From assembly GCA_913009825.1 (NCBI GenBank), contig CAJVYQ010000036.1, positions 1-48,579 of the forward strand: a DNA stretch of 48,579 nucleotides. Direction: 5' to 3'. This stretch comes from an uncultured Deferribacteres bacterium (lineage in GTDB: Bacteria; Zhuqueibacterota; JdFR-76; DREG01). Below, in pieces: positions 1 through 48,579 of the stretch (the stretch's first letter is position 1; the number at the start of each line of letters is the position of its first letter). The notes beneath the pieces were generated by a model. It worked only from the letters and a program-made list of their open reading frames with translations. It did not search any database and was not told the origin of the DNA. The translations under genes and the position numbers were made by a program.

Positions 1-358
1 GTTAAAAAAACAGGCGCTTTAAAACGCAGAGACGCAGAGAGCGCAAAGGAAGCGGATTTGTTCAAAAAACTAAAGTGTTACGGTATTGTCACTACTCAGG
101 CAGCCCGCGAAAGACTCAAAAAAAAAAACAGGAAAAAAGTTAGATGAGATCATTCGATTGTTTCGTGTGTTTTCTGCCTGTGTCAGATAGACGTGAGCTG
201 AATAGTTACAATAAAACCATAAATGATATTCAAATGTTTCTTGCATTTTTCGGGGGATTGTAACTCGATCAGTTAAAAACAACTCCTTTCAGCCCGTCCG
301 GCAAAAACCCAACTTCTGCTCAGACCACAAAACTACGCTAACGTTCACCTTGATTTTT
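1..358. other. Gap at contig start; no supported gene
   Basis: This stretch lies downstream of the minus-strand ATPase/PglZ gene. It holds a CGCAGAGACGCAGAGAG-type direct repeat near 25-45; related CGCAGAG strings recur near 40820-40845. A 70-codon minus-strand frame (70-282) has low-complexity, unfamiliar sequence and no convincing ribosome binding site, so I do not call it. No hairpin-plus-T-run terminator is obvious. Genes linked to the ATPase could lie beyond base 1. Confidence 0.5.
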
Positions 359-3300
359 TCACCGCCACACGGAAAACGGCACAATCTTTTCAAAAAACGA
401 ATCGCCGCCGTGGGAATAACCGTCGGCAGTTTCGGTAAAACCGTGATCCGAGGTAATCACCACCGGAACATCAGGGGGGATTTGCCGCAGCACAGGTTCA
501 ATCAGCGCCTGCATTCTTTCTTTCATTACGGCCAACATGCTGTTTAACGGTTCTTTGCGTTCATGGAGCAGCGTGTCCACTATGGTCGTATTCAGAAAAA
601 GCAGCGGTTCCCCGCGTTGGATTTGGCGCACAATTTCTGCGGAACGGGCGGGATCTTCGGCCATTACTGCCAATTTCCAGTCCAAAGCTGCGGCCGTTTC
701 AACTATTTTTTCGATGATCACCCGGCGGTTCGTTTCAGTAGTTGTGGGGCTGTTCACTTCTACGGCTTCATAAAGCCGGAGTGTTCGCGGCAACAGCCAT
801 TTGGCAAACAGGGGCTGCAGCATCTCCCACACATCCCAGCGCATGGCATCCACAATGAAAACAACCAACGAGTCGTTACTTTTTCCGATTAATTCACGCA
901 CCCGGTTGGGAACATCATCTATTTGCCGGTAAGGCAGGGAAAGTTCTTTTTTCACGATCTTTTTTTGCGGGAACCCGAGCCGGCCCAGCAATTCGTCTAC
1001 CCGTTTCTGCGAACTTTTCACCCGTTCTTCGGGAATAAGATGAAGCGTGCGATTTTCCGCCGGGACGCTGTCAAGCAGAAGGGGCAGGCGCCAGCCGCGG
1101 TTCAGATAAAAAGCAACCGGAACAGCGGCGTTTTCACCATCGCCGGTAATCTGCAGCAGGTCAAAATAATTGCGCAAAAATTGCAGATGGGGCCACTGGG
1201 AGCTCCTGGGATGGCGGTCAAGTTCTTTCTCGAACCCGGCAACCTCCAACGGCAGCGCCTCTGTGGGCGCAATTTTCAGCAGTAACTGCCGCGCCGCCGA
1301 TACGGAAAGAGATTCCCAGAAAATCTCCCGGTGCATATAATCAATCAACCGGGGGACACTTTTTTTCGACAGATCGATCAATTTGATCAATTGCTGTAAA
1401 ATTCCGGCTTGTTGAAAATAGATGGCGATGCGGTCGATGTCGCCGGTTTCCAGAAAATGCTGCATTTTTTGCCGGATCATGCCGGGATCGACCTTTTGGA
1501 TGCGAAATTTGTTTTGTACCCAATCCAGCCACTCCTCCTCGTCATGAGCCACGGCCCATGCCATCAGGTAAAACGCCTCGTAATAGCGCGGCCCATCCTC
1601 GCGAATCTGATTTCTGAAACTGTGATACTGCTGTTCTTCCAAAGCCGGAAATTCCTGTTCGCTGAGGATATGAACAAAAGTATCTTCCGGTACCGACTCG
1701 CCGCCGGTTAGCCAGTTATCAACAATTTTACGGAGCTGCCGCAGCGGCATCTGCTTGCCGGCCAATTCCTGCTGCAGCTTTTTGATGGGACGCTGCAGGA
1801 TCAGCACTTTACCGCGGATGGCGGCGTTGATTTCGGCAATCACTTCGTCGGAGAGGATGGACAACAACTGCCCGGCCTGTTTGTCCGCCTGCTCCACCGT
1901 AAAACGCAGCAAATTTTCCAGCATGCCCGCCAAATCCGGTTTACCGATCCGGCGCAGATTAGTGATGTAATCTTCCAAAATCCAGCGAAAAGCTTCCTGC
2001 AGTTGGGAAACGCCGGCGACAATGCCGGCCACCGTCCGGTCGTGAATCTCTTCGCTGTCCGTTTCCGGCAGTTCCTGACCGGGAACAAAGCCGCATTCAC
2101 AAACCGGAGAATTAACCAGCTTTTGTTTCGGGTTACATCTGCACGGTTTCTGCAGAGAAGAAATCTGCTGCTGAATGGTCACCCAGTCGGGAGAACAGGC
2201 CACCGCTTCTATCCGGTGCAGCCGTTTCAAAATCTGCACGGCCGGGTCGGTCTCCATCTGCCGCGACTGCTGAAACCGCTCGTCGGCATAATAGGCCTGA
2301 TGCGCTTTTTGATAAAGCCGGGCATAATCGGACTGAAACCGGTAAAATTTTTCCGCAATTTCATTGGCGTGGGCTTCCTCGGTAAAATTGAAGCTTTGAA
2401 ACGCCTGCACAACATCCTCCGCCTGCTGTTCCAAACCGATCTGAGGATCGGCAACCGCTTTTACCAGCAGCGGATGCTGCAGGTACACATAAATCTGATT
2501 AAGTTCCACAAAGCGGTTTTCCACAATGGCAGTCATGCTGTGGAGATGCCTGAACCAGTCGGGCACCTGCTGAATGCGCGCCGCGCCGATCTCTTCCACC
2601 AGTTTTTCCAGCCCTTCCCGCGCCGGAAAAGAGACGCGGATATTGTCACAAAACTCCTCCAACAACAGCAAATCCAGTTCCTCGGGATCGACAATCTGCC
2701 GGTAGGCGGGATAGGATTCGTAACGCCGTGACAGCGACTGCCATTTTTTTAACAATGCCCGCACTTCATGTTTGAATTCTTTCAGCAGCCGCCAGAACTG
2801 TTCCTGCGCGCTGATGGAAAAATGCGCCGAAATGGTTTGAAACCCGCTCAGTTGCAAAAACGGTTTCAACGCCTGCTGCACCACTTCGGAAATGAGTTTC
2901 CCTTCGCCCACCGCTTCGATGCTGCCGTCGCCAAGCTGAGCGATGCTGCGGAACGGCACCGCATTTCCGGCCAGAAAAGCCGTCAATCTGCCGGCCGCCA
3001 ACAGAGCGCCCAACAGCAGTTGGAACTGTCCTTTGGCAATTCCCCACTCCCCTTTGCGCAGCCGCCAGTAAAGTGAATACAGACTTACCGGATTTTCGCC
3101 GGTGCATTCCTGTAAAAAATGGGCAAGCAGACCGTTGCCGTCATCGGATAATGACAGGTTGTACTGATCCGGATCGGACGCAACGATTCCCAGCGGTTTA
3201 AGATAAGTTTCAATCAATTGATCCACATTCTGGCTGCGCGCCTCTTCACGGGGGAGACCACCCGGTTTGATAAACTGCAGAAACAGCCGCTCGCCGACAA

Positions 3301-5617
3301 ACGGCGGCATCACATCTCCGGGCATAATCTCGCTGTGCCGCGGAAAGGCTTCCTGCAAAACCGGTGAAAAAATCTGTTTTAAAATCGATTTGAAATCGGA
3401 ATAAAACGGCGCAAACTGAAAATCCCGCCAGCCCCTGGTATCTGCAATCCGGCCGTGCAGATAAACATCTTCCACAATATTGACGAACTCGCTACGATGC
3501 GCCTCCAGCCATTCCGTCACAATTTGCCGCATCTGTTTTTCCTGGGGACTTACGCTGCCGCCAAGCTGGCGATCGACCATTTCATAAGCGCGGAACCGGC
3601 GCAGAAATTCAATTTCCGCAATCTGAAACGGCCGCGGCACCCAGGCAAGAATGACGCCGGCAAAGCTGTTTTGAAACAAACCGGCGGAAAACTGCGGCGG
3701 TTCCGGCCAATTGGTTTTTTCACTGCCGATGATGAAAAACGCAAAATCCTGCTCACTGGTGAGCAAATCCCGGTTCAGTTCATCCAGCTCGCCCCCATCC
3801 CAACGGGGCTGCTGCTTAAAAAACACCCACCCTTCGCGATGGGTGTTCTGCCAGTCGAATCCGTATTTCCGCCGTTTACCGCTGCCCAGGGCAGTGAACG
3901 GGATCAGAGCATTTTGCAGATGAACAAACAGATCCGGCAACTCCTGTTCCATCTTCACAGGTTGTGAGAAAAACTCCTGTACCCGGTTGCGCACCATCTG
4001 ATGCACCGTCATTTCCATGCTGATGAAGTAAGTGAATTCGCCGGAATCCAGCTTTCCTTTGGCTACAAAAGAACCTTCCTGCACCAGTTTTTTTAAAATA
4101 ACCTCTTTCAGATAGCCGGTATTTAGCGATTCATCCAGGTCCGAAACCGGCCGGTTCAGCATTTGCGAAAGCCGATACACCGTTGCCGGTATTTTCACCA
4201 GATTCAGTTCATTCAAAATGAGAATTTTCACGGCTTTGGCGGCAAGCAGGCGGTCCTCAGGTGAATCGAAAAGGCGGTCAATATCTTTCTGAACCGTTAG
4301 GAAAACTACGTCCACATACGAAGCAAGTTCGGAAATTTCCCGCAGCCGGTCTTTGAAATGATCGAAAATAGTGTCCGGCGTCATCAGTTCGGAGGCAGGC
4401 AGGTCCAGCATCCCCGGCCAGCCGCGATTGTCATCGCCGGTAAGTTGATGGTAAATGAAATCCACCACACCGCGGTGCTGCGAAAAGATCGGCGTTAGCC
4501 CTTCCAGCAATTGCACTGTGTCCGGGTGGATGGGATAGATTGCCACAAAATCGTTTTCTTCGATCTCCGCCTGCGGAAATGCAGTGACAAAGGAACGGTA
4601 AATCGTTTTTATTTGCGGCAGCGCCCCCGTTTTTTTGCAAATCAGGCGCCGGGCGATGAGCTGGTTGACATGATGAGCGGACAGGGAAAACCGCAGCGGG
4701 AAGCGATCTTTAATGCGGTAAACCAGATCCTTTTCGATGTAGCCGGTTTTTTCGATATTCTCCTGCAGTGCGGCGATGAGATAGACCGGCAGGGTGGTTT
4801 TCGTATCGGCGTCGCCTGTGCAGGCCTCGCCCAAAAACTGCAAAAAACGCAGGTCTTCGGTGAATAGCGCCGAGGAAGGTTTGGCCTTCAAAAACTCTGA
4901 CAGTTCATCCAATGCCCAAAATGTGCCGTCATAATCCGCCGCCTCAAGCTCCCGGTGGAGAATCTCCAGCGCTTCCCGCCGGTCAAAAACGGCGCGCAGC
5001 GGAATCTGATTTTTTTGGATGAATGAATAGGCCTGTTGAATTGCTTTCTGCGGCTGTTGCTGTGAACGGGCTGCCCATTCGGATTTAGTCTGTTTTATTT
5101 CACGCAAAAATTCGGGATGCTGCGGCAGAACATAACGATTGAAATGCTCCACCAGCATGGCGCCGCGGCGCAGCAAAACCGTTTCTCCTATTTTATGTTG
5201 CAGGATTTTCTCGGTTTCGCCAAACAGAATAGATTCCAGCGATTCACCCGCCGAAAAATTGTGCAGGGCAACTTTCACCACCAGAATTTTCTGCTCCGAG
5301 AGTCGCTTAAATTCCTGCAATTGGGGATACCGGATGTATTCCCACAATTTGGTGGATTCCAACAGCAGCGAGAGCACAGCCAGAAAATGAGATTTTCCCG
5401 AACCGTAATTCCCGCGTAAAAATGCTGCGCCGCCGCGACGGTTCAGCGCCCGGTGAAAAAACTGCTGAAACGCCCTTTCAATCTCATCGGTGACCACAAA
5501 GGAAGAGAGTAAATTCCGGCTGCCCGGTTCATCCTCACTGTCGGCTATATCCAGCCGGATCACCGTTTCCACCTCGGGCACAGAGATGAGAGACCCAATC
5601 TTTGGTAAGTTTGCCAT
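359..5617 (-). CDS. DUF6079/BrxC-like P-loop ATPase fused to C-terminal PglZ domain (BREX-like)
   Basis: A 1752-residue protein counted from ATG 5617 (first residues MANLPKIGSL). The frame is open to a GTG at 5656, but only the ATG has a purine-rich stretch (CGGAAAG) at suitable spacing. The N-terminus (ETVIRL, then a D/E-rich stretch) resembles DUF6079. Walker A is GNYGSGKS at 69-76, Walker B is FWALDE at about 233-238, and LIAALQE at about 280-286 is a sensor-like strand. A CxC...CxC zinc-ribbon-like cluster lies near 1150-1170. Residues about 1570-1752 form a PglZ core: FIVDAMRWD, SPTTTE, TSDHGF and YSHGG, ending IVPFSVWR. BrxC/PglY ATPases and PglZ phosphatases are separate proteins in BREX phage defence; here they are one chain. 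No methyltransferase, BrxA/B or PglX is visible, though downstream genes could lie off the contig. The domain calls are firm; a defence role is inference. Confidence 0.85.
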   Translation of the reverse strand: MANLPKIGSLISVPEVETVIRLDIADSEDEPGSRNLLSSFVVTDEIERAFQQFFHRALNRRGGAAFLRGNYGSGKSHFLAVLSLLLESTKLWEYIRYPQLQEFKRLSEQKILVVKVALHNFSAGESLESILFGETEKILQHKIGETVLLRRGAMLVEHFNRYVLPQHPEFLREIKQTKSEWAARSQQQPQKAIQQAYSFIQKNQIPLRAVFDRREALEILHRELEAADYDGTFWALDELSEFLKAKPSSALFTEDLRFLQFLGEACTGDADTKTTLPVYLIAALQENIEKTGYIEKDLVYRIKDRFPLRFSLSAHHVNQLIARRLICKKTGALPQIKTIYRSFVTAFPQAEIEENDFVAIYPIHPDTVQLLEGLTPIFSQHRGVVDFIYHQLTGDDNRGWPGMLDLPASELMTPDTIFDHFKDRLREISELASYVDVVFLTVQKDIDRLFDSPEDRLLAAKAVKILILNELNLVKIPATVYRLSQMLNRPVSDLDESLNTGYLKEVILKKLVQEGSFVAKGKLDSGEFTYFISMEMTVHQMVRNRVQEFFSQPVKMEQELPDLFVHLQNALIPFTALGSGKRRKYGFDWQNTHREGWVFFKQQPRWDGGELDELNRDLLTSEQDFAFFIIGSEKTNWPEPPQFSAGLFQNSFAGVILAWVPRPFQIAEIEFLRRFRAYEMVDRQLGGSVSPQEKQMRQIVTEWLEAHRSEFVNIVEDVYLHGRIADTRGWRDFQFAPFYSDFKSILKQIFSPVLQEAFPRHSEIMPGDVMPPFVGERLFLQFIKPGGLPREEARSQNVDQLIETYLKPLGIVASDPDQYNLSLSDDGNGLLAHFLQECTGENPVSLYSLYWRLRKGEWGIAKGQFQLLLGALLAAGRLTAFLAGNAVPFRSIAQLGDGSIEAVGEGKLISEVVQQALKPFLQLSGFQTISAHFSISAQEQFWRLLKEFKHEVRALLKKWQSLSRRYESYPAYRQIVDPEELDLLLLEEFCDNIRVSFPAREGLEKLVEEIGAARIQQVPDWFRHLHSMTAIVENRFVELNQIYVYLQHPLLVKAVADPQIGLEQQAEDVVQAFQSFNFTEEAHANEIAEKFYRFQSDYARLYQKAHQAYYADERFQQSRQMETDPAVQILKRLHRIEAVACSPDWVTIQQQISSLQKPCRCNPKQKLVNSPVCECGFVPGQELPETDSEEIHDRTVAGIVAGVSQLQEAFRWILEDYITNLRRIGKPDLAGMLENLLRFTVEQADKQAGQLLSILSDEVIAEINAAIRGKVLILQRPIKKLQQELAGKQMPLRQLRKIVDNWLTGGESVPEDTFVHILSEQEFPALEEQQYHSFRNQIREDGPRYYEAFYLMAWAVAHDEEEWLDWVQNKFRIQKVDPGMIRQKMQHFLETGDIDRIAIYFQQAGILQQLIKLIDLSKKSVPRLIDYMHREIFWESLSVSAARQLLLKIAPTEALPLEVAGFEKELDRHPRSSQWPHLQFLRNYFDLLQITGDGENAAVPVAFYLNRGWRLPLLLDSVPAENRTLHLIPEERVKSSQKRVDELLGRLGFPQKKIVKKELSLPYRQIDDVPNRVRELIGKSNDSLVVFIVDAMRWDVWEMLQPLFAKWLLPRTLRLYEAVEVNSPTTTETNRRVIIEKIVETAAALDWKLAVMAEDPARSAEIVRQIQRGEPLLFLNTTIVDTLLHERKEPLNSMLAVMKERMQALIEPVLRQIPPDVPVVITSDHGFTETADGYSHGGDSFFEKIVPFSVWR

Positions 5618-5754
5618 AAGCGCTTTCCGTTTATTGGAGTTATGATAATTTAGCACAGAATATCAGAATTTCCAAATTATAAATTGGGATTGCAATTGTG
5701 TGAATATTTTTCATGATAGAAAAAGAGTTATTTTTTAATAGAAAACATTTCTAG

Positions 5755-5890
5755 GGCTAACGGCAAAGCTCACCGGCACGAAAGGTTATTTCTTCTAAAC
5801 AAATATTCAACGGGTTTGCATTCATTTTATCTCCAAAACCTAATTTCCATGCTACCAGCGTTTCGTGTCCGGTGCAGTGCATTGTTAGGC
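5755..5890 (-). repeat. attC recombination site of an integron cassette
   Basis: On the plus strand the site begins with GGCTAAC (5755-5761) and ends with GTTAGGC (5884-5890), the inverted R-box arrangement of attC sites. The inner arms CACCGGCACGAAA (5771-5783) and TTTCGTGTCCGGTG (5861-5874) pair over about 13 positions with one unpaired base, like the extrahelical bases that orient attC folding. At 136 bp it is within the usual attC range. It lies immediately 3' of the minus-strand thioredoxin/TPR gene, where a cassette's own attC is expected. One R-box position departs from RYYYAAC. Confidence 0.72.
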
Positions 5891-5912
5891 CACAAACGGG
5901 TATAATGTAAGC

Positions 5913-7052
5913 TTAGTATGAATCATACTTTTTCAAAGTCGATTTATACTCTTCCTTATTAGGATTAATTTTTATCGCTGCTTCTATTGCCTTTGTGGCG
6001 TTATCTGAATAACCTAATTCATTATAAATCAGAGAAAGAGTATACCATATCTTATCTAAATCAGGATTAATGTCAAGCGCCGTTTTTGATATCTCTATAG
6101 CTTCGTCATAGTTGTCTATTAGTTTATATTGGTAAACTGCTCGAGCATAATTACGATAATAAGATGAATTACTTGGCATATTAGCAATTGCAATCTTACA
6201 TGTGGATAAATACATACTTATATCATTTATACTTTTATAATGATTCAATAAACGCCAATAAGCTACATCTCTTGCTGGCAAACGGGATATTGCTGCATTA
6301 CATGCCACGATATAATTACTTGTATCTTTGTGCTTTTCATAAAAATTGAAAAGATAGTCATATCCCAATTTTACATCCTCATTGTTGTCCGAATTAGCAA
6401 TAATATTTAGCAACAATGATTTTTCATCATCAAAACGTATTTTGTATAAAGCAAGGTACAATTGACTTTTTTCATGATATCCATATTGGTCGTTTTTATC
6501 AAAGTTCAGAACATTACTAAAATATTGATAGCTCTTTATTAATTCATCGCGAGTAACATATTTCATTGCCAGATTATAGTTGTTTTCGATACTCAACGAA
6601 TCACTTTTGTAATTTGCTAACAATATTAACAGGGTATTCTTATTGGATACATAATCCTTTATAGTCTGATAATATTGCTTTTTGTCCCCATTGAATCCGC
6701 AATTCCTGTCAATTTCATTTCCTTCACTATTAAAAAAGATCACTGTCGGCAGTCCTACGACATTATAGTATTCCCTTAATTCCCAATAGTTATCATGAGT
6801 ATCTGCAGTTAATTTTACACTAATAAACTGTTGATTAATATATTTGCTAATCAATTTGTCTTTAAATACCGTATTTACTAATCTCACGCATGGCATACAC
6901 GTTTTAGAAAAAAAGTCAACCATTACCAATTTATCTTTTTGTTTCGCAACATCGAAAGCTTCTTCTAAACCGATAGACAGAAAATCGACTTCTTGTTTTC
7001 CTGAACAAGAGAAAATCGACATATAAATAAGAATAAAAATTAAATTTTTCAT
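5913..7052 (-). CDS. Thioredoxin-fold/TPR lipoprotein, integron cassette gene
   Basis: 379 residues from ATG 7052, chosen because GGAG stands 7 bases upstream; an in-frame ATG at 7064 contains that ribosome site. The N-terminus is a lipoprotein signal (hydrophobic MKNLIFILIYMSIFSC, Cys at about 16), so the product is probably anchored in the periplasm. A thioredoxin-like domain follows with CxxC (KTCMPC) and a cis-proline strand VGLPTVIFF. The second half is helical with TPR-like repeats, clearest at the C-terminus (WYTLSLIYNELGY...AIKINP). A role in thiol redox or disulfide handling is inferred. The gene is much more AT-rich than its neighbours and fills the space between two attC sites, so it is probably a captured cassette. 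Its start lies about 20 bases inside the R box, as is common for cassette genes. The TPR part is too divergent to assign a partner. Confidence 0.85.
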   Translation of the reverse strand: MKNLIFILIYMSIFSCSGKQEVDFLSIGLEEAFDVAKQKDKLVMVDFFSKTCMPCVRLVNTVFKDKLISKYINQQFISVKLTADTHDNYWELREYYNVVGLPTVIFFNSEGNEIDRNCGFNGDKKQYYQTIKDYVSNKNTLLILLANYKSDSLSIENNYNLAMKYVTRDELIKSYQYFSNVLNFDKNDQYGYHEKSQLYLALYKIRFDDEKSLLLNIIANSDNNEDVKLGYDYLFNFYEKHKDTSNYIVACNAAISRLPARDVAYWRLLNHYKSINDISMYLSTCKIAIANMPSNSSYYRNYARAVYQYKLIDNYDEAIEISKTALDINPDLDKIWYTLSLIYNELGYSDNATKAIEAAIKINPNKEEYKSTLKKYDSY

Positions 7053-7070
7053 TTTATGCTCCATTTTGTG

Positions 7071-7204
7071 GCCTAACGGTTTGCAGTTAAGGCGCCAAAG
7101 CAGCAGGCAAAAGAGCTGGCAGAAAACACCAAAACTGAACCAAAAGCCACCCCAAAATCCAAAAAATCAACCGTGGTTTTGTCGCCTTGAACTGCAGGTT
7201 AGAG
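7071..7204 (-). repeat. Second attC-like site, upstream of the cassette gene
   Basis: The plus strand reads GCCTAAC (7071-7077) and GTTAGAG (7198-7204) at the ends. Inner arms TGCAGTTAAGGCG (7082-7094) and CGCCTTGAACTGCA (7183-7196) pair completely except for one extra base, the extrahelical base expected of attC. Length is 134 bp, nearly the same as the site at 5755. On the minus strand the GTTAGGC box is followed at once by the cassette gene's leader, so this would be the attC of the preceding cassette. No gene survives on its far side, and no integrase gene is in the window. Confidence 0.72.
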
Positions 7205-7222
7205 CTACGATGTTTGTAAATG

Positions 7223-7421
7223 CAGACCTCGTTAAATCAGGTGTTTTATTGTTCATTAAGTTCTTGTTTACTAGTCAATTGTGAGAAAATCCATTAATAA
7301 TTGAACACTGCATGTTTGAGTTTAAACTAAAAAACAAGTACTTACGCAATATATAGTGCAAATTCATGATGATTTTTGTCCGGTTATTCAACCTAATATT
7401 TATCAAATTTAACGAGGTCTG
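7223..7421. mobile_element. MITE-like element with 15-bp terminal inverted repeats
   Basis: CAGACCTCGTTAAAT at 7223-7237 is repeated as a perfect inverted copy (ATTTAACGAGGTCTG) at 7407-7421. The 199-bp AT-rich interior codes for nothing recognisable, so any movement would need a transposase in trans. No target-site duplication is visible. It sits between the attC site and the large palindromic repeat. Confidence 0.55.
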
Positions 7422-7427
7422 AAGATT

Positions 7428-7812
7428 ACTCAAGTTTCGCATTTATAATAACTCAGGTATTGTAACTTGTCAGGATCCGAAAAATACAGTTGTCCGGAAT
7501 ATCTTTTGTTCCATTCTTCGATGTTAATCATCCTGTGCATAAAACAAGTATCCGCATGTTTCCGGGACAATCCCTGTTCATTGATTCATATCCTGCGAGC
7601 CCTGAAAGGGGGGAATATACCAGCCCGGGGCAACGCCCCCGGGGGAAAAAAACAACGGAGTCAGGCCCTGAAGGGGCGGAATACAAAATTCAAATGAACC
7701 GATCGTACCGGCACAGGTAAATATTCCGCCCTTTCAGGGCTCGTTATTCTTTTTCCTCTTTCCCCCCGGGGCGTTGCCCCGGGCTATTGTATTTCACCCC
7801 GTTGGGGCGGCT
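7428..7812. repeat. Long palindromic REP-like repeat, copy 1
   Basis: Bases 7428-7752 match 48199-48523 over 325 bp with about ten differences. The core holds AGCCCTGAAAGGG plus AGCCCGGGGCAACGCCCC in the left half and their inverted copies (CCCTTTCAGGGCT, GGGGCGTTGCCCCGGGCT) in the right half, forming a large cruciform of about 200 bp. Stop-free frames inside it are overlapping 76-codon reads of repeat DNA with no start signals and are not called as genes. GCCCTGAAAGGGC-type repeats of this look are familiar in FCB genomes; the mobilising enzyme is not in the window. Confidence 0.8.
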
Positions 7813-8270
7813 GAAAATGTATTTTAAATGCTATGAATGTCTCACTGATATCTAAAAGAGTATCACCGGCTTTTTGGGGTTGGGTAAACAATCCTTTCAA
7901 TTCGTGCAATTTTGTAATACCTTTAATATACAGCATATAACCTCTGTTTTGGAATTATGTATTAACATATTATAATTTATTAAGTTGTAAGATTGTATGC
8001 TGCTTTTTTTATGCCGGTTTCCCTTATTTTTATGCCGGTTAACTAACTGCGAAACTTGTAAAGTTAAAATGTAAACCATATTATTCAGCAGAAAAAAGAT
8101 AATCCATCGTTCATTTTTCATTCTTCGTTGTTTTAAAGTTATCAAATTCCTGAAAAATATGAAAGCTAATTTTTCCCAATGTAATAATTGCTTTTTATTG
8201 TGGTATTCATTAGATTTGTTGCAGGAATTAGGCGGTTTGGTTAGTGCATTGTTTGTTAACAGGAGTAACA
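7813..8270. other. AT-rich gap before namZ; no gene seen
   Basis: The region is AT-rich and non-coding. It contains a short direct repeat TTTTTATGCCGGTT (near 8007 and 8030). A minus-strand frame (7897-8271) is low complexity and looks spurious. The namZ ribosome site (AGGAG) is at its right end; I could not fix a promoter. Confidence 0.5.
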
Positions 8271-9518
8271 ATGAAAAATCACTTTTTCAGCCTAAATAAA
8301 TTTTATCTGCCGCTGATTTTTATTTTTCTCTCTCACTACATCGCCAATGCGCAGCAACTGCCGCAAATCCGGCTGGGCATCGACCGTCTGGTGATGAATC
8401 CGCCCGAAATCATTTTGGGCAAGCGGTTGGGCTTAATCACCAATCCCACCGGCATGGCCGGTAATATGCGTTCCACCATCGATATTCTTTTCACCGACAA
8501 CCGCTTTCAACTGACCGCTCTGTTTGGTCCGGAACACGGAGTTCGCGGCGACGCTTTTGCCGGTAAAAAAGTTGCGGATTACCAAGACCCCAAAACGGGC
8601 GTACCGGTTTACAGCCTCTACGGCAAAACCCGCAAACCCACGCCGGAGATGCTGAAGAACGTGGATCTGCTGATCTTCGACATTCAGGATATCGGTATCC
8701 GTCCCTACACTTACATTTACACCATGGCGCTGGCCATGAAAGCGGCAAAAGAGAACGGGATTCCGTTTGTGGTCCTGGATCGCCCCAATCCACTGGGCGG
8801 ACTGTTAGTGGAAGGGCCGGTATTAGATACCAAATTCAAATCTTTCATCGGCATGTATCCCATCCCCTACGTACACGGCATGACGGTTGGCGAGCTGGCC
8901 GGATTATTCAATGAAGAATACGGCATCGGCTGTGATCTGACCGTGATCCGAATGCAGGGCTGGCGGCGGGAGATGCTGTTTCATGAAACCGGCCTGATCT
9001 GGGTGCCCACATCTCCCCATCTGCCGCATCCGGAAACGGCCTTCTTCATTGCCGCCACGGGAGGGTTCGGCGAACTGGGCACCATTTCCGAAGGTGTCGG
9101 CACGCCGTTCCCTTTCGAAATCTGCGGCGCTCCCTGGATTGACGGTGAAAAATTAGCGCGGGAATTGAACAATTTCAATCTGCCCGGTGTGTTTTTCCGG
9201 CCACTGTCTTTTAAGACTTACTATCTCCGTTTTGTCAATGAACCGTGCAGCGGCGTGCAACTTCACATCACGGATTTCACACAGTTTGAACCGATGCGCG
9301 TGCAGATCCACCTGCTGACGGCGCTGAAAAAATTATTTCCAGAATACGACTATTTTAAAGAATCCAAACGGATATCCAGTTTCAACAAAGCGATGGGTTC
9401 GGATAAAATCATGCGGCAGATTCAAGCCGGTAAGTCGGCAGAGGAGATCATCTCTTCCTGGCGGGAGGAGATGGCTCAATTTTTAAAAATCCGGGGAAAA
9501 TATTTGATTTATCAGTAA
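8271..9518 (+). CDS. namZ: Secreted exo-beta-N-acetylmuramidase, NamZ / DUF1343 (GH171)
   Basis: 415 residues from ATG 8271, with AGGAG 8 bases upstream; an earlier in-frame start at 8244 lacks a ribosome site. A signal peptide ends near residue 27 (ANA/QQ). Family motifs are seen in order: LGLITNPTG (about 53-61), GPEHGVRG (86-93), VPVYSLYG (111-118), DIQDIG (137-142) and RPNPLGG (171-177). The characterised family member releases N-acetylmuramic acid from the non-reducing ends of peptidoglycan fragments. Length matches the family. It is followed in the same direction by two more secreted glycoside hydrolases, which supports a role in extracellular or periplasmic peptidoglycan scavenging. 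A palindromic hairpin (9524-9548) lies just after the stop. Confidence 0.9.
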   Translation: MKNHFFSLNKFYLPLIFIFLSHYIANAQQLPQIRLGIDRLVMNPPEIILGKRLGLITNPTGMAGNMRSTIDILFTDNRFQLTALFGPEHGVRGDAFAGKKVADYQDPKTGVPVYSLYGKTRKPTPEMLKNVDLLIFDIQDIGIRPYTYIYTMALAMKAAKENGIPFVVLDRPNPLGGLLVEGPVLDTKFKSFIGMYPIPYVHGMTVGELAGLFNEEYGIGCDLTVIRMQGWRREMLFHETGLIWVPTSPHLPHPETAFFIAATGGFGELGTISEGVGTPFPFEICGAPWIDGEKLARELNNFNLPGVFFRPLSFKTYYLRFVNEPCSGVQLHITDFTQFEPMRVQIHLLTALKKLFPEYDYFKESKRISSFNKAMGSDKIMRQIQAGKSAEEIISSWREEMAQFLKIRGKYLIYQ

Positions 9519-9523
9519 ACGAG

Positions 9524-9548
9524 GGCGCAGGAGTTGAACTCCTGCGCC
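9524..9548. repeat. 3' palindrome, family A copy 1
   Basis: A 25-base near-perfect palindrome with arms GGCGCAGGAGTT and AACTCCTGCGCC, 5 bases after the namZ stop. Similar GCAGGAGT/ACTCCTGC hairpins follow three other stop codons in this window. There is no T-run, so it is not a standard terminator. Confidence 0.75.
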
Positions 9549-9641
9549 GGCAAAATAATCAATGATCCATTATAAAAACTGTTTCTTACTGAGAACTCGA
9601 ACCTTTTAACAATGTAGCAGAAGAAACCTGTAGAGGCTGAC

Positions 9642-12600
9642 ATGAAGAAAATCGCCATAATTTTATTCATCCTGCTATTTTTTCAATCCGTTTCGGGCAA
9701 AGAAAACGAGGAATTTCGCGCCACCTGGGTAGTTACCTGGGAATGGGCCATGTCATCCGGCAGCATCGAGGCGCAAAAAGCCCGGATTCGCGAAATACTG
9801 GACAACCACAAAAAAGCCAACATGAACGCTGTTCTCTGGCAGGTACGGCAGAGCGGCACAGTTTACTATCCTTCTTCTTTTGAACCGTGGGGCTATTACC
9901 TGGGTCACACCTACCCCGGCTTCGATCCCATCGAATATGCCGTACAGGAAGCGCATGCCAGAGGATTGGAATTTCACGCGTGGATAAACACGTTCGAGGC
10001 GCGAAGCAGCGTTTCCGGCGCCCCGGCCGAGGTTCATCCGGAATGGATCTGTCGCGATGGACACGGCAACTCCATGCCGTCCAAATACACTCTTTCCCCG
10101 GGACTGGAACAGGTGCGAAAATATCTGGTGGATGTGGCAATGGAAATCGTGAATAAATACGATATCGACGGCTTGCATCTGGATTATGTGCGCTGGAGTG
10201 AATTCACCACTTCTTCCATCGGTAAAAAAATCGCCAGGGCAGGACAGCCAAAACGGGAGTTTGACGGCGTCATCTCCCAGGCTCAAATCGAAGAATTAAA
10301 GAAGGCTAATTCCGCGGATCGTTACCTGTTTGATGTGGAACACCCGTACAGCGCCGGTATTCCCGCCGGTTTTACCAATTGGGAAGATTGGTGGCGCTGG
10401 TCGGTTACCGAATTTGTGCGCACTTTGCAGGATTCCATCAAAGCCGTCAAACCGTGGGTGCGGCTCTCGCCGGCTGCGTTGGGAAAATACAACTGGAGCG
10501 GCTGGAACGGATATAATGTAGTCTATCAGGATGCCGCCCTCTGGTTCAACGAAGGCTATATCGATCAGTTGATGGGGATGCACTACCACTGGACAAGCGG
10601 TGCGGATTTTTACGACATGCTGACAGGAGGATGCCCCAACTGCTGGGGGCAATACATTCAGCCCGGCATTGCCGCGGGACGTCTTTTCTCCGTGGGTCCC
10701 GGCTCCTATCTTCTGGATGAAAAAAATAAATGGGGCAATCATCCGCAAATTGTGGCAGCCTGCCGCACTGTGCCCTGGGTGGATGGATTTCAATTTTTCA
10801 GCTACGATAGCTGGGAAACCCGCCAATACTGGCAAACCGCAGCGGAAACTTTTTTCCGCTACAAAACAAAAATACGCGCTTCAAAATTGATCGACAATTC
10901 CGTTCCCGATGCGCCTGCGATTAATCTGATCAAAATAGATTCCCTCGGCTATCGCATCGAAGTCACACCGCCGGCTGCAATCGCCGGCAATCGATGGTTC
11001 GCAATTTATCGTTCCGAAGATGAAATTCCGGATGTGAACACCGATCCGATCATCGATTTGCATTTTAGCAATCAGGCATATTCCTTCGTTAACCAATTCA
11101 ACGGACTGCAGGATTACAACGCTTCGTACCACTATTTTGCCACCACACTCAATCGCTACTGGAATGAATCGGCGCCTTCAAACAGCATAACCAGCGCGCC
11201 GATCCCCTCCTTTGCGCCAACGGTGATCACCACTTCTCCGGCCGAAAACGACTCGGCAGCCGTCAATACCGCCATCGAGATTGTTTTTTCCAAAACAATG
11301 GATACCGGTACTTTGCAAAACGGCATTGCAATCTACCCACCGGCGGTATTGGGTCAGATCAACTGGTCGGGAGATCATAAAAATGTAACCGTCTATTTTA
11401 CCGGCAATCTGAATTTTGCCACGCAGTACACCGTTACACTAACTGCGGTAATTACAGACATCAACGGCCGGAATTTGGATGGTAACTACGATGGCATTGA
11501 GGGCGATTCTTTCACCTTTCATTTTTTCACCAAATCCCGGGATGTGAACGGGCCGAAAATTTTTACCAGTCACCCGCAGGAAAATCAACAGAATTTTGAC
11601 ATCCAGGATGTACTCACAGTCCTGTTTGATGAACGGATCAACCGGAACACGGTGCAGGATACCACCATCGCTTTGACTTTCGATGATTCTCCTGTTGCCG
11701 CGGCTTTCAATGTGACAAATGTGGGCGAAAAATCGGTTTTGAATGTACAGCCGGTTACACCGCTGTCCGTCAACACTGAATATTCGTTTCGGTTGAACCG
11801 TTCAGTCACAGACACAGCGGGAAATTCGATGGCTGAAACGCAGGTGATCCCGTTCCGCACCTCCCCTTTTTCCTACACGGAAGAAGTTCTGATTGACAAA
11901 TTTCTTTCCGTAAGCAGTTGGGCAACTCCCGGTTACAGCGGTTCGACGAAAGGAATTTACGAAGCCAACACAACATTTAAAATGAGCACCGGCGCTTATC
12001 TGCCTGCTTCTCCGGTGCGCCAGAGAGCCGCGGCGGAATTGAAATACAAGTGGGATGAAAATCAGTCTTCTTTTTTGCTGCGGGAATACCTGAAAGAAGG
12101 CGCTCCCCGGGCAGTTACTTTCGATACTACCTACACGTTACAGAGCTACATTTTCGGCGACGGCAGCGGCAACAAATTCCGCTTCTGCATCGATGAGGGG
12201 ATGGGATCCAACTGGCCAAATCACGAAGTTTCCAGATGGGTCGCCATCGATTGGTTTGGCTGGCGTTTGATCGAATGGAAACTCAGCGATCCCAACAGCG
12301 CCGGCACCTGGATCGGCAACGGCGTGCTGGACGGCAGTCGCTACCGTATCGACAGTTTTCAACTGACTCACGAACCGGGCGCCGCCGTGACCGGAAAAAT
12401 TTATTTTGACAACCTGCGGCTGGTAAAAAAATCTTCCGCGCCTGTTTTTGTGGATGAAAATCATCCGGCAGTTCCCGGTCAATTTGTGCTGCGCCAGAAT
12501 TATCCTAACCCCTTCAATCCGGGCACGAACATTACATTTGATCTGCCGGCGCCCGGCCGCGTGCAATTAACCGTCTTCGATCTGCTGGGACGTAAAATTG

Positions 12601-12740
12601 CCGAGTTGGCAAACGGTAACCTGAATGCCGGTCATCATGAGTTCTATTTTGACGCCGCAAAATTAAGTTCCGGAGTTTATATTTACCGGCTTTCGTATGC
12701 GGACCGGGTTGTCTCGAAAAGGATGATGTTTCTAAAGTAA
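9642..12740 (+). CDS. Secreted GHL10 (DUF187) glycosyl hydrolase with Ig-like domains and T9SS tail
   Basis: 1032 residues. ATG 9642 follows an AGAGG site. A signal peptide spans about 1-20. A GHL10 TIM-barrel-type domain occupies about 25-400: FRATWVVTWEW near the start, HAWINTF, and the conserved DIDGLHLDYVRW strand at 173-184. Two Big_5/SbsA-type Ig-like domains follow at about 525-640 and 640-745 (SPAENDSAAVN, SHPQENQQNFD). A beta-rich carbohydrate-binding-like region spans about 750-930. A C-terminal T9SS type A sorting domain (about 945-1032) has NYPNPFNPGT and SSGVYIYRL. The E. coli GHL10 protein DigH (YddW) cleaves denuded peptidoglycan glycan strands, which makes a glycan backbone the likely substrate. 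T9SS-like tails direct proteins across the outer membrane. The substrate is inferred from the family and from namZ upstream. Confidence 0.85.
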   Translation: MKKIAIILFILLFFQSVSGKENEEFRATWVVTWEWAMSSGSIEAQKARIREILDNHKKANMNAVLWQVRQSGTVYYPSSFEPWGYYLGHTYPGFDPIEYAVQEAHARGLEFHAWINTFEARSSVSGAPAEVHPEWICRDGHGNSMPSKYTLSPGLEQVRKYLVDVAMEIVNKYDIDGLHLDYVRWSEFTTSSIGKKIARAGQPKREFDGVISQAQIEELKKANSADRYLFDVEHPYSAGIPAGFTNWEDWWRWSVTEFVRTLQDSIKAVKPWVRLSPAALGKYNWSGWNGYNVVYQDAALWFNEGYIDQLMGMHYHWTSGADFYDMLTGGCPNCWGQYIQPGIAAGRLFSVGPGSYLLDEKNKWGNHPQIVAACRTVPWVDGFQFFSYDSWETRQYWQTAAETFFRYKTKIRASKLIDNSVPDAPAINLIKIDSLGYRIEVTPPAAIAGNRWFAIYRSEDEIPDVNTDPIIDLHFSNQAYSFVNQFNGLQDYNASYHYFATTLNRYWNESAPSNSITSAPIPSFAPTVITTSPAENDSAAVNTAIEIVFSKTMDTGTLQNGIAIYPPAVLGQINWSGDHKNVTVYFTGNLNFATQYTVTLTAVITDINGRNLDGNYDGIEGDSFTFHFFTKSRDVNGPKIFTSHPQENQQNFDIQDVLTVLFDERINRNTVQDTTIALTFDDSPVAAAFNVTNVGEKSVLNVQPVTPLSVNTEYSFRLNRSVTDTAGNSMAETQVIPFRTSPFSYTEEVLIDKFLSVSSWATPGYSGSTKGIYEANTTFKMSTGAYLPASPVRQRAAAELKYKWDENQSSFLLREYLKEGAPRAVTFDTTYTLQSYIFGDGSGNKFRFCIDEGMGSNWPNHEVSRWVAIDWFGWRLIEWKLSDPNSAGTWIGNGVLDGSRYRIDSFQLTHEPGAAVTGKIYFDNLRLVKKSSAPVFVDENHPAVPGQFVLRQNYPNPFNPGTNITFDLPAPGRVQLTVFDLLGRKIAELANGNLNAGHHEFYFDAAKLSSGVYIYRLSYADRVVSKRMMFLK

Positions 12741-12765
12741 GGTGCAGAAGTCCAACTCCTGCACC
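12741..12765. repeat. 3' palindrome, family A copy 2
   Basis: Arms GGTGCAGAAGT and ACTCCTGCACC form an imperfect 25-base hairpin that begins on the base right after the GHL10 gene's TAA. Same family as 9524, 18499 and 34096. Confidence 0.7.
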
Positions 12766-12906
12766 GGCGGAAAAAGTTTATTTTTTGTCATGTGTCGGAC
12801 AAATTTTTACAAAATCATCGATGATCACTAAAATTAATGTTTATTTGTAGGCCGATTCACCGAATCGATCTACATTATGGTTTTATTTAGATAAAAGGAA
12901 GAATGG

Positions 12907-15399
12907 TTGAACCATAGAATTCAAAAACAGTTAAAATCCGACTGGAGATCCATAATTCTCCGGGGAATAAAATTTATTTTGCTTTTGATTTTGGCAATGG
13001 TCGCGATTTCCGGCCAAACATTCGCTCAGGAAAATATTCCGCCATCCATTCATCAGATTGAATACGAAAGGCACCGGGGGCAAAAACCGGTTTACATTTT
13101 CGAACCATCTATACCGGTTTCTTCTTTACAGAAACGATCGCTGAAACCTAATCGTGAAATCTTCGGTTATCTGCCCTATTGGGTTTCCGGCCGGTATATC
13201 CGCTGGAGTCATATCACTACGCTGGCTTATTTTGGGCTGGAATTTGACAGCCGGGGCAACATTGTAAACTCACACGGCTGGCCGGCCACTTCCCTGGTTA
13301 ACCAGGCCCATGCCAATGGCGTCCGGGTGGTTGTCGTTGCCATCAATTTCAATCCGGATGATCTGCATTCTCTGCTCACCAATCGGGACCGGGGGGACAC
13401 CTTCATCGCGAATCTGATTACAGCCGTCAAAAACGGCAACGGCGATGGCGTAAATATCGATTTTGAACTTCCCTACGCCAGCGACCGGGATTCATTAACC
13501 GCTTTCATGACCCGTTTGGCGGAGAGGTGCCGCACGGAAATTCCCGGCTCTCATGTAAGCATTGCCACGCCGGCCGTGAATTGGTCCAACCGTTTCGATT
13601 ATCAGGGTCTGGCGAACGTCTGCGACGCGCTCATGATTATGGCCTACGGCTACTGGTGGAACGGGTCATCAACTGCGGGACCGGTTTCTCCGCTGACCGG
13701 CAGCAACTACAACGTCACCCGAACGGTGAATGAATATTTGCAGCAAACCGGATATGCGGCAGACCGTATTATTCTGGGACTGCCGTACTACGGCATCGAA
13801 TGGCAAACGACAAGCGATCAAGTCGGCGCCGGGACAACTTCCTACGGAGAATCACGGACATACCAGACAGCCGTGCAAAATGCGCAAACGTACGGACGCC
13901 GCTGGCATGATGGCTACAAGAATCCGTGGTACGCCTATTTTCAGAACAACAGTTGGCACCAGTGCTGGTACGACGACAGCCTGAGTTTAAGCTACAAATA
14001 TCAGTTGGCATTGGCGAAGCAATTGGCAGGCATCGGTATCTGGGCGCTTGGCTACGATGGCCCCCGGCCGGAATTGTGGGGCGCCATCGAGGATCATTTT
14101 TTCGCCGCCGATTCCTTCCCACCCGGCCCGCCAACTCATTTTTCCGTTCTTGCGGTTGCTGCGGGAAGAATCGACATTCGTTTCCACCGGGCAAAGAATG
14201 CCGCGGGGTACCAGTTGTATTCAAGCATCGATGGTAGTAATTTTGTTGCCGAGGCTACTTTTTCCGATACAAATTTCATCGAGATAACCGGAAAAATGTC
14301 TCCCGTTGTCTATTTCAAACTAAGGGCACAAAACAGCGCGGGGGTGAGTAATTTTACAGAAGTTCTGGCCGCCTCCGTCTCCGCACAGGCAGCCGGTATT
14401 ATGGTTGTAAACGGATTTGACCGGGTCTCCGGCACAAACAACACTTTTAATTTCATCCGTCAGCACGGTCAGGCATTACAGGCAAACGGCGGGTTATTCT
14501 CGTCATGCAGCAACGAAGCTGTCGCCGCGGGCGATATTTCCCTGCAGGATTTTGATATGATCGATTGGATTCTGGGTGAGGAAGGAACGGCGACGGAAAG
14601 TTTTTCTGCGGCTGAACAGGGCAAAGTAAAGACCTTTCTAACAAGCGGCAAGGCCCTGTTTGTTTCCGGTTCGGAAATAGGGTACGATCTGGTTGCCAAA
14701 GGTAACCGGCAGGATATCTCTTTTTATCATAATTATCTCAAAGCGGACTACATCGCCGACGATGCCCGGTCGTACGGATTCTCCGGAGCGAACGGGTCGT
14801 TTTTCTCTTCGCTTCCGGCCATGTCGTTCGACAACGGTACCCACGGCGGCTACGATGTGGATTACCCCGACGGCATCAAACCGTCCGGCGGCAGTCAGTT
14901 GGGCTTTGTTTACCGCGGTGTGAATTACAACGCCAAAGGCGGAGCGGGAATTTATTATCAGGGGACTTTCGGACAGAGCAGCCAACCGGGTAAATTGGTT
15001 TATCTTGCCTTCCCGTTTGAAATGATTGTCTCGCCGGCGAACCGCACTGCATTGATGGGCGAGATACTTCATTTTTTTGGCATTGCCTCCGGAGTTGCCG
15101 ATCATAAAACCGCCGTACCGGAAGACTATCTGATTATCCATACATTCCCCAATCCGGTTTATCTGACCAGGTCAACGCTGCTGCATATAACGGTTCAAAC
15201 CAATGATTTACATCACCTGGTGCAAATTAGTCTGTACAATTCTCTGGGGCAATTGGTTAAAAAAGTAGATGCGCGGCAAATTCTGCAATTTTCCGATAAA
15301 TTGATTGTTGATGTTGCAAATTTGAGTTCCGGTGTTTATTTTATAAGGGCCTTCGCCGGCAATTTGCAAAGCCAAAAGCGTATAATCATTTTACGTTGA
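12907..15399 (+). CDS. Secreted GH18-type hydrolase with FN3, ThuA-like domain and T9SS-like tail
   Basis: 830 residues. The likely start is TTG 12907 with GGAAG 6 bases upstream; an overlapping ATG at 12903 ends after four codons in another frame. The N-terminal signal (FILLLILAMVAISG) ends near FAQ. The GH18 barrel spans about 70-400: IFGYLPYW, the catalytic strand DGVNIDFE at 180-187 (Glu187 as acid/base, with Asn where DxxDxDxE often has Asp), LMIMAYGYWW and LGLPYYGIEW. An FN3-like domain follows at about 408-495. Residues about 497-725 form a GAT/ThuA-like domain (MVVNGFDRV, WILGEEGT, SGSEIG) found in Bacteroidetes xanthan-lyase-type proteins. The C-terminus (about 735-830; TFPNPVY, SSGVYFIR) is a T9SS-like sorting domain. 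The likely substrate is a GlcNAc-containing glycan such as chitin or peptidoglycan; this is inferred. Confidence 0.85.
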   Translation: MNHRIQKQLKSDWRSIILRGIKFILLLILAMVAISGQTFAQENIPPSIHQIEYERHRGQKPVYIFEPSIPVSSLQKRSLKPNREIFGYLPYWVSGRYIRWSHITTLAYFGLEFDSRGNIVNSHGWPATSLVNQAHANGVRVVVVAINFNPDDLHSLLTNRDRGDTFIANLITAVKNGNGDGVNIDFELPYASDRDSLTAFMTRLAERCRTEIPGSHVSIATPAVNWSNRFDYQGLANVCDALMIMAYGYWWNGSSTAGPVSPLTGSNYNVTRTVNEYLQQTGYAADRIILGLPYYGIEWQTTSDQVGAGTTSYGESRTYQTAVQNAQTYGRRWHDGYKNPWYAYFQNNSWHQCWYDDSLSLSYKYQLALAKQLAGIGIWALGYDGPRPELWGAIEDHFFAADSFPPGPPTHFSVLAVAAGRIDIRFHRAKNAAGYQLYSSIDGSNFVAEATFSDTNFIEITGKMSPVVYFKLRAQNSAGVSNFTEVLAASVSAQAAGIMVVNGFDRVSGTNNTFNFIRQHGQALQANGGLFSSCSNEAVAAGDISLQDFDMIDWILGEEGTATESFSAAEQGKVKTFLTSGKALFVSGSEIGYDLVAKGNRQDISFYHNYLKADYIADDARSYGFSGANGSFFSSLPAMSFDNGTHGGYDVDYPDGIKPSGGSQLGFVYRGVNYNAKGGAGIYYQGTFGQSSQPGKLVYLAFPFEMIVSPANRTALMGEILHFFGIASGVADHKTAVPEDYLIIHTFPNPVYLTRSTLLHITVQTNDLHHLVQISLYNSLGQLVKKVDARQILQFSDKLIVDVANLSSGVYFIRAFAGNLQSQKRIIILR

Positions 15400-15468
15400 T
15401 ACGTTTTATCCGCGTTTTGCCGGCCACTACAGGGAGGATGACGGTATTTTTTCAGGAAATAACTCATA

Positions 15469-16077
15469 ATGACAAAAAGAAAATCGGGCGTCGGGAAGCC
15501 GGATAAAAGCGGCTCCCGCTCTTCTGCCGTTTCTGTCCGTACCAACACGTTTTTATTTGCCGTGCTTTCGCTGGTTGCTGTTTTTACGGTTGGTTATCTT
15601 CTCACAGCAAAATTCAGCCGGAACCGCGCAGACACCGGCCGGGGGAATACAGTATCCGCCACGGCGGCAAAAGAATCGGACATTCAATTAAAAAAAGAGG
15701 GTGAACTGCGTTTTATCAGCAAAGTAACCGGTAAAACAATCAAAAGAATCGACATTGAAATTGCCGATAACGAGTATGAAAGAACACAGGGGCTGATGTA
15801 CCGCTCATCCATGCCGGATTCGGCCGGCATGCTGTTCATTTTTGAACATTCCCAACTACGCTCATTCTGGATGAAAAACACCATCATCCCTCTGGATATT
15901 ATTTATTTCAACGAGAACAAAGAGATCGTAACCATTCACAAATACACAACGCCCTTTTCGGAAGCATCGATTTTTTCCTACAAAAGAGCACAGTATGTAG
16001 TGGAAGTTAACGCGGGTTTTTGCGATAGATACAAAATCATGGAAGGGGATCGCATCGTTTTTTCGTCGGCAAAATAA
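15469..16077 (+). CDS. Membrane-anchored DUF192 protein
   Basis: 202 residues from ATG 15469, with an AGGAAA site. A basic N-terminus is followed by one membrane segment (about 27-48, LFAVLSLVAVFTVGYLL), then a linker. The DUF192 domain spans about 85-200, with its signature GLMYRSSMP, GMLFIF, SFWMKNT and IPLDIIYF. DUF192 proteins are small beta-rich extracytoplasmic domains without a proven biochemical role. Here the domain would sit in the periplasm. It lies 69 bases after the GH18 gene and may be co-transcribed. The family call is firm; the function is unknown. Confidence 0.88.
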   Translation: MTKRKSGVGKPDKSGSRSSAVSVRTNTFLFAVLSLVAVFTVGYLLTAKFSRNRADTGRGNTVSATAAKESDIQLKKEGELRFISKVTGKTIKRIDIEIADNEYERTQGLMYRSSMPDSAGMLFIFEHSQLRSFWMKNTIIPLDIIYFNENKEIVTIHKYTTPFSEASIFSYKRAQYVVEVNAGFCDRYKIMEGDRIVFSSAK

Positions 16078-16187
16078 TTTTGTTGATAAAGCAACTTTCG
16101 GCGACACGTGTCTTTGCTTTATCCGGTGATTCAGCGAACCGCGCGCCATGAATTGAATGATTGATAAATTAAAAGAAAGGTGCCAAC

Positions 16188-17645
16188 ATGTTTCTTCAGC
16201 AAAGATTCTTCGTATTCTTCATCATAGTTGCTTTTTTTGCACTCTCATGCGGCGGTAAAAAAGAGAACAATTATATCTCTTTAATTGAGAAGGGAGAATT
16301 CAGCAAAGCAACCCGTGTTATCAATGAACTGCTGCAAACCGGGAATCATTTTACCCCCACAGAGAAAAAGCAAATGCTGTTTGAAATCGAAAGGATGCAA
16401 CGGATCCGCAAGGATTTTACCAAAAGCGAGCAGGAAGTACTGGATTACATCAAAACCTACATTCCGAATGTCACAAAAGAGGATCTGGCAAAATGGGAAC
16501 AGGAAAAATCGCTGGAATACAAAATCATCGACGGCGACAAAAAATATTTTAACCGGGCGGGACGGAACCTGTTCCGCATCAACAAAGAATGCCGCAAAAT
16601 CTGGCAGGATTATCAGGTAAAGAAACAGGGTGCGCCAAAAACGTCGCCGGAAGAGATTAATCTGGAAAAACACAACCGGGAAATCATGAAGCAGGTCACC
16701 CGGTCCGGACAAAAATATGTTTCTCCGGTTCGCTTCCGGATTCATTACAGCATTTCCGTGCATGAAAACACTGTTCCCGCCGGCGAGACGGTCAAATGCT
16801 GGATTCCATTCCCCAGAGAAATCCCGGAGCGTCAGGTAGACATCATACTGCTCAAATCGGATCCGGCTGACTACACCCTGGCAGACCCCAGAGCATTGCA
16901 GCGAACCATCTATTTTGAAAAACCGGCCGTAAAGGATCAAAAAACCGTTTTTTCCGTTAATTACGAATTCACCAATCACGGCACCTACGTGAATATCGAG
17001 ACGGCAAAAGTGCAGCCGGTTACTGTTACCAACGCGCTTAAACCTTACCTTGAAGAACGGCCGCCGCACATTGTTTTCACCGATGAACTAAGGCAGCTCT
17101 CCCGAAAAATCGTCGGCGATGAAACCAATCCTTACCGCATTGCGCAAAAACTGTTCGCCTGGGAAGATGAGAATATCCCCTGGGCCTCGGCACGGGAATA
17201 CTCAACCATAAAAAATATTTCCCGGTATGCCTGCGAAAACAAGCACGGCGATTGCGGCATTCAAACCCTGCTGTTTATGACCCTGTGCCGCATGAACGGC
17301 ATCCCCACCCGCTGGCAATCCGGCTGGGAATTCAAACCGCCCGGCAGCGACAGCATGCACGACTGGGGCATGATCTACTTTGAACCGTACGGCTGGATGC
17401 CCATGGATATGACTTACGGCCTGCGAAAAACGGACGATGAAAAATATAAATGGTTTTATCTAAGCGGCATGGACAGCTACCGCCTGATTTTTAACGATGA
17501 TTACGCACAGCCGTTTCAACCGCAGAAGCAGCATTTTCGCTCGGAAATTGTGGATTCCCAACGCGGTGAAGTGGAATGGAAAGGCGGGAATCTCTACTTT
17601 GACAAGTGGGACTGGGAAATGAAATGGGAGGTTGTGAAAGAATAG
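16188..17645 (+). CDS. Transglutaminase-like lipoprotein
   Basis: 485 residues. ATG 16188 follows AAAGG. The N-terminus is a lipoprotein signal (FFALSCGG, Cys near 21). Residues about 30-180 are helical and charged, with no domain I recognise. The C-terminal half is a transglutaminase/protease-like core with a complete triad: Cys356 in HGDCGIQT, His391 in MHDWG and Asp407 in PMDMTYG. Such secreted domains usually act as cysteine proteases or amide-modifying enzymes, not true transglutaminases. It follows the DUF192 gene by 111 bases in the same direction. Substrate unknown; a peptide or cell-wall peptide target fits the neighbours but is not shown. Confidence 0.88.
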   Translation: MFLQQRFFVFFIIVAFFALSCGGKKENNYISLIEKGEFSKATRVINELLQTGNHFTPTEKKQMLFEIERMQRIRKDFTKSEQEVLDYIKTYIPNVTKEDLAKWEQEKSLEYKIIDGDKKYFNRAGRNLFRINKECRKIWQDYQVKKQGAPKTSPEEINLEKHNREIMKQVTRSGQKYVSPVRFRIHYSISVHENTVPAGETVKCWIPFPREIPERQVDIILLKSDPADYTLADPRALQRTIYFEKPAVKDQKTVFSVNYEFTNHGTYVNIETAKVQPVTVTNALKPYLEERPPHIVFTDELRQLSRKIVGDETNPYRIAQKLFAWEDENIPWASAREYSTIKNISRYACENKHGDCGIQTLLFMTLCRMNGIPTRWQSGWEFKPPGSDSMHDWGMIYFEPYGWMPMDMTYGLRKTDDEKYKWFYLSGMDSYRLIFNDDYAQPFQPQKQHFRSEIVDSQRGEVEWKGGNLYFDKWDWEMKWEVVKE

Positions 17646-17659
17646 GGAAAACTACAATC

Positions 17660-17692
17660 AAACCTTCCGGATTTTAAAAACCCGAAAGGTTT
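17660..17692. terminator. Palindromic hairpin after the transglutaminase gene (family B repeat)
   Basis: AAACCTTCCGGATTTT and AAAACCCGAAAGGTTT form a 33-base imperfect palindrome 15 bases after the stop at 17645. A close relative lies at 32265-32297. It could stop transcription before clpP, but there is no long T-run; the repeat identity is clearer than the terminator role. Confidence 0.5.
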
Positions 17693-17879
17693 CGGAGCCT
17701 GGGAAACTGCAGCCAAAATCAGCTCAAATAAAACGGCTCAAATGACTGAATTAAACGGTATTTTCCAACAAAGAACTGGAAATTTACAAAACTTTCCTTT
17801 ATTTTAGGAATTCCAGCGCTTAAGCGAAGGAATCGCTAAAATAAATCAGAAGAGAATTTTGAACATGGAGTATTGGTAA

Positions 17880-18458
17880 ATGGATACAAAACTGGAGAAA
17901 AAAAAAGAGGATAACGGCAAGTTACATATCGATGAAAAGCTGCTGAAAAGCCGTACTATCATGATTTATGGGGCCATCGACCAAAAGCTGGCCAAAGATG
18001 TGTCGGCAAAACTGTTGCTGCTCTCTTCGGAATCCGACGAAGAGATCAAAATTTACATCAATTCGCAGGGCGGACATGTGGAATCGGGCGATACTATTTA
18101 CGACATGATCCGTTTCATCAAAGCGCCGGTTAAAATCATCGGCACCGGCTGGGTTGCCAGCGCCGGAGCGCTTATTTTTGTGGCGCCGCCGCTGGAAAAC
18201 CGCTTCTGTCTGCCCAATACCCGTTTTTTGATTCACCAGCCGTTAGGCGGTATGAGCGGCAGCGCAACGGACCTGGCTATCGAGGCGCAGGAAATTGTAA
18301 AAATGAAACGGCGTTTGAATGAAACCATCGCCAGACAGACCGGTCAAAAGGTTGAAAAAGTGGAAAAAGATACGGACCGAAATTTCTGGATGAGTGCGGA
18401 AGAAGCCGAAGATTACGGCATCATCGGTAAAATCATCGAATCCGAAGAAGATATTTAA
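17880..18458 (+). CDS. Divergent ClpP-family serine protease subunit
   Basis: 192 residues from ATG 17880. ClpP fold features: YINSQGG oxyanion loop (59-65), nucleophile Ser94 in GWVASAGAL, His119 in FLIHQP and the C-terminal EKDTDRNFWMSAEEA. Aligned with E. coli ERDTERDRFLS, the position of catalytic Asp171 is Asn168 here, and the usual SPGGS loop is SQGGH. This matches a divergent ClpP branch I recall from several phyla. Listeria ClpP1 also has Asn at this site and needs ClpP2 for activity, so a heteromeric role is possible. No clpX or clpA lies nearby. Ser and His are intact, so loss of activity is not proven. I give no symbol because it is unlikely to be the housekeeping clpP. Confidence 0.88.
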   Translation: MDTKLEKKKEDNGKLHIDEKLLKSRTIMIYGAIDQKLAKDVSAKLLLLSSESDEEIKIYINSQGGHVESGDTIYDMIRFIKAPVKIIGTGWVASAGALIFVAPPLENRFCLPNTRFLIHQPLGGMSGSATDLAIEAQEIVKMKRRLNETIARQTGQKVEKVEKDTDRNFWMSAEEAEDYGIIGKIIESEEDI

Positions 18459-18498
18459 TCGCGTAGCGGTATTTTCTATAATGATGTGTGGGCAGTGT

Positions 18499-18521
18499 GG
18501 GCAGGAGTACAACTCCTGCCC
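18499..18521. repeat. 3' palindrome, family A copy 3
   Basis: Arms GGGCAGGAGT and ACTCCTGCCC with a 3-base centre, 40 bases after the ClpP-like gene's stop. A partial echo (GAGCAATTCCTGCC) follows at about 18532-18545. Confidence 0.75.
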
Positions 18522-18603
18522 AAGCCGCGGGGAGCAATTCCTGCCAGGCTACGGGGGAGCAATTACGACCCAAACTGAAAGCTTTCGTACCACGAGTAGA
18601 TAA

Positions 18604-19986
18604 ATGGAACAACGAAACAACCGGATTCAACTCTTTCCTTACCCGTCATTGAAGCAATCCTTCGGTCTGATGGTTGTTTTTATTCTCAGCCAGGTTATCA
18701 TCACCCTGTTTGTTTTTTTGATCAATTATTTTGCCTTCGATTCCACCAACATTTCTCTGAATCATATTTTTATCGTTTACGTTCTCTCCTTCATTTTAAC
18801 AATATTTTTTGGCCTGCGGCAAAAGCGACTGCCGGACACCGGCGAGCTGTTTTATTTCAACAAGGTTGATCCGTTCTCGTACCTCATTCTGATGGTATTA
18901 ACCTGGGCCATCCTCATTTTGATCGATCCGCTAATCCGCCTGATTCCCCTGCCTGAATTCATGCTGAAATCATTCGAAGGCCTTTTTTCCAATCGCGGTC
19001 CGGTTATCTTTTTGCTTTTGGTCGTGGCCGCACCCGTGCTTGAAGAACTGCTGTTCCGGGGCATCATTCTGGAAGGTTTTCTGCACCGCTATTCACCGGG
19101 GAAAGCCATCTTGTGGAGCAGTATCATCTTTGGCGTCGTTCACCTGAACCCCTGGCAGTTCATTGCCGCTTTTTTCGGCGGACTGCTGATCGGCTGGGTT
19201 TACTGGCAAACCAGGTCGCTGCTGCCGGCCATGTTCATCCATTTTGTCATAAATTTTACTTCTTACGTGCTGCAATTTTTCACAACGGGGGATCGACAAA
19301 CCATACTCACCAGCACGTCCTCAGGCGGCACAGGCGTCTACCTGCTTATCTTGCTGGCGGCCGCGGTACTTTTTATTCTCCTTTTCAACTATCTGAAAAA
19401 AAGATTTTTATTCAATAACAGAACGGCAGAATTTCAGCGCACCGAACCGGAAATAGCTGCTGCGCTAAAAATCGAACCGCACAACGAAACGGTTCAAAAG
19501 AAGAAAAAAGGGTGTCTTTGGTTTGCTGTCGGCGCCGCAGCTATTCTCATTATCCTGGCACTGATTTTCACTTTTTCCGTGAAGAAACTTACCCAAGATA
19601 CACTCTCCCGGGAGATCAAACAGGAAATTTTCGATCTGGCCGGGAACGATGATCTGTTAAAGGGAAATTTTGAAATTGACGAGGTTCGGGGGAATTCGTT
19701 CATGATCAGAATGAATCTGGAATTTTTAACCGAACCGGATTCCGTACAACAGGTTAAAGAGCGCTTGGAGTATGTGTGCAGAAAAACGGTTAAAATTCTG
19801 GCACAACACAAAATGAGCACCAGTATTGTGATAACCGGCCGTAGAAAATTACCCGACGGGGGCGAATGGATTTACGGGACGGGCAGTTTCAATTATTATT
19901 TGAGCCGCTTCGACTTTAATGAAACAAACCGGAGAAAAACAGGGGGAAAATCGGCAAAAGAACAAGATGAATTACTACAAAAATAA
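18604..19986 (+). CDS. CPBP (CAAX/Abi) intramembrane metalloprotease with extra C-terminal domain
   Basis: 460 residues from ATG 18604. The N-terminal two thirds are multi-spanning and carry the CPBP motifs: EE147-148 with Arg152 (EELLFRG), His180 in FGVVHLNPWQ, and FIHFVINFTS near 217. CPBP proteins are glutamate/histidine metal-dependent membrane proteases with roles from prenyl-protein processing to bacteriocin immunity. After about residue 245 come another membrane segment, a polar linker, one more TM (FAVGAAAILIILALIF, near 305-325) and a soluble domain of about 130 residues that I do not recognise. That tail is unusual; most family members end near residue 250-300. The role is unknown. 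Confidence 0.88.
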   Translation: MEQRNNRIQLFPYPSLKQSFGLMVVFILSQVIITLFVFLINYFAFDSTNISLNHIFIVYVLSFILTIFFGLRQKRLPDTGELFYFNKVDPFSYLILMVLTWAILILIDPLIRLIPLPEFMLKSFEGLFSNRGPVIFLLLVVAAPVLEELLFRGIILEGFLHRYSPGKAILWSSIIFGVVHLNPWQFIAAFFGGLLIGWVYWQTRSLLPAMFIHFVINFTSYVLQFFTTGDRQTILTSTSSGGTGVYLLILLAAAVLFILLFNYLKKRFLFNNRTAEFQRTEPEIAAALKIEPHNETVQKKKKGCLWFAVGAAAILIILALIFTFSVKKLTQDTLSREIKQEIFDLAGNDDLLKGNFEIDEVRGNSFMIRMNLEFLTEPDSVQQVKERLEYVCRKTVKILAQHKMSTSIVITGRRKLPDGGEWIYGTGSFNYYLSRFDFNETNRRKTGGKSAKEQDELLQK

Positions 19987-20198
19987 ATGATCCTGTTGAT
20001 TAAATAAACTGCCGAAGTTTCTTTGTGGGAATTTATTAATATGTAGAATGTTCAAGAAATAGCTATTACAATTTGTGGAATCGATTAAAAATTTTGGCAG
20101 TTTTTTACGTTAAATCAGCAAACACATGAATTGAAAGAAAAGCGAATAGTGCAAGTATTTACGGTTTATCACCGACGACTCATCGCCAACCGCCCCGC

Positions 20199-22385
20199 TC
20201 AGGAAACCGTTTCAATTTGCCATTCACCATTCTTCAATTTAAGCGAGTATTTTTTCCCCCGAATCATTAAATTGTTTAATTCCAGAAAATCGAGGCCGAA
20301 ATCCAGCGGTTTCAGTTGAATTGTTCCGTCTTTTCCCGGGTGGACACCTGCCACATATTTCAAAATCAGATCGACCACCCAGGAGTGCTGGTAATCGTCC
20401 ACGCCGCGGTAAACGGAAGCACGGCCGTTGAAGGGATGATAATGTTCAAAACAGTTGGGACGATTAACATCTTTTTCACCGGCGGCATTTTCAAAATGCA
20501 TCATCCGGATAAATTTTTTGATGAACGCAACCGCGGCAGTTTTCAATTCATCGTCGTCGAAACGCAGCGCACAGGTGGCCAGCGCTTCTGCGATGTGCGA
20601 ATTGGTCATGGGCCAGACACGGCCGTTCCAGGGGCAGTTGTGGCGTTTTCCTTTCCATTCCGCATCTGGATTGAAAAGCGGATCATTTGCGCTGGTGGCG
20701 GGAACAGGCCAGGTAGTCCAGAATTCGTTGGGATTGAGCAGATGTCTTTTTAAACCGGGAATGTGGCGTTCATCCACAATATCGGTAAAATAGGGATAAA
20801 AACAGACCGCCGCTCTTACACCGGTCGGCTGCATGGTTAACGGATTCACGTCAAAAAACATCTCCTCATCGGCATCCCACATCAATTTCAGCACAGCCCG
20901 TTTGATTTTTGCTGCGCCGTTTTCCCACTTTTCCCGTTCACTGTTTCTTGCCAGTTTACCGGCAAATACGGCCAGCGCTTTTTTCAGTTCATACAGATAA
21001 ACCGTTGCGTCGACCCCTTTCAAACGGATATTATTGATCCAGCCGTACGTGTCCGCTTTGTCGTCTACCGCCTGATAGCGGCTCATGTATTCCTGTCCGG
21101 TTTCAAATTGATCGACCACATCGTATAAACCGGAATCCTCTTTGTCCCTTTCCCGGTCAAAATAGGCTGCGTAACGGTTCAAACCATGGTAGGCCTGCTC
21201 GAGAAAATTTATATCCGGGTGAATTTCATCTACTGCCAGCACAGCCTTGCCCCAATCGGCATGATAAAAACCGTCTGTTTGCACACCGTTGGGATAAATA
21301 TGTCCGACAAAAGAGCCGTCTTCCCTTTGCATATTGATAAAATTGAGCAGGCTGCCGTGTGCAATTTCCGGACTTTGCTTCCAACGGGTTTCCCGGATAT
21401 GACACTGAGCGCTGTAAGTGATCGGAACCCGAAAATAGGACACCCCTTCGCAGATAGCGGGAAATGCATAGTTGTTTTCACTCCTGCCCCAGATGGTAAA
21501 CAAACGCAGGCCGTACCAACGATACCAATAATAAGTAGTCAAAAAAGGATCGGAACAGTGAAACTGCGGCAGGCCGGCAAAATACCGGCGCCAGTTTCCC
21601 TCGCTCACGGCTACCGGGTCATCGTATCGCAATGAGAAGTTCAACAGTTCGGCGGCATCATCGTCATTTTTGGCAAAAGCCGTTGCCGTGTGGATTCTGT
21701 GTGTACTTCCGGACGGCAGAGTTAGTTTTTTGTGCAGCGCCATGTAAATTAAACCATCCTGACTGATGCCGGAAATCTTGATGCTGTTATTTAATTTCCC
21801 GTCGGAGAAATGATCATAAAAGGGAGTCGATTGCCAAACAGGATGAACGGCGGTGGGCTGGGAAAAATTCACAGCAAAAGAGTCGATCCCTTCATTGATT
21901 CCGAAAGCACAATGGATGCTGCACAGCGGTAGATCACGCATCTGCAAAAATTTTGTAAACATGATTTTATCATTGAGCATATCCAGATTGTCTATGAATT
22001 CTTTGCCTTTGGAGGGGTAAGATTTTTGCGTAGTCCAGGCAATATAATGAAGCTCAATGGAATGATCCGTTTCATTCCGGAAAGTGAAAACCGAAACCAG
22101 ACTGTCACCGGGCATCACTGCTTTTTCTTCGCACACAGTGAATCCGGCATCGGTTGCATAAGTTTGCTTTAAACGCGCCGGGTTCCATTCCCGTGTTTGA
22201 AATTGCACAGGGATTTCACAGCCGTGCTCATTCAAAAGCGTAATTGTGAACACAGGTTCCAAATCAAAATTATAAAAATTGGCTTTATCCCAAAAACCGG
22301 GTTTGTCCAGCCAAACCGGAAACGGCGGTGTCCACACTACCCGGTCGCCGCCGCCAAGGTAATGTTTATCGGTGCGCCTTAGCAA
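20199..22385 (-). CDS. MGH1/GH63-like (alpha/alpha)6 glycoside hydrolase
   Basis: 728 residues from TTG 22385. The frame stays open upstream, and CTG at 22400 has GGAG exactly 6 bases before it, so the true start may be that rare codon (733 residues). No signal peptide is seen, so it is probably cytoplasmic. The N-terminal half is a beta-rich domain (GGGDRVVWTPPFPVW, WTTQKSYP). The C-terminal half is an (alpha/alpha)6 toroid typical of MGH1-like, GH63 and trehalase-type enzymes: DAEWKGKRHNCPWNGRVWPM, NCFEHYHPFNG and DDYQHSWVVDL. Acidic residues in the DADEEMFFD, NGRVWP and FEHY segments are the probable catalytic region. It likely hydrolyses an alpha-linked oligosaccharide or glycoside; the substrate cannot be read from sequence. 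It is convergent with the CPBP gene. Confidence 0.8.
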   Translation of the reverse strand: MLRRTDKHYLGGGDRVVWTPPFPVWLDKPGFWDKANFYNFDLEPVFTITLLNEHGCEIPVQFQTREWNPARLKQTYATDAGFTVCEEKAVMPGDSLVSVFTFRNETDHSIELHYIAWTTQKSYPSKGKEFIDNLDMLNDKIMFTKFLQMRDLPLCSIHCAFGINEGIDSFAVNFSQPTAVHPVWQSTPFYDHFSDGKLNNSIKISGISQDGLIYMALHKKLTLPSGSTHRIHTATAFAKNDDDAAELLNFSLRYDDPVAVSEGNWRRYFAGLPQFHCSDPFLTTYYWYRWYGLRLFTIWGRSENNYAFPAICEGVSYFRVPITYSAQCHIRETRWKQSPEIAHGSLLNFINMQREDGSFVGHIYPNGVQTDGFYHADWGKAVLAVDEIHPDINFLEQAYHGLNRYAAYFDRERDKEDSGLYDVVDQFETGQEYMSRYQAVDDKADTYGWINNIRLKGVDATVYLYELKKALAVFAGKLARNSEREKWENGAAKIKRAVLKLMWDADEEMFFDVNPLTMQPTGVRAAVCFYPYFTDIVDERHIPGLKRHLLNPNEFWTTWPVPATSANDPLFNPDAEWKGKRHNCPWNGRVWPMTNSHIAEALATCALRFDDDELKTAAVAFIKKFIRMMHFENAAGEKDVNRPNCFEHYHPFNGRASVYRGVDDYQHSWVVDLILKYVAGVHPGKDGTIQLKPLDFGLDFLELNNLMIRGKKYSLKLKNGEWQIETVS

Positions 22386-22400
22386 TGATAAAATATCCAG

Positions 22401-22815
22401 TTTATTCTCCGTTAAAGTCCTGATTATTTTTATGAAACACTTCTCTATTTTCCGGCACTTTTTTAAATGCAGTTTATTAGACTACTTTTGCATTGATTAA
22501 ACGATTCGGCATTGTTAGTTAAGTATGGATAGTTGGTCATTCATTTTTAACATTAACATTATTACAGAGTATTCTAACATTTCAGCGCTTTTCGAATGGC
22601 ATTTCGTCTTCCTTCTCAGACGTGCAAGAAAATGCCGGAGAATAGTATTATAACCTTCTACTGTGAAATTTTCAAGAAAATAACAAGATGTTTTTTTTCA
22701 TTTTTTAACTTTTCTTTAAATGTTAGTCGGATACAAAACAAATTCATCCAATCGCTGTAGATAGGACAAAATATTACTTGGAAATCCATCAATAGCAAAA
22801 ATCAAAACGCCTTAT
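22401..22815. other. Gap between the MGH1-like gene and the rodZ-like gene
   Basis: AT-rich, with no supported ORF. It holds the upstream region of the MGH1-like gene, including the GGAG at 22407-22410, and a small hairpin AATGCA/TGCATT near 22473-22497. The right end is the 3' flank of the rodZ-like gene. No repeat-family member seen elsewhere was recognised. Confidence 0.5.
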
Positions 22816-23928
22816 TTATTCCTGCAAACGCGACGTCGAGTCCGGGTTGACGTCTTTTTTTACCGGCAGGGGCGGACGCACGTTTTTGGTGATAATGCCG
22901 TTTTTTGTGATGATCAGCCGGGCAACGATTTCTGAAGCCGGGCCCAAAGTGCCAACCGAATCGCCATTCACCCACAACAGCAAGCCATCGGCGCGACCCA
23001 TTTTTAATTCAAGCTTATTTTGCGCCTCAAAGAAACCGGATTTACCCGGATTGAAAATATATTGTGTAGTATCTTTGCCATCTTTGATCACACGCACCCA
23101 GGTGGTCTCAGCCGCTACCACCCGTAAGGTAGCTTTAGCCTGACGCGGCAAGGATTTTGGTTTCACAGGAGTAGATTTTTCGCCAAGATTTTGTTTCCGC
23201 GCCTCAAACACCGTAATTTTCTTTACCGGTTCATTTGCGGCAGAAAAATAATCTGTGCCAAATTTCAGATAAACGAAAATAACCGCGGCAACAATGAGGG
23301 CAAGCAGAAAACCGAGCAGGATTTCACCGCGGTATTTTGAAAAGAATGTCTCCTCTTTGGCCGTAATTTCTTCAGAAACAAGAGAGGTGATTGCCGTCGA
23401 TTTCTTCCCCGAAGGCTCCTGTGCCGGTTTTACGCGAACATCTTTTTTCGCTTCAGCAGGCTCTTCATCTTTCTCCGGTGCGGCAAACTCAGGAGGAGAC
23501 ACTTTTTCAACGGGAAGTTCCTCTAAAACCGGTTTATCCTTTTTCTTTTTTGCTTCTTCTTTTTCCGGTTTCTCCGGCGCAACCGCCGCTGCTATTTTTT
23601 CTTTTTTGCCTTCAGGAGGTTCCGGTTTCTGTGCCGCAGTTTTTTCCGGAAAGTTTGGTTCTTCAACAGTAGATACATTCATCAATTTTGCCCGGTCAAA
23701 CCGGGCAATCATCTCTTCCTGATCCAGGCCCACATCCCGGGCATACGAACGGATAAAGCCGCGGATGATCGGTTCCGGCATGAAAGAGAACTCACCCGCC
23801 TCCATCTTTTTGATGTATTCATATTGAATGCGAGTACAGCGCGCCAGATCACGGGGACGCCATTTTTTTGCCAGGCGCGCTTTACGCAGCTCCCGGGCAA
23901 ATTCTTGCAGAGGTGTTAAATCTTCCAT
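22816..23928 (-). CDS. RodZ-like HTH / membrane / DUF4115 protein
   Basis: 370 residues from ATG 23928 (MEDLTPLQEF); a TTG at 23964 is in frame but less likely. A RodZ-type HTH_25 domain fills about 5-80 (ARELRKARLAKKWRPRDLA, YIKKMEAGEF, IIRGFIRSYA). A long Pro/Glu/Lys linker follows, then one TM segment (201-222, ILLGFLLALIVAAVIFVYL), and a C-terminal DUF4115 beta domain at about 265-350. In other bacteria RodZ links MreB filaments to the elongation machinery. The domain order and the charged pre-membrane linker fit. It is the last of three same-strand genes after dtd and maf, and the maf stop lies only 58 bases upstream. Confidence 0.85.
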   Translation of the reverse strand: MEDLTPLQEFARELRKARLAKKWRPRDLARCTRIQYEYIKKMEAGEFSFMPEPIIRGFIRSYARDVGLDQEEMIARFDRAKLMNVSTVEEPNFPEKTAAQKPEPPEGKKEKIAAAVAPEKPEKEEAKKKKDKPVLEELPVEKVSPPEFAAPEKDEEPAEAKKDVRVKPAQEPSGKKSTAITSLVSEEITAKEETFFSKYRGEILLGFLLALIVAAVIFVYLKFGTDYFSAANEPVKKITVFEARKQNLGEKSTPVKPKSLPRQAKATLRVVAAETTWVRVIKDGKDTTQYIFNPGKSGFFEAQNKLELKMGRADGLLLWVNGDSVGTLGPASEIVARLIITKNGIITKNVRPPLPVKKDVNPDSTSRLQE

Positions 23929-23985
23929 GAAGTAATTCAATCCTTCTTTTTCACGGTTCAGCAAATGAATTGGCGATAATCACGC

Positions 23986-24582
23986 TCATTTGCCCTGATT
24001 CAAAAATTCTTTCAAACGAACATAAAATTTTGTCAGTGGAAATCCGACCACATTGTAATAACAGCCGTCAATTTTTTCCACAAACAGAGCGCTGTGATCC
24101 TGAATTCCGTAAGCGCCGGCTTTGTCGTACGGATGATCCAGATCGAGATACTTTCCGATCTCCTCATCGCTCAAATCCCGGAAGGTGACATTCGTGCACT
24201 CCACATCCGAAATATGCCTCACCCCCGGTCGCCGACAGATAGAAAAGCCGGTGTAAACTTGATGGGTCCGGCCGCTGAGATAACGCAGCATGGTGAAAGC
24301 TTCTTCTCTATCAGCCGGTTTACCCAAAAATTTTTCCTGCAAAACTACAATAGTATCGGCGCCAATCACCAGTCCTGCAGCCACTTTGTCCGCCACATGC
24401 TGCGCTTTAGCCAGAGATAACGCTACTGCCAGAGCCGCCGGCTCGCCTGAATTATCCATCTTTTCCGCCATATCGCCGGCAATAACGCGAAAGTCCAGAC
24501 CGATTTGCCGTAGCAACTGCGCCCGGCGCGGCGATTTGGAAGCCAGAATCAGCGGCTCTTTTATATCAATCAGAGAGTTCAA
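23986..24582 (-). CDS. maf: Maf-family nucleotide pyrophosphatase
   Basis: 198 residues from TTG 24582, with AGG about 7 bases upstream; no suitable ATG exists before the first motif. Conserved Maf motifs: LILASKSPRRAQLLRQIG at the N-terminus, IGADTIVVL, FLGKPADREEA, LSGRTHQVYTG and the catalytic-loop DKAGAYGIQ. Maf proteins hydrolyse non-canonical or modified NTPs to NMP and pyrophosphate in the cytoplasm and are linked to cell-division arrest. It lies 12 bases after the dtd stop and just before the rodZ-like gene, so the three are probably one transcript. Confidence 0.92.
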   Translation of the reverse strand: MNSLIDIKEPLILASKSPRRAQLLRQIGLDFRVIAGDMAEKMDNSGEPAALAVALSLAKAQHVADKVAAGLVIGADTIVVLQEKFLGKPADREEAFTMLRYLSGRTHQVYTGFSICRRPGVRHISDVECTNVTFRDLSDEEIGKYLDLDHPYDKAGAYGIQDHSALFVEKIDGCYYNVVGFPLTKFYVRLKEFLNQGK

Positions 24583-24594
24583 CGGCAGCCTAAT

Positions 24595-25059
24595 TTATTT
24601 TCGTCTGCTTTTGGTATGATCTTTACTGTCCAAAATGATGGTCACCGGCCCATCGTTCATCAAATGAACCTGCATGGAAGTACCGAACCGGCCCGTTTCC
24701 ACTTTCAAACCGCTCCTGCGCAGCAGTGTAACAAATTCATCAAACAGAGGTTGAGACAGGTCCGGATGGGCAGCCCGGGCAAAACCGGGACGGCGGCCGC
24801 GTCTTGTATCAGCATAAAGTGTAAATTGCGGGACAGCCAGAATCTCCGCACAAACATCCACGCCGGCAATATTCATCTTGCCGTTTTCGTCGTCGAAAAT
24901 GCGCAGATTCACACACTTTTCGGCCAAGTATTTCAGATCATCAAATTCATCCCCATCGGCGATACCCACCAGTAAAACCAAACCGGAACCGATTTGGGCG
25001 ATGGTTTCGCTGTTCACATCAACGCGGGCGGATTTTACACGCTGTAATACAATACGCAT
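24595..25059 (-). CDS. dtd: D-aminoacyl-tRNA deacylase
   Basis: 154 residues from ATG 25059, close to the usual 145-150. It shows MRIVLQRVKSARV, NLRIFDDENGKMN, QFTLYADTRRGRRPGF and the Gly-Pro motif NDGPVTI. The enzyme removes D-amino acids (and glycine) mischarged on tRNA, using main-chain recognition by the cross-subunit Gly-cisPro motif. The first signature is PQFTLY here, where the common bacterial form is SQFTLY; the rest is standard. It is the first gene of a close dtd-maf-rodZ-like cluster. Confidence 0.93.
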   Translation of the reverse strand: MRIVLQRVKSARVDVNSETIAQIGSGLVLLVGIADGDEFDDLKYLAEKCVNLRIFDDENGKMNIAGVDVCAEILAVPQFTLYADTRRGRRPGFARAAHPDLSQPLFDEFVTLLRRSGLKVETGRFGTSMQVHLMNDGPVTIILDSKDHTKSRRK

Positions 25060-25178
25060 TAGGTCTTTCAGTTGGAATTTTTCATGCCGGGTCTGCGATT
25101 CGATCTACATCGTTTAATTTTGGTTTTACAGTCTTTTCAGAAAAATCTGCGGAGATGAAACCCTTGATCTGTTTTTCA

Positions 25179-26054
25179 TCAACTTAAGTAAACACCGGCC
25201 AAAACAGATAAAAGACCGACCAGCATATCTAATTTGAGCCATTCGCTCAATTTGTGCAGATTGGCTTTCGATGCATCCCGCCACAGGGATATGATGACAA
25301 ACAGCAAGAACAGATCGACGCCAAAAAGCACAATCAGCAAATATATTTTGCCAAAAACCTGGTAAATGTAAGGTAGAAATGTGAGACAAATAAGCAAGAA
25401 AAAAATGAGGGTGATAAGCCGGCGGGAGCAACGTAAACCGAAACGAACCGGAAACGTATCAGCTTTTTCCAAACGGTCGCCTTCCATGTCCTCGATGTCT
25501 TTCAATATTTCGCGGCCGAAATGGAAAAAGAAGGCAAATGCAGCCGGAATGACGGCAATTTCAACACGGTTAACAGCAACGCCGCCATAAATAAACGCCA
25601 GTGCAGAGAAACAACTGACGATAAAATTCCCCCATAAAACGGTTCGCTTAAAATGGGAACTGTAAAAAAACAGCAGAACGGAAGCGCTCAGCGCAATGAT
25701 AAACGCGGTTAAACTGATGAACCCACCCAGAACCGGGCCGATGCAAAACAGCAGAATGGCAAAATTTCTTACCGCGCCGGGCTGCAATTTTCCGGCGGGC
25801 AACGGGCGCTGCGGTTTGTTGATGCGGTCGATTTCGATATCAAAATAATCGTTGACGGCATTGGCGGCGGCTGTAATGATGCCGCCGGAGAGACAAGCCA
25901 AAAAGATGTTGCGAAGCGGTGAAAAACGTCCGGCCGTCAATGCGCCAACCGCAATACTGATCATTCCGATCAGCACATTGACGGGCCGGATCAATTGAAA
26001 ACAGGCTTTAAATAGCGAAAATGGCGTTGATTTTCCCTGTGTTTGTATTGACAA
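25179..26054 (-). CDS. UbiA-family prenyltransferase
   Basis: 291 residues from TTG 26054, overlapping the end of the PDZ gene by 47 bases. A TTG at 25994 is an alternative. The protein has about eight or nine membrane segments. Both Asp-rich motifs are present: NAVNDYFDIEIDRINKPQRP near 65-85, and DIEDMEGDR in the second half. Such enzymes join a polyprenyl diphosphate to a lipid or aromatic acceptor in the inner membrane. The NKPQRPLPAG form resembles proteins annotated as geranylgeranylglycerol-phosphate geranylgeranyltransferases in FCB bacteria, but the acceptor cannot be fixed from sequence. It is probably co-transcribed with the PDZ gene. Confidence 0.87.
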   Translation of the reverse strand: MSIQTQGKSTPFSLFKACFQLIRPVNVLIGMISIAVGALTAGRFSPLRNIFLACLSGGIITAAANAVNDYFDIEIDRINKPQRPLPAGKLQPGAVRNFAILLFCIGPVLGGFISLTAFIIALSASVLLFFYSSHFKRTVLWGNFIVSCFSALAFIYGGVAVNRVEIAVIPAAFAFFFHFGREILKDIEDMEGDRLEKADTFPVRFGLRCSRRLITLIFFLLICLTFLPYIYQVFGKIYLLIVLFGVDLFLLFVIISLWRDASKANLHKLSEWLKLDMLVGLLSVLAGVYLS

Positions 26055-27102
26055 TTCCGGGGCTGCCTTCTCTTATTTCGATCAATTTACCATGAATGCG
26101 GTCTTGCTTTTCTTCAATTTTCCGGAGCAACCTTTCCCTGTCCCGTAATTTTTTTTCGATGATAACGGGGAAATCTTTCTCTTTTTTCAGGAGGATCTCA
26201 ATTTCCTTTTCGATTTTATCATCAGAATCACCGCCTCTCCGCTCGAACAATCTTTCCAAACCATGCGATCCATCCCAACCGGGGAAATTCCAGCGAACCC
26301 TATTTTCTCCCGGCATCCGGAAAAAATATTTGCTTTTAATATCGGATCTAGCTTCGTCCAGTTCCACTTTAAATTTCTTTTCGCTGCCGGAACGAATAAC
26401 TGCTATCTCAACCTCATCGTCCGGTTCGTAATCAAACAGGATATCGACGGCATCTTCCACGGATTGCACTCCCTCAGCATCAATTTTGGTCAGAATGTCT
26501 CCGGGTTTTATGCCGGCATCCGCAGCGGGACTGTCTTCTTCAACTTCCGTGATGAGCACGCCGGCCTCTTCATCCACTTTAAAATAGCGGGCGAGGTCCC
26601 GGTTGAGCTGCTGTAAATATACACCCAAATAGGGGCGGTTGCCCGGATGGATGGAAAATACATTGGCGCCGCCAAAGAAACGTAAATTCTCTGTTTCATC
26701 TTCTGGCGGTTCGGTCAATTCCACCCGCACCTTTTTCTTCTTGCCGTCGTGAATGATGAACAATGTGACTTTATCGCCCGGTTTATGCTTCCGCACCAAG
26801 CGATTCAGATGACGGGGGCTTTTCAACCTGGCGTCGTCGAATTCAAGTATGATATCGTGCCGTTCCAGATCGGCAAAATCCGCCGGTGAATCTTCGGTCA
26901 CGTAAGTAACCAGCACGCCTTCGCCCCGTTTCAGATCGTACTTTTTACGGTATTTTTTGGACACTTCCTGAACCGAAACCCCTAAAAACGCCCGTTCTCT
27001 TTTCTTTTTGTCTTTGGACAAAACCGGTTCCGGTGAGAGCCAAAGTGCCGCCAGCAATGCGGATAAACCCAAAATAAAATAATACTGCAATCGCCTTTTC
27101 AT
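26008..27102 (-). CDS. Exported double-PDZ protein
   Basis: 364 residues. ATG 27102 has a strong AGGAGG site. A signal segment covers about 1-28. Two PDZ domains follow: FLGVSVQEVSKKYR...VTEDSPADFA (about 38-130) and PYLGVYLQQLN...EEDSPAADAGIKPGDI (about 155-250). No trypsin-like domain is present, so this is not an HtrA protease. The C-terminal third is charged and helical (about 285-345), probably coiled. PDZ domains of this kind bind C-termini or unfolded segments, so a scaffold or chaperone-like envelope role is inferred. It heads a likely operon with ubiA-like, dtd, maf and rodZ-like genes. Confidence 0.87.
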   Translation of the reverse strand: MKRRLQYYFILGLSALLAALWLSPEPVLSKDKKKRERAFLGVSVQEVSKKYRKKYDLKRGEGVLVTYVTEDSPADFADLERHDIILEFDDARLKSPRHLNRLVRKHKPGDKVTLFIIHDGKKKKVRVELTEPPEDETENLRFFGGANVFSIHPGNRPYLGVYLQQLNRDLARYFKVDEEAGVLITEVEEDSPAADAGIKPGDILTKIDAEGVQSVEDAVDILFDYEPDDEVEIAVIRSGSEKKFKVELDEARSDIKSKYFFRMPGENRVRWNFPGWDGSHGLERLFERRGGDSDDKIEKEIEILLKKEKDFPVIIEKKLRDRERLLRKIEEKQDRIHGKLIEIREGSPGIVNTNTGKINAIFAI

Positions 27103-27323
27103 AGCGCCTCCTGTTATTTGTTGATTTATTTACCGGACACACTATGTATGACGATCGATCAGCATATTTTGTTTTACAAATTTCAGCCCGCTGAACTTTT
27201 GAAACAGACAAACTTAATTTCCATTTATATAAGGTTAAATTTTGGCAACACTCTAGTTCTTTGAAAAACAGGTAGTTTTTTATCAGTATATGATTTATTC
27301 CCACAACGATATCTGCCATTAAC

Positions 27324-27446
27324 ATGTCATTTCGAGCAAAATCCCGATGGTTTTTACCGGGACGAAGAGGGAAATCTCTATCCCCAATAACAGAAAAGAG
27401 GTACGAGATTCCTCACTCCGCTTCAGGCGGAGATTCGGAATAACAT
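27324..27446. repeat. Imperfect palindromic repeat, ATGTCATTTCGAGC type
   Basis: The left arm begins ATGTCATTTCGAG and reaches GGGAAATCTCT; the right arm runs GAGATTCCTCACTCC to CGGAATAACAT, its rough inverted complement. This 'GTCATTCCGAGC ... GAGGAATCTC' layout is a familiar dispersed element in FCB and other genomes. It fills the gap between the SpoU methyltransferase gene and the PDZ gene (27103-27492); nothing else is recognised there. Confidence 0.7.
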
Positions 27447-27492
27447 CGCTGAAACTTATTTGAATATTTGAAGGGCAGAGTTTTTCAAAGAA

Positions 27493-28059
27493 CTAAAATG
27501 TTACAATTTTTACCATTTCCCCCGCTCCGGTTTTTCCCCAAAAATCGATCACATGAAACAGGACAACGCCGAAAGCTACGGCAACATTCAGAGACTGCTT
27601 AATCCCGTGCATGGGGATTTCAATGGCCGCGTCCGCCAGGGCAACGACTTCATCGGAAACTCCTTCTACCTCGTTGCCCACCACCAAACAGAGCGGTGAA
27701 GGATAATAAAATTCCGTGTAAGACACACTTTCATCCGTATGTTCCAAAAGAACAATGGGGATATGCTGAGCTTTTATTTTTCGGATTGCCTCAACCGTAT
27801 TACGGTGATACTCCCAGGGAACGGATTTTTCCGCGCCCAGCGCTGTTTTACTGATTTCATTGCGCGGCGGTTGGCCGGTGTAACCGCACAGAAACAGTTT
27901 GGCTACCCGTCCGGTATCGCAGGTGCGAAACACAGACCCCACATTGTAAAGACTGCGGATATTCTCCGCAACCACGTAAATCGGAAAACGGCCTTCCTTT
28001 TCGATTGTCTCCACATCGGGTCTTTTGCTGAAAATTTCCTGGTAACTGAGTTTGCGCAT
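27493..28059 (-). CDS. SpoU/TrmH-family RNA 2'-O-methyltransferase
   Basis: 188 residues from ATG 28059. All three SPOUT (SpoU) motifs are visible: ENIRSLYNVGSVFRT (motif 1, about 33-47), LVVGNEVEGVS (motif 2) and IPMHGIKQSLNVAVAFGV (motif 3, the trefoil-knot AdoMet site). The protein is short and lacks the N-terminal L30e-like substrate domain, like TrmL-type enzymes. It would methylate a ribose in tRNA or rRNA in the cytoplasm. The exact nucleotide cannot be told. It lies 34 bases downstream of the antiporter pair's end on the same strand. Confidence 0.9.
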   Translation of the reverse strand: MRKLSYQEIFSKRPDVETIEKEGRFPIYVVAENIRSLYNVGSVFRTCDTGRVAKLFLCGYTGQPPRNEISKTALGAEKSVPWEYHRNTVEAIRKIKAQHIPIVLLEHTDESVSYTEFYYPSPLCLVVGNEVEGVSDEVVALADAAIEIPMHGIKQSLNVAVAFGVVLFHVIDFWGKTGAGEMVKIVTF

Positions 28060-28092
28060 AATCAATTTTATTTTTTAGTCATTCACCGTTCT

Positions 28093-29400
28093 TTAAAATC
28101 TTTCTTTTCGAACCGTTTTACGGCCTATCTCATCTGCTTTCTGCAAGCCGATTCTAAAAATAACCGGACCGATGATCTGATTGATGACGATGGTGGAGAC
28201 GATCACCGTTTTCAGAAACGGGCCAAAAGAATCGGCGAAAAGATTACCCACCAAAATAGCCAATCCCAGAGTAATTCCGGCCTGGCCGATAAAACCGGTC
28301 CAAACAAATTTTTGCACATATTTTTCATCACCCGCAAGTTTACTCCCCCGGTAACTGCCGTACCAGGTTGCCAACATTCTCAGCAGCACAACAACCATGG
28401 CAAGTTGCCAGAATTGCTGTAGAATTTCCAGATCCAACGAAGCTCCGGCGATGGAGAAAAAGATGACATACACCGGCAGAGAGCTCTCTTCGATAGAACG
28501 GATCAGTTCATCCCCGAAAGAGGAAATATTTTCCACGATAAATCCGGCGGCAACACAGAGCAAAACCAATTCAAAATGAAAAGTTTCGGCCAGTGCGCTC
28601 ATGGCAAATACGATGCCCAGGATGAAAATAGGCGTATCCTGATTGACATATTTCAAAAAGAGAGTGATCAAAAAACCAACCCCAACACCCAATCCGATGG
28701 AAATCAAAATATTAATAAAAAGGAGAGAGATCTCACCGGACCCGCCGGCGACTTCGGCGGGAAGAAACATTTTACTGAACGCAATAACTCCGGTAATCAG
28801 AACGAGGACGATGACATCCTTGGCAACGGTGATACCGATCACCCGTTGTGTTATGGGACCGTCGGCTTTGGTTTCGGTAATGACGGCGATTGCCGTTGCC
28901 GGAGAGTTGGCCACAGCACTGGTGGCGATGAATAGAATCATGGCGAAAACCGCTCCGGTAGTGTATTCCACAGGAAAACCAAGCAGATTCCGCAATAAAT
29001 ACAGGCCGGCACCAACGGCAAAATAGACAAGCAACAACTGAAATAGAATGATGAAAGAGATGCTTTTCAACTGGGATTTCAGTACGGATAATTTCAACTC
29101 TCCGCCGGCAGTAAGCGCAATTATGCCCAGCGCTATCTGGTCGATCAGGTGCAATTTTTGAATAACGGGTTGGGTCATAAGCGCAGATAACTGAGGCCCG
29201 GCGGCAATCCCCGCCAGCAAGTAACCGGTAATCATGGGCAAACCGATTTTCACTACCAGTTTACCGATCAAAAAACTGAACAGGATGATAAAACCGAGCG
29301 AATAGACCAGATCCGATCCTTCCACAAAAATGAAGGTATCCGAGCTGAACCGAAGCAGAGCCGTAACCGCCACAAGGAAAACGAGTAAAATCCATTTCAT
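28093..29400 (-). CDS. CPA-family cation:proton antiporter (second of a coupled pair)
   Basis: 435 residues from ATG 29400; the start is set by an ATGA overlap with the stop of the preceding antiporter gene. The frame is open further upstream, but that segment overlaps the neighbour's coding sequence. About 12-13 membrane segments are seen. Helix 5-like segment NSPATAIAVITE and helix 6-like segment ITVAKDVIVLVL carry the conserved SPATA unwound region and an acidic ion-binding Asp. This is the monovalent cation:proton antiporter layout, probably Na+ or K+ for H+ at the inner membrane. No RCK/TrkA-N domain is attached. Confidence 0.88.
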   Translation of the reverse strand: MKWILLVFLVAVTALLRFSSDTFIFVEGSDLVYSLGFIILFSFLIGKLVVKIGLPMITGYLLAGIAAGPQLSALMTQPVIQKLHLIDQIALGIIALTAGGELKLSVLKSQLKSISFIILFQLLLVYFAVGAGLYLLRNLLGFPVEYTTGAVFAMILFIATSAVANSPATAIAVITETKADGPITQRVIGITVAKDVIVLVLITGVIAFSKMFLPAEVAGGSGEISLLFINILISIGLGVGVGFLITLFLKYVNQDTPIFILGIVFAMSALAETFHFELVLLCVAAGFIVENISSFGDELIRSIEESSLPVYVIFFSIAGASLDLEILQQFWQLAMVVVLLRMLATWYGSYRGSKLAGDEKYVQKFVWTGFIGQAGITLGLAILVGNLFADSFGPFLKTVIVSTIVINQIIGPVIFRIGLQKADEIGRKTVRKERF

Positions 29401-30596
29401 TTCAAACGCAGCCTCGGTAAAAGTTGCCGCAACAGAACCGGTGCAGCTACCTGGTTTAACAGTACCATCAGGATCATCAAATTTAACAGCCAACCGGAAA
29501 ACTGACCCGGCCGCATCAGATAAAATTCCAACGTAATCGCCAGAGCCAGACCGGCAACGGAAGAGAGCCCCAGGCCGGCAGCCGGGTGTTCCTTTTTATA
29601 CCCTTCAATGATTCTGGTTGCACAATAGGTGGAAAGAAACTTGGCGGCGATTCTGAATAATACAAAAAGCGGCGCAATGAACAGTAGCTGCCAATTTTGG
29701 AAATTCCACAGCGCACCGGCAAAGATGAGAAAAACGATGTAAAACTGTTTCTCCGTGCTGGCAAGAATCTGATTGACCCGCACTTGCATGTTGGAGAGAT
29801 TGGCCATGACAAAACCGATCACAAAAGAAACGAACAGGGCGGAAAGGTTCAAATAATAGGACATGCCGCCGGTAAAAATCACAATGCCCATGATGATCAG
29901 CACAGTCTCAAAATCGCTGTTCGTTTCGCGCATGATCAGATGAAAGAAAAGACCGCCCAGTCCGGCCAATAAAAGAGTAATCACGAACCAGTGAATACCG
30001 GTCAGGTAAAAGTTAAATAATAGCAGAGGTTCATGGATCATACTATAAATAAATCCCAGCAGAAGGATGCCGATAAAACCTTCCACAGAACTAAGAAAAC
30101 GAAGGATAAATGTGAAGCGGTTGGGAATGTGCAGTATATGAGCCATCAGGGACAGAACCGTGGGTGATGTGGCCATCATTGCGGCAATTAAAATTCCCAA
30201 ATTGGCGAAGCCCATATTTTTCAATTCCCCTGGAAAAAATTTGGCGGCACCCCAAATGAAAAAAGCAGAAATGATCAGAAAAAACAAATTTTGAACCGTT
30301 AGCAATTGGTACAACGACAATGGAAAACGGCGTAAATTCCGTATGGAAAGTTGATTGCCCAACAGCAAACCCAGCCAGCCGATACCGACAACGATGACCG
30401 GGGAAAATTCATGGATGATTTCACGGTTCAGAATATTGAAAACAGAAGGGCCCAACAAATATCCGATAAGAATATACTCGCCGCCCAGTAAAAACAGGTG
30501 CAGAGTTTCTCCTGTCAGTTTGAACCTTGTGAAAATTACCCGGGAGCCAATATACCCGCCGGCAAGAATAATAGCAAAAAGATAAGTTGAATTCAT
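29397..30596 (-). CDS. CPA-family antiporter-like membrane protein (first of a coupled pair)
   Basis: 399 residues from ATG 30596 (MNSTYLFAII); an in-frame codon at 30647 adds 17 polar residues and is less likely. About 12 membrane segments. It has the TSPTVLSLM region typical of sodium/proton exchangers. Where the partner has AKD, this one has SSVEG, so Glu replaces the usual Asp. Its stop overlaps the next antiporter's ATG by 4 bases (ATGA), implying coupled translation and perhaps a two-subunit transporter. The two proteins are different in sequence, so this is not a recent duplication. Function as an antiporter subunit is inferred. Confidence 0.82.
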   Translation of the reverse strand: MNSTYLFAIILAGGYIGSRVIFTRFKLTGETLHLFLLGGEYILIGYLLGPSVFNILNREIIHEFSPVIVVGIGWLGLLLGNQLSIRNLRRFPLSLYQLLTVQNLFFLIISAFFIWGAAKFFPGELKNMGFANLGILIAAMMATSPTVLSLMAHILHIPNRFTFILRFLSSVEGFIGILLLGFIYSMIHEPLLLFNFYLTGIHWFVITLLLAGLGGLFFHLIMRETNSDFETVLIIMGIVIFTGGMSYYLNLSALFVSFVIGFVMANLSNMQVRVNQILASTEKQFYIVFLIFAGALWNFQNWQLLFIAPLFVLFRIAAKFLSTYCATRIIEGYKKEHPAAGLGLSSVAGLALAITLEFYLMRPGQFSGWLLNLMILMVLLNQVAAPVLLRQLLPRLRLK

Positions 30597-30677
30597 AATT
30601 TCATACTTGTTTTTCTGTATTTTGGCAAAAATGTCGAAACTATTCAAGTGAGATCAATTTGAGATAAGAGTTGTTTT

Positions 30678-30743
30678 ACACCCCCCGTACCCCCCTCAAT
30701 GGGGGACTATATAATCCCCCCTTGAGGGGGGTACAGGAGGTGT
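30678..30743. repeat. C-rich palindromic element, intact copy
   Basis: ACACCCCCCGTACCCCCC...GGGGG and CCCCC...GGGGGGTACAGGAGGTGT pair as a 66-base near-perfect palindrome around a short AT loop. A second, interrupted copy is at 32323-32556. It lies between rlmD's 3' end and the antiporter gene's 5' side. Confidence 0.75.
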
Positions 30744-30835
30744 TTCTTCAATCGACCCGAATAGTTTTACAAAATGTCATTATGTGCACACAGCGAAGGG
30801 TCTAATTTCCCTCACAGGGGACACCAACCGCCCCA

Positions 30836-32239
30836 TTATCGCCTTTCCAGTTTTGCTATCAACTCCACATGGTAAGTGTGCGGAAACATATCCACCGGCT
30901 GCACCTGCTGCAGTTTGTACTTGTTTTGGCACAACACCTGCGCATCACGGGCAAATGTGGCCGGATTACAGGAAATATAGATGATCCTTTCAGGCTGAAG
31001 TTCCAAAATGCCTTGCAGACTTTTGGGATGGACCCCTGCCCTGGGCGGATCCAAAACCAGCACATCGGGTTGTCCGTAATTATTGGTAATGGTTTTGATC
31101 TCACGAAATTCATCCCGGACGTCGCTCAGCACAAAAGTGCAGTTGTTAACGCCGTTTTTCTCTGCATTATTACGCGCGTCTTTTACGGCCGATTCAATCA
31201 CTTCTACGCCAACCACACACCGGGTATAATCAGACAGAAACAGCGAGATGGTTCCGGTCCCGGCATAGAGATCGTACACAATTTCCTCCCCGGTCAGACC
31301 TGCGAATTCCAGCGCTTTTTGGTAAAGCCGCTCTGCCTGTCCGGGATTGGTTTGAAAAAACGAATTGGCACTGATTTCAAAAACGTGGTCACCGATTTTC
31401 TCTCTGATAACCGGCTTCCCGGCTAATAAGTATTCTTCTTCACCGAAAGCAGAACCACCTTTGGATTTGGTTACATTGTTGACAACGCCGGTAAGTTCCG
31501 GGAGCTGCTCCAGAAGAGCTCTGGCCAGCCGCTGTAAAAGCGGTGCATTGTGATCAAAAGTTACAATATTCACCATGGTCTCACCGGTTTTTTTGCCTTC
31601 CCGAATTACCAGATAACGCCAGAATCCTTCGTGACGGCGTGTATCCCAGACAGGCAAACCGCTTTCCCGGGCAAAATTTTTGACAATTCGCAAAACGCTG
31701 TTACTTATTTCAGACTGCAGCCAGCAGGTATCTACATCCAACACTTTATCGTACCGCCCCGGGATATGCAAACCCAGCGCAAAATCTTTCGGTTTCTCCA
31801 GCGGTTCCGGTTCATCCGAAAGGAGCCAGCGCTGTGCGGAAAAAGAAAATTCCATTTTATTGCGGTAATGGAAAATTTCGATGGACGTCATAATCGGCAG
31901 AACCCGAACATCCCCGAATCCACCCAGGCGCCGCAACGTTTCCGCAACAATACGATGTTTCAGCTCCAATTGATAGTCATACGCCACGTCCTGCCATTTA
32001 CAGCCGCCGCAAACCGGAAAATGAGCGCAGGGAAAATCGCAGCGATGAGGTGATTTTTCCCGGAATGAAATCACTCTTGCCCGGGCAAAATCTTTCTTCT
32101 TTTTAATGATCCGCGCTTCCACAACCTCGCCCGGCAGCGCGCCCGGCACAAATACTATTCTGCCATCCGTACGCGCCAGACCTTCGGAACCGAACGTCAC
32201 ATCTTCTATTTTCAGGAAAACAAGATCGCCTTTTTTCAT
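30836..32239 (-). CDS. rlmD: 23S rRNA (uracil-C5)-methyltransferase, RlmD/RumA type
   Basis: 467 residues from ATG 32239, with AGGTTACCG upstream. An N-terminal TRAM domain (about 1-60) is followed by the iron-sulfur cysteine set CDFPCAHFPVCGGCKWQ (about 67-83), the AdoMet-binding motif YDLYAGTGTISLFLS, LVLDPPRAGVHPK and the catalytic-cysteine motif SCNPATFARD. These make it a RumA/RlmCD/TrmA-family enzyme methylating C5 of a uridine, most likely in 23S rRNA; the [4Fe-4S] cysteines favour RlmD-like over TrmA. In this phylum the same family can have another target, so the site is probable only. Confidence 0.88.
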   Translation of the reverse strand: MKKGDLVFLKIEDVTFGSEGLARTDGRIVFVPGALPGEVVEARIIKKKKDFARARVISFREKSPHRCDFPCAHFPVCGGCKWQDVAYDYQLELKHRIVAETLRRLGGFGDVRVLPIMTSIEIFHYRNKMEFSFSAQRWLLSDEPEPLEKPKDFALGLHIPGRYDKVLDVDTCWLQSEISNSVLRIVKNFARESGLPVWDTRRHEGFWRYLVIREGKKTGETMVNIVTFDHNAPLLQRLARALLEQLPELTGVVNNVTKSKGGSAFGEEEYLLAGKPVIREKIGDHVFEISANSFFQTNPGQAERLYQKALEFAGLTGEEIVYDLYAGTGTISLFLSDYTRCVVGVEVIESAVKDARNNAEKNGVNNCTFVLSDVRDEFREIKTITNNYGQPDVLVLDPPRAGVHPKSLQGILELQPERIIYISCNPATFARDAQVLCQNKYKLQQVQPVDMFPHTYHVELIAKLERR

Positions 32240-32264
32240 CGGTAACCTGATATGGTTAGCGCCT

Positions 32265-32297
32265 AAACCTGCCGGGTTTTCAAAACCTGGAAGGTTT
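32265..32297. repeat. Family B palindrome, copy 2
   Basis: AAACCTGCCGGGTTTT and AAAACCTGGAAGGTTT form a 33-base imperfect palindrome in the rlmD upstream region, the same length and pattern as 17660-17692. Confidence 0.65.
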
Positions 32298-32322
32298 CTA
32301 TTTATTTAATTAGTTTTGTTTA

Positions 32323-32556
32323 ACACCCCCCGTACCCCCCTCAATGTTGTTGACTTTAGGAATTTCTGACGTCCGCCCCGCGATAAATCACGAGGCTAAG
32401 ATTAGCAAGCGCCATAAATGACGCTCAAGGGACAGGAAGATTGTCCGCCTCAGGAGGATCCTTTCCATTGTTAGTCCCGTGGTTCACCACGGGGCGGTAT
32501 TTTTTCCCTTAAGTCAACAACATTGCCGTATCCCCCTTGAGGGGGGTACGAGGGAT
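32323..32556. mobile_element. C-rich palindrome interrupted by a second palindromic element
   Basis: The outer arms (ACACCCCCCGTACCCCCC, 32323-32340, and CCCCCTTGAGGGGGGTAC, 32532-32549) match the intact element at 30678. The loop is replaced by a 184-bp inner element, 32342-32525, with perfect 15-bp terminal inverted repeats CAATGTTGTTGACTT / AAGTCAACAACATTG. The inner element has its own hairpins near each end (CCGCCCCGCGATAAATCACG near 32373; CCGTGGTTCACCACGG near 32477-32492). No transposase is encoded, so both layers look non-autonomous. Confidence 0.7.
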
Positions 32557-32761
32557 TTTACCTTCATTTACCTATTATAGATACAAAATTAAATATATTC
32601 ACTTTTGCCATAAGAAAAAACCTTTTTTTCAACTTCTCATTATTCTGCCTGACCATAAAACATCAGGAGCTTATTCCCCGTAAATCAATCTGATTTTATA
32701 AACCACTTCATCACTACATCCCACCCCGCAATTTTTCTCATTGTTTTCACACGGAGGATTT

Positions 32762-34084
32762 ATGAATAAATCTGTTTTCTTGCTGCTACTATTGACCGGT
32801 GCGGTTTCCGCTTTTTCACAAGACGAAAAAATATTACGCCTGAAAAAAACTCCAAATAAAATTATCGTGGACGGCGTGATGGAACCGGCCTGGAATACGG
32901 CGGATTCTGTAGCGGATTTCACCCAGCTCCGGCCCTACTACGGAAAACAGCCCACACACAGAACGGTTGCCAGAGTACTCTCCTCTGAATCATCTCTCTT
33001 TTGCCTGATCACCTGTTACGAACCGAAGGATAAAATTCAACAGACTACCGGCAAACTGGACGACAGCGGCGGCGATGTGGTTTCCATTATGCTGGATACG
33101 TTTGACGACAAACGTACCGCATACAAATTTGCCGTCATCGCCACAGGCGTTAGAAGCGACGCCAGGATGCTGGACGACGCCCGCAACCGGGATTATTCCT
33201 GGGACGGAATCTGGTTTGCCCGGACCAAAATATATGATTGGGGCTACCGCGTTGAAATGGAAATCCCCAACAAATCCATTCAATACGATGAAAAGCTGCA
33301 ATACTGGGGACTGGATTTCGACCGCTGGATTCCCTATTGCACCGAAGATATTTACTGGGCAAAATATCTGGAAAACGAGGGCCGGCGAATTTCGAAATTC
33401 GGCCGGCTTGTGTTTGAAAACATGCGCCCCACGGTGAAAGGACTACATCTGGAAATTTATCCCGTGGGGATTTCCAAACTAGCCTATCTGCACGATCATA
33501 AATACAAAGGAGAACCGGAGGCAGGTATCGATCTGTTTTACAATCCTTCTCCAAAATTAACCATCCAGTTTACCGCCAATCCGGATTTTGCTCAGATTGA
33601 AGCCAATCCGTTTCAATTCAATATTTCACGCTACGAAAGCTATTACAGTGAAAGAAGACCCTTTTTTATCGAGGGAAACGAAATTTTCATGGCCCCGGGG
33701 AAACAGCAACGCACCGGATTCTATAAACCGCTGTAACTATTTTATTCCCGCCGCATCGGCAGGAAATTACCGGACGGCAGCGAAGTGCCTTTGCTTGCCG
33801 GGACAAAGGCTTTCGGCAGAATCGATGACTGGGAATACAGCGGTTTTATGGCGGTAACCGGCGAAAGGAAGTACAATTTCTACGGAGAAAAACAGATGGA
33901 ACAGGGCATTTTGGGATTTCTGTTTTCCTACAATTTTTCACCCAAAAGCCGGCTCTATTTTGCCGTCAATGAAATCCGCGACAGGAGCGACCAATATGAT
34001 TTAAGCGGTAATTTGCTGCCAAACCGGCTGCATGTTGTGGACCGGGTGAGTGTTTTTAAACTGAGATATCTGTACTATTTTTAA
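32762..34084 (+). pseudogene. Broken DUF5916 / CBM9-like outer-membrane protein gene
   Basis: ATG 32762 follows GGAGG and opens a signal peptide (FLLLLLTGAVSAFSQ). Residues about 25-200 are a CBM9-like beta-sandwich (IIVDGVMEPAWNTA, SWDGIWFARTKI), then the DUF5916 segment (YYSERRPFFIEGNEIF). The frame stops at TAA 33734-33736, then continues in the same frame with family-typical sequence (LFYSRRIGRKLPDGSEVPLL) to 34084. A CAA-to-TAA change would explain the stop. The rest is too short: a barrel of several hundred residues is expected, but the text jumps from about 33900 to what looks like the last strands (FSYNFSPKSRLYFAVNE, KLRYLYYF at the end). So a nonsense mutation and an internal deletion are both likely. 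The intact family is found at the cell surface of FCB bacteria; its substrate is unknown. Confidence 0.82.
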
Positions 34085-34095
34085 CCTTTGTACTT

Positions 34096-34118
34096 GGGCG
34101 GGAGTTGCATTCCTGCCC
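34096..34118. repeat. 3' palindrome, family A copy 4
   Basis: Arms GGGCGGGAGT and ATTCCTGCCC, 11 bases after the pseudogene stop. Same family as 9524, 12741 and 18499. Confidence 0.65.
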
Positions 34119-34459
34119 AGGCGGGAGATTTTTTATATGTTTCCCCAAAAAGCATCGGGACTTTCACACAGTCTGGCAAAATATCGGCTTCGCATTGAGT
34201 GTTAAGGGGATCTTCCCGACGATGGGAGCGGTTGGACCGGCCACCATGTGGATGCTGTATTTGCCGATGTGGGCGTTGCTTTGCCGGCAATATTAAATGC
34301 GACACGGGTACTAAGAAAATAGAATTCTTGCGTTTCATCTTTTGGCAGATTTCGTAATGGCCTTTCCAAAATTGAGTTTGCCATTATCAATTTTGATGTT
34401 GAATCCCCATCATGCTTTTACCGGTCTCGGTGCTTTCCTTTTTACCCTTAAAAATATAA

Positions 34460-34486
34460 GAGTCTGCCAAACACTCTGGCAGACTC
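34460..34486. repeat. Strong 10-bp-stem hairpin
   Basis: GAGTCTGCCA (34460-34469) and TGGCAGACTC (34477-34486) pair perfectly around AACACTC. It lies 3' of the surface-protein gene (minus strand), so it could act as its terminator, though no T-run follows. It may be a further dispersed palindrome family. Confidence 0.55.
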
Positions 34487-34599
34487 CGTGGGGTTGTTCG
34501 CAACAGGTCCTAAATCCGGTCGCAGTTGGAATTTTCCTAATCCGTTACCGTCACTTTGGATTCTTGTCCTCAACCCGATTTTTTCTGACGAACTCTTTT

Positions 34600-36246
34600 T
34601 TACTTCATCAGAGTCATTTTTTTGGTAAACCGGTGTGCCCCAATTTTCAATTGATAAATGTAGATACCGCTCGGCATATTGGCTGCGTTCCAAAGCGTTT
34701 TGTATGCCCCGGCATTCAGGCGTTCATTCACTAATTCCGCTACTTTCTGACCCATGAGGTTAAACACAGTCAATTCCGCGTGACCTCCGGCCGGCAATGC
34801 AAAGGAAATTTGAGTAACCGGATTAAAAGGATTTGGGTAATTCTGCTTTAACTCAAATGTGTGCGGAGCTGCCTCAGACAGGTTGTTTTCTTCCACAGCC
34901 GTGGTAGATTTTTTGAGGAAGCCCAGTTGAGAAAGTGCAGTCCAGTCTTCGGCCCAATCGAACGAGCCGAAAGCCCCCACGTAATTGACGGGGGTGAAAA
35001 ATCCGTCGTTCGGCACGGAGGTGTACCCCGTCCACAGAGGACTTCCGGCTTTGGGACGGGGGTCCAAATTCCCGTCGTTCGTACGGCTGATGCCTTCCAA
35101 TTGAGGATCCACAAACCGGTTGTTGTTCGCGGCATTTGTAATCGAAGTCCGCACAAAGTTCTGCGGAAACATCTGATCGGCCGCATCCCCGGCGCCAAAG
35201 CCGAACCAAATGTCGTTTTGGTAAACAATGTCACCCGCCTCTAAACGCGCCCGGCTGTCTTCGCCCGAGGCCAGGTCTTCGATGTTCAGCGCATCTCCGG
35301 CAAAATCCGTAAACAGGCTGTTGTAATATTTGCCGCCGGCATTGTCCCGCATGATGATGCCGTGATCATTGGCCGCATTACCGGAGTTTTTCCCCGATCC
35401 GATGTACGTGGCGTTGTAAATCCCGGGAATGGCATAGGGCTTACCGTCTTCCGGTACGGTCCCGCCGTCGTGCTCTCCCATGCGGTTTCCAAGTACATCC
35501 GACTGAATCACAAACCAGAACTGCCCCTTGCCCCGGAAACCTTCATCATAATCGAAGCCGTCGTCCGCATTGAAGGCACTGATCAGGTGTTTGGTCTGCA
35601 CCGTTCCGCCGAACCACTCGTATCCGTCATCCTTGTTATTCAACACCTCGATGTAGTCGATGATGGTTCCTCTTCCCACTGCCCCAAAGGTCAGCCCGTT
35701 GATCTCGTTACCGGCGCCGATGTCCGTTCCGCCGTAGCGAATCGACACGTATTTCATCACACCCGAATTGTCGTCGTCATCGGTACCGCCGTAGGCCCCG
35801 CGCGGCTCGGTCGAAGGAATTCCCTCGATCTGTCCCACACTTGCCGCCGTGTTAATTCGGGCACGCCCCAGCAGAATCACACCGCCCCACAACCCGCGGG
35901 CATCCAGCGGCATGTCATTGGGATCAGTCACATCATCCGCCAGCGCCGTGAAAATAATCGGATGATCCACCGTCCCTTCCGCAAAAATCTTCCCGCCCCG
36001 GGCAACAATCAGCGCACTCGCATTGGCGCCCTGACCCGGACTGCCCTTGACGATTGTTCCCGGCTCAATGGTCAATGTGGCCGTGCTGTCCACAAATACA
36101 AACCCATGCAGAATATACGTGTTGTCCGATGTCCACACGACATGATCGCCCGGCTGAATATCACTGTCGTGAATGTCGATGTTTGAGCCAAACGCCGGTG
36201 CAGGAAATAACAGTATCATAAGAATTGAAACCCATTTGCGAAACAT
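34600..36246 (-). CDS. Surface protein with T9SS tail, partner of the TonB receptor
   Basis: 548 residues from ATG 36246, preceded by GAGGAG; an earlier in-frame codon (36285) is rejected. A signal peptide (ILMILLFPAPAFGS) is followed by a long beta-rich body with Gly/Asp-rich segments (TIEPGTIVKGSPGQGANASA, GAYGGTDDDDNSGV, GGTVQTKHLISAFNADDGFD), consistent with a parallel beta-helix. The T9SS type A sorting domain covers about 460-548 (NYPNPFNPVTQ, PSGIYIYQL). It lies 211 bases behind the TonB receptor gene on the same strand, with a hairpin between them. Such pairs usually make a capture protein and its transporter. Because the receptor has PHO-box repeats upstream, a role in taking up a phosphorus compound is inferred. 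No catalytic motif was recognised. Confidence 0.82.
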   Translation of the reverse strand: MFRKWVSILMILLFPAPAFGSNIDIHDSDIQPGDHVVWTSDNTYILHGFVFVDSTATLTIEPGTIVKGSPGQGANASALIVARGGKIFAEGTVDHPIIFTALADDVTDPNDMPLDARGLWGGVILLGRARINTAASVGQIEGIPSTEPRGAYGGTDDDDNSGVMKYVSIRYGGTDIGAGNEINGLTFGAVGRGTIIDYIEVLNNKDDGYEWFGGTVQTKHLISAFNADDGFDYDEGFRGKGQFWFVIQSDVLGNRMGEHDGGTVPEDGKPYAIPGIYNATYIGSGKNSGNAANDHGIIMRDNAGGKYYNSLFTDFAGDALNIEDLASGEDSRARLEAGDIVYQNDIWFGFGAGDAADQMFPQNFVRTSITNAANNNRFVDPQLEGISRTNDGNLDPRPKAGSPLWTGYTSVPNDGFFTPVNYVGAFGSFDWAEDWTALSQLGFLKKSTTAVEENNLSEAAPHTFELKQNYPNPFNPVTQISFALPAGGHAELTVFNLMGQKVAELVNERLNAGAYKTLWNAANMPSGIYIYQLKIGAHRFTKKMTLMK

Positions 36247-36443
36247 ATTTTTCTCCTCAATTTTTGTAAATGGTCTTTTTCTCACTTATTCAAAGAATAA
36301 AATGAGAAGTAATTTTTTATTTAACACCTACATCTCCTCCGCAAAAAGACAAAACAGATCGTCACTATTTTTTTGCCTAGCTGCATTCAAAAGGTTGAAC
36401 TGCTTTTTGTCCAATCACCTCCTTTCTTTTCCCGCTGACTTCA

Positions 36444-36469
36444 TTCAATAGAGCGCTCTATTTATTGAA
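36444..36469. terminator. Palindrome over the TonB-receptor stop codon
   Basis: TTCAATA-GAGCGCTC-TATT and the complementary TATTGAA form an almost perfect palindrome that includes the TAG stop (36458-36460). It could attenuate read-through into the surface-protein gene or stabilise the receptor mRNA 3' end. There is no clear U-run. Confidence 0.4.
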
Positions 36470-39397
36470 ATCGTACGAAATTCCCGCAGAAAAATTTCTG
36501 CCGCGTTTGTATTCTTCATAGATGTAATCTTTACCCTTAAAATGATGAACCTTGCGAACCGCAGGGTTCAGTAAATTTTTGGCAGACAGTGAAAACAGAA
36601 AACCTCTCCAGATATGCTGGGAAACGGTCAGATTAAGAATGGGCTGGGAAAGTTCGAACACATTCGGTGTTCCGCCCATACTGACGGCAGCCACGCGTTC
36701 ACCAAAGACATTGTAATACGCCGTGGCAACGGTTCCTATTTTTTCATTCGAATAAACCAGATCAAAATTTAAAATATACGGCGATTGTCCCTGCAGGGGT
36801 CTGGTGTCGTCTGCGTTAGGATCGACATTTCGAATCACCAGCAGCTCTTCCTCCGGAATGGTTACCTTTGAATGCGCAAGCGTCACATTCGCCCCCAACT
36901 GAAAATGAGACAATTGCGGAATCAGATTGCCCAGATGTTTTCGCACCTCAAATTCAGCTCCAACCACAGTCGCCCTGTCCACATTCTGAAATTGAACCTC
37001 TCCATTAACGTTTAAAATAGCCCGTTCAATGGGATTTTTAAAACGCTTGTAAAATCCGCTTACGGCAAGGATTTCACCGGGATTTGGAAACCATTCCCAC
37101 CGAAGGTCAAAATTATCGATCAGTGTCCGTTTAAGATTGGCATTTCCGACAAAAAAATAGTCGTTGACAAAATCAAACGAGGCGTAAGGGGCCATTTCCC
37201 GAAAAGTCGGCCGGGCCAGCGTACGCCCGTAGGCGAGACGCAGGTTGGTATTTTTGACGATATTGTACACCGCATTTAATGAAGGCAGCCAATCTGCGGT
37301 TTTTAATTTTCCCGGTTTTAGGCTTGTGTCCCGGCTTGCCACTTCCATTTGAGTGGTTTCGTACCGGGCTCCTGCGATGACACGAAGGCTCTCTACAACC
37401 GGCAGGTCAACCATTCCAAAACCGGCGCGGATTGTCTGCGTTCCCCCGTAATTGCCGCGCCGTTCAGAGGCATCCCGAATATAATTTCCGAAGCGGTACA
37501 GGCCGTGTGTGCTGTCTACTATCCCCACGTTGCCCGGCATAAAAAATTCGTTGGGATAACCGTCATACCTGATTTTATCCTGCTCATATTCAAAACGTCT
37601 TTCAAGAAATGTTCGATTGGCATTTATGCCCTCACCCCCGAATTTGAATTTCCCCGTAAGGCCCTTTCGAAATGAAAAGGGAATGGAGGTTTTCAGGTTA
37701 AATGTTTTGTTGTTCTCATTCAGATTTCTGAAATAGCGCGTGGGCACAGGGTAGATTGACGGCCGTATAGCATAAATTGTGTCAATTTTTCCACCCCGGT
37801 TCCGAAGCGTGTAATTATCCGTAAAAAACCGTAAATCCGGCTGTTTTTGGTAAGAGTTGGTGAGAGAGCCCTCCCAGTAAATCGACATTTTGAGAAAATT
37901 CTTCAGATAGTGTTCCCCCCGTATCTGCGTTGAACGAATTTCCCGCTGCGTGTATCGAAGGGTTCGGGTCTCATAAACCGCATTGTCGGATAAATCACGG
38001 GGGAATGCTCCCTCCAGATACCGTGCCGTCGATTCCCCGCTTCGAGTGAATAAATAATTCAGTCGAAAATTGTGATCGGGACTGGGCTTGTAAGAGAGAG
38101 ACCCCAGTCCTCCGATCAGGACTTCCTCACTTCCCTTTTCGTCTGAGAGCAGATAATCAGCATTCAGGGAATCCACTTCGGAAACCTTGCCGGTCAATTG
38201 CCAGCGCCCCACAAATCCCTTATCGTAATATGAAAAGGAATGATTGTAAGTCAGGCTGGCGAGATAACCGAACGGACGCCCGAAAAGACTGCCCTGATTC
38301 CCGACAGATAAGGAATAGCGTTGATTAGCAGGCGCCTTTCGAAGTTCGGGTGCCATTACGGGATTGAAGGCCCGCGAGACGTGATCCAGCTTTAGAGCCT
38401 TGCTGCGATCCGTCCAGGCATATCCGATATCAGGCACATCTGCCCCGGCACTTTGAAGCATACGGGGAATATGGCGCGTTCGGGCACCCAACGCCAATCC
38501 GTCGTATTTCCCTCTGCCCGCCGTCAGAAAATGGGAATTCAAAGTCGTCTGCGAATTGTACCCGGAAGATGAGCTGAATCGAATGGTTAGATTTTCCGGA
38601 TAGTTTTTGGTTTGAATATTGACAATTCCGCCTGAAAAATTTCCCGGCTGGTCGGGGGTAAATGTTTTGACGATGATCACATTTTCCAGAAGATTGCTGG
38701 GGAAAATGTCCATTTGAACGGCTTTTTTATCCGGATCCGTACTCGGTAGTGCGGCACCGTTCAGTTGTGTGTTGGTGTAGCGTTCCCCGATTCCCCGAAT
38801 GTAAACGTATTTCCCGTCCACAACCGACGCCCCCGTGACCAGTTTCATAGCCTCACTTGCGTCGCCCGTACCAAAGTGCGACATGGCTTCGGCACTAATC
38901 GCATCGCTGACGGCCTCTGCTTTCTGGCGATTCCGAAGCAAGGCAGCTTCCGTATTCGTAAGCGGGCTTGCCTCCACCACAATAGCTTCTCCCTGAATGG
39001 CCTCCGGTAAAAGTACAAAATTAACCACGACCATCTTTTGGCCGTACACCCGTACGTTTTTAATTGTTACCCTGGCGTAACCAATCATCGAAGCCGTCAG
39101 CGAATAATTTCCGACCGGGACATTTCGAATAAAAAACCGTCCGTCGAGATCGGTCGCCGCTCCCATTCGGGTGCTGTCAATGATCACATTGACGCCCGGC
39201 AGAGGATCACCGCTCGCAGAATCGTAAACAGATCCCGCAATTTTGCCCGTGAAAACGACGGCCGGACTCTTTCCCCCGGCTTCTTTCTCTGCCCCATTAT
39301 CCGATGCCCGGAGCATTCCGAAACCCGTCAAAACCAGAAAAACAATCAACCCCGCTAAAAATAATGCGTCTTTGATGTTTGATAATTTTCCAATCAT
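36458..39397 (-). CDS. TonB-dependent receptor with CarboxypepD-reg domain, probable Pho-regulon member
   Basis: 979 residues from ATG 39397, with GGGAGA 7-10 bases upstream. It has an N-terminal membrane/signal segment (ALFLAGLIVFLVLTGFGML) and a carboxypeptidase-regulatory-like domain (about 50-130; GSVYDSASGDPLPGVNV, TDLDGRFFIRNVPVG). The plug domain spans about 140-280 (ALLRNRQKAEAVSDAISAE, YVYIRGIGERYTNTQLNG). A 22-strand-type barrel then runs to the C-terminus (FSAGISYDFNK). This family imports large or scarce solutes across the outer membrane with TonB energy. Four 11-bp-spaced half-sites at 39471-39509 suggest induction by phosphate starvation. The substrate is unknown; a phosphorus-bearing compound is the inference. 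The gene following it encodes a surface protein. Confidence 0.9.
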   Translation of the reverse strand: MIGKLSNIKDALFLAGLIVFLVLTGFGMLRASDNGAEKEAGGKSPAVVFTGKIAGSVYDSASGDPLPGVNVIIDSTRMGAATDLDGRFFIRNVPVGNYSLTASMIGYARVTIKNVRVYGQKMVVVNFVLLPEAIQGEAIVVEASPLTNTEAALLRNRQKAEAVSDAISAEAMSHFGTGDASEAMKLVTGASVVDGKYVYIRGIGERYTNTQLNGAALPSTDPDKKAVQMDIFPSNLLENVIIVKTFTPDQPGNFSGGIVNIQTKNYPENLTIRFSSSSGYNSQTTLNSHFLTAGRGKYDGLALGARTRHIPRMLQSAGADVPDIGYAWTDRSKALKLDHVSRAFNPVMAPELRKAPANQRYSLSVGNQGSLFGRPFGYLASLTYNHSFSYYDKGFVGRWQLTGKVSEVDSLNADYLLSDEKGSEEVLIGGLGSLSYKPSPDHNFRLNYLFTRSGESTARYLEGAFPRDLSDNAVYETRTLRYTQREIRSTQIRGEHYLKNFLKMSIYWEGSLTNSYQKQPDLRFFTDNYTLRNRGGKIDTIYAIRPSIYPVPTRYFRNLNENNKTFNLKTSIPFSFRKGLTGKFKFGGEGINANRTFLERRFEYEQDKIRYDGYPNEFFMPGNVGIVDSTHGLYRFGNYIRDASERRGNYGGTQTIRAGFGMVDLPVVESLRVIAGARYETTQMEVASRDTSLKPGKLKTADWLPSLNAVYNIVKNTNLRLAYGRTLARPTFREMAPYASFDFVNDYFFVGNANLKRTLIDNFDLRWEWFPNPGEILAVSGFYKRFKNPIERAILNVNGEVQFQNVDRATVVGAEFEVRKHLGNLIPQLSHFQLGANVTLAHSKVTIPEEELLVIRNVDPNADDTRPLQGQSPYILNFDLVYSNEKIGTVATAYYNVFGERVAAVSMGGTPNVFELSQPILNLTVSQHIWRGFLFSLSAKNLLNPAVRKVHHFKGKDYIYEEYKRGRNFSAGISYDFNK

Positions 39398-39470
39398 CTT
39401 TATTTCTCCCGACTAAATTTGTAACAGCGTGCCACTTTTAATACAACCCGCAATAAATATGGCGATTGAC

Positions 39471-39509
39471 TGTTAGAATCGTATTAGGGAATAATTAAAC
39501 CTGTATTAA
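39471..39509 (-). promoter_or_regulatory. PHO-box-like array upstream of the TonB receptor
   Basis: Read on the minus strand: TTAATA, TTAATT, CTAATA, CTAACA, with starts exactly 11 bases apart and 5-base spacers (plus-strand starts 39471, 39482, 39493, 39504). The array ends 74 bases before the receptor's ATG. The period matches PhoB/PhoP-type direct repeats, and Bacillus PhoP recognises TT(A/T/C)ACA-like half-sites with about 5-base spacers. The -10 element was not fixed. Confidence 0.65.
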
Positions 39510-39674
39510 TTTTGACCATTTTCACTGGAGACCATCTTTCGGTACAATGAAAAAATTCTCTTGATTCCTGCAAAAAGGAGGCTTATTTTTAAGCGTGTTA
39601 TGATTGTCTATTTTGAAAAACCGGAATCAACTGTCTCGTTTACATTGTCGTTTTTGAACCCTGCAAGGCATATT

Positions 39675-39713
39675 TAAACAAAAGATTAATGGAATATTAA
39701 CAGAATTCTAACA
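39675..39713 (+). promoter_or_regulatory. PHO-box-like array upstream of the first PhoB-like gene
   Basis: TAAACA, TTAATG, TTAACA, CTAACA begin at 39675, 39686, 39697 and 39708, an exact 11-base period, ending 50 bases before ATG 39764. The arrangement suggests autoregulation of the response regulator. The third and fourth half-sites are the best matches. Confidence 0.65.
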
Positions 39714-39763
39714 ATTTATTCCTAAGTTGGGTGTAAAATTATCGAGAAACGAGAGGCTCAAGA

Positions 39764-40453
39764 ATGGCAAAAAAACGCGTGCTAATAGTTGATGACGAAG
39801 AAGATATTCTGGAATTAATTGAACACAATTTAAAGAAGGAAGGCTACGACGTGCAATCCGTAGCCACCGGAGAAGAAGCCCTTCGCGCCGCCTCCGAAAA
39901 TACACCCGATTTGATTGTACTGGATTTAATGCTCCCCGGCGTCGACGGCCTCGAAGTTTGCGGGCGATTGAAAGAAGATCCCGACACCCGGAGAATCCCC
40001 ATTATCATTTTAAGCGCCAAGGGCGATGAAGCGGATATTGTAACGGGTCTGGAATTGGGTGCGGATGATTACGTGCCCAAACCGTTCAGTCCCCGGGTTC
40101 TGGTGGCCCGGATTCGGGCGGTTCTCCGCAGAAAAAAAGCCGGTGTGCCGCCTGAATCGGAAGTGCTTCAGATTCACGATCTGGTGATCAATCCCGGGAA
40201 GCACAAGGTCACCATCAACGGGGGGAAAATCGACCTCACCTACACGGAATTTTATTTTTTGTCCATTTTAGCCCGCCGCCCGGGATGGGTGTTTACCCGT
40301 TACCAATTGGTCGATGCCGTCCGCGGCAACAACTACCCTGTCACCGACCGTTCCGTGGACGTGCAGATTGTCGGACTTCGCAAGAAATTGGGAAAATACG
40401 GGAAACTGATTGAAACCGTCCGCGGCGTCGGGTACCGCTTTAAGGAAGAGTGA
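39764..40453 (+). CDS. PhoB-like OmpR-family response regulator (orphan)
   Basis: 229 residues from ATG 39764. A receiver domain fills about 1-120: acidic pocket DDEED (10-14), phospho-acceptor Asp54 in IVLDLMLPG, and a conserved Lys in PKPFSP. A winged-helix DNA-binding domain fills about 135-229 (LTYTEFYFLSIL, RSVDVQIVGLRKKLG, VRGVGYRF). Architecture and length match PhoB. No kinase follows directly; a hairpin does, and the next gene is a second regulator 400 bases on. It is divergent from the TonB receptor and has PHO-box-like repeats on its own side. It likely controls phosphate uptake, but its kinase could be the PhoR-like protein downstream or one elsewhere. Confidence 0.9.
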   Translation: MAKKRVLIVDDEEDILELIEHNLKKEGYDVQSVATGEEALRAASENTPDLIVLDLMLPGVDGLEVCGRLKEDPDTRRIPIIILSAKGDEADIVTGLELGADDYVPKPFSPRVLVARIRAVLRRKKAGVPPESEVLQIHDLVINPGKHKVTINGGKIDLTYTEFYFLSILARRPGWVFTRYQLVDAVRGNNYPVTDRSVDVQIVGLRKKLGKYGKLIETVRGVGYRFKEE

Positions 40454-40500
40454 CAGGACTAATTATTCAGGCGTGGATCCGGGAAAGGCTATTTTGCGGT

Positions 40501-40530
40501 GCGGACGGGATACTTTTCATAACCGTCCGC
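40501..40530 (+). terminator. Hairpin after the first regulator gene
   Basis: GCGGACGG (40501-40508) and CCGTCCGC (40523-40530) form an 8-bp GC stem 48 bases after the stop. No T-run follows, so a terminator is possible but not proven. Confidence 0.4.
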
Positions 40531-40853
40531 GGCCAACCGGGAAATTGACAGATTTTGCAATTATCTTCTCAAAACGTATTTCTCCATTATCACTTCTTTA
40601 GAAATTATTCATGTATTTTTTTAAATTATCAAACGGCAGATTTTATTTTTTGTGCAAAAAAATTAGTAACGATTCAGCCACAAAGTCACAAGCCACAGTG
40701 GCAAACCGATACCTGGATCGTGACAAAAATTTATTCAATAGAAAAGAATTGAATTTTCTAATATTTTTAGATATGTTATCACAAAAGAGGAAAACGGGTT
40801 TCTAAACCGAATAATTCACCGCAGAGGTCGCCGGGAACGCAGAGAATCATATA
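40531..40853. other. AT-rich gap before the second regulator
   Basis: No gene is seen. It marks the change from GC-richer to AT-rich sequence. Near 40817-40845 is an ACCGCAGAGG ... AACGCAGAG repeat like the one at the contig start. It overlaps the region where the next gene's ribosome site should be, which is weak. No clear 11-bp PHO repeat was found, unlike upstream of the first regulator. Confidence 0.5.
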
Positions 40854-41534
40854 ATGAGTCAATTAATAGCTGTAGTTGATGATGAGCTGGATATTCTTGA
40901 ATTAATATCGCTGCATCTGAAAAGATCAGGGTTCGATGTTAAAGAATTTTTAAATGCGGAAAATTTCTTTAAATTTATCAGAATGAAAACGCCTGAGCTG
41001 ATAATTCTGGATTTAATGCTCCCCGATGCCGATGGTGTCGATATTTGTAAATATTTAAAAAACAACGATGACTATTCTTTTATTCCAATTATTATGCTGA
41101 CTGCGAAGGCGGAGGAGACGGACAAAGTATTGGGGCTGGAATTGGGGGCGGATGATTACGTTACCAAACCCTTTTCGCCCAGGGAATTGGTGGCGCGTGT
41201 GAAAGCTGTTCTCAGAAGAAAAAAACAAAATGAAATATCTAAAAGAATAGAAATTGGTAATGTTCTGGTGATCGATTTGCAAAAATATGAAGTTCTGGTC
41301 GAGAATAAAAAAATAGAATTAACCGGTACCGAATTTAAAATCTTAAAGGTTCTGGCCTCAAAAAAGGGATGGGTTTTTAGCAGAGGACAAATTTTAAATG
41401 AGCTCTGGGGAAATGATAAAATTGTTCTGGACAGAACCATCGATGTTCATATAAAAAACCTGAGAGAGAAGATCGGCAAAGGCGGGAATTTTATTAAAAA
41501 TATAAGAGGTGTGGGATACAAAATCGAAGAATGA
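40854..41534 (+). CDS. phoB: PhoB-like response regulator paired with PhoR-like kinase
   Basis: 226 residues from ATG 40854. Receiver domain about 1-120 (DDELD 9-13, Asp53 in LILDLMLPD, TKPFSP), winged-helix about 130-226 (ELTGTEFKILKVL, RTIDVHIKNLREKIG, IRGVGYKIE). The stop overlaps the kinase ATG by 4 bases (ATGA), so the two are co-translated. With pstSCAB-phoU downstream it is the likely phosphate regulator, activated by phosphorylation under phosphate limitation. It is AT-rich and clearly different in composition from the orphan PhoB-like gene. Confidence 0.9.
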   Translation: MSQLIAVVDDELDILELISLHLKRSGFDVKEFLNAENFFKFIRMKTPELIILDLMLPDADGVDICKYLKNNDDYSFIPIIMLTAKAEETDKVLGLELGADDYVTKPFSPRELVARVKAVLRRKKQNEISKRIEIGNVLVIDLQKYEVLVENKKIELTGTEFKILKVLASKKGWVFSRGQILNELWGNDKIVLDRTIDVHIKNLREKIGKGGNFIKNIRGVGYKIEE

Positions 41535-43276
41535 AAAAATCCATATTCTCCAAGATATTTGGCGGCTATATTTTAATAATATTTGCACTTTCAAGTCTTA
41601 TTCTGATTTTCTCGTTCAGAACAATCAAAAGCCATTATATCAATACCTTAACAACTAATCTGAAAAATCTTGCCTTCACATTTAACTTAAGCGTAACCCC
41701 TCTTTTAAAAGAACAGCGTTTCCAGCAATTAGATAAATTAGTAAAAAATCTGGGTAAAAATATAGATACGCGAATTACAGTGATTGCGCCCGACGGCACC
41801 GTTTACGCCGATTCTGAAAAAGACCCGAAATTAATGGAAAACCACAAAAGCCGGCCGGAAATAATAGAGGCTTTGCAATGTAAAATCGGCAGATCGCTTC
41901 GGTTTAGTACGACCGTAAAAGAACAGATGTTGTACGTCGCCGTACCGATTAAAAACAAAAACAAAATAATAGGAATTTTAAGGGCAAGCTTATTTATCAG
42001 AGAAATCAATACTTTGCTTAATCATCTAAAGATTCGGATTTTGCAGATTGTGTTGATTATAATCCTATTTTCTTTAATCGGCGCCTTAATCTTCTCCAGA
42101 AGCCTGTCAAAACCGATCAGAGAATTGGCAAACGCATCTCAAAAAATCGCTCACGGCGATTTCAACATAAAAATATTTTTTAAAAATGAAGATGAATTAA
42201 AAGAACTTGCAGATAACTTTAATTATATGACCGAAAAAATTAAAACACTGGTTACGGATTTAACGCTTAAAAAGGAAGAACTAAATGGAATAATTTCTTC
42301 CATACAGGAGGGATTAATCGTTGTCAATAAAGAGGGGAGGATAGTACTCTACAATGAAAGTTTTAAAAGAATCATTCAAACCGATTCCATTTCCGGAAAA
42401 TTTTACTGGGAAATTTTAAAAAGCGTTGAAATTAGTGAGTTGATAAAAAGATCCATAAATGAAAAGAAGAATCTGAGCTGCGAAGTAGAATTAAACGAAA
42501 AAATGTTTCTCTTCAGCATTACATTTTTAGCCGACAAAGAGGAAGTAATCATGTTTCTGCACGACATCACAGAGTTTAAACGGCTCGAGAAGATTAAAAA
42601 AGATTTTGTCGTAAATGTTTCTCACGAGCTGCGCACCCCTTTAACGGCAATGAAGGGTTATGTGGAAACTTTAGATGGAGAGGTGAAAGAAACCGGCAAG
42701 CATTATTTGGATATTGTCGGGAAAAACACCGACCGGTTAATCAATATCGTGCAGGATTTGCTGCTGCTGTCGGGGTTGGAAGAAAAGGGGGTAAAATTAG
42801 AATTGGAAACCGTCGATCTAAACCATCTGGTTGAAACTGTTTTAAAGATATTCAAACAAAAAGCGGAAATAAAAAATATAAAATTAAATCTGATTTCCGA
42901 TGGTGAAAAACCGGTACTTATGGCTGATTCGTTTAAATTAGAACAAATGTTCATCAATCTGATCGATAATGCCATCAAGTATACGGAAAGGGGAGAGATT
43001 AACATTTTACTGAGCAAAAACACCCGTGAAGTAAAAATTGAGATAAAAGATACCGGAATCGGTATCCCCCGGGAACATTTGCCAAGAATCTTTGAAAGAT
43101 TCTATGTAGTCGATAAATCCCGATCCAGAAAACTCGGGGGCACGGGTCTGGGACTTTCAATTGTCAAACATATCGTGCTCCTGCATGACGGAACAATAGA
43201 TGTCGTAAGTAAACCCCGGATTGGAACAACATTTACCATCAAATTGCCGCTTAATATCTCTTCAAAGCATTCTTAA
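41531..43276 (+). CDS. phoR: PhoR-like sensor histidine kinase
   Basis: 581 residues. TM1 at about 8-28, then an extracytoplasmic sCache-like sensor (about 30-165, ITVIAPDGTVYADSE), TM2 at about 168-190, HAMP (about 190-245), PAS (about 250-340, GLIVVNKEGRIVLYNE) and HisKA with the phospho-His in NVSHELRTPL. HATPase_c follows with NLIDNAIKYTERG, DTGIGIP, FERFYVVDKSRSRKLGGTGLGLSIV. It phosphorylates the overlapping PhoB-like regulator. A large periplasmic domain is seen in Gram-positive-type PhoR but not in the E. coli protein. In PhoR systems the Pst transporter and PhoU restrain the kinase when phosphate is ample. Confidence 0.9.
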   Translation: MKKSIFSKIFGGYILIIFALSSLILIFSFRTIKSHYINTLTTNLKNLAFTFNLSVTPLLKEQRFQQLDKLVKNLGKNIDTRITVIAPDGTVYADSEKDPKLMENHKSRPEIIEALQCKIGRSLRFSTTVKEQMLYVAVPIKNKNKIIGILRASLFIREINTLLNHLKIRILQIVLIIILFSLIGALIFSRSLSKPIRELANASQKIAHGDFNIKIFFKNEDELKELADNFNYMTEKIKTLVTDLTLKKEELNGIISSIQEGLIVVNKEGRIVLYNESFKRIIQTDSISGKFYWEILKSVEISELIKRSINEKKNLSCEVELNEKMFLFSITFLADKEEVIMFLHDITEFKRLEKIKKDFVVNVSHELRTPLTAMKGYVETLDGEVKETGKHYLDIVGKNTDRLINIVQDLLLLSGLEEKGVKLELETVDLNHLVETVLKIFKQKAEIKNIKLNLISDGEKPVLMADSFKLEQMFINLIDNAIKYTERGEINILLSKNTREVKIEIKDTGIGIPREHLPRIFERFYVVDKSRSRKLGGTGLGLSIVKHIVLLHDGTIDVVSKPRIGTTFTIKLPLNISSKHS

Positions 43277-43311
43277 CCAAAAATTAATATTTCCTTTATA
43301 CGCGCTTAACT
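43273..43311 (+). promoter_or_regulatory. PHO-box-like array upstream of the porin/pst operon
   Basis: TTAACC, TTAATA, TTTATA, TTAACT begin at 43273, 43284, 43295 and 43306, again an exact 11-base period with 5-base spacers. The first half-site overlaps the end of the kinase gene. It stands 69 bases before the porin remnant's ATG and is the likely promoter of pstSCAB-phoU, since the remnant sits directly ahead of pstS. Confidence 0.65.
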
Positions 43312-43380
43312 TTAACCCCATACATTTTTCCCGGATTTAAAAATAGACTTTGAAAATAATCCTAAGCCGAAGGTGTTGAC

Positions 43381-43995
43381 ATGACCAGAGTATTTTTTCT
43401 GTTGCGGGTGTGTTTTGCTTTTTTTTTTGAATTCGGCAATTGCCGGGGCGAATGGTTTTCCCACAGGAAAACAGGCTGAAAATCAAAATTCGACTTATCG
43501 TAAGTCAATGGCATTATTTTGGGATTCGGATATCAGACCCGGAGGAATGGGGCTGAAATTTGACTATAATTTTAACCCCGATTATAAAATTTTTGCCTAT
43601 GGAGAATTATGCGTGCTGGATGATCTAAAATCCGGATCTGACCCGCTGATGTTTATAATTCACCCGGATTTTATGGAAATTTTAAAAATGTGATACACCT
43701 GAAAACAGCAATCGCTTTTTACAGAACGCGTGCTGTTAGAGGCAATATAATGGGTATTTTCGGACAGACACTATTTAAGTATATGTTCAGAAGATTAGAG
43801 AGAGATACCTGGCTCGACGTATTCCCCGATTCCGATTCTTTTGGCGGAAAAACAGATGTTCAGGGCCATGAATTCGTGTTCGAGCACGGTTTAACGGACG
43901 GTGTCGTTTTAGGGCTTGATTATTATCGTATGAAACGAATCAGTCAGAATGATAATCAAAATGTGCTGCAAATTGATTTGAATTTTGACTATTAA
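43381..43995 (+). pseudogene. Decayed Porin_5-type outer-membrane porin
   Basis: The reading starts ATG 43381 with a signal-like MTRVFFLLRVCF and is thrown out of frame at a run of ten T (43419-43428); in the next frame it resumes with LNSAIAGANGFPTGKQA and SDIRPGGMGLKFDYNF. A second shift near 43680-43690 is needed to reach NFKNVIHLKTAIAFYRTRAVRG. The last segment (WLDVFPDSDSFGGKTDVQGHE, LGLDYYRMKRI, LQIDLNFDY) is typical of the C-terminus of putative porins. The total is about 200 residues, roughly half of a normal porin, so the barrel core is also missing. It probably once supplied outer-membrane entry for phosphate, being between the PHO array and pstS. Confidence 0.8.
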
Positions 43996-44014
43996 GATTA
44001 CAAGGAGATTAAAC

Positions 44015-45052
44015 ATGAAAAGATTATTTTCAATCTTGGTGTTGTTAGCCGCAGTTTTAATGAGTTTAACAGCCAATGCAGCGAATAAGGAGCTTCTGGG
44101 TGCAGGCGCTACTTTTCCATATCCGCTGTATTCCAAAATGTTCCATAGTTATTATCAAGAAACCGGCATAAAAGTCAATTATCAGGCGATTGGTTCAGGA
44201 GGCGGCATAAGGCAGATCAGAAACAAAACGGTGGATTTTGGCGCTTCAGATGCTTTTTTAAGCGATAAAGAGATGAAGGCGTTTAAAAATCCGGTGGTTC
44301 ATATTCCGATCGTTGCCGGAGCTGTTGTTATTTCCTACAATTTAACCGGGAATTTTAGTTTAAAGTTAACGCCTCAAATCATAAGCAATGTTTTTTTGGG
44401 AAAGATTACAAAATGGAATGACCCGCAGATAAAAGATTCGAATCCATCCGTGAAACTTCCCGATATGCACATTACGGTGGTCCATCGCTCTGACGGCAGC
44501 GGAACGACATTTATTTTCAGCGATTATTTAGGCAAAATAAGCAAAGCGTGGAAAATGAAGGTGGGTACCGGAAAATCTCTGGACTGGCCTATTGGTCTGG
44601 GCGCAAAAGGAAATCCGGGCGTTGCAGGTTTGATAAAACAAATACCGGGTTCAATAGGTTACGTTGAATTGATTTATGCTTTAAAAAATAATATGCCGAC
44701 CGCCAGCATTAAAAATAAGAGCGGTAATTTTGTCGTTCCGGGAATTAAATCGGTTAGTGAAGCCGCTAATGTAAAACTGCCGGACGATTTAAGAATTTCT
44801 TTAACCAACACAGGAGCAAAATACGGTTATCCGATTTCGGGGTTTACCTATATTCTTGTGTATAAAAATTTGAAAAACGGCGGCTTGAGTTACAAAAAGG
44901 CAAAAGAAGTCGTGAAGCTTTTGTGGTGGATGACGCATAAGGGGCAGAAATATGCTATCCCGCTGCACTACGCCCCTCTTTCTGAAAAAGCTTTAAAGAA
45001 ATCGGAAAAGATAATAAACGCACTCCGGTTCGACGGGAAAAACCTAAAATGA
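44015..45052 (+). CDS. pstS: Phosphate-binding protein of the Pst ABC transporter
   Basis: 345 residues from ATG 44015, with AAGGAG 7 bases upstream; the earlier in-frame codon at 43985 falls within the porin remnant. The signal peptide ends near LTANA. The core shows LLGAGATFPYPLYSKMF, YQAIGSGGGIRQI and VDFGASDAFLS, then HRSDGSGTTFIFSDYL and IGYVELIYAL. The GAGATFP, GSGGG, SD and RSDGSGTT segments line the phosphate site in known PstS proteins. It delivers inorganic phosphate to PstCA in the inner membrane. Its stop overlaps the pstC start by 4 bases. Confidence 0.95.
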   Translation: MKRLFSILVLLAAVLMSLTANAANKELLGAGATFPYPLYSKMFHSYYQETGIKVNYQAIGSGGGIRQIRNKTVDFGASDAFLSDKEMKAFKNPVVHIPIVAGAVVISYNLTGNFSLKLTPQIISNVFLGKITKWNDPQIKDSNPSVKLPDMHITVVHRSDGSGTTFIFSDYLGKISKAWKMKVGTGKSLDWPIGLGAKGNPGVAGLIKQIPGSIGYVELIYALKNNMPTASIKNKSGNFVVPGIKSVSEAANVKLPDDLRISLTNTGAKYGYPISGFTYILVYKNLKNGGLSYKKAKEVVKLLWWMTHKGQKYAIPLHYAPLSEKALKKSEKIINALRFDGKNLK

Positions 45053-45918
45053 AAATGGATCGGTATTTTAAATCCATACTTTTCGGCGCAGCCATTTTGC
45101 TGCTTTTGCTTCTCACAGGGATATTTTTTACTTTATTAATCGGCAGTATCCCGGCGATTAAAGCTTCAGGAATAAAGTTTTTAAGCGGCACTTCATGGAA
45201 TCCTGTCACTGGCGTTTATGGAGCAGTCCCTTTTGTGATAGGGACTCTCCTGACTTCATTTTTGGCACTTTTTATTTCTTTGCCATTCTCATTTTCCATA
45301 TCGCTGTTTCTTGGGGAATATTTCAAAAAGGGAGCTCTGGCAGAATTTCTGAATTATGCGACCGATATTCTCGCCAGCATCCCTTCCGTTATTTATGGTT
45401 TCTGGGGGTTGTTATTCCTGGTGCCGATTGTGCGAAAATTTGAGTTGTCTTTTCATATTTTGCCTTACGGAGTCGGGATATTTACGGCATCTTTGATATT
45501 GGCAATTATGATTATTCCGTATACATCCTATCTGGCCAAAGAAGTCATATTGTTGGTCCCGCAGGATATAAAAGAAGCGGCCTATTCCCTTGGCGCAACA
45601 AGAAGCGAGGTTATCAGAAAGATTATTGTTCCGTATTCCCGTTCGGGAATTTTTGCCGGGATTCTGCTTTCTTTAGGCAGGGCATTAGGTGAGACAATGG
45701 CGGTAACGATGGTAATCGGGAACAGTAATCTTATCCCGGGAAATATTTTTAGTCCGGCAAATACAATGGCTTCTGTGATAGCGAATGAATTCACAGAAGC
45801 CACAAATGATGTACACCTGTCCGCCTTAATAGAACTGGGGCTTTTGCTGTTTATCATAACCGGCATAATCAACTTTATTGGAAATGAAATCATTAAAAAG
45901 CTAAGTATTAAGGGGTGA
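45049..45918 (+). CDS. pstC: Phosphate ABC transporter permease PstC
   Basis: 289 residues from ATG 45049 (ATGA overlap with pstS; a second ATG at 45055 is possible). About six membrane segments with the PstC pattern: VPFVIGTLLTSFLALFISLPF, SIPSVIYGFWGL, and the ABC-coupling EAA loop IKEAAYSLGATRSEVIRKI. It forms the inner-membrane channel with PstA. Spacing to pstA is 4 bases. Confidence 0.94.
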   Translation: MKMDRYFKSILFGAAILLLLLLTGIFFTLLIGSIPAIKASGIKFLSGTSWNPVTGVYGAVPFVIGTLLTSFLALFISLPFSFSISLFLGEYFKKGALAEFLNYATDILASIPSVIYGFWGLLFLVPIVRKFELSFHILPYGVGIFTASLILAIMIIPYTSYLAKEVILLVPQDIKEAAYSLGATRSEVIRKIIVPYSRSGIFAGILLSLGRALGETMAVTMVIGNSNLIPGNIFSPANTMASVIANEFTEATNDVHLSALIELGLLLFIITGIINFIGNEIIKKLSIKG

Positions 45919-45922
45919 CCGG

Positions 45923-46756
45923 ATGCAGCGGCGTATAATTAAGGATAAACTCTTTGAGATAATTATTATTATCTTTGCATTGGTGTCTACCTTTCCCCTT
46001 ATTTTGATTCTATTTCAGATTGTAAAAAAGGGGATCGCCTCCATTAACTGGAGTTTTTTTGTGAATCTGCCGCAGCCGCCCGGGGAAAGCGGCGGAGGTG
46101 TTTCGAATGCCATTTTGGGCACCTTTATTTTAATTGTTATTGCAGGCGGATTTTCCATCCTTCTGGGTGTGCTTGGGGGTACATTTATATCTGAATATAA
46201 AGATAAGAAAATTTCTGAATTAATTCGACTTTGCGTCAATATATTTCAGGGCATTCCTTCAATCGTAATTGGAATTATTGTGTATATTTGGATCGTGATG
46301 CCGTTGCATCGATTTTCTGCGCTTTCCGGCGGCATCGCTCTGGGGATTATGATGCTGCCTCTTATTGTGAAGTCAACTGAAGAAACATTGAGATTAATCC
46401 CTTCTTCACTGAAAGAAGCCTCACTGGCGCTTGGGGCAAGCTACACAACGACCATGTTAAGGGTCATTCTGCCGGCCGGAATAAATGGAATTCTCTCCGG
46501 AATTTTGATCAGTGTGTCCAGAGTGGCTGGTGAAACTGCTCCGCTGTTGTTTACAGCGTTTGGCAACCCGTTTATGAATTTTAATATCTTCAAACCCGTC
46601 GATTCATTGCCGCTGCTGATCTTTAATTATTCGATGAGTCCTTATCCGGAATGGCATTCCATTGCCTGGGGAGCTTCTTTTGTATTGATAAGCTTTATAA
46701 TTATCTTAAACATCTTAACCAAAATGGTATCAAGAAAATGGAAAACGGTATTTTAA
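45923..46756 (+). CDS. pstA: Phosphate ABC transporter permease PstA
   Basis: 277 residues from ATG 45923 with AGGGGTG upstream. It has six membrane segments. Signature regions: [34 protein letters not shown] and the EAA loop [21 protein letters not shown]. It pairs with PstC. The gene's last 19 bases overlap the start of pstB. Confidence 0.94.
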
Positions 46757-47496
46757 AAATCTTAAATTTCTATGCAGGATATAACGTTAAAACTATTCTG
46801 ACCAATATCAATCTTTCAATTCCATCTAATAAAGTAATTTCCATTATGGGACCCTCCGGCTGCGGTAAAACCACCCTGATCAGATGTATAAACAGGATGC
46901 ACGAACTGCAGCCGGATGCGAATTTTAAAGGTCAAATATTATTGAATGAAAAGAATATTTTTGCAACGAGTCCAATATTGGTTCGAAGGAAAATCGGCAT
47001 GGTTTTTCAAAAACCAAATCCTTTTCCCACGATGAGCATATACGATAACGTTGTTTCCGGATATATCTTGAATGGAATAAAAATACCCCGGAGTGAGAAA
47101 GACAGAATTGTGGAAGAAACCCTGCGTAAAGTCTACTTATGGGACGAGGTCATGGATTCGCTTCATAGAAAGGGTACTTTTTTATCCGGCGGACAACAGC
47201 AGCGGCTGTGTATTGCGCGTGCCATGGCCATGAATCCTGAAATTATCCTGCTTGATGAACCCACTTCCGCTCTTGATCCTAAAGCCACGGCTAAAATAGA
47301 GGAACTTATTACAAAAATCAAAAAATCGGTTACCGTGATTCTTGTGACGCATAACACGGCTCAAGCCGCAAGAGTGTCGGATTTTACCGCCTTTTTATAT
47401 TTGGGTGAATTAGTAGAATTTGGCTTTACTGAAAAATTATTTACCACTCCAAAAGATAAAAAAACAGAAGAATATTTAACAGGAAAATTTGGCTGA
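46738..47496 (+). CDS. pstB: Phosphate ABC transporter ATP-binding protein PstB
   Basis: 252 residues from ATG 46738; earlier in-frame codons run through pstA sequence. Walker A GPSGCGKT (38-45), Q-loop [12 protein letters not shown] signature LSGGQQQR, Walker [14 protein letters not shown] and H-loop [17 protein letters not shown] are all present. Length is normal for PstB. It powers phosphate import with PstCA at the membrane. The start lies inside pstA, so translation is probably coupled. Confidence 0.95.
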
Positions 47497-47510
47497 AAGG
47501 AAATTAACCT

Positions 47511-48167
47511 ATGTTAGAACAAAGAATAAATTTGCTAAAACAAAAAATAGTCGAATATGCTTTCTTTATCGAAAATATGATTCGTAACAGCATCAAAGGA
47601 CTAATGAACAAAAATCGTGAATTGCTTGAAAAAGTGATTGATGATTTAGAACCGAAGGCGAATGATTTTGAGATCGAACTGGATGAATTATGCACTTCAA
47701 CGATCGCGCAATTTGGACCAAAAGCTAAAAACTTAAGATCCATTTTGATGATTGAAAAAATGAACAACGATTTGGAAAGAATTGGTGATCAGGCTGTCAA
47801 TATCTCGGAATGCGGCTTATACCTGATTGAGAAACCTCCGGTCAAACCCCTGGTTGATATTCCCAGGATGGGAGAGGAGGCCGTAAAAATGTTGAATGAT
47901 GCAATAGATTCCTTTATCAATGAAAACATAACGCTGGCCGAATCTGTCTGTGAAAGAGATAATATTGTGGATAATTTGAGAGATCAAATATTAAGAGAAT
48001 TAATTACCTTTATGACGTCGGATCCCGTCACAATAGAGCGGTCTATTCACCTCATAAAAATATCCCGCAATTTAGAGCGCATAGCCGATTTATCCACAAA
48101 TATTTGTGAAGATGTAATCTTTATGATAGAGGGGAAGGTCATAAAACATCGTAAGAAAAAGGATTAG
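47511..48167 (+). CDS. phoU: Phosphate signalling protein PhoU
   Basis: 218 residues from ATG 47511, with AAGGAAA upstream and 14 bases after pstB. The all-helical protein has two PhoU repeats, each with a metal-binding E/DxxxD-type motif: MIEKMNNDLERIGDQAVNIS in the first and KISRNLERIADLSTNICED in the second. PhoU sits between the Pst transporter and PhoR and lowers Pho-regulon expression when phosphate is plentiful. It is the last gene of the pst operon and the last gene before the contig-end repeat. Confidence 0.95.
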   Translation: MLEQRINLLKQKIVEYAFFIENMIRNSIKGLMNKNRELLEKVIDDLEPKANDFEIELDELCTSTIAQFGPKAKNLRSILMIEKMNNDLERIGDQAVNISECGLYLIEKPPVKPLVDIPRMGEEAVKMLNDAIDSFINENITLAESVCERDNIVDNLRDQILRELITFMTSDPVTIERSIHLIKISRNLERIADLSTNICEDVIFMIEGKVIKHRKKKD

Positions 48168-48198
48168 CCCGACTAATACACCGCAGGGAGGTTATATA

Positions 48199-48523
48199 AC
48201 TCAAGTTTCGCATTTATAATAACTCAGGTATTGTAACTTGTCGGGATCCGAAAAATACCGTTGTCCGGAATATCTTTTGTTCCATTCTTCGATGTTAATC
48301 ATCCTGTGCATAAAACAAGTATCCGTATGTTTCCGGGACAATCCCTGTTCATTGATTTATATCCTGCGAGCCCTGAAAGGGCGGAATATACCAGCCCGGG
48401 GCAACGCCCCCGGGGAAAAAAACAACGGAGTCAGGCCCCTGAAGGGGCGAAATACAAAATTCAAATGAACCGATCGTACCGGCACAGGTAAATATTCCGC
48501 CCTTTCAGGGCTTGTTATTCTTT
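48199..48523. repeat. Long palindromic REP-like repeat, copy 2 (cut at the contig end)
   Basis: It matches 7428-7752 in the same orientation over 325 bp, with about ten substitutions and two 1-base indels. It breaks off after TTGTTATTCTTT, where copy 1 goes on into its GGGGCGTTGCCCC arm. What follows is adapter, so the end is technical. ORF-like frames inside it are not genes. Confidence 0.85.
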
Positions 48524-48579
48524 AGATCGGAAGAGCGTCGTGTAGGGAAAGAGTGTAGATCTCGGTGGTCGCCGTATCA
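48524..48579. other. Illumina sequencing adapter (contaminant)
   Basis: The last 56 bases begin AGATCGGAAGAGCGTCGTGT and continue through GTAGATCTCGGTGG to the end. This is the standard Illumina TruSeq-type universal adapter (reverse complement), cut two bases short of its full form. It is library sequence left in the assembly and must be trimmed. Confidence 0.98.

Follow-up and report, generated by a model that had tools for sequence, protein, structure and literature searches.

In BREX, four to eight proteins act jointly, which is part of what has made its restriction of phage hard to explain. BREX type 3 consists of BrxF, BrxC, PglXI, PglZ, and BrxHII. PorX, a T9SS response regulator with an N-terminal receiver domain, acts in secretion control. 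In type I BREX, BrxB binds the N-terminal domain of PglZ and the AAA+ domain of BrxC, yielding an ATP-dependent bridged complex (PMC13326643). BREX PglZ nicks and cuts DNA and is inhibited by ATP, and both PorX and PglZ cleave oligonucleotides; in E. fergusonii PglZ, T538 and H741 (equivalent to PorX T272 and H500) are required for full nuclease activity (PMC12205998). A 2026 survey of BREX diversity sets out the BREX types, BR systems built on DUF499, and the BREX-Related Capture (BRC) system, which relies on HerA and always has HerA/FtsK, plus DUF4007 and STAND; unassigned hits were discarded (PMC12839542). Its passages on these systems mention no single-chain BrxC-PglZ, and the term TPR is absent from its main text (PMC12839542). 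A literature search covering openly available main texts returned no description of a fused or solo PglZ or of a PglZ-TPR pairing.

The window (the whole stretch of DNA analyzed, 48,579 b) is the entire contig C36 of a draft genome from the phylum that includes candidate division KSB1. One uninterrupted ORF of 1752 codons encodes a BrxC-like ATPase joined to PglZ (Table 1). It may start with ATG at 5617 or with GTG up to 5656, and the homologue alignment favors ATG. The original prediction of a single chain combining a BrxC-type ATPase with PglZ is borne out by this one ORF, by the predicted folds of its parts, and by full-length homologues.

Table 1. Features of the fusion gene and of the adjacent contig end (window coordinates).
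Feature	Position	Strand	Basis
BrxC-like AAA+ ATPase/PglZ single-chain fusion, 1752 aa	359..5617	-	Open ORF and full-length homologues
BrxC/DUF6079-like region, residues 1-1320: ORC/Cdc6-type AAA+, winged-helix and alpha/beta part, coiled coil	1658..5617	-	Pfam, model, profile
Walker A GNYGSGKSH, residues 69-77	5387..5413	-	Family-invariant bar positions 70-71
Walker B FWALDE, residues 233-238	4904..4921	-	D237 and E238 invariant
Candidate arginine-finger segment RIKDRFPLRF, residues 301-310	4688..4717	-	D304, R305, and R309 invariant
Cysteine cluster C1159-x13-C-x-C	2093..2143	-	Three Cys conserved in family
All-helical connector from BrxC-like part to PglZ core, about residues 1320-1579	881..1660	-	Model secondary structure
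PglZ alkaline-phosphatase-type catalytic core, residues 1580-1752	362..880	-	Foldseek and profile against PDB
VDAMRWD, residues 1589-1595, metal ligand D1590	833..853	-	D1590 invariant in 10 PglZ sequences
Nucleophile segment PTTTE, T1627	734..748	-	hhalign; T in 9/10 PglZ sequences
Metal ligands D1681...H1685	563..577	-	Invariant in 10 PglZ sequences
Metal ligands D1724 and H1725 in SDHGF, residues 1723-1727	437..451	-	Invariant in 10 PglZ sequences
YSHGG, residues 1734-1738, H1736	404..418	-	Invariant in 10 PglZ sequences
Dispersed repeat at C36 end	22..48	+	102 genome copies

The N-terminus of the fusion matches DUF6079 in a single-sequence Pfam search (E=1.2e-42) and is typed as BrxC by PADLOC; against the NCBIfam BrxC model it scores 78 bits, below the cut-off of 400. 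Two AlphaFold models, of residues 1–1000 and 1001–1752, were built from homologue alignments. The best PDB matches of the first (pLDDT 81) are to Acinetobacter BrxC (9zll/9zdx, E to 4.5e-13), followed by ORC/Cdc6, and a profile of the N-terminal family matches BrxC chains at 6e-18. The predicted fold marks the ATPase half as specifically BrxC-like. The Walker A and B motifs pointed out earlier (GNYGSGKS and FWALDE) are present and conserved in the family. A proposed zinc-like cluster, CxC...CxC, stands in part: the family alignment conserves three of its cysteines (C1159, C1173, and C1175), but the fourth, C1161, varies, and a four-cysteine cluster was dropped for this reason.

The connector shows neither a PglZ N-terminal alpha/beta domain nor an iSTAND domain in its predicted secondary structure. 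Since the single-sequence Pfam match to PglZ is under the curated cut-off (E=0.024), the assignment of the C-terminal core rests on a 10-sequence PglZ profile and on the predicted fold. The profile matches PorX (2.4e-9) and BREX PglZ (7e-7) in the PDB, and the model of residues 1001–1752 (pLDDT 84) matches, by Foldseek, PorX PglZ domains (2e-8) and then BREX PglZ (2.8e-6), so that the claimed C-terminal fold was upheld by structure prediction. The motifs named for it (VDAMRWD, TSDHGF, and YSHGG) were all found, with metal residues invariant in the 10 sequences. Alignment by hhalign to the window genome's own PorX pairs T1627 with the PorX nucleophile T271/T272, and H1736 is presumed to be the counterpart of PorX H500 and PglZ H741. 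With the Walker, metal, and nucleophile residues retained at the two active sites, as judged by prediction and conservation, both halves are real and look active.

Full-length fused homologues (1733–1772 aa, 22–51% identity) occur in four phylum-level groups: the window's phylum, Marinimicrobia, and the phyla of G082 and G083. They include proteins from a MAG titled Deltaproteobacteria (L036, 51%), from two Marinimicrobia genomes (L037, 49%; L038, 45%), and from L099/G355 (45%). Homologues at 22–27% identity come from KSB1 and from the Riflebacteria group, and include the KSB1 proteins of L022/G066 and L023/G062 (about 22%) and those of L101/G398 and L102/G396 (27%, near-identical to one another). 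Partial copies are found in G060, G039, G063, G361, and G083; the G063 copy has the look of a locus in decay, and G083, a Riflebacteria MAG, has the fusion split across two contigs. In the Riflebacteria contig, the fusion stop codon is directly followed (after about base 2410 of L042) by a Ser/Thr kinase frame that lacks its N-lobe start, possibly an assembly join. Fused or partial copies are present in 6/82 genomes of the window's phylum, with split copies in another category described below (2/82), and the fusion is present in 2/245 Marinimicrobia genomes, 3/40 of the G082 phylum, and 3/40 of the G083 phylum. Both Marinimicrobia genomes have the same housekeeping neighbors at the locus, which suggests vertical inheritance there.

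An alignment query found the relatives in public genome contigs; the window protein alone as query matched nothing in public genome contigs or viral contigs. The phage records searched held no match to the fusion, and a six-member alignment query found no relative in viral contigs at E<=1e-3. On plasmids, only four DUF6079-type ATPases were found, and both of the two inspected sit in BREX loci.

A gene encoding a TPR protein of ~325 amino acids is the next conserved gene upstream of the fusion, on the same strand, in all nine genomes with a readable upstream flank (G039, G062, G066, G083, G084, G085, G355, G396, and G398). The gap between the two genes is 3 bp in G396 and G398, 17 bp in G083, 85–88 bp in G355 and G039, and 443–1233 bp in the remaining genomes. 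In Marinimicrobia, a nucleotidyltransferase/HepT toxin-antitoxin pair separates the TPR and fusion genes of one genome (L038, 8806–9635), and PIN-type toxin-antitoxin genes lie near the fusion of the other (L037, 2655–3295). A profile of five upstream TPR proteins, made with the window genome and G082 left out, identified orthologues unlinked to the fusion in these two genomes (C78:516–1487, 347 bits, in the window genome; contig C101, 331 bits, in G082). We therefore read the fusion and the TPR gene as a two-gene module, not a lone fused gene. The suggestion of a minimal, methyltransferase-free system is upheld as to its recurrence without a methyltransferase, but not as to a single chain being the whole system, since the TPR gene lies upstream in 9/9 genomes and co-evolves with the fusion.

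In the window, the gene directly upstream of the fusion encodes a Trx-TPR lipoprotein (5913–7064). It was rejected as the TPR partner: it has a thioredoxin domain, its GC3 is 28% as against 60% for the fusion, and the true orthologue is on C78. So large a difference in GC3 suggests a junction between DNAs of differing origin near this gene. The right-hand neighbors in the window are ordinary (NamZ, GH18, RodZ, Na/H antiporter, and TonB receptor). Type IX sorting tails (Por_Secre_tail) occur at 9642–12740, 12907–15399, and 34600–36285, with GHL10 and GH18 hydrolases among these proteins.

For 12 genomes, separate trees built from the ATPase region, the PglZ core, and the TPR sequence have the same main groups. 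Their distance matrices are correlated (Spearman 0.86 for ATPase-TPR, 0.88 for ATPase-PglZ, and 0.77 for TPR-PglZ), with 0/5000 Mantel permutations as high; part of this correlation could stem from shared descent of whole genomes. In all three trees, the window joins the Marinimicrobia, G082, and G355 proteins and not the copies of its own phylum, and its TPR protein keeps to this grouping even though encoded on a separate contig from the fusion. Because the grouping crosses phyla, the sequences point to joint transfer of ATPase, PglZ, and TPR. When BREX BrxC was used to root the ATPase tree, support was moderate (88/97) and branches were long, and for this reason we do not claim a single fusion event.

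The flanks of the fusion copies, about 357 kb in all, were searched over all ORFs with queries for PglX, BREX methyltransferases, BrxA, BrxB, BrxF, and BREX helicases and with a motif IV scan. No DNA methyltransferase was detected beside any fusion copy by the PglX and methyltransferase queries or the motif scan, and BrxA, BrxB, and BrxF gave no match. The sole BREX-type match, an SNF2-like helicase, lies near the fusion of G062. In G082, the motif scan also picked up a 146-amino acid DPPY fragment close to the TPR gene, which is unlinked there. All-against-all comparison of neighbors revealed no conserved neighbor across groups other than TPR. The lack of an adjoining methyltransferase or other BREX gene, first noticed in the window, thus extends to the homologue flanks, and the idea that homologues might always sit with pglX, brxA, or brxB fails, as none of these lies beside any homologue. 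Nor are the loci typically in defense islands; most are among ordinary genes.

Contig C36 breaks 358 b beyond the fusion stop codon. The original prediction allowed for a larger locus beyond base 1; the fusion reads leftwards, so the sequence missing there is downstream of the gene, not upstream. The contig end falls inside a dispersed repeat, AAACGCAGAGACGCAGAGAGCGCAAAG, with 102 copies (<=3 mismatches) in the window genome, and this is the probable cause of the assembly break. The repeat also occurs at the ends of contigs C10, C29, C54, C56, C62, C98, C102, C108, and C121.

BREX-type genes are found elsewhere in the window genome. A BREX-3-type locus (L029, G000:C12:20000-39990, 4003–19591) has BrxF fused to the N-terminus of a BrxC-like ATPase (1404 aa), with methylase-like and helicase-like genes and PglZ. 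Genes of BREX-1 type (L031, G000:C62, 2658–11808), BrxC-like and, judged by eye, PglX-like, adjoin DarT/DarG-like genes. A third contig (L032, G000:C30, 629–2735) encodes a PglZ domain of 307 amino acids (E=9e-29), and its upstream ORF contains a repetitive 'SLSTHHSL'; a repeat may break up this PglZ gene.

A split version of the module occurs in G055 and G056, which belong to one family and are therefore counted as one lineage, not independent cases. Their unfused 1340-amino acid ATPases (P0004 and P0005) resemble the window N-terminus, with 38% identity over the AAA+ part. Across the window's phylum (82 genomes), this split ATPase and a long standalone PglZ (P0006 and P0007) are limited to these two; the closest relative of P0006/P0007 elsewhere in the phylum is the window C-terminus, and the G055 PglZ is nearest to the BREX-3 model. 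TPR orthologues score 89 and 96 bits, the best in each genome, with other TPR proteins at <=58 bits. Both genomes also encode a BrxF-like P-loop protein; no close homologue was found in fusion-bearing genomes by a single-query search, which divergent homologues would escape. The ATPase, PglZ, TPR, and BrxF-like genes are on different contigs, except that the TPR and BrxF-like genes adjoin in G055. The unfused ATPase gene adjoins a nitrilase-family carbon-nitrogen hydrolase gene (L024 in G056, L025 in G055); the nitrilase, present only in these two related genomes, was rejected as a module component.

The architecture of the fusion module is well supported. We assign a probability of about 0.6 to the reading that the fusion is the effector or motor subunit of a two-gene, methyltransferase-free BREX offshoot, with a TPR partner and an ATP-gated PglZ nuclease. 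The ATPase part would load on DNA and oligomerize, and the TPR protein would most likely act as a sensor or adaptor that passes a trigger to the fusion. The resulting ATP state would then free the PglZ site to make nicks in DNA or to cut nucleotides, so that phage replication is blocked or the cell dies. With no methyltransferase, BREX methylation could not set self apart from nonself; some other trigger would be needed, and its only candidate source is the TPR partner. In the simplest reading, the covalent fusion stands in for the BrxB/BrxF bridge, since the connector is all helical and both a long PglZ and a BrxF-like protein are retained in the split form. An anti-phage function we infer at somewhat better than even odds; speaking against defense are the mostly ordinary genes at the loci, the vertical inheritance suggested in Marinimicrobia, the unlinked TPR gene of the window genome, the lack of relatives in phage and viral records, and the finding of BREX-type ATPases alone on the plasmids examined. 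The fuller proposal, a BREX-derived two-gene immune module that discriminates invaders without DNA modification, in which fusion replaced the bridge and G055/G056 retain the unfused form, we consider evenly balanced.

An alternative is that the fusion serves the host in regulation or stress and not in defense. It would then be a PglZ phosphodiesterase coupled to an ATPase that acts on oligonucleotides, cyclic or linear, as PorX does in secretion control, with TPR as an ordinary partner. In fold, the nearest match to the PglZ core is PorX, both PorX and PglZ cleave oligonucleotides (PMC12205998), and the neighbors are mostly housekeeping genes. However, the distribution is very patchy (8/82, 2/245, 3/40, and 3/40 genomes), the branching crosses phyla, with the window protein closer to those of Marinimicrobia and G082 than to own-phylum copies, and the ATPase is specifically BrxC-like; we regard this alternative as unlikely. 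Still less probable is an add-on acting in trans with a complete BREX, for example by borrowing its methylation signal. The window genome does carry genes of BREX-3 type (C12) and of BREX-1 type (C62), but in G066 (92% complete), G055, and G056 the only PglZ matches above cut-off are PorX-sized proteins and the only DUF6079 match is the module itself, so the module persists where no full BREX is detected.

The nearby contig break could also hide the methyltransferase of an ordinary, fused BREX just past base 1 of C36. Homologues with readable flanks have no adjoining methyltransferase, which makes this very improbable, and a larger locus beyond base 1 is unlikely on these comparisons. An assembly chimera or chance ORF might be suspected from the draft state of the genome and the weak single-sequence Pfam score for PglZ, but is refuted by the full-length homologues, which occur independently in several phyla with the layout unchanged, and has a negligible likelihood.

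If the module is indeed a BREX offshoot, a natural two-gene ATPase-nuclease version without methylation would reveal the parts of a minimal restriction machine, and BrxC-PglZ coupling would become testable in a single purified protein. It also raises the question of what marks self from nonself without a methyl mark, and whether the TPR protein is the sensor.

In comparison with known systems, the fusion most resembles the BREX B:C:Z sub-complex (BrxC-BrxB-PglZ), in which a BrxC-type AAA+ protein is likewise tied to a PglZ nuclease (PMC13326643, PMC12205998). The predicted folds and catalytic residues are the same, but the fusion is one chain and not three proteins, BrxB and the PglZ N-terminal domain are not seen, and a TPR partner is present instead of adjoining PglX, BrxA, or BrxB genes. 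With BREX type 3, the split version in G055/G056 shares a BrxF-like protein and, in G055, the PglZ most similar to that type, but it lacks a methyltransferase and BrxHII, has scattered genes, and adds a TPR gene. PorX shares the PglZ core fold and nucleophile threonine, whereas the fusion has no receiver domain by Pfam and is joined to an ATPase.

BRC, as described in the survey's main text, resembles the fusion in having a DUF6079 ATPase and PglZ without PglX, but its ATPase and PglZ are separate and no TPR component is described, whereas the fusion joins both and has TPR (PMC12839542). A universal HerA neighbor was not apparent at fusion loci in the shared-neighbor comparison, and BRC membership is unsupported. 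BR types 1–3, as presented there, have a BrxC-related ATPase in common with the fusion, and in type 3 a standalone PglZ is present (PMC12839542); the ATPase of the fusion is instead DUF6079, no methyltransferase lies beside it, and Pfam scans up to E 1 and up to 0.1 reported no DUF499 in it. Of the parts of BREX, the fusion has a PglZ with metal and nucleophile residues and, by fold and DUF6079, a BrxC/PglY ATPase. By membership, the module is neither BREX, having no methyltransferase, nor BR, having no DUF499; judged by its components and by how it probably works, it is BREX-like, and it is probably a stripped-down, previously undescribed relative of BREX.
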